This document shows, in pieces, positions 1 to 24,828 of a stretch of DNA of 24,828 nt. Origin of the DNA: Christensenella sp. UBA1431 (GTDB taxonomy: Bacteria > Bacillota > Clostridia > Christensenellales > UBA1431); assembly GCA_002329665.1 (NCBI GenBank), contig DCTV01000041.1, positions 1 through 24,828 of the forward strand, in the 5' to 3' direction. Under the pieces are notes generated by a model that worked only from the letters and a program-made list of their open reading frames with translations, was not told the origin of the DNA and did no database searches. The position numbers were made by a program, and so were the translations under genes. How positions within the stretch are numbered: the stretch's first letter is position 1; each line of letters begins with the position of its first letter.

Positions 1-2
1 CC

Positions 3-736
3 CGGATAAAGTCAAATCCTCACTCGCTTGATCCGTGCCGGGCGGGCAGAAGCACAAAACTATTTACAGACCCGATCCTCCCCGTTAGCCTCGTAACGAC
101 GTGCCTATGGGTCGTGCTGGTGCTGCTCGTGTCCAGGGCGGAGGCGCTGGCCATAGCGCCGCTGCTCATATTCGTGGACATCACGATGATGCTGATACTG
201 CTCATCGGCGCGTTCAACCACCTCAAAAGCAGGAGGAGACGATAAAGACCATGCTCGTGCTGCCGGTGTCCATCAAAGACATCCTCTTTTCCAAGGTGGC
301 CTCTTCCATGGTGCTGGGCTTCGTTTCGGCCGTAGTGATGTCGCTGGCGCTCTATATCATCCACGGCATCACGTTCAACTACGCCGTCCTGCTCCTTTTC
401 GTGTTCCTCATCGGCGCGGCGCATGCGGCGATCGGGTTTTTCCTCGCGCTGCACAGCAAGGACTTCGGCTCGATGCTCGGGCTGCTGATGGCCTACCTGC
501 TGCCGTTCACGCTCCCGACGCTCCTGTTCGCTTTCGGCGCGATCGGCAGGGAGTTCGAATGGCTCCTCATGCTCTCGCCCTCGCATTCGGCGAGCAACCT
601 GATCACGGCCGCGGTCTCCGGCACGTACGACGCGGCCAAGACGATCGCCGCCTGCGCCTATCTGGCGCTGCTCGCGGCAGTCCTGCTGCGGTTTGCCGTG
701 TACCCGAGATTCAAAGACGACGCGGTGAGGAGGTAA
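3..736 (+). pseudogene. ABC-2 type transporter permease, 5' partial, apparently frameshifted
   Basis: Membrane permease of an ABC-2 exporter whose start lies outside the window. Two reading frames carry one protein. Frame 3 is open from the left edge and encodes two hydrophobic segments (about 72-130 and 147-215), including LFTDPILPVSL and LLIFVDITMMLILLIGAF, then stops at 243-245. Frame 2 continues directly with EETIKTMLVLPVSIKDILF, the typical loop after the second ABC-2 helix, and runs through four more hydrophobic segments to the TAA at 734-736. Adding one A to the A4 run at 225-228 restores a single frame reading FNHLKKQEETIKTM. It is therefore either a real one-base deletion or a homopolymer sequencing error. 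The stop is 4 nt before the next permease, so the two probably form one transporter. The ATPase gene would lie upstream of the window. An internal ATG at 251 could at most start a truncated product. The substrate is unknown. Confidence 0.7.
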
Positions 737-740
737 CTCG

Positions 741-1532
741 ATGAACAAATATCTTGCCCTGTTGCGTTACGAAACCAAAACGATAGTGAGGACGCCCATC
801 AACCTGTTCATGTGCCTGTTCCCGGTGGTCATCCTCCTGCTTGCGGCGTTTGTGTTCCCGCTTATCTTCCGGTCGATGAACCCCGCCGACGAAGCGGCGC
901 TACGGATCGCGATGCTGTTGATGCTGGTCATCATACTGGCCATCGGGAGCTATTTCCTCGCGGCGATGGCCACGTTCCTCCTGCTCGAACACAAGGACGA
1001 GAACTCTTTGAAGACCATTGCCGTCACGCCGCTGGGCGCGTCCGGATACCTGCGCTTCAAGATGGCGTACGTCTACGTCATGGCGTTTCTGGGCATGCTC
1101 CTGATCCTCGTAGGCACGAAGTACATCGCCGGGCACCATTATGCGATCGGGCCCTTATCCCTCTTTGAAAACGTGTCCGTCCCCGAGATCATCGCTTTCA
1201 GCGCCGTCAGCACGCTGCTGGTTCCCGCGCTCGCCCTTTTCCAGGGCGCCTTTGCCAAGAACAAGGTCGAAGGCTTCGCGTTCATCAAGGGGACCGGCCT
1301 TGTCGCGGTGGTGCCCGTGTTGATGGTCATGGACGTGTTCCAGGGCGGGCTTCAGTACGCGCTGGGCGTGTTCCCAAACTTCTGGGCGATCAAGGGGATG
1401 ATGCTGGAATTCCTCCCTATTGGGAACGCCGCCAACCTCAGCTTCCCGTTCTACCTTCTGATAGGCGCGGCTTACAGCATCCTCCTTATCATCGTCGCGT
1501 ACCGGCTGTTTCTGAAAAAGGCCGCGTACTGA
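741..1532 (+). CDS. ABC-2 type transporter permease
   Basis: Integral membrane subunit of an ABC-2 exporter, 263 residues. The N-terminus (LALLRYETKTIVRTPINLF) is the amphipathic stretch usual in front of the first ABC-2 helix. About six hydrophobic segments follow, with a charged loop after the second helix (LLLEHKDENSLKTIAVTPLG) that matches the E-x-x-x-x-L-x-x-x-x-x-P loop of the family. An AGGAGG site at 728-733 precedes the ATG and overlaps the end of the upstream permease gene, so translation is probably coupled. The pair resembles two-permease exporters such as those annotated as fluoroquinolone or bacteriocin-type exporters. That is family resemblance only; the cargo cannot be read from the sequence. 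A strong hairpin at 1595-1632 closes the unit. Confidence 0.85.
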   Translation: MNKYLALLRYETKTIVRTPINLFMCLFPVVILLLAAFVFPLIFRSMNPADEAALRIAMLLMLVIILAIGSYFLAAMATFLLLEHKDENSLKTIAVTPLGASGYLRFKMAYVYVMAFLGMLLILVGTKYIAGHHYAIGPLSLFENVSVPEIIAFSAVSTLLVPALALFQGAFAKNKVEGFAFIKGTGLVAVVPVLMVMDVFQGGLQYALGVFPNFWAIKGMMLEFLPIGNAANLSFPFYLLIGAAYSILLIIVAYRLFLKKAAY

Positions 1533-1594
1533 GCCGGGGGCCTCGGCCTTTCATTAAAGCAGGTTCGCGCCCGCCGGGAAGGACCAACGTCTAT

Positions 1595-1632
1595 GCAAGA
1601 GCCCCGCTTTTTTCGAAAAGCGGGGCTCTTGC
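1595..1632. terminator. 17-bp perfect hairpin with TTCG loop, probable terminator
   Basis: Arms at 1595-1611 and 1616-1632 are perfectly complementary (GCAAGAGCCCCGCTTTT and its complement) and close a TTCG tetraloop, a very stable combination. It sits 62 nt after the permease stop and 54 nt before the next start. No long T run follows on either strand, so it is an atypical intrinsic terminator. It could also act as an RNA 3'-end stabiliser or a processing site. Confidence 0.6.
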
Positions 1633-1686
1633 GCCGCGCGGATTATGGATTTAATATGGATAATAAACGTTCGGGGGGAAACCTGT

Positions 1687-2253
1687 ATGAAAAAACTCGT
1701 TTTGACGCGGGAAAGCCCCTGCCTCCAGCCGGTCAGGCGCCTTGTCGAGGAGCAGAAGCACAGGACGCTGGTGATGTGGGCCGTAGACTGCGCGGGGCGC
1801 CTGCTCGCGCTCTTCGAAAACAGGGTTTTAACAGACAGGCGTCCGCGCGAAGCCGTCGAAGCGGCGAAGAGATGGGCGCGCGGGGAGATTAAAATGCCTG
1901 CGGCACAAAAGGCGGCCCTTGCCGCGCACAAGGCCGCAACCGATGTCCTGGAAGACCCTGCCGCCTGCGCCGCCGCGCGCGCGACGGGCCACGTCGTCGG
2001 GACCGTCCATGTCGAAACGCACGCCATGGGCGTGGTCATATACGGCCTCAAGGCCTTCGTGTATGATGCAAACGAGGAAAACGCCGGCGAAGTGATCGAA
2101 AGGGAATGCGGGTGGTTCTATGGCCGTCTGCTGCATTGGCAGTCGAACATCGGCCTGGTAAAAGGGCCGTGGGCGCCCTTTTTGCTAAGAGACGACGTCG
2201 TGAACAAGGAAAAGCTCCTGAGGCAGAAAATGGAACGGGAACGAATCAAATAG
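1687..2253 (+). CDS. Imm5-like putative immunity protein
   Basis: A soluble, mostly helical protein of 188 residues. The segments MWAVDCAGRLLALFE, DRRPREAVEAAKRWARGEI and the alanine-rich AAHKAATDV followed by AARATGHVVGTVHVETHA match, from memory, the proteins annotated as putative immunity protein (Imm5 family), which are predicted to neutralise polymorphic toxins. No signal peptide or membrane segment is visible. I chose the ATG at 1687 because a purine-rich GGGGGGAAA lies 6-7 nt upstream and the protein then starts MKKLVLTRES; an in-frame ATG at 1645 would add 14 unconvincing residues. No toxin gene lies beside it and it is not in an obvious operon. Immunity function is inferred from family only; many members of this family are solitary. 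Confidence 0.65.
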   Translation: MKKLVLTRESPCLQPVRRLVEEQKHRTLVMWAVDCAGRLLALFENRVLTDRRPREAVEAAKRWARGEIKMPAAQKAALAAHKAATDVLEDPAACAAARATGHVVGTVHVETHAMGVVIYGLKAFVYDANEENAGEVIERECGWFYGRLLHWQSNIGLVKGPWAPFLLRDDVVNKEKLLRQKMERERIK

Positions 2254-2396
2254 AGCGGGCGAACCGCGACGTGGCCCCTGGGGCCCGAGTCGGGGTCTGC
2301 ATCCGAAAAAATGAAAAGAATATACGAGTTTCACAGAGCCAGACCGGCAATCCGGCCGGACGCTGAGCGGCAATTTCCGGCATTCGTTTGAAGACG

Positions 2397-2417
2397 GGGC
2401 CCAAAGCGGGCCTTTTC
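2397..2417 (+). terminator. Short intrinsic terminator candidate
   Basis: A 5-bp GGCCC/GGGCC stem (2398-2402 and 2408-2412, loop AAAGC) is followed at once by TTTTC. It lies about 145 nt after the immunity-like gene and just before the MarR promoter region. The stem is short, so confidence is modest. Confidence 0.4.
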
Positions 2418-2452
2418 TATAATTTAAAGATGAAAATACTGTCGGAATATGC

Positions 2453-2470
2453 TATATTTATTGTGACAAT
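2453..2470 (+). promoter_or_regulatory. Probable -10 element and operator-like palindrome before the MarR gene
   Basis: TATATT at 2453-2458 fits a -10 box. It abuts a perfect palindrome ATTGT-G-ACAAT at 2460-2470, which would lie over the transcription start. MarR proteins commonly repress their own promoter by binding short palindromes in this position, so this may be an autoregulatory site. No convincing -35 box was found. The leader to the ATG would be about 100 nt. Apart from this site and the terminator candidate, the 2254-2567 gap holds nothing recognisable. Confidence 0.35.
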
Positions 2471-2567
2471 TATGACTGGCCGGTGGTCCTTGACGCGTGC
2501 CGACAACTTATGACGGGAGGGCTTTTTAAAACGACAACCGACGTACAATTCAGGAGGTAGGTCCGGT

Positions 2568-3017
2568 ATGAATGAGAAAATGAGAAAAGACGTAACGGAC
2601 ATGCTGGCAATATTCACTGCGATGCCGGCAACACTGCTCAAAGGCCTGTGCATGGAAACGGAGCACAGGATCAACTTTACCCAAAAAAAGACGCTGCTTT
2701 TCATATATCAACATGAAGGCATGCCCATGAATTACTATAGCAAGATGGCGAACCTTGAAAGCGGGTCGTTCACCTACGCCGCGAAAGGGCTTGAGGAAAA
2801 AGGGCTGATCAAAAGGGTCGAGAGCTTCGATGATCATCGTAAGACGGGGCTGGTCCTCACGGCGAAAGGAAGGAAAACAGCGGCCCAGCTGTACAAGATG
2901 ATGGAGGCACACGTATATCGGCGGCTCGACGCATTGACCGAGGAGGAACGAAGAAGGTTTTACAGCGCCATCAGGGTGCTCTACGACACGAAAATGAAGG
3001 TCGAAACGAGCGTGTAG
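2568..3017 (+). CDS. MarR family winged-helix transcriptional regulator
   Basis: A 149-residue DNA-binding protein with the MarR layout: an N-terminal helix, then TQKKTLLFIYQHEGMPMNYYSKMANLESGSFTYAAKGLEEKGLIKR as the winged helix (about residues 44-90), the wing with ESFDDHRKTGLVLTAKGRK (the usual D-x-R-x-x-x-x-x-L-T-x-x-G pattern), and a long C-terminal dimerisation helix. A GGAGG site lies about 10-14 nt before the ATG. It is a lone gene, so its target is not evident. Candidates are its own promoter palindrome at 2460-2470 and the neighbouring exporter. In many MarR systems the regulator controls an adjacent efflux pump, but here the permeases lie upstream behind two terminator candidates, so that link is weak. 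Confidence 0.85.
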   Translation: MNEKMRKDVTDMLAIFTAMPATLLKGLCMETEHRINFTQKKTLLFIYQHEGMPMNYYSKMANLESGSFTYAAKGLEEKGLIKRVESFDDHRKTGLVLTAKGRKTAAQLYKMMEAHVYRRLDALTEEERRRFYSAIRVLYDTKMKVETSV

Positions 3018-3146
3018 CGCCACCACATAAGGCAGGCGGCACCAACCTAAGAAAAACTGTTTCATCCCTGCCGTTAATGCTTTCGTCCGTTTGGTTGGAA
3101 CAGTACTGTTATCGGGTTCCCCGGGTCAGTTAACGGATTAAATGCT

Positions 3147-3179
3147 GGCTGCCGGCAAACCATTGGTTTGCCGGCAGCC
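3147..3179. terminator. 15-bp perfect hairpin between convergent genes
   Basis: Arms GGCTGCCGGCAAACC (3147-3161) and its exact complement (3165-3179) flank a 3-nt loop. The hairpin lies between the convergent MarR gene (+) and the pyridoxamine kinase gene (-), where a bidirectional terminator is expected. Upstream, at 3071-3136, further pairing is possible: outer CCGTTAA/TTAACGG and inner GGAAC/GTTCC, with a 12-bp palindrome AACAGTACTGTT at 3099-3110. That suggests a folded 3' region of the MarR mRNA. Confidence 0.55.
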
Positions 3180-3216
3180 TTGGTCTGTCACCTATTTCCC
3201 CGTTCGTTTTATGGAG

Positions 3217-4065
3217 CTATGCGTCGCCTTTGAATACGCCGCCTTTGAGCAGGTAAAGGTACGGTTCGAAGCAAATGCCGCGCCGCGCGGCATCCGGATA
3301 GTACCGGCTATGTTCCATGGTGAACGACAGGAACCCCGCTGCGCTGTCCACGCTTTCGTAAAGCGTGTGGCCGGTGAGCAATCCCCCGGTGAGGACGCTC
3401 GAAAAAAGGTCGCCGGTGCCGTTCATCATAAACGGAAAGCGTTTTTCATAACGCTCGCTGTAGCCGTTTTCGTCCAGTATGCAGTTGACCAGGTGGCGGC
3501 CCCGCTCGATGCCGGTGATGACCGTGCGCTTCGCCCCGAGATCCGCAATCCGGCGCGCGAGGCTCTCGATGTCCGCAGATGAGATGCGGTCCGGGTCGTA
3601 GGGCTTCGAGGCCAGCACGCAGGCTTCCGTGAGGTTCGGCGTCAGCACGTCGGCGATCTCGGCAAGCGACTTCATGCCCTCGCACATCCGGGGCGTATAC
3701 GTCTTATAGATCACGCCGTTGTCCCCCATGACGGGGTCGATGACGACGAGCGGCGGAGAAAAATCGCGGACGAAGTCCCGGGCGATGCCGATCTGTTCAT
3801 ACGAGCCGAGGAACCCGCTGTAGAAGGCGTCGAACGCAAGCCCGATCTTCTGCCAGTGCCGGATATAGGCGTCCATGCACGGCGTGAAGTCATGGATATA
3901 GAAGCCTTCAAAGGCCGTGTTGGTCGAAAGGATGGCGGTGGGAAGCGGGCAGACCTCCACGCCGCAGGCGGAGAGCACGGGAAGAGCGGTCGTGAGCGCA
4001 CATTTCCCGAACCCCGAGATGTCGTGCATGGCCGCCACGCGCGGGAGTGCCGGTGTATCTGTCAT
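3217..4065 (-). CDS. pdxY: Pyridoxamine/pyridoxal kinase (PdxY type)
   Basis: Cytoplasmic ribokinase-fold enzyme, 282 residues, that phosphorylates B6 vitamers with ATP in the pyridoxal phosphate salvage route. The N-terminus RVAAMHDISGFGKCALTTAL and the following VCPLPTAILSTNT stretch match Firmicutes pyridoxamine kinases. VVIDPVMGDNG (about 107-117) and LTPNLTEA (141-148) are conserved family segments. NGTGDLFSS (215-223) is the ATP and catalytic site, with D219 as the expected base. A purine-rich AAGAGGG lies 7 nt before the ATG. The gene stands alone, with an AT-rich upstream region of about 60 nt and a strong hairpin about 40 nt past its stop. The exact vitamer preference cannot be told from the sequence, so the symbol marks the family rather than a tested activity. 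Confidence 0.85.
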   Translation of the reverse strand: MTDTPALPRVAAMHDISGFGKCALTTALPVLSACGVEVCPLPTAILSTNTAFEGFYIHDFTPCMDAYIRHWQKIGLAFDAFYSGFLGSYEQIGIARDFVRDFSPPLVVIDPVMGDNGVIYKTYTPRMCEGMKSLAEIADVLTPNLTEACVLASKPYDPDRISSADIESLARRIADLGAKRTVITGIERGRHLVNCILDENGYSERYEKRFPFMMNGTGDLFSSVLTGGLLTGHTLYESVDSAAGFLSFTMEHSRYYPDAARRGICFEPYLYLLKGGVFKGDA

Positions 4066-4231
4066 AGTTTGACCCTCTTTTGTTTTTCGATTATCCCCTA
4101 TATTTTATCACGTGCCGATTTATGTGCAAGCAAAAACACGCCCCCTTTTGTTTCCGGCCGACAGGACACGGCAGGGGCTTGTCCGGAGGGGCGGCGCCGG
4201 ACGCGCTGCAAACTGGGCGGGCCCGGCAGCG

Positions 4232-4726
4232 CTAGACGGCGCGTATCACGCCGCAGGCGATGCGTTCTCCCGCGTTTCCGGCCGGCTGCGAATGGTAGTC
4301 GTCGGGGCGTATGTGCAGCATCGCCGTACGACCTATGACCTCGTCGGGGCGGAACCGGTCCGTGTAAACGGTCATGTTCGCATAGCCGCGGTTCGGGTAG
4401 ACGGTGGGCAGGTCGCCCGCGTGCAGGGGATGGGGGCGGTTTTTAGGATTGTAATGCCCGCCGGCCGCGCGGAAGGGTTCGGGCGGGCGCGGCGAACCGC
4501 AGACGTCTCCCTCATGGATGTGGAAAGCAAAGGGGCCCACGCGATTTTTTGGGCCCTTGGATAGGCGCAGTTCGGGCAGGCCACTGACCACGATGGATAC
4601 CATCGTGCCCGAGTGCGCGGGATAAAACCGCACGATTCCCCTTATTCCGGGCGCTAAATGGCTGCCGTGGAGTTCGGCTGCGGCAACGGGCCTGGGCATC
4701 CGTTCGGCCGCGTTGGACGTCTTCAT
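4232..4726 (-). CDS. sodC: Cu/Zn superoxide dismutase, cytoplasmic form
   Basis: Converts superoxide to hydrogen peroxide and oxygen. The 164 residues carry the whole metal site: FHIHEG (copper ligands H69 and H71), GGHYNP (bridging H91), HPLHAGDLP (zinc ligands H99, H102 and D105) and MLHI (copper ligand H138). C76 and C158 would form the structural disulfide, and R155 fits the active-site arginine. The zinc loop is short, as in the HPxHAGDLP subgroup of Bacillota. No signal peptide is present with this start, so the protein would stay in the cytoplasm, whereas many bacterial members are exported. I chose the ATG at 4726 because AAGGAGG sits 8 nt upstream. The frame is open for another 435 nt upstream without a stop, but that part has no protein character. 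The gene seems monocistronic. With the OsmC protein at 24360 it suggests defence against oxygen. Confidence 0.88.
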   Translation of the reverse strand: MKTSNAAERMPRPVAAAELHGSHLAPGIRGIVRFYPAHSGTMVSIVVSGLPELRLSKGPKNRVGPFAFHIHEGDVCGSPRPPEPFRAAGGHYNPKNRPHPLHAGDLPTVYPNRGYANMTVYTDRFRPDEVIGRTAMLHIRPDDYHSQPAGNAGERIACGVIRAV

Positions 4727-4858
4727 GGGAACAGCCTCCTTATGGGTTTTCGTATAGGATATGCGCATGCTTCCCCGCTTGTTAAAAGAAGACGCCGGTC
4801 CATTATCGGCCGGTACGGCGCCGGTTTCGCCAAATTGGAGCGGATTTGAAGACGTGTG

Positions 4859-4949
4859 CGGCAGCCCCCGACGCTCCTTCATGGTCGACTGAAATCTGGC
4901 GGCGCGCTCACGTCGCTTTTCGGTCAGTAAATGCAGGAGGGGGCTGCCG
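4859..4949 (-). ncRNA. Structured RNA candidate between the LysM-CAP gene and sodC
   Basis: Read on the minus strand, three complementary pairs nest in order: an outer 11-bp CGGCAGCCCCC with its complement (4939-4949 with 4859-4869), then TCCT/AGGA, then ACTGA/TCAGT, around a GC-rich core. The element lies in the 245-nt gap, 22 nt after the LysM-CAP stop and 133 nt before the sodC start. It could be a 3' element of the former or a leader structure of the latter. No known riboswitch consensus was recognised and no T run follows. Confidence 0.3.
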
Positions 4950-4971
4950 GGCGTTGCCGGTACGTACGGCC

Positions 4972-5589
4972 TTACTTTCTGATGAACATCTGCGTCCAGT
5001 AATTCGTGCCGGTGCTGTCGGTTGCCAGGCCGATGCCGATCTGCGTATAATTGTTGCTCAGTATGTTCGCGCGGTGCCCCGGGCTGTTCATCCAGCCCTG
5101 GACCACCGCCGAGGCGCTGAGACGGCCTTTTGCGATGTTTTCGCCCGCCGCGGAATACCATATGCCGAAGGCCGATATCATCTGGAACGGCCCGCCGTAG
5201 ACGGGGGATGTGTGGCTGAAATACCGGTTGTCGCGCATGTCGGCGGATTTATAGCGCGCGACCCGTGAAAGCTCCCAGTTGCTTTTGAGCGCGGGGAGGC
5301 CGTATCTGTTGCGCTGGGCGTTGGTCAGGCGGATGGCTTCCGCCTCGATGGCCTTTATATCGTCGATGTTCGGGATCGTCACCTTGTCGCCCGGATAGAT
5401 CAGGTCAGGGTTCTTGAATTGGGGATTCGCGCCGATGATCTCGGAGAGGCCGATCTGGTATTTCACGGCGATCTTCCACAGGCTGTCGCCTCTCTTAACG
5501 GTGTAGATGTCGTGTGCCGCCAGCACGGTCCCCGTGAAAAAGGTCGTGACGAGAACCGTCAGGATAATCCATAGCTTCGTTTTTTTCAA
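4972..5589 (-). CDS. Secreted LysM and CAP domain protein (YkwD/SCP type)
   Basis: Exported cell-wall-associated protein of 205 residues. A basic N-terminus and one hydrophobic stretch ending near VLAAHD form a signal peptide (about residues 1-25). One LysM domain follows (IYTVKRGDSLWKIAVKYQ to PGDKVTIP, about 28-73), which binds peptidoglycan. A CAP domain (about 80-205) has the conserved FSHTSP, GENIA and SPGHRANIL segments, giving the histidine-glutamate-histidine cluster of the family. The function of bacterial CAP domains is largely unsettled; some are spore-coat or germination associated. I prefer a TTG start at 5589 because AGGAGGT lies 9 nt upstream and the product then begins with the signal peptide. 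An ATG at 5646 would read through that site and add 19 residues. It appears to be a single-gene unit. Confidence 0.82.
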   Translation of the reverse strand: MKKTKLWIILTVLVTTFFTGTVLAAHDIYTVKRGDSLWKIAVKYQIGLSEIIGANPQFKNPDLIYPGDKVTIPNIDDIKAIEAEAIRLTNAQRNRYGLPALKSNWELSRVARYKSADMRDNRYFSHTSPVYGGPFQMISAFGIWYSAAGENIAKGRLSASAVVQGWMNSPGHRANILSNNYTQIGIGLATDSTGTNYWTQMFIRK

Positions 5590-5985
5590 GCTGTGTCCAC
5601 CTCCTGAACATACGTTATCCTTAAGGGAAAGGAAATATGGATGCATATTATGCCAGTAGGCGGGCCCGATGGTTATATTTCACAATGCGTGAACCCATAC
5701 GGCGGAAAACGAACGCCGGCGTATGATGATCGATTCAGTGCTGAGGGGAGCCGGGATGATCGTCGGACCGGGGCGGAGACTTAACCAGCCCCTGTCCCCT
5801 CGCTTGCCGTTTCTTTCATACAGAAATGACAAACGATTCCCGCCCCGCATCGTCTCGTATCCCCTTAACAGGGTCTTTTCCGGTCTTCAGCCGGTCACAC
5901 ATGGCACATCCATACAATATACTATACTGAAGGACATTATAAGCGGCGCATAAAAATGAAACCAACGAAAGAGGGTGGCGTGGCA
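5590..5985. other. Intergenic region between divergent genes
   Basis: This 396-nt stretch separates the LysM-CAP gene (-) from the basic repeat gene (+), so promoters for both should lie here. A -10-like TATACT is at 5923-5928 on +, without a good -35. On - the stretch around 5645-5690 is AT-rich. A 76-codon frame at 5723-5953 (+) has no family resemblance and no ribosome-binding site, and I do not call it a gene. Nothing else was recognised. Confidence 0.5.
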
Positions 5986-6294
5986 ATGGATGTCGAAGAA
6001 TTGTCCAGGGACGAGCTGATCAAACTCGCCAAAGCCGCACAACGGCAGCGTGAGGCACAGCAGAAATACTATGCGGCCAACAAAGACAGAATCACGGCCG
6101 CTCAGCGCAGATACTACCAGGCCAACAAGGAACGCATCGTCCAGGCGAAACGCAAATACTATGCTGAGAACAGGGATAAAGTGCTCCAAAGCAGGCGGGA
6201 ACAGCGGGAAAAACGTAAGCGCGAAGCGGTCCGCAAACTGCTGAGCACGGCCCAGGACGTGAACGAAGCGTTGAAAAACACCAACAAATCCTGA
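5986..6294 (+). CDS. Small, highly basic protein with a 15-residue repeat, unknown function
   Basis: The predicted 102-residue protein begins with a short acidic helix (MDVEELSRDELIKLAKAA). It then carries three 15-residue repeats starting KYYAANKDRI, RYYQANKERI and KYYAENRDKV (residues 27-71) and an Arg/Lys-rich helix to the end. There are no cysteines, signal peptide or membrane segments. The repeat should form a continuous charged helix, perhaps a coiled coil, and the strong net positive charge suits nucleic acid binding. That is inference only. Similar YY-x-x-N-K/R-D/E repeats occur in scattered bacterial, phage and algal-virus proteins of unknown role, sometimes beside HNH-type domains. 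I chose the ATG at 5986 because GAGGGTGG lies about 9 nt upstream; an ATG at 5956 would add ten residues without a site. The gene stands alone and ends at a hairpin. Confidence 0.65.
   Translation: MDVEELSRDELIKLAKAAQRQREAQQKYYAANKDRITAAQRRYYQANKERIVQAKRKYYAENRDKVLQSRREQREKRKREAVRKLLSTAQDVNEALKNTNKS
6064..6198 (+). repeat. Three coding repeats of 45 nt (15 residues)
   Basis: Units at 6064-6108, 6109-6153 and 6154-6198 encode the K/R-YY-x-x-N-K/R-D/E-R/K repeat. The DNA copies have diverged at many synonymous positions while the amino acids are kept, which indicates selection on the protein and argues against recent tandem duplication. Confidence 0.75.
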
Positions 6295-6300
6295 AATAGA

Positions 6301-6328
6301 AAAGCCTGCCCCGAATCGAGCAGGCTTT
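6301..6328. terminator. Bidirectional terminator
   Basis: A 9-bp stem AAAGCCTGC/GCAGGCTTT (6301-6309 and 6320-6328) closes a 10-nt loop. It sits between the converging basic repeat gene (+) and leuB (-). On the minus strand the stem is followed by TTTTC-like sequence (after counting its own T3), which suits leuB termination best. Confidence 0.7.
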
Positions 6329-6363
6329 ACATAATCCCTTTGGGCCCCGTTTTTTATCCAGAC

Positions 6364-7440
6364 TTACGGCCCGAGCACGCAGGCGGCCACGCGCTCGCCC
6401 ATCTCCTGGGTGGTGACGCACGGCCCGCCCGCCGCGATGTCGGGCGTGCGAAGCCCCTCGTCAAGCACTTTTTTAACGGCGTTTTCGATGGCCGCGGACG
6501 CTTCGGTCATGCCGAAAGAGTGGGTGAGCATCATCGACACCGACAGCACGGCGGCCAGCGGATTGGCCACGGACTTCCCGGCGATGTCGGGAGCCGAGCC
6601 GTGCACCGGTTCGTACAGGCCCGTGCCGCTGCCGATCGAAGCCGAGGGCAGCATGCCGATCGAGCCGGTGATCTGGCTTGCCAGGTCGGAGAGGATGTCG
6701 CCGAACATGTTGGACGTCACGACCACGTCGAACTGGTGCGGATTGCGCACGAGCTGCATCGCGGCGTTGTCCACATACATGTGTTCGAGAGCGATGTCGG
6801 GATACTTAGCGTGCAGCCGCGTCACCGTCTCGCGCCAGAGCCGCGAGGACTCCAGGACGTTTGCCTTGTCGACCGAGCAAACGCGGCGGGACCGTTTGCG
6901 CGCGCTGTTAAAAGCCACCCGCGCGATGCGCTCTATCTCGGGCGCCGTATACAGCTCCGTATCGAACGCGGCTTCCGCGCCGTCCTTTTTGATGCGCCCG
7001 CGTTCCCCGAAGTAGATACCGCCCGTGAGCTCGCGCACGATCAGGATGTCCAGATGACCGCCCAGGATTCCGGGCCTGAGCGGTGAGGCGCCGATCAGCG
7101 CCCCGTGCACGATGGCCGGGCGGAGGTTTGCGAAAAGCCCCAGCCCCGCGCGTATGCCCAGAAGCCCCGCTTCCGGCCGCAGGGCGCCCTCGAGGCCGTC
7201 CCATTTCGGCCCGCCGACGGCGCCCATCAGCACGGCGTCGCAGCTTTTGCAGAGCGAGAGCGTTTGCTCCGGAAGCGGCACGCCGGTCCGGTCTATCGCG
7301 CATCCGCCGATGAGCCCTTCTTCGGTCGAGACCGTGAAGCCGAAGCCTTTCGCGGCCGCGTCCAGCACCCGCACGGCCTCTTTCGTGACCTCGGGACCGA
7401 TGCCGTCGCCCGGCAGGAGGGCGATCCGCATATGATCCAT
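6364..7440 (-). CDS. leuB: 3-isopropylmalate dehydrogenase
   Basis: NAD-dependent oxidative decarboxylase of leucine synthesis that turns 3-isopropylmalate into 2-oxoisocaproate. The 358-residue length is normal. It shows the N-terminal [13 protein letters not shown] nucleotide loop, VGGPKWDG, the [23 protein letters not shown] region typical of LeuB, and the metal-binding segment [45 protein letters not shown] completes the active site. The start MDHM at 7440 has AAGGGG 10 nt upstream; a second ATG at 7431 is possible. It lies 57 nt behind leuA on the same strand and should share its T-box-controlled transcript. The isomerase genes leuC and leuD, often between or beside these two, are not in the window. 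Confidence 0.93.
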
Positions 7441-7497
7441 GTTGATAATTCCCCTTTCAGTTTTCTTATCATGCGCCGGCTTGCTTCGCACCATGCG

Positions 7498-9033
7498 TCA
7501 GCCGGCGGGCTTAACCGGGTTCTGGAGCTCGTGGTCGGCAAGGGCGCGGTTGACCGCGTTGAGGTAGGAGCGCACGGACGATTCGATGATGTCGGTGCTG
7601 ATGCCCTTGCCGGCGTAGGTGTTCCCGTTGAAGGACACGCGCGTGGAGACTTCGCCCAGCGCGTCCTTGCCTTCCGTAACGGCCCGGATGACATACGACT
7701 CAAGGACCATATCGGCGCCGATACAGCGGTCGATCGCGTGGTAGCACGCGTCGATGGGTCCGTCGCCCACCGCCGCCTCGCTGACGATCTCGCCCTTGTA
7801 CCTGAGCGTGACGCTCCCGATAGGCATAATCGTATTGCCCGACTGGATCTGGAACGAAACCAGTTCGTATATCTCGGGGACTTCGACGAGTTCCGTGCCC
7901 ACGAGCGCCTCGATGTCGCGGTCGGTGACGTCCTTTTTGCGGTCGGCGAGATTCTTGAATTTCACGAAGGCTTCGTCGATCTCCTCGGCCGAGAAGCTGT
8001 ATCCCAGGTCCTTGAGCCTCTGCGCGAAAGCATGGCGGCCCGAATGTTTGCCCAGCACGATGCCGGAGGCGGTTATACCCACCGATTCGGGCGTCATGAT
8101 CTCGTAGGTGCTCGCGTTGGCCAGCACTCCGTGCTGGTGGATGCCGGCTTCGTGCTTAAACGCGTTCGCTCCCACGATGGCTTTGTTGATCTGCACGTCC
8201 ACGCCCGTGATGCTGGCCACCATGCGGCTGACGCGGGTGATGCGCTCGGTCTTGATGTTGTGGCCGATCTTGTAATAGTTCGGACGCGTGGCCAGGCCCA
8301 TCACGATCTCTTCGAGCGCGGCGTTGCCCGCGCGTTCGCCCAGCCCGTTAATGGTGCATTCGACCTGGCGCGCGCCGCTCATTACGCCTGCGAGCGAATT
8401 TGCGACGGCCAGGCCCAAATCGTTGTGGCAGTGCACGGAAATCACGGCTTTTTCGATGCCTTTGACGTTTTCGCGGATGCCCTTGATCAGCGCGGCGAAC
8501 TCCTCGGGCGTCGTGTAGCCGACGGTGTCCGGGATGTTGAGGGTGGTCGCGCCCGCTTCGATGACCGCCTGCAGCACTTCGTAGAGGAATACGGGGTCGG
8601 AGCGCGTCGCGTCCTCAGGCGAGAACTCGACGTCCGCACACAGGCTGCGTGCGAGCGCGACCGAATCTGCGGCGCGGCGGAGCACGTCGTCGGGCTGCAT
8701 CCGCAGCTTGTATTCCATGTGCACGGGCGACGTTGCGATAAAGGTGTGGATACGCGGTTTTTTCGCGTCCTTGAGCGCATCCCAGCCGCGATGGATGTCG
8801 CCCTTTACGGCCCGGCACAGCGCCGCCACGGAGCACTGCACGTGGTCGCAGATTCCTTTTACGGCTTCGTAGTCGCCCGGGGACGCCGCGGGGAAGCCGC
8901 CTTCGATGCAGTCGACGCCCAGTTCTTCGAGCTGGCGGGCTATTTCGATCTTCTCCTGGAGATTGAGGTTCACTCCCGGCATCTGTTCGCCGTCGCGCAG
9001 CGTCGTATCGAAGATATAGATTTTCTCCTTCAT
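7498..9033 (-). CDS. leuA: 2-isopropylmalate synthase
   Basis: First committed enzyme of leucine synthesis, condensing acetyl-CoA with 2-oxoisovalerate. The 511 residues match a full-length LeuA. The catalytic TIM barrel carries [16 protein letters not shown] near the N-terminus, [15 protein letters not shown] (metal-binding histidines) and [14 protein letters not shown]. The C-terminal part (about residues 390-511) is the LeuA dimer domain for leucine feedback inhibition, seen at [17 protein letters not shown] and the [13 protein letters not shown] segment. AAAAGGAGGT at 9040-9049 supports the ATG at 9033 (6-nt spacing) over the one at 9036. The frame stays open to 9138, but that part is the T-box leader. 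A citramalate synthase or homocitrate synthase is less likely given length and the leuB neighbour. Confidence 0.93.
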
Positions 9034-9050
9034 CATACTACCTCCTTTTG

Positions 9051-9350
9051 GTTTAAAAAACAAAACCTCCGTCCCAATTAGGACGAAGGATTCTTCGCTG
9101 TACCACCTAATCGTGTTCCTGCCGAAAAGCAAACGCACGTGTTTTGCAGATACGGAAAGAAGCGCGGCGTTCTTTCGATATCGCTCCCCCTGTAACGGCG
9201 GGGATTTCCGTCCGGGCCTACTCGCGCCTTAGCGCTTTTAGCCGGAAGCTCCGGGATGAGGTCCCGAATGCGCTTCATACGACGATTTGCACCAGACATC
9301 GTCTCTCTGGATCTTTTCGGCACAAACGGGGATTCCTGTCATCGCTGACA
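9051..9350 (-). promoter_or_regulatory. T-box leader, leucine type, upstream of leuA
   Basis: An RNA switch that reads uncharged tRNA and lets transcription of leuA-leuB proceed when leucine is short. On the minus strand the leader shows the conserved parts in order: AGCGATGA-CAGGAA near 9344-9330, CCAGAGAGAC with the distal GGTGCAAA loop of stem I, a specifier region GGGACCTCATCCCGGAGC with CTC (Leu) at 9260-9258, then the T-box AGGTGGTACAGCG at 9108-9096. Its TGGT (9105-9102) would pair with the ACCA end of the tRNA. The T-box differs slightly from the usual AGGGTGGNACCGCG. A terminator follows at 9055-9089. Leucine is assigned from CTC in the specifier position and from the downstream genes; the codon was placed by eye. 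Confidence 0.88.
9055..9089 (-). terminator. T-box-controlled intrinsic terminator
   Basis: On the minus strand CCTTCGTCC (9089-9081) pairs with GGACGGAGG (9074-9066, one G-U pair) across a 6-nt loop and is followed by TTTTGTTTTTT. The 5' arm adjoins the T-box sequence, so the alternative antiterminator fold is possible. It ends 22 nt before the leuA start. Confidence 0.85.
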
Positions 9351-9365
9351 TTATGAATTTCTGGT

Positions 9366-9395
9366 ATGATACCATGGAGCGTTTGGCGTTGTCAA
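9366..9395 (-). promoter_or_regulatory. Promoter of the leuA-leuB T-box transcript
   Basis: TTGACA (9395-9390) and TATCAT (9371-9366) are spaced by 18 nt on the minus strand, just upstream of the T-box start. A small hairpin TAAGCG-AAAT-CGCTTA (9411-9396) abuts the -35 box, and the response regulator gene ends 25 nt before it. Read-through from the NRPS operon into this unit is therefore conceivable but would still meet the T-box terminator. Confidence 0.6.
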
Positions 9396-9419
9396 TAAGC
9401 GATTTCGCTTAGCTCCGGT

Positions 9420-10931
9420 TCAACGCAGGAAATCGGGGGCCGTAACATTTTTCTTGAGGTCTTCGTCCGCCTGAAGCATTTTTAAAAACACCCGGACCAT
9501 CTCCGCGTCGAACTGCGTTCCGGCGCCCTGTTCAAGCTGACGGATGGCGGCCTGGAGGCTGAGTTGCGAACGGTAGTGGCGGTCGGAGGTCATAGCGTCG
9601 AACGCGTCAGCGATCGAGATGATGCGCGCGAGGTAATTGATCTGGTCTCCCTTCAGGCCGTCCGGGTAGCCTTCGCCGTCGATGCGCTCGTGGTGCTGCC
9701 GGACCAGCGGAACCACATCCTGGAACATCGAGACGGCCGAGAGGATATGCGCGCCCTTGAGCGGGTGCTTCTTGATCTCTTCGTATTCGCCGTGTTCCAG
9801 CGTGTCGCTCTTGAGCAGGATGTCGTCGGAGGTCCCTATTTTGCCTATGTCGTGGAAATAGCCGGCGATGCGCAGGTTCTCCAGGTCGGTGCCGGTTAGT
9901 GAGAGCGCCCGGCCGAGCTTGGTCGCGTAATAGGCCACGCGGTCGGAGTGGCCCCTGGTATAGACGTCCTTGGCGTCGACGGCCAGCCGCAGTACCTCGA
10001 TCGTATCCATGTACCTCGTTTTAAGCTGGGCGTAGGTCTGGTTGAGTTCGTCGTTTTTGATGTTGACCAGCGAATGCAGAAAGGCGTTGTTGATCGAGGA
10101 TGCCGCCTGGTTCGCGTACAGGGCAAGCAGCTGCGTGCCTTCCGTGGAATGCTGCCCCTCTACGTAGAGGACGCCTATGGAGTTGAGATATTCGTTTTCC
10201 AGCGGAAAGATGGTGCCGTTCTCCATTTCGACCCGTTTTCCGTTGGTGCGCGCAAAACCGATGTTTTCCATCATGATGGGGTCGAGCATCTCCGTGAACC
10301 GGTTGATCGGCACATGGTACGCGCCGATGCCCCTGAAGATGCTCTTGTTTGCGTTGCCCGATTCGGCGAGGTCGTCGATGAGGATGAACGCGTCCTTGCT
10401 GTTGACCAGGGGGAGTATCTGCCTGAGTATCTCCTCGAGGATGTTCCCGATCGGCTGGAGCTGGTAGATTTTGGGCACGGCGCCCAGTATGCTGTTGAGC
10501 CCGTCGCGGAACTTTTGTATTGTGCGCATTTGTCCAATCGATTTAATACCGGACTCGACAAGTAACAGCAACTGATCCAGCCGGTCGCTCTTCTCGCAGT
10601 AGGCCTGGATGTCCAGCGCCTTGATGGTGCTCAGCGGCGGCGCGAGGTCCTTGTGGCCCGTGAGCAGCAGGATATAGAGTTCCTTGTTGGTCTTGCGAAT
10701 CATTTCGACGACGGCGTCGCCGTGCAGCGGCTCCATGAAATAGTCCAGGATGAGCAGGTCGTAATGGCTTTGGGAAAGTTCCTCGAGCCCGTCCATGGGG
10801 TTAATAAAGCCTTTGCTGGCATATCCGTTGCGTTGCAGCAAAGCGGAGACGCTGTCGATGATGCCTTGTTCGTCATCGATTACCATGATGCTGATTTCGT
10901 TGTTGATGGGCGCATAGGGCCTTTTGCGCAT
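9420..10931 (-). CDS. Response regulator with REC, DUF3369-like and HD-GYP domains
   Basis: Signal-output protein predicted to hydrolyse cyclic di-GMP when phosphorylated. Of 503 residues, 13-130 form a receiver domain (acidic pocket D19/D20, phospho-acceptor D63 in LILDYF, T91, K114). Residues 135-295 resemble the DUF3369/GAF-like linker common in this architecture (FRDGLNSILGAVPKIYQL onward). Residues 305-490 are an HD-GYP domain with GHSDRVAYY, HD at 360-361 in FHDIGKIG, KKHP, HHERIDGEGYPDGL (GYP at 421-423) and ISIADAFDAMTSDRHYR. All metal ligands expected for an active phosphodiesterase appear present. There is no DNA-binding domain. The ATG lies 6 nt after the histidine kinase stop, with AAGGAG inside the last kinase codons, so translation is coupled and the two form a cognate pair at the end of the NRPS operon. 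Confidence 0.9.
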   Translation of the reverse strand: MRKRPYAPINNEISIMVIDDEQGIIDSVSALLQRNGYASKGFINPMDGLEELSQSHYDLLILDYFMEPLHGDAVVEMIRKTNKELYILLLTGHKDLAPPLSTIKALDIQAYCEKSDRLDQLLLLVESGIKSIGQMRTIQKFRDGLNSILGAVPKIYQLQPIGNILEEILRQILPLVNSKDAFILIDDLAESGNANKSIFRGIGAYHVPINRFTEMLDPIMMENIGFARTNGKRVEMENGTIFPLENEYLNSIGVLYVEGQHSTEGTQLLALYANQAASSINNAFLHSLVNIKNDELNQTYAQLKTRYMDTIEVLRLAVDAKDVYTRGHSDRVAYYATKLGRALSLTGTDLENLRIAGYFHDIGKIGTSDDILLKSDTLEHGEYEEIKKHPLKGAHILSAVSMFQDVVPLVRQHHERIDGEGYPDGLKGDQINYLARIISIADAFDAMTSDRHYRSQLSLQAAIRQLEQGAGTQFDAEMVRVFLKMLQADEDLKKNVTAPDFLR

Positions 10932-10937
10932 CTGCCT

Positions 10938-12767
10938 TTACTCCTTTCCGGTATCGAACGGGGGGAGGGAGATGTAAAATGTCGTGCCTTTCCCCAGTTC
11001 GGTATCGAACCACATGTTTCCGCGGAACATACCCTTTATGGTGCTGTAGGACATGTAAAGGCCAAGGCCTGTGCCGTGCTTGCCTTTCGTCGTGATCATT
11101 TCCTTGAATAGCAGGTCCCTGACCTTGTCGCTTATGCCCTTTCCATGGTCGCTTATTGCGATGAGCGTGCCTTCGGCCTGTTTCGTAACTCTTATCTCAA
11201 TCGTACCTTCCCGTCCTTCATACGACTGAATGGCGTTTATGATGATGTTGTCGAGTATCTGGACCAGGCTGTTGATGTCTCCGCGGATCAGGGTTTTTTG
11301 GTCTACTTCGATGTATTTTTTCAGGTGGCAACAGTTTTTGATGAGTTCGTGCTTCATCAAAATATCGACGCGCTTCAACAGGGACCCTACGGTGAACGAA
11401 CCCTGCGTGTCGATATTGAACTGTGCCGCCTGATCCTTGACTGTCGTAATAATATCGGACATATATGCCATATGCGTCTTCATCTTCATGAGCCAGTCGT
11501 GCATCTCCTCCGCGATCTCGTGGTGGTCCTTAGTCGTGACCTCTTTATCCTCGATGGAGTCGTCGTATTCCTTCACGAGATACTGCAACTGGTCTATTCC
11601 GCCGGAAACGGAGAAGATCGGCGTTTTCAGGTTATGCGCTATGCCGCCGATGAGTTGGCCCAGCGAAGCCAGTCGCTGCCTTTCGAGCAAAACGGCCTGG
11701 TTTTCCTGGATCGTGTTGAAATCCTTCACATGCTGCGTAATATCCTTTAGCAGTATGATGATCGCGATACAGTGTTTGCCCGAAACGATAGGCGTGAACT
11801 CTATGGAGAAATGCATCTCGCTGTCGTTAAGCTCAAAATGGCGTTCTATTGATATCGTTTGCTGCGATTGAGCGGTTTTCCTGATGATGTCCATAAGCTT
11901 ATCCGGGTCGATGCCCAGCGAAGGGGTGTCGACAATTACATTATACAGGTTATTGTGTCTTTGTATAGCGATTACCGACGAAAAACTGTCTTTTAACGTT
12001 TTGTTATAGTCGATAATGTTCATATCCGGATCGATCACGATATAGCTATCCGATATTCGGTTCACAATGGTCTGCAGCGCAACGGGCGTGACCTTGAGCA
12101 GGTTGAAGCGGGTCATCGCAAAGACGTATAGCGTAATGGTTATGGAAAAGGCGGTCGGTGTCGAGTAAATCGTGAAGCCGGGTACCCCCAGCGTGTAGCA
12201 GATATTTACCGCCAACGGTATGAATGTGCCTGCGGTGACGAGGAAAGCCTGCGGCGAAAGCCGCCCGAGGTTTTTGATCGCGAACCTGATAAGGTAAAAA
12301 ATGCCGCCCAACAGGCACGCATAGGAATAAAAGGAATGTACGTAAAAATAGGGTCCGATCTCCACCGGAACGCCGGGAGCGGGCGAGTAACTGATGTAAA
12401 ACAGGTGGTGGAGGTCGTTTGTGAAAACCATGATGATCGTTATCACGGGGATGATGAACAGGAGCAGTTCCTTCCAGGAAAACGGGTGGTCCGCATGCAC
12501 ATAATGGTAACAGATAAGCAGAAAACTCACGGGTGTGAGGCATATGCCGAAATATACAACACTTTCGAAAATCAGGTATATTTGATTTCCCTCATTGAAG
12601 AAGACCACCTCGAGCATTACGGCGACCGACCAGATGATCAGTTCGACCATCGATATTAGGAACAGGTAGTGCAGGACTTTTTTGTTTCTGGATGCAAGGA
12701 TAAAGAAAAAAAGGAAGAAGATCAGCAACGTCGTTGCGAACAACAGGATGAATGAACTATCCAGCAA
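10938..12767 (-). CDS. Membrane sensor histidine kinase, 7TM-PAS-HATPase
   Basis: Sensor kinase of 609 residues. Residues 1-220 hold about seven hydrophobic helices resembling the N-terminal 7TM region of histidine kinases. A PAS-like domain follows (about 228-345, SYIVIDPDMNIIDYNKTLKD to IIILLKDITQH). A dimerisation helix carries the phospho-acceptor H378 (GGIAHNLKTPI). The ATPase domain (about 495-605) has the N box DNIIINAIQS, G1 DHGKGI and G2 GTGLGLYMS. The start is a TTG 12 nt after the NRPS stop, and the GGAGGG site overlaps that stop codon, so the kinase is translated from the NRPS message. The gene is AT-richer than its neighbours (sampled stretches near 40-50% GC), hinting at a different origin. 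The partner is the HD-GYP regulator that follows. The signal is unknown; the pathway product is a candidate. Confidence 0.9.
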   Translation of the reverse strand: MLDSSFILLFATTLLIFFLFFFILASRNKKVLHYLFLISMVELIIWSVAVMLEVVFFNEGNQIYLIFESVVYFGICLTPVSFLLICYHYVHADHPFSWKELLLFIIPVITIIMVFTNDLHHLFYISYSPAPGVPVEIGPYFYVHSFYSYACLLGGIFYLIRFAIKNLGRLSPQAFLVTAGTFIPLAVNICYTLGVPGFTIYSTPTAFSITITLYVFAMTRFNLLKVTPVALQTIVNRISDSYIVIDPDMNIIDYNKTLKDSFSSVIAIQRHNNLYNVIVDTPSLGIDPDKLMDIIRKTAQSQQTISIERHFELNDSEMHFSIEFTPIVSGKHCIAIIILLKDITQHVKDFNTIQENQAVLLERQRLASLGQLIGGIAHNLKTPIFSVSGGIDQLQYLVKEYDDSIEDKEVTTKDHHEIAEEMHDWLMKMKTHMAYMSDIITTVKDQAAQFNIDTQGSFTVGSLLKRVDILMKHELIKNCCHLKKYIEVDQKTLIRGDINSLVQILDNIIINAIQSYEGREGTIEIRVTKQAEGTLIAISDHGKGISDKVRDLLFKEMITTKGKHGTGLGLYMSYSTIKGMFRGNMWFDTELGKGTTFYISLPPFDTGKE

Positions 12768-12779
12768 ACCTGATCCCTC

Positions 12780-15700
12780 CTAATGCGCGAACAGCAGCGA
12801 ATGAACGAACGATCGGATGTATTCGATTTCCGGGCGGGGCCATTCGAAACCCGCGAGCGACAGGCACTCTTTCGTCTTTGTGGACGCGGGAACGATAAGG
12901 GGCGCGGGCATATCCGAGCCCGCTTCGGCCATGATCCCGGACAGGCCTTCGAGATCGCCCTTCCTGCTCAGGTCCTTGAGCAGGGCCCCGAACGCCTCGT
13001 TGGAGACGGTATCCACGTTTACTCCTTCGGCACGCATCGCACCGACCAGGTCCGAAACCGTCATATCGTGCGGATTGTAAACATGGAATACGCGCATGGT
13101 CATACCGTCGAGACGGGAAAGGGCGAGTATGGCCTGGGCGCATTTGTCTACGGGGGTCATATCCAGCGTGGCGGCGAGCATCCCCATCGGGACGCACCCC
13201 AGCGTAGCGAGCGAACGGATCCTTTGCGCGAACGCGTTGGCGTGCGGGTTGATCTGGAACTTCGCGTCCTCATACCGGCACGTCAGGTTGCCCACGCGGA
13301 AGATCCGCGCATCCAGCCCGCGGTCGATGGCGTCAAGCACCGCGCCTTCGGCCATGAATTTCGTTTTTACGTATTCATTATCCAAATAATTTTGGCCGAT
13401 ATAATAGCAGTCCTCGGAAAAGGTGCCGTTTTTGCCGGGGTCGTCCGTATAGCGTGTCCCGGAGACGCTGATGGTCGATACGTGCATCAGGGAGGCTCCC
13501 GCCTGTTCGCAGAACGCAACGACGTTTTCCGTCCCCGTTACGTTGACCTGGGTGAACAGCTCGGCGCGCCCGATGTGGCTGGTCAGCGCCGCGCAGTGGA
13601 TCACGGCGGAAACGCTTTTGCCAAGGGCTTCCCACTCTTTTTTTTGGATGCCCAGGTACCGGGAGGACACGTCGCCCTGCACGAGCCGAATGTTTTTCGT
13701 AAGCCGCTCGGAACGTTCGGCGCCGAAATAGAAGGCCAGGGTCTGTTTCAGACGCTGTGTGCTCTCGATGTGCTTGTTGTCCCGCACAAGACAGTATACG
13801 GTACTGTCGTAAGCTGTAATCAGTTCGTGAAGAATATGGACCCCCAGGTACCCCGTTGCGCCGGTGAGCAGGACGCGATCGAGCTTTACGCCGCCAAGAG
13901 GCTTGTCCGCGCGGTTGACGGCAACGTTCTTTCTTGCTTCCGGCCCCTGTTCGCCACCCTGATTTTTGGGCACTTGGCCTATGGCGTTGCAGACGGCGCG
14001 CAGCGTTTGCAGGTCGTAGAAATCCTGTGTGCGTATCCTCCAGTCGTATTGCAGAATGGCGGCCTGGACGCGGATGACGTCCAGCGAGGAACCGCCCAGT
14101 GCAAAGAAGTTGTCGTCAGGGCCGATGTTCTTCACGCCCAGTATCTTCGACCATATCCGCCGCATGATTCGTTCGTTCTTTGTCAGCGGTACATGCGTTT
14201 GGGAAGAAGTATGAACCACGTCTTCAATAGACGGCTCCGGCAAAGCTTTCCGATCGATCTTACCGTTCGAGGTGAGCGGAATGTTGTCCACCTCGATCAG
14301 GCGCGAGGGGATCATATAAGCCGGAAGTTGTTTGCCGAGATGCTCGCGTAGCTCCGAAAGATCTACCGGCTGCGACGCAGTAAAATACGCCGCTAAATAC
14401 TTATCGGTATTTGCACCGAAATCCTTTACAACGGATTCGACAATATTCGGGAAAGAACGGATCGTTGTCTCGATTTCTCCCAACTCGATACGATGGCCGT
14501 GAATTTTCACCTGATAATCCACGCGTCCCAGCATCTCTAAATCTCCGGAAGAATTCAGCCTGCACACATCGCCGGTACGGTACATGATATCTCCGGGAAC
14601 GAACGGATCCGGAAGGAACCTTTCTTTTGTAAGCTTCTCCCGGTGTATATAACCTACACTTACGCCGATACCGCTGATATACCCTTCGCCGGGCACCCCG
14701 GGCGGCACGAAATTCTGATGCTTATCCAGGACATACATGCGCATGTTAAGGATCGGATGTCCGATGGTGATCCGCGAACTCTTAGTAAGGTCTTTGACTG
14801 TGCAGTATACGGTTGCTTCGGTTGGCCCATACCAGTTAATGATCCGCGCATTTGTATGACGTTTGAGAAGCTTAAGCAGTGAGAGAGGAACCGGTTCCCC
14901 GCCAAGGGCAATGATACGTAAACGGGAAATAGCTTTTTTAAAGGACGAATCACTCATCATCAAAAGCATCCGCGTCGGCGTAGCCTGTATGTAAGCGGCC
15001 TTTTGGGTATTAAGCAAATCTGCGACAAGATGCGGTTGCTTTGATTCCTCGTCCGAACTCAGTACAACGGTACAACCGCAGAATAAGGGAACAAGCGTAT
15101 CTTCAACGAAAATATCAAATGCAACGGTTGTTATGGATACGCAGATATCTTCCGCACGAAAATTATGCACCCGCTTTGCTCCTTCATAATAGTTCAGCAG
15201 CGAAACCCGCGCTATGGCAACCCCCTTTGGGAGGCCGGTCGAACCCGACGTATAGATTACGTACGCCAAATCCCCGTGTAATTCGGGTATGCAGGGATTT
15301 GCAGCGTCCTCATAAAGCAGGATGCTGTCTGTATTCACGGTTGTTGCCAGGTATCCGTCGAAATCCGGGCAGTCTGTTAAAAGAACCGCTGCCTGGCTAT
15401 CCGATAAAACGAAACGGATTCGCTCTTTCGGGTACTCGGGGTCAATGGGCAGATACGCCGCACCAGCCTTCAAAACGCCCAGTATGCCTGCGACCAGATC
15501 GAACGAGCGGCGCAGGCACACGGCCACGATTTCGTTCCTTTGTACGCCCAGGCCGATGAGGTGCCGCGCTATTTGGTTGGCACGGTCGTTCAATTGTGCG
15601 TATGTCAGAGATGTCCCTTCCATGATGAGCGCAGGTTTTTCAGGGTGTTCGTATACGCGCTGCTCAAACAGGCCCTGAATGCTTTTCGTGCTATCCAGCT

Positions 15701-18700
15701 CATATTCTACGAAGTTCATCCAGGTAAGTTCGCGTATTTCCTCGGGCGTGAGCACCTGAACCCGCTTTAGTGGAATTTGGGTTTGCTCCGTCAACGTTTG
15801 AAGCAGATTCGTAAAATGGCGTGCCATTTGCACTATGCTGTTTTTCTTGAACAGCGCGGTGTTGTATTCGAATTCGCAGCGCAGGGAGCGCGCGTTGTCG
15901 TATACTTCCAGCGTCAGGTCCAGCTTCGCGGTGCCGGGATCGAACGGGCAGAGGCTGACCTTGAGGCCCTCCATCTGAGGGAGCGAACCGCTTATAGTCT
16001 GCAGGACCAGCATCGTATCGAACAGGGGGTTGCGGCTCAGGGAACGCGCGATGCCCAGGTCGCTCACGATCAGATCGAGGGGATAATCCGCATTCTGTAA
16101 AGCCAAGAGGCAGTTTTCGCGCACGGTGCTGAGGAATTCCCCGAAGGTCATGTCGCTCCTTGGGAAACTGCGTATCGGGAGCGTGTTGACGAACATCCCG
16201 GGCATGTCTTTGAGTTCGTCGCGCGAGCGTCCGGCCACGGGGACGCCTACCACGATGTCTTCCTGCGACGTGTATTTGTAGAGGAACACGTTGTATACCG
16301 CGAAGAACAGCATGAAAAGCGTCACGTCCTGCCCCTGGGCAAAGTTTCGCAGCTTCTCCGAAAGCGTTTCCGGGAGCGTGAAGCGCATGCGCGCGCCCGC
16401 AAACGTTTGCAGCGCGCCACGCGGGCGGTCCGTGTGCAGGTTCAGCAGTGGCACCCCGTCGCCGAGCGCGGCTTTCCAGTATGCGCCCTGCTTTTTGCCC
16501 GCTTCCGAAGCCAGGAAGTCGAGGTGCCACATCGTATAATCCTTGTATTCGATGTCTTTGCCAAGCGGGAGTTTGTTGCTGTAAAGGGCGAAGAGTTCCT
16601 TTAGCAGTATATCCATGGAGTGCCCGTCGCAGACGCTGTGGTGGATATTGATATAGAGGATATGGCTCTGCTGTCCCCTGCTGAGCAAGGTTGCACGCAA
16701 CAGCGGCGGCACGGAAAGATCGAAGGGCCTGTTCAGGTTTTTAAGCGCCGAACGCAGGCCCGATGGAGGGCAGTCGTCGACTTCCAGGCTGAAATCGACA
16801 TGTTTGCGTATCTGCTGGCAAAGCCTGTTTCCGTGCATCACGAACCCTGTGCGAAGGATCCCGTGGCGCCGGATCAGGGCCTGAAAAGCCTTTTCCAGGG
16901 CCGCTACGTCCAGCGGGCCGGTGATTTTGAGCGCGAGCGGGATGTTGTAGACCGTCTGCGACCCGTCCCCGATCGAGAGCACGTACATGCGCATCTGCGC
17001 GGGAGAGACAGGGTAATACCGCCGTGCGGGAACGGGCCGGATCGGCCTGTAGTCCTGCTTGTCGGCGCTGTCGATGCACTCGGCGCATGCCTTGAGCGAA
17101 GGCGCGCGGTACATGTCTTCGAGTGAGATGTCGACATGGAAGGTGTTCTGCACTTCGCCCATCGCGGCGACGATGCTCAGCGAATCGCCCCCGATGTCGA
17201 AAAAGCTGTCGTTGCGCCCTATGGGGTGGACTTTGAGGATCCTGCTCCAGATGGAGGCGAGGGCTTTTTCGGTTTCGGTGGCGGGCGGATCGAAGTCGTC
17301 GACGACGGTGGTGATCGCATGTTTGAGCGGGTCGGGCAGGCGCTTTTTATCGAGCTTCCCGCTGAAATTGAGCGGGAGTTCGTCGAGAACGACGAAATAG
17401 GACGGGATCATGTAGCCGGGCAGGTCGCGCGAGAGCACCGTGATGAGTTGCGAACGGGTGGGGAGGTCGCTGCCGCAGATGTATGCGCAAAGGTATTTTC
17501 GGCCGTTTTCGTCCGCTCTCCGGTCGACCACCGCGCAGGAACGGACGCCTTGGACCTGGGACAGGCGGTTTTCGATCTCGCCCAGCTCGATCCTGTAGCC
17601 CCTGATCTTCACCTGCTGGTCTACGCGGCCCAGGAATTCGATGTCGCCCAGCGGGTACCAGCGCGCCAGGTCCCCCGTGCGGTACATTTTCTCGCCCGGA
17701 GCGAACGGGTTGTCCACGAAAGCGGCGGCGGTTAGTTCGGGCCGATTGACATAGCCGCGCGCGAGGCCGCGGCCGCTGATGTAAAGTTCCCCGTAAACGC
17801 CGATGGGCACGGGATTCTTGTGCGCGTCGAGTATGTATATCTTCGTGTTGGGCATCGGCTTGCCAATATTGACGCTCCTGCTGTCCGTGAGGTCTTTGCA
17901 GGTTGCGGCGATGGTGATTTCCGTCGGCCCGTAAAAATTCAGGATACGGGCGCCCGTGCAGGCTTTGATCTTGCGAAGGAGCGCATCGGAAAGCACGTCG
18001 CCGCCCAGCATGATCTCGCGGACGTGGGGCAGGCACTTCCGGGCGAGTTCGTCGCTCAGAAGAAGCTGCATGCGCGACGGCGTGAACATGAGCTTGTTCA
18101 CTTTGTTTTTCTCCAGGAGCCGGGCCAGCTTGCGCGGGATCGACGTTTCGTGTTCTGCCGCCAGCACCAGCGTCGCGCCGCTGACCAGCGTCGGGAGCGA
18201 CTCCATGATGAACAGGTCGAACGAGATGGAAGCGGCGCAGAGCACGCGGTTCCCGGGGGAGAAATCCATGATGGAACAGAGCGAATACAGGAAATGGACG
18301 ATCGAACGGTGCTCGATGGCAACGCCCTTGGGCATCCCTGTAGACCCTGAAGTATAGATGACATAGGCCAGATCTTCCGGTTTGATGCGCACCTTGGGCG
18401 AAGTCCCTTTCAGTCCCCGGATCGTATCGGTCGTGAGTATCTCGATACTGAGGTCCTGGCGGAAGCGGTCAAGGAGCCTTTCGGAGAGCAGCAGCGCACG
18501 CGCGCCGCAGTCTTCGAGCATATAGGAGACCCTCTCTGCAGGCAGTTCGGGGTTGATGGGCAGGAACGCGCAGCCCGCCTTAAGCACGCCGAGTATGCAT
18601 ACGGGAAGGTCGAGCGAACGGTCGACCATCACACCCACGATGCTGTCCGGGCCCAGGCCCATCGCCCGCAGCCTCCTTGCGAGCGCCCCGGCCCTTGCGT

Positions 18701-20171
18701 CGAGCTTGGCGTAGGTGAGGGAGCTTTCGCCGGCGATAACGGCGACGGCACCGGGAGAGCGCATCACCTGCGCCTTCCAGAGATCGGCCAGGGATTTGCC
18801 TTCTGGAAACTCGGTTTTGGTATCGTTGAACCGGTTCAAAATGCGGTCGGCTTCCTCGACCGTGAGCATATTGAGCCGGGCAAGGTTCTTTTTGGGGTAT
18901 GCGAGCACGTCGTTGATGATGCAGAACATGTGCTCGTGGATGTATTCGATCTCCTTGAGGGAAAACAGGGGAACGTGATGGTCGTAGTCCATGATGAACC
19001 TGCCTTCGCCCTCGTGGTCGTCCACGTGAATGCTCAGCGACGTGACCTGATGACCGGAAAAATGCCACCGACCCTCTTCGGTGAAAGCCCTTGTCTTCTT
19101 GTCGAACATCGCATTCTGGTAGGACAGGGTAATGTCGTAGAGCGATTCGAGGCCTTTGTGCGTTTTGCGGAGGTCCTGCAAGAGCAGGTTGTACGGATAC
19201 TTTTGGTGCTTGAGCACGGACATCCAGGCGTTCGAGACCGTCTGCATGAATCTGTCGAAAGGCAGGTTTTCGTCGATCTCGATGCGCACGGGGACGGTGC
19301 TCACATACATGCCGATCGACGTTTTCGACTCCTGCGTGGTGCGGTTGACTACCGGAGCGCCCACGACGATGTCGCGTTTGCCGGTCACCCGGAAGATATA
19401 GGCGCTCAGCGCGCTCATGAAGAAGGTGAAGATGGATTTGTTCGTCTGCCGGCAATACGCCCTGATCTGTTCGGAGAGTTTCGGCTGCAGCATGAACGCC
19501 TTACGCCGCGCCCGCGTCCCGTAGTAGGTTTCTTTTTTCTCTTTTAACACGGTGGGCTCGGGCGGGGATTCGAAACGCCGGTTCCAGAACTGCCTGTCCA
19601 TGACGAAACGCTTTGATTCCAGATACTTCCGTTCGTTGTGGATGTAATCGATATACGATCCCGGCGGGTCCTGGTTGAGGGGTTCGCCCGAGAGCAGCGC
19701 ACGGTAATTGTCGATCACTATGCCGGAAGCCAGGACCAGGGAAAACCCGTCGGACATGATATGGTGCACCTTCGCATAAAGCGCGCCTTTGCCGCCGGGC
19801 AACTTGATGATCGCGAAATAATACAGGCAGGAATCGAGCATGGTCATCGGCGCCGCCGTCTGGGCCTGGTCCCACTCGAAAAGCTGGCGGAGGCCGGAGG
19901 AGCTGAAATCGATGACGTCGATCCTTTGGTCCGTAAACGGGGCTATGTATTGGAAGGGGACGCCGTTGACTTCCGTTATGCGCAGGCGGATCGTGTCGTT
20001 CTTTTCGATGAACGCCAGCACGGCTTTTTCTATGTACTCAAGGTTGAGCTTTCCCTTGATCTTTAGGGTGCCCGCGATATTCCACATGCTGGTGCCCGGA
20101 TGAAGTTTTTCGCTGTACCAGATACGGCGCTGCGGGTGTGAAAGCGGGTAAAGGTTTTTTTCTTCCTTCAT
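12780..20171 (-). CDS. Two-module NRPS with terminal reductase, C-A-T-C-A-T-R
   Basis: A 2463-residue synthetase that should join two amino acids and release the product reductively. Domains in order: C1 (5-437, HHIMSDG at 136-142), A1 (459-950, YTSGSTGMPKG at 606-616), T1 (962-1033, GGDS with S997), C2 (1051-1482, HHSVCDG at 1177-1183, LCL-like), A2 (1497-1977, YTSGSTGLPKG from 1640), T2 (1997-2067, LGGSS with S2029) and R (2097-2463, GATGYLG at 2104-2110, YVKTK at 2267-2271). There is no epimerase or thioesterase. A condensation domain at the very start suggests acylation of the first residue. Specificity residues read by eye are DLMMMGFIAK (A1) and DIEQAGWVYK (A2), neither confidently assignable. 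The ATG at 20171 has AAGGTGG about 6 nt upstream; a TTG at 20210 overlapping the transferase stop is the alternative. Positions 14160-15420 (A2) are clearly AT-richer. It is the second gene of a minus-strand operon. Confidence 0.93.
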   Translation of the reverse strand: MKEEKNLYPLSHPQRRIWYSEKLHPGTSMWNIAGTLKIKGKLNLEYIEKAVLAFIEKNDTIRLRITEVNGVPFQYIAPFTDQRIDVIDFSSSGLRQLFEWDQAQTAAPMTMLDSCLYYFAIIKLPGGKGALYAKVHHIMSDGFSLVLASGIVIDNYRALLSGEPLNQDPPGSYIDYIHNERKYLESKRFVMDRQFWNRRFESPPEPTVLKEKKETYYGTRARRKAFMLQPKLSEQIRAYCRQTNKSIFTFFMSALSAYIFRVTGKRDIVVGAPVVNRTTQESKTSIGMYVSTVPVRIEIDENLPFDRFMQTVSNAWMSVLKHQKYPYNLLLQDLRKTHKGLESLYDITLSYQNAMFDKKTRAFTEEGRWHFSGHQVTSLSIHVDDHEGEGRFIMDYDHHVPLFSLKEIEYIHEHMFCIINDVLAYPKKNLARLNMLTVEEADRILNRFNDTKTEFPEGKSLADLWKAQVMRSPGAVAVIAGESSLTYAKLDARAGALARRLRAMGLGPDSIVGVMVDRSLDLPVCILGVLKAGCAFLPINPELPAERVSYMLEDCGARALLLSERLLDRFRQDLSIEILTTDTIRGLKGTSPKVRIKPEDLAYVIYTSGSTGMPKGVAIEHRSIVHFLYSLCSIMDFSPGNRVLCAASISFDLFIMESLPTLVSGATLVLAAEHETSIPRKLARLLEKNKVNKLMFTPSRMQLLLSDELARKCLPHVREIMLGGDVLSDALLRKIKACTGARILNFYGPTEITIAATCKDLTDSRSVNIGKPMPNTKIYILDAHKNPVPIGVYGELYISGRGLARGYVNRPELTAAAFVDNPFAPGEKMYRTGDLARWYPLGDIEFLGRVDQQVKIRGYRIELGEIENRLSQVQGVRSCAVVDRRADENGRKYLCAYICGSDLPTRSQLITVLSRDLPGYMIPSYFVVLDELPLNFSGKLDKKRLPDPLKHAITTVVDDFDPPATETEKALASIWSRILKVHPIGRNDSFFDIGGDSLSIVAAMGEVQNTFHVDISLEDMYRAPSLKACAECIDSADKQDYRPIRPVPARRYYPVSPAQMRMYVLSIGDGSQTVYNIPLALKITGPLDVAALEKAFQALIRRHGILRTGFVMHGNRLCQQIRKHVDFSLEVDDCPPSGLRSALKNLNRPFDLSVPPLLRATLLSRGQQSHILYINIHHSVCDGHSMDILLKELFALYSNKLPLGKDIEYKDYTMWHLDFLASEAGKKQGAYWKAALGDGVPLLNLHTDRPRGALQTFAGARMRFTLPETLSEKLRNFAQGQDVTLFMLFFAVYNVFLYKYTSQEDIVVGVPVAGRSRDELKDMPGMFVNTLPIRSFPRSDMTFGEFLSTVRENCLLALQNADYPLDLIVSDLGIARSLSRNPLFDTMLVLQTISGSLPQMEGLKVSLCPFDPGTAKLDLTLEVYDNARSLRCEFEYNTALFKKNSIVQMARHFTNLLQTLTEQTQIPLKRVQVLTPEEIRELTWMNFVEYELDSTKSIQGLFEQRVYEHPEKPALIMEGTSLTYAQLNDRANQIARHLIGLGVQRNEIVAVCLRRSFDLVAGILGVLKAGAAYLPIDPEYPKERIRFVLSDSQAAVLLTDCPDFDGYLATTVNTDSILLYEDAANPCIPELHGDLAYVIYTSGSTGLPKGVAIARVSLLNYYEGAKRVHNFRAEDICVSITTVAFDIFVEDTLVPLFCGCTVVLSSDEESKQPHLVADLLNTQKAAYIQATPTRMLLMMSDSSFKKAISRLRIIALGGEPVPLSLLKLLKRHTNARIINWYGPTEATVYCTVKDLTKSSRITIGHPILNMRMYVLDKHQNFVPPGVPGEGYISGIGVSVGYIHREKLTKERFLPDPFVPGDIMYRTGDVCRLNSSGDLEMLGRVDYQVKIHGHRIELGEIETTIRSFPNIVESVVKDFGANTDKYLAAYFTASQPVDLSELREHLGKQLPAYMIPSRLIEVDNIPLTSNGKIDRKALPEPSIEDVVHTSSQTHVPLTKNERIMRRIWSKILGVKNIGPDDNFFALGGSSLDVIRVQAAILQYDWRIRTQDFYDLQTLRAVCNAIGQVPKNQGGEQGPEARKNVAVNRADKPLGGVKLDRVLLTGATGYLGVHILHELITAYDSTVYCLVRDNKHIESTQRLKQTLAFYFGAERSERLTKNIRLVQGDVSSRYLGIQKKEWEALGKSVSAVIHCAALTSHIGRAELFTQVNVTGTENVVAFCEQAGASLMHVSTISVSGTRYTDDPGKNGTFSEDCYYIGQNYLDNEYVKTKFMAEGAVLDAIDRGLDARIFRVGNLTCRYEDAKFQINPHANAFAQRIRSLATLGCVPMGMLAATLDMTPVDKCAQAILALSRLDGMTMRVFHVYNPHDMTVSDLVGAMRAEGVNVDTVSNEAFGALLKDLSRKGDLEGLSGIMAEAGSDMPAPLIVPASTKTKECLSLAGFEWPRPEIEYIRSFVHSLLFAH

Positions 20172-20206
20172 GCAAACCACCTTGCATACGTTTTTTTGAT
20201 ACGGGA

Positions 20207-20872
20207 TCAAAAATCATCCAGTTCGTCCAGGGTCGGCATTATTACGGCTGCGGGAGGCGCGCCGAAAGCGAGGCAGGCGGCGGCCTGGTAGCCGTCCCAA
20301 AGGGAGTAGAGCCCGAATGTGTACCCCGGCACATTGAACATGACGGCATCGCCTTCAATCGTGAAGGACAGGGACCGAAGCTCGCAGGCTATGCCCTGGC
20401 CGGTCTGCTTAAGATAACTCTCCTTGAGCGTCCAGATCCTGAAAAAGAACCCATCTTTGTCGGTGCTGCCTTTAAAAGCCGCCAGTTCGCATTCTGACAT
20501 GACCCGCCTGGCCAGCGCTGGCTCGACCCGGCGTACGCGCTCTACGTCCGCTCCGACAGGCGCGCCGTGGACAGCGCAAAACGCGGCCGCGCCCGAATGG
20601 CTCAGGCTGAAGTGCGGGGCGCCGGGGCCCGTGAAATACGGTTTGCCCGCCGGGGTGCGGGCCAGCTTCAAGGATTGCGCGTCCACGCCGCAGGCGTCCC
20701 TTATTGCGTACAGGAGCAAACGTCTCGTGCACAAACGGGTCGCCGCGTCCTGGGGGTTGCGTTGATCGAGGATGCGCGCGCGCGTTTCCCCGTCGAGCCA
20801 GCGGAGCCAGCGCGAAGCGGGGAGTTCCCGCAGCGAAGGCGGCGCCTTGACGGCGTAGAGTTGCGCCGTCAT
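20207..20872 (-). CDS. Sfp-type 4'-phosphopantetheinyl transferase
   Basis: Transfers phosphopantetheine from coenzyme A to carrier-protein serines, here surely S997 and S2029 of the neighbouring NRPS. The 221 residues show GKPYF (about 76-80), HFSLSHSG (87-94), the magnesium site VGADVE (D109, E111) and FFFRIWTLKESYLKQTGQG with E151, the hallmark of the Sfp/AcpT group. The size fits the Sfp class, not the shorter AcpS. The gene ends 35 nt before the NRPS ATG, or overlaps the alternative TTG. The ATG at 20872 lacks a good ribosome-binding site. Upstream, a GGAGG plus ATG at 20908 opens an in-frame reading of eight codons that ends in TGA 12 nt before this ATG. Translation may therefore rely on re-initiation, or the original N-terminus has been lost. 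Confidence 0.92.
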   Translation of the reverse strand: MTAQLYAVKAPPSLRELPASRWLRWLDGETRARILDQRNPQDAATRLCTRRLLLYAIRDACGVDAQSLKLARTPAGKPYFTGPGAPHFSLSHSGAAAFCAVHGAPVGADVERVRRVEPALARRVMSECELAAFKGSTDKDGFFFRIWTLKESYLKQTGQGIACELRSLSFTIEGDAVMFNVPGYTFGLYSLWDGYQAAACLAFGAPPAAVIMPTLDELDDF

Positions 20873-20881
20873 ATTGCTGAT

Positions 20882-20908
20882 TCACTGCCCCGAATCGCAA
20901 ACCGGCAT
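20882..20908 (-). CDS. Upstream ORF of 8 codons in the transferase leader
   Basis: ATG CCG GTT TGC GAT TCG GGG CAG TGA encodes MPVCDSGQ. A strong GGAGG lies 4 nt before the ATG, and the frame is the same as the transferase, whose own ATG follows 9 nt after the TGA. It may be a leader peptide feeding re-initiation, or the remains of the original start interrupted by a nonsense codon. The peptide is too short for any family call. Confidence 0.35.
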   Translation of the reverse strand: MPVCDSGQ

Positions 20909-20965
20909 TTTTCCTCCGAAATGCCCCGGGCGGATTCCGGCCGGAAAACGAAAACCTTTCCGGCC
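20904..20965 (-). promoter_or_regulatory. Two leader hairpins at the ribosome-binding site of the NRPS operon
   Basis: On the minus strand GGCCGGAAA (20965-20957) pairs with TTTCCGGCC (20947-20939). Directly after it, GGCATTT (20925-20919) pairs with AAATGCC (20910-20904). The second hairpin carries GGAGG in its 8-nt loop and the upstream ATG in its 3' arm, so folding would expose or block initiation. This is a plausible translational control point; no known riboswitch was recognised. Confidence 0.4.
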
Positions 20966-21175
20966 AGGCCCGGTAAACCGGTGCAAAACCCGTTGCGGTC
21001 TGGCTGATGCGAGGCATCGATTTTTGTAAAACTTACGATTATTTTATAATAAAGCATGTTATATTACCTTTCGGACGTTTGAAATTCCTGTAACGGTTGA
21101 TATTCTCTGCATGGTCATGTGTTAAAGCGCGGCAGTATGGGATTCGTTTGGTATGACGCACACAGGATCGATTTG

Positions 21176-21253
21176 TTTGCGGCATGATACATACATAACC
21201 CGCACACTAATATAATACTGTTTTTAGAAATAATTGCAATATTATGCCGCAAA
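21176..21253. repeat. 10-bp inverted repeat bracketing the operon promoter
   Basis: TTTGCGGCAT (21176-21185) and ATGCCGCAAA (21244-21253) are exact inverted copies, 58 nt apart, flanking an AT-rich stretch that holds the best promoter candidate. Such an arrangement fits paired operators. It also fits a long hairpin in the 3' region of the HAD phosphatase message, which ends 20 nt away. Confidence 0.5.
21212..21239 (-). promoter_or_regulatory. Candidate promoter of the transferase-NRPS-kinase-regulator operon
   Basis: On the minus strand TTGCAA (21239-21234) and TATTAT (21217-21212) are spaced by 16 nt. A start near 21205 would give a leader of about 330 nt. A second AT-rich stretch near 21040-21065 could hold an alternative promoter. 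The + strand also shows TATAAT at 21211-21216, without a gene to serve. Apart from the elements listed, the 20909-21272 region holds nothing recognisable. Confidence 0.4.
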
Positions 21254-21272
21254 ACGACAGAGACGATCCCGG

Positions 21273-21956
21273 CTAGTCGGCGGCGTTTTCGCAGCGACAT
21301 CGGCATCCTAACAGGAATTCAGAGAGTTCCTTGGGCGTGCTTGCGATATAGTCCGGGCCGGCGGCCTCGAGGAATTCGCGCGTGCGGTATCCCCAGTCCA
21401 CGGCGATCGTGACCATTTGGGCGTTCCTGCCGGTATAAATGTCGCCGTCCGAATCGCCGATGAACGCGCATTCATGCGGCGCAGCCCCCGACAGGCGCGC
21501 GCAGGCAAGGGCGTCAGTGGGGTCGGGCTTTTCCTTCGAACCCTCGCGCTCCCCAAATATTGCGAGGAAGGTTATTTCGGGGAAGAAGGCTTTGGCCAAA
21601 AGCTTTGCCTGGTGATCGGCCTTGTTGGTTACGATACAGAGCGCGATATCGTTGTTGGTGAGCGTCTTCAACAGTTCCGGGACGCCTTCGAAGGGCCGGG
21701 TGCAGGCCGTCAGGTGCTCGTCATAGTGTTTGAGCGCGAGCCTGAGCATCGCGTCCACGTTCTGCCTGGTACGGGCGTGCTCGGGCATCGCAAGGGTCAT
21801 CAGGTTACTCACACCGTTGCCGATGAAAGCCTTGTAGTTATCTATTGGATGCACGGGAAACCCGAGGACGGACAGGGCATAGTTTCCGGCGTTTGCGATG
21901 TCCTCAAACGTATCTGTGAGTGTTCCGTCCATGTCAAAGATGCATGTTTTAATCAC
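21273..21956 (-). CDS. HAD-superfamily phosphatase, phosphoglycolate phosphatase-like
   Basis: A 227-residue haloacid dehalogenase hydrolase of the Gph/PpaX group. Motif I is CIFDMDGTLTDT (nucleophile D8, acid D10). The helical cap follows (about 16-90), then motif II CIVTNKADH, a lysine in GSKEKPDP and motif IV AFIGDSDGDIYTGRNA. The substrate could be phosphoglycolate, pyrophosphate or another small phosphoester; the sequence does not decide. The start is GTG at 21956, with AGGAGGG 6 nt upstream, placing motif I at the usual position. An ATG at 22073 would add 39 residues encoded across a terminator-like hairpin and is rejected. The C-terminus carries an unusual CRCRC cluster. The gene lies just upstream of the NRPS operon on the same strand but is separated from it by 400 nt. 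Confidence 0.85.
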   Translation of the reverse strand: MIKTCIFDMDGTLTDTFEDIANAGNYALSVLGFPVHPIDNYKAFIGNGVSNLMTLAMPEHARTRQNVDAMLRLALKHYDEHLTACTRPFEGVPELLKTLTNNDIALCIVTNKADHQAKLLAKAFFPEITFLAIFGEREGSKEKPDPTDALACARLSGAAPHECAFIGDSDGDIYTGRNAQMVTIAVDWGYRTREFLEAAGPDYIASTPKELSEFLLGCRCRCENAAD

Positions 21957-22014
21957 TGTTGTCCCTCCTGGCGGTGTCCTTTTCATATAGATTACCACGG
22001 AAACAGCCGCCAAT

Positions 22015-22071
22015 AAAGCAAAAGATCGGCAGTTCTCCCTGTCAACTACCTGTTGGATGAACTGCCCGATC
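22015..22071 (-). terminator. Attenuator-like terminator in the HAD phosphatase leader
   Basis: On the minus strand GATCGGGCAGTTC (22071-22059) pairs with GAACTGCCGATC (22035-22024, one bulge), with a smaller CAAC/GTTG pair inside the loop, and is followed by TTTTGCTTT. It precedes the GTG start by about 60 nt, and no gene ends upstream of it, because the neighbour is divergent. It therefore probably terminates the phosphatase's own transcript conditionally. Confidence 0.5.
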
Positions 22072-22232
22072 ATGGTATTCTTAGTTATAAGTACTATTCA
22101 CACCCGACCAGACGACACCTTTCCCCCGTGAGGCACGGGCGCCGTCCCGTTTCGTTAAAACTGCAAGAGAAGCCGCAAAGCCGGATTATTATGAGTAGCT
22201 CCCCGACGCCGTCCAAATAGTTAAGGGTTGAT

Positions 22233-23441
22233 ATGGAAGATTCTTCGGAGAAGCGTAAGGTAAAATCCATCACATCGTTGTGGAGCCGCATTGGGCATAA
22301 AGCATCCGTCAGACTTGGCAGCGGGTCGGTACCGGCACAATACCGGCGCATGTTCGGTCGGAAGAACAACAGCGTCAACGCTTCGAGGTGCGTGATCGTC
22401 GAAGTGCTTGCAATCGCCGTCGTGCTGGGACAGATCATAGGCGTCGTCGGCGGGCTGGTGGACGTCATTGAACACGTCAGGGGCACGGCGCTTGTCGCGT
22501 CCTACGTCTTCGTCACGACGCTTTGCGTCCTGCTGTTTTTATATTTCCTCGTCAAACGCCGGTTCATCCGGGGGAGCCGGTTCACGTTGGCGCTCAACCA
22601 CGTGAGCGTTGTCGTTTGCATGGCTTACGTCGTTTTCATGTCGATCCTGATCTATCCGATGACCGTCAGTGTTGTGGTCTATGTGCTCGGCCTTTTCTCG
22701 TTCGCGATGTTTTTTTACAGCCCGATAAGGGAATCCATCGTCGTGTTTGGCCTGTCCCAGGCGGTGTACGTCACGCTGCTGGCCGTTTACCGTTCCGGTC
22801 AATACGAAATATCCCAGGTCATCTTCGTGACGACGGCCTGCGCTGTCCTTGCGTGGATCGGTTCGCGGATCCTGTACAGGGTGCGTGCCGGCGCTTTCAT
22901 GAGCGAGGTTACGCAGGCGGAACTCCAGCATATGTCCCTGACCGACCCGCTGCTGGGCATCTCCAACCGCAGGAAATTCGACATCGCGATGCAGTTCAGC
23001 TGGAACTACTGCCGGCGTGAGCAAAAACCCATATCGCTGGTGATGATAGACATCGACCATTTCAAACACTTCAACGACCGATACGGCCACAGCGAAGGGG
23101 ACGAATGCCTTCGTATGGTGACCAAGGCCATCGGCGCCATGATCCACCGCGAGAGCGACGAACTCGCGCGCGTGGGCGGAGAGGAACTCGCGTTCATGCT
23201 TCCCCTCACCGCCCTGGAAGACGCCGTGGACATCATGGAAAGGGCGCGCACCGCCGTGCTCGAACTCGGCATCCCCAACCCAGATTCGCCTTTCAGTGTC
23301 ATTACGGTGAGCGCGGGCGTTGCCTGTACGATGCCGGGAATAGGAAAGCGCATCGAGTCGCCGCAGGAGTTGTATGAAGCCGCCGACAACGCTCTGTATC
23401 ACGCGAAAAAAACAGGCCGCAACCGTATCTGCATCGCATGA
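22233..23441 (+). CDS. Membrane-anchored diguanylate cyclase (GGDEF)
   Basis: Makes cyclic di-GMP from two GTP. The 402-residue protein has a basic N-terminal tail, about six hydrophobic helices (about 52-218), and a C-terminal GGDEF domain (about 232-402). That domain has LTDPLLGISNRRKFD, MIDIDHFKHFNDRYGHSEGDECL and VGGEELAFML. The signature is GGEEL (315-319): E for D is common, but L for F is unusual and activity needs testing. An RxxD inhibitory site (R306 to D309) sits exactly five residues before the motif, indicating product feedback. The C-terminal segment LYEAADNALYHAKKTGRNRI is typical. The ATG has AAGGG about 8 nt upstream. It is divergent from the HAD gene. Its product would be the substrate of the HD-GYP protein encoded at 9420-10931. 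Confidence 0.9.
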   Translation: MEDSSEKRKVKSITSLWSRIGHKASVRLGSGSVPAQYRRMFGRKNNSVNASRCVIVEVLAIAVVLGQIIGVVGGLVDVIEHVRGTALVASYVFVTTLCVLLFLYFLVKRRFIRGSRFTLALNHVSVVVCMAYVVFMSILIYPMTVSVVVYVLGLFSFAMFFYSPIRESIVVFGLSQAVYVTLLAVYRSGQYEISQVIFVTTACAVLAWIGSRILYRVRAGAFMSEVTQAELQHMSLTDPLLGISNRRKFDIAMQFSWNYCRREQKPISLVMIDIDHFKHFNDRYGHSEGDECLRMVTKAIGAMIHRESDELARVGGEELAFMLPLTALEDAVDIMERARTAVLELGIPNPDSPFSVITVSAGVACTMPGIGKRIESPQELYEAADNALYHAKKTGRNRICIA

Positions 23442-23574
23442 CCCCGATTTTGCATAAATACCGTCTTGGGTTTATGTCTTGACGCCCTGCGGTAGTAGAC
23501 CGGGAAGAACCGATAATAGAGTATCAAAGGCTGCCCCGGGCGGCCAAGAATAAAAAAGGAAGAAGGTATGTTGC

Positions 23575-24246
23575 ATGCAGTATACGATTGACGGCACGCC
23601 GCTGCCGGTCGTGATCTGCTCGCTCGACGCGGGTGAAACGATGATTACCGAGCGCGGTTCGATGAGCTGGATGTCGCCCAACATGAAGATGGAGACGAAA
23701 GCCGGTGGCCTGGGGAAAGCGCTGGGCCGCGCTTTCAGCGGAGAGTCCATGTTCCAAAACAGGTACACCGCGCAGGGCGGACCGGGGATGATCGCGTTCG
23801 CCTCGAGCTTCCCGGGGTCGATCATCCCGTTTAAGATCGCGCCGGGCAGGTCGATGATCGTGCAGAAGACCGGGTTTCTGGCCAGCGAAGCCGGCGTCAC
23901 GCTGAGCGTTTTCTTCCAGAAGAAGCTCGGCGCGGGTTTCTTCGGGGGCGAGGGCTTCATCATGCAGAGGCTGAGCGGCGAAGGAACGGCCTTCATCGAG
24001 GTCGACGGCCATTGCGTCGAATACGTGCTCGGTCCCGGCCAGGGCATGTTGATAGATACGGGGTATCTCGCCGCGATGGAAGAAACCGTGCAGTTGTCTG
24101 TCGAGACGGTCAAGGGATTGAAGAACGTGATGCTGGGCGGCGAAGGCCTGTTCAACACGCGCGTGACCGGGCCCGGCCGCATATGGCTGCAGACCATGCC
24201 GCTTTCCGGCTTCGTAAGCCTGCTCAGCCCCTTCATCACGAAGTAG
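23575..24246 (+). CDS. AIM24 / TIGR00266 family protein
   Basis: A 223-residue cytoplasmic protein of the AIM24 family, a beta-rich fold widespread in bacteria with no settled biochemical role; the yeast namesake is a mitochondrial protein. The N-terminal VVICSLDAGETMITERGSMSWMS, the glycine-rich middle (LGKALGRAFSGESMF, AQGGPGMIAFAS) and the C-terminal pattern GLFNTRVTGPGRIWLQTMPL are typical of TIGR00266 members. An AAGG site lies 8 nt before the ATG. It is followed on the same strand, after 113 nt, by the OsmC gene. Co-transcription is possible but there is no overlap. No signal peptide or membrane helix is present. Confidence 0.85.
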   Translation: MQYTIDGTPLPVVICSLDAGETMITERGSMSWMSPNMKMETKAGGLGKALGRAFSGESMFQNRYTAQGGPGMIAFASSFPGSIIPFKIAPGRSMIVQKTGFLASEAGVTLSVFFQKKLGAGFFGGEGFIMQRLSGEGTAFIEVDGHCVEYVLGPGQGMLIDTGYLAAMEETVQLSVETVKGLKNVMLGGEGLFNTRVTGPGRIWLQTMPLSGFVSLLSPFITK

Positions 24247-24359
24247 GACTGTATGCCGGGGAGTCCGCGGGGCTTTTCGCCTCTGATGATGCCGTAATAT
24301 TGCGGGAAAGCGATGGGAAGTATAAACAAAAATCCATTTAATGAAAGTGAGGGGCGGAT

Positions 24360-24794
24360 ATGGCGGATATGAAGTTCTCGGTCTCGGCCAAAAGGGAAGG
24401 CCCGGCACTTGTCCGCGTGCAGGCCCGTAATTTCTCGATGTATGTGGACGAACCCGCCAACCTCGGGGGCTCGGACAAGGGGGCGAATCCCGTGGAATAC
24501 CTGCTCGGCGCGCTGGCGGGCTGCCTCAACGTCGTCGCGAACCTCGTGGCAAACGAGATGAACATCGAGTTGCGGGGGATGACGATTGAAGCCGAGGGGG
24601 ACCTCAACCCGGGGCGTTTTTCCGGGAAGTCCATGGAGGAACGCGCGGGATTCAAGCAAATACGCGTCACGCTGAACCCGGATTTGCAGGCCGACGAAGC
24701 CACGAAGCGAAAATGGCTCGAAACGATCGAACAGCGGTGTCCATTAAGCGACAACCTGACCAATCCGACGCCGGTGAAGATCACGCTCGCGTAA
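24360..24794 (+). CDS. OsmC/Ohr family peroxidase-like protein
   Basis: A 144-residue thiol-dependent peroxidase-like protein of the OsmC superfamily, which reduces organic hydroperoxides. GGSDKGANPVEYLLGALAGC places the first active cysteine at C55, at the start of the long central helix. The second is C127 in EQRCPLSDNL. Both catalytic cysteines of the family are therefore present. It resembles the YhfA-like OsmC subgroup more than Ohr, judging from the GANPVEYLLGALAGCL stretch. A GAGGGGCGG site lies before the ATG. With the superoxide dismutase at 4232 it points to exposure to oxygen or host-derived oxidants. Confidence 0.88.
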   Translation: MADMKFSVSAKREGPALVRVQARNFSMYVDEPANLGGSDKGANPVEYLLGALAGCLNVVANLVANEMNIELRGMTIEAEGDLNPGRFSGKSMEERAGFKQIRVTLNPDLQADEATKRKWLETIEQRCPLSDNLTNPTPVKITLA

Positions 24795-24828
24795 TCGGCG
24801 CGCCGTCGCGGGCGCGCAGCGGAAAGGG

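What the first reader, a model, noticed from the sequence alone, without database searches (positions are those of the whole stretch)
12780..20872. Compact NRPS cluster predicted to make an N-acyl dipeptide aldehyde or pyrazinone
The sequence shows C-A-T-C-A-T-R, intact carrier serines, a reductase with GATGYLG and YVKTK, and a dedicated Sfp-type transferase immediately upstream. Known relatives (aureusimine AusA, which is A-T-C-A-T-R, and gut Clostridia NRPS clusters) release dipeptide aldehydes that act as protease inhibitors or cyclise to pyrazinones. The extra first C domain here suggests a fatty-acyl cap, which would block cyclisation and keep the reactive aldehyde. The product and its target are inference.
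Basis: partly seen in the sequence, partly recalled or inferred. Interest (0 to 1): 0.75.

Follow-up and report, generated by a model that had tools for sequence, protein, structure and literature searches.

The report
Peptide-aldehyde synthetase with dedicated sensor kinase
An unnamed bacterium, probably a Clostridia relative, carries an enzyme assembly line predicted to make a fatty-acyl dipeptide aldehyde, and the gene sits in one unit with a membrane sensor kinase and a predicted c-di-GMP-degrading regulator, a pairing found again in many Clostridia, so the product may be a cell-to-cell signal and not only a protease inhibitor.

Summary
In detail: one frame (ATG 20171 to 12780, minus strand, 2463 aa) encodes C-A-T-C-A-T-R with intact motifs, directly behind an Sfp-type transferase. 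C1 is a starter-type (acylating) condensation domain, so an N-acyl dipeptide aldehyde is the best product guess and a pyrazinone is unlikely. That chemistry is a known kind. In 396 genomes of the order, NRPSs at least 39% identical, the kinase and the regulator are found in the same 7 genomes, each time in that gene order. In a class-wide sample, 17 of 29 full-length kinase places have an NRPS directly upstream, 2 a contig-cut remnant of one, 3 a PilZ plus GNAT-like protein, 7 neither. Release domains vary, but the first C domains of the 24 linked NRPSs placed in a tree fall in one starter clade. Best reading: a nonribosomal N-acyl-aminoacyl signal read by its own kinase and passed to c-di-GMP, working like DSF/Rpf. 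Product, ligand and amino acids are untested.

The parts
20207..20872 (-). Sfp-type 4'-phosphopantetheinyl transferase (221 aa)
   Evidence: ACPS 5e-14 and AASDHPPT_N 4.1e-08 in Pfam
12780..20171 (-). NRPS, C-A-T-C-A-T-R, 2463 aa from ATG (2476 aa if read from the TTG at 20210)
   Evidence: same length as database copy P0011
18861..20168 (-). C1, starter-type condensation domain, HHIMSDG (borders approximate)
17355..18776 (-). A1 adenylation domain, pocket residues read as DLMSILFIAK (borders approximate)
   Evidence: positions placed by motif anchors recalled from the GrsA scheme
17073..17264 (-). T1 carrier, DIGGDSLS
15726..17021 (-). C2, elongation (LCL-like) condensation domain, HHSVCDG
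14238..15668 (-). A2 adenylation domain, pocket residues read as DIETILWVYK (borders approximate)
13971..14165 (-). T2 carrier, ALGGSSLD (borders approximate)
12783..13874 (-). R, terminal thioester reductase (NAD_binding_4), GATGYLG, YVKTK (borders approximate)
10938..12767 (-). 7TM histidine kinase: HisKA_7TM, PAS_4, HATPase_c; AGGAGG overlaps the NRPS stop codon, TTG start 8 bases on
   Evidence: seven long helices in the first 220 residues of the model (pTM 0.44 for the whole); phosphoacceptor His378 invariant in 48 of 48 aligned
9420..10931 (-). Response regulator REC-DUF3369-HD-GYP, receiver Asp, HD and HHExxDGxGYP present

Best explanation
The four genes 20872 to 9420 (Sfp, NRPS, 7TM kinase, HD-GYP regulator) act as one nonribosomal signalling unit. 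Sfp primes the two carriers. C1 joins a fatty acyl group (from acyl-CoA or an acyl carrier) to the amino acid loaded by A1, C2 adds the amino acid loaded by A2, and R releases an N-acyl dipeptide aldehyde. The product leaves the cell or stays in the membrane and is sensed by the 7TM domain of the next gene's kinase; phosphotransfer to the REC domain changes HD-GYP hydrolysis of c-di-GMP and so the cells' lifestyle. Shown: the domains, the motifs, the starter type of C1 by sequence, the tight gene order and its conservation. Inferred: co-transcription, the aldehyde, its export, that it is the kinase's ligand, the direction of the c-di-GMP change.
For: In 396 genomes of the order, NRPS relatives at 39% identity or more, the kinase (E up to 1e-60) and the regulator (E up to 1e-60) are each found in 7 genomes, the same 7; all 7 show NRPS, kinase, regulator on one strand (window; six relatives; three of these are split over contig ends). 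Class sample of 391 genomes: of 29 full-length 7TM-kinase places, 17 have an NRPS as the next gene upstream on the same strand, 2 are contig-cut with an NRPS tail domain upstream, 3 have a PilZ plus GNAT-like protein there, 7 have neither. An HD-GYP protein follows directly on the same strand in 11 of the 17 (in 2 of the 11 only the HD-GYP part was matched). Reverse test: of the 15 best non-self matches of module 1 (716 bits and more), 14 lie directly before the kinase gene (13, G576) and 1, G556, is cut at a contig end with its tail domain and kinase on another contig. The first C domains of the 24 linked NRPSs put in the tree lie in one starter clade, 95/89, apart from the C1 of three R-terminated NRPSs of the order that lack the kinase. 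Kinase and C1 distances correlate, r 0.61, 0 of 20000 permutations as high, 19 pairs. 19 of 19 single-module linked NRPSs align better to module 1 than to module 2. DSF with RpfC and RpfG is a known case of signal synthase, kinase that binds the signal, and REC-HD-GYP (PMC6337780, passages).
Against: No ligand, product or phenotype is shown. 7 of 29 full-length kinase places have neither an NRPS nor the PilZ-GNAT gene, 6 of them in one genus whose NRPSs lie elsewhere. 18 of 32 partial matches also lack an NRPS upstream. 6 of the 17 linked kinases have no HD-GYP protein directly downstream. Two linked kinases that were domain-tested have a HAMP-type sensor region instead of 7TM. Distances may correlate only through shared descent; no neutral marker was tested, and the 7TM part (r 0.48) tracks C1 no better than the kinase part (0.55). 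No exporter lies among the four genes. In Dickeya Vfm the kinase beside an NRPS-made signal seems not to be the sensor (PMC9306890, passages).
Confidence: 0.5

Rival explanations
1. The product is an N-acyl dipeptide aldehyde that inhibits cysteine or serine proteases of competitors or the host, as proposed for gut NRPS clusters; the kinase and regulator respond to some other cue and merely co-regulate its use.
For: Same kind of product as gut clusters whose acylated dipeptide aldehydes inhibit cathepsins and the proteasome (PMC8518294, passages; ruminopeptin in PMC12327764, passages).
Against: Two relatives with the same kinase end in a thioesterase (G146 and G710) and so should not make an aldehyde inhibitor; the regulator has no DNA-binding domain in Pfam, so it is not a pathway-specific transcription factor.
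Confidence: 0.25
2. c-di-GMP controls the synthetase: the kinase senses an outside cue, HD-GYP lowers c-di-GMP, and this switches the NRPS or its product, perhaps a surface-active lipopeptide used in biofilm life. The product is an output, not the input.
For: One linked NRPS is fused to a PilZ domain (L101) with RxxxR and DxSxxG (motif recalled), and the slot in three genomes holds a YcgR-like PilZ protein with a GNAT-like rest.
Against: The window NRPS has no PilZ; PilZ was found in 1 of 9 kinase-linked NRPSs scanned with Pfam.
Confidence: 0.2
3. The R domain gives another end product: an alcohol by four-electron reduction, or a dihydropyrazinone/pyrazinone if C1 is inactive or the cap is removed.
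For: AusA, with a free amine, gives pyrazinones (PMC12153313, passages); pyrazinones were isolated as byproducts of gut dipeptide aldehydes (PMC12327764, passages).
Against: C1 has an intact HHxxxDG and starter ancestry; an acylated nitrogen cannot form the imine (established chemistry).
Confidence: 0.12
4. The neighbourhood is chance or ordinary operon drift.
For: Operons of unrelated genes exist; 7 of 29 full-length kinase places lack the pairing.
Against: Same 7 of 396 genomes for three genes, Fisher p 3.5e-15 if genomes were independent, which they are not (the 39% cut was set after seeing the list); the pairing recurs in many families of the class.
Confidence: 0.02

Closest known systems
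Gut N-acyl dipeptide aldehyde NRPS clusters (BGC0001686, N-octanoyl-Met-Phe-H; ruminopeptin of Ruminococcus bromii)
   Same: Acyl cap, dipeptide, aldehyde predicted; reported as gut bacterial products (PMC8518294 and PMC12327764, passages).
   Different: Amino acids not readable here; characterised enzymes were not compared by sequence; the passages I read do not mention a 7TM kinase or HD-GYP regulator in those clusters.
Aureusimine synthetase AusA with AusB
   Same: Two modules, terminal R, dedicated PPTase (PMC12153313, passages); the AusA model's best stretch covers residues 443-2470.
   Different: AusA is A-T-C-A-T-R with a free amine and gives pyrazinones; the window has an extra starter C and fails the AusA (1471.6 of 2500 bits) and AusB (58 of 225) cut-offs.
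DSF system RpfF-RpfC-RpfG of Xanthomonas
   Same: Signal synthase, membrane kinase and REC-HD-GYP regulator in one gene cluster; lipid signal (PMC6337780, passages).
   Different: RpfF is a putative enoyl-CoA hydratase, RpfC a hybrid kinase; here an NRPS and a non-hybrid 7TM kinase.
Vfm quorum sensing of Dickeya
   Same: Signal made by NRPS-type enzymes beside a two-component system, with adenylation-code variants that define signal groups (PMC9306890, passages).
   Different: Stand-alone type II adenylation proteins, transcriptional regulator output, kinase thought by the authors not to be the sensor.
RzmA and CDA starter condensation domains (PDB 7c1k, 4jn3)
   Same: C1 groups with them in the tree; RzmA is its best PDB match.
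   Different: Residues 7-335 of the 437 used align to RzmA; the acyl length used by the window C1 is unknown.

Membership tests
R-terminated N-acyl dipeptide aldehyde NRPS | C-A-T-C-A-T-R on one chain | tested here: met
R-terminated N-acyl dipeptide aldehyde NRPS | First C domain of starter (acylating) type | tested here: met
   by sequence only
R-terminated N-acyl dipeptide aldehyde NRPS | Reductase with GxxGxxG and YxxxK, carriers with Ser | tested here: met
   window protein and 42 other rows keep the Ser and YxxxK
R-terminated N-acyl dipeptide aldehyde NRPS | Sequence closeness to a characterised member | not tested
   no characterised gut NRPS sequence was fetched
R-terminated N-acyl dipeptide aldehyde NRPS | Aldehyde product | not testable with these tools
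   needs expression and mass spectrometry
Aureusimine synthetase AusA | NCBIfam equivalog cut-off 2500 bits | tested here: not met
   1471.6 bits
Aureusimine synthetase AusA | Begins with A, no first C | tested here: not met
   C1 present
DSF/Rpf signalling | REC-HD-GYP regulator beside a membrane kinase and a synthase | tested here: met
DSF/Rpf signalling | RpfF-type synthase and hybrid RpfC kinase | tested here: not met
   NRPS instead; kinase has HisKA_7TM, PAS_4, HATPase_c only
DSF/Rpf signalling | Ligand activates the kinase | not testable with these tools
   needs biochemistry
Vfm quorum sensing | Stand-alone adenylation proteins (type II NRPS) | tested here: not met
   multidomain NRPS
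HisKA_7TM histidine kinases (PF16927) | 7TM domain above the Pfam cut-off, with a histidine kinase ATPase | tested here: met
   142.9 against 28.6 bits; HATPase_c 71.1 against 26.4

The most novel reading that the evidence does not exclude
Clostridia hold a large, undescribed family of cell-to-cell signalling systems in which a compact synthetase makes an N-acyl amino acid or dipeptide signal (aldehyde, or acid/lactone where a thioesterase ends the chain; by a c-di-GMP-binding GNAT in some), read by a dedicated 7TM or HAMP-type kinase and turned into c-di-GMP changes; differing A-domain codes would give each lineage its own signal. The window is one member. It would make the peptide aldehydes of this clade signals first and protease inhibitors second.
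Probability: 0.42. Interest if true: 0.88.

Novelty: new variant of a known kind. Interest (0 to 1): 0.7.

Why it matters
Peptide aldehydes of gut bacteria are described as protease inhibitors; what they do for their makers is, as far as I know, open. A conserved unit with a receptor-like kinase and a predicted c-di-GMP output gives a direct, testable candidate role, a candidate receptor, and a genomic rule (starter-C NRPS followed by kinase) to find more. If true it would bring nonribosomal lipid-like signals to Clostridia and join them to c-di-GMP in the way that DSF does in Xanthomonas.

Tried and rejected
Rejected: AusA or AusB membership. Rejected: pyrazinone as main product (starter C1). 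Rejected: C1 as an elongation domain fed by an upstream loading gene; no other C domain was found in the assembly, which is 75% complete. Led nowhere: exact amino acids from pocket codes. A1 DLMSILFIAK and A2 DIETILWVYK match no code that I can recall; the A2 code differs from the relatives' common DI.TILGVYK. Led nowhere: Rfam match in the window and five related loci (none). Led nowhere: named relatives by a scan of genome contigs (one Vibrio NRPS). Led nowhere: a paper for PDB 9e4s/9e4x/9e4u (none). The 50 rows shown of the kinase's fold search are kinase, PAS or related sensor proteins and say nothing about a 7TM ligand. A ligase like that beside the NRPS of G047 was not found in the window's own assembly beyond weak domain-level matches, so the acyl donor is unknown. 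Promoter-like sites were 14 against 7.3 +/- 2.9 in shuffles and terminator-like sites 16 against 14.7 +/- 4.1, so the operon claim rests on spacing and conservation. Limits of the counts: in the large samples at most 3 candidates per genome were scored for the kinase and regulator and 2 for the NRPS, so the counts are lower bounds and an absence there is weak; in two small families every candidate was scored (NRPS in 4 of 5 genomes; kinase in 1 of 8). 3 of 32 partial kinase places end at a contig border.
Full report
What is there. The minus strand of 12780-20872 holds an Sfp-type phosphopantetheinyl transferase and a single-chain NRPS. The NRPS frame opens at a TTG (20210), but the likely start is the ATG at 20171, five bases behind AAGGTGG; the database copy P0011 has the same 2463 aa. 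Pfam gives Condensation x2, AMP-binding x2, PP-binding x2 and NAD_binding_4, in the order C-A-T-C-A-T-R. I aligned 43 proteins of 2280-2520 aa: the window protein and 42 of the 120 listed hits, one of them the window's database copy. The carrier serines and the reductase YxxxK are kept in all 43. The assembly that holds the window (1.53 Mb, 78 contigs, 75% complete) shows no other condensation domain. Its habitat is not known from any call.

Type of C1. C1 alone matches the solved starter domain of RzmA best (7c1k, 1.2e-31, 113 bits). After it come a peptide synthetase chain (8xjz, 94.7 bits), the CDA starter (93.3) and the TycC elongation domain (93.0), so apart from RzmA this list does not separate starters from elongation domains. 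C2, the control, matches TycC best (2jgp, 8.2e-96) and RzmA at only 1.2e-15. In a maximum-likelihood tree of 78 domains a split with 100/99 support puts C1 with RzmA and CDA, and C2 with TycC, Txo2 and internal domains of long Paenibacillus-type NRPSs. The CDA row is a long branch, so its exact place is unsure. The RzmA paper describes starter domains using acyl-CoA or acyl-ACP (PMC7804268, passages). In the relative G047 a ligase of the acyl-AMP/CoA type and a carrier protein lie upstream of Sfp; G088 has a gene of like size there with a BLAST match to the adenylation part of the NRPS (not domain-tested). So an acyl cap is well supported; its length and donor in the window organism are not known.

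Product. With an acylated nitrogen, an aldehyde released by R cannot close to the imine that leads to pyrazinones (established chemistry; AusA passages, PMC12153313). An N-acyl dipeptide aldehyde is therefore the best guess. This class of product is in print: N-octanoyl-Met-Phe-H from a Clostridium cluster BGC0001686, and ruminopeptin (PMC8518294 and PMC12327764, passages). I could not read the amino acids from the pocket residues (DLMSILFIAK and DIETILWVYK; positions placed by recalled motif anchors).

The NRPS stop codon TAG is the start of TAGGAGG, the Shine-Dalgarno region of the next gene, with TTG 8 bases on. That gene is a 609-aa histidine kinase with HisKA_7TM, PAS_4 and HATPase_c. Six bases after it follows a 503-aa regulator with REC, DUF3369 and HD-GYP. 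The phosphoacceptor His378 is invariant in 48 of 48 kinases aligned, namely the window protein and 47 that I picked from the 120 listed hits. The receiver Asp, the HD pair and an HHE..(D)G.GYP motif are present in the window regulator and the 16 relatives looked at; G146 reads HHERINGTGYP, and the Asp of G710 was read from the printed sequence.

Co-occurrence in the order. In 396 genomes of the order the NRPS query finds 23 genomes at E up to 1e-100; in 7 of them the best match has 39% identity or more (39-53% in the six relatives): G000, G021, G024, G047, G088, G106 and G146. The kinase and the regulator, each at E up to 1e-60, are found in exactly these 7. In the other 16 NRPS genomes, whose matches are 25-34% identical, neither was found at that threshold, with at most 3 candidates scored per genome. 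In all 7 the order is NRPS, kinase, regulator on one strand (window; relatives). In G024, G088 and G106 the unit is split over contig ends, and in G106 the NRPS lies in two overlapping frames. Fisher p is 3.5e-15 if genomes were independent, which they are not: 4 of the 7 are of one family. The identity cut was set after seeing the list; against all 23 NRPS genomes p is 8.5e-10. G146 is telling: its NRPS is C-A-T-thioesterase, 1320 aa, yet the kinase and regulator follow.

Across the class. The kinase at E up to 1e-60 is found in 48 of 391 genomes, 61 places, the window included; I fetched neighbourhoods for the other 60. 29 places are full-length 7TM matches. The next gene upstream on the same strand is an NRPS in 17; in 2 (G556, G460) a contig-cut frame that resembles the tail domain of such an NRPS (90-93% and 42-44% identity); in 3 (G576, G487, G511) a 543-aa PilZ protein; neither in 7, of which 6 are one genus with a small receiver-domain gene upstream and one is G615. 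An HD-GYP protein follows directly on the same strand in 11 of the 17; in two of these, G765 and G510, only the HD-GYP part was matched. Of the 32 partial matches, 11 follow an NRPS (10 with another sensor region, plus G655, cut), 3 stop at contig ends and 18 do not follow an NRPS. One of the 3, in G576, looks like the rest of a kinase whose start follows an NRPS on another contig. Two of the other-sensor kinases were domain-tested and have HAMP domains. A reverse search with module 1 gives 62 of 391 genomes. Of its 15 best non-self matches, 716 bits and more, 14 lie directly before a kinase of this family (13, G576) and G556 ends at a contig border, with its likely tail domain and kinase on another contig. 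Below that level NRPSs without the kinase beside them appear, for example in the genus g166, mixed with linked ones.

What varies and what stays. Linked NRPSs include C-A-T-C-A-T-R (window, G047, G021), C-A-T-R (G486, G650), C-A-T-thioesterase (G146), PilZ-fused C-A-T-thioesterase (G710), and C-A-T with a 400-aa end that Pfam does not name (G600, G651). G736 stops after the carrier, 1090 aa, with no release domain on the chain. The 400-aa end matches solved chains 9e4s and 9e4x, deposited as amino acid adenylation domain protein, at 9.3e-76, and weakly PigE; I take it for another reductase, by recall of PigE. 19 of 19 single-module linked NRPSs align better to module 1 than to module 2 of the window; plain BLAST against the whole NRPS pairs several of them with module 2 plus R instead, which I put down to the shared R domain. 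In the tree the first C domains of the 24 linked NRPSs included lie in one clade of 32 rows, 95/89, which also holds 8 database proteins whose neighbourhood I did not see; the C1 of three R-terminated NRPSs of the order without the kinase (G102, G237, G016) lie on the elongation side, on long branches. A-domain codes differ widely among linked NRPSs. Kinase and C1 distances correlate, r 0.61 for 19 pairs, 0 of 20000 permutations as high; the 7TM part gives 0.48, PAS 0.59 and the kinase part 0.55, so there is no sign that the 7TM part tracks the synthase more closely than the rest does.

The PilZ protein. Its model (mean pLDDT 83, 14 sequences) matches the c-di-GMP-binding proteins YcgR, MrkH and VCA0042 and MotI, and, for the rest, tandem GNAT acyltransferases; the GNAT matches have low E-values (2e-8 and up) but modest TM-scores, about 0.5 or less by target length. 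Its relative (about 28-30% identity) is fused to the NRPS in G710, where RxxxR and DxSxxG can be read (motif recalled); the stand-alone proteins have Asn or Thr at the Ser place. So the slot before the kinase can hold another possibly N-acylating enzyme, and c-di-GMP may feed back on synthesis.

Interpretation. The steady elements are a likely N-acylating synthase, a kinase and often an HD-GYP protein. This is the layout of RpfF, RpfC and RpfG, where a fatty-acid signal is bound by the kinase and REC-HD-GYP degrades c-di-GMP (PMC6337780, passages). I therefore favour a nonribosomal signal read by its own kinase. It would work like DSF signalling but is not a member of that family: the synthase and the kinase type differ. 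Vfm of Dickeya is a precedent for an NRPS-type signal with a two-component system, and also a warning, since there the kinase seems not to be the sensor (PMC9306890, passages). Rivals are an inhibitor with unrelated regulation, and c-di-GMP control of a product that is output only.

Novelty. The NRPS is a new member of a known kind. The unit with 7TM kinase and HD-GYP was not met in my searches: the listings show no title or abstract opening that describes it, in an open-access library only and with at most 20 papers shown per call. I call the whole a new variant of a known kind.

Noticed in passing
L101:10701-16337 (-), genome G710: NRPS fused behind a PilZ plus GNAT-like region, with a thioesterase end, directly before a 7TM kinase and an HD-GYP regulator: a synthetase that may bind c-di-GMP.
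   Followed up: partly
L096:3147-4778, L097:4176-5807, L098:3854-5485: Unnamed 543-aa family modelled as YcgR-like PilZ plus tandem GNAT, placed before the kinase where others have an NRPS; the protein search lists 14 proteins, the query included.
   Followed up: partly
L084:8012-9214 and the ends of the NRPSs in L085 and L089: 400-aa end domain of C-A-T NRPSs, no Pfam family in the two scanned, matched by PDB 9e4s/9e4x; perhaps a second kind of release reductase.
   Followed up: partly
43 family proteins: C1 reads HHxxxDA in 30 of 43 and C2 lacks the Gly of HHxxxDG (K, R, Q, M, A or W instead) in 32 of 43; the window keeps Gly in both. Why bulky residues are tolerated there is unexplained.
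   Followed up: no
L046:13917-18104, L049:13235-13531: R-terminated NRPSs of the order without the kinase sit beside other signalling genes: MatE-HATPase and SpoIIE phosphatase in one locus, STAS in another (partner switching). Tested by Pfam in these two loci only.
   Followed up: partly
L030:6057-7604, genome G024: A 7TM-PAS-GGDEF protein directly follows the HD-GYP regulator, as if synthesis and breakdown of c-di-GMP were under like sensors.
   Followed up: partly
window 22233-23441 (+): GGDEF protein divergent from the HAD phosphatase gene upstream of the unit; c-di-GMP synthesis nearby, link unknown.
   Followed up: no
L026:12610-14620 (-), L027:7890-9599 (-): Acyl-AMP/CoA ligase and carrier protein upstream of Sfp in G047, and a gene of like size in G088; possible acyl supply for C1.
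   Followed up: partly
L107, L116, L117, L118, L122: Five loci with two kinases in tandem whose kinase domain (45-58% identity) but not sensor is like the window's, with no NRPS beside them.
   Followed up: no
window 6364-9138 (-): leuA- and leuB-like genes downstream of the unit; the 658-aa plus-strand frame 7105-9081 overlaps leuA on the other strand and looks like its shadow.
   Followed up: no
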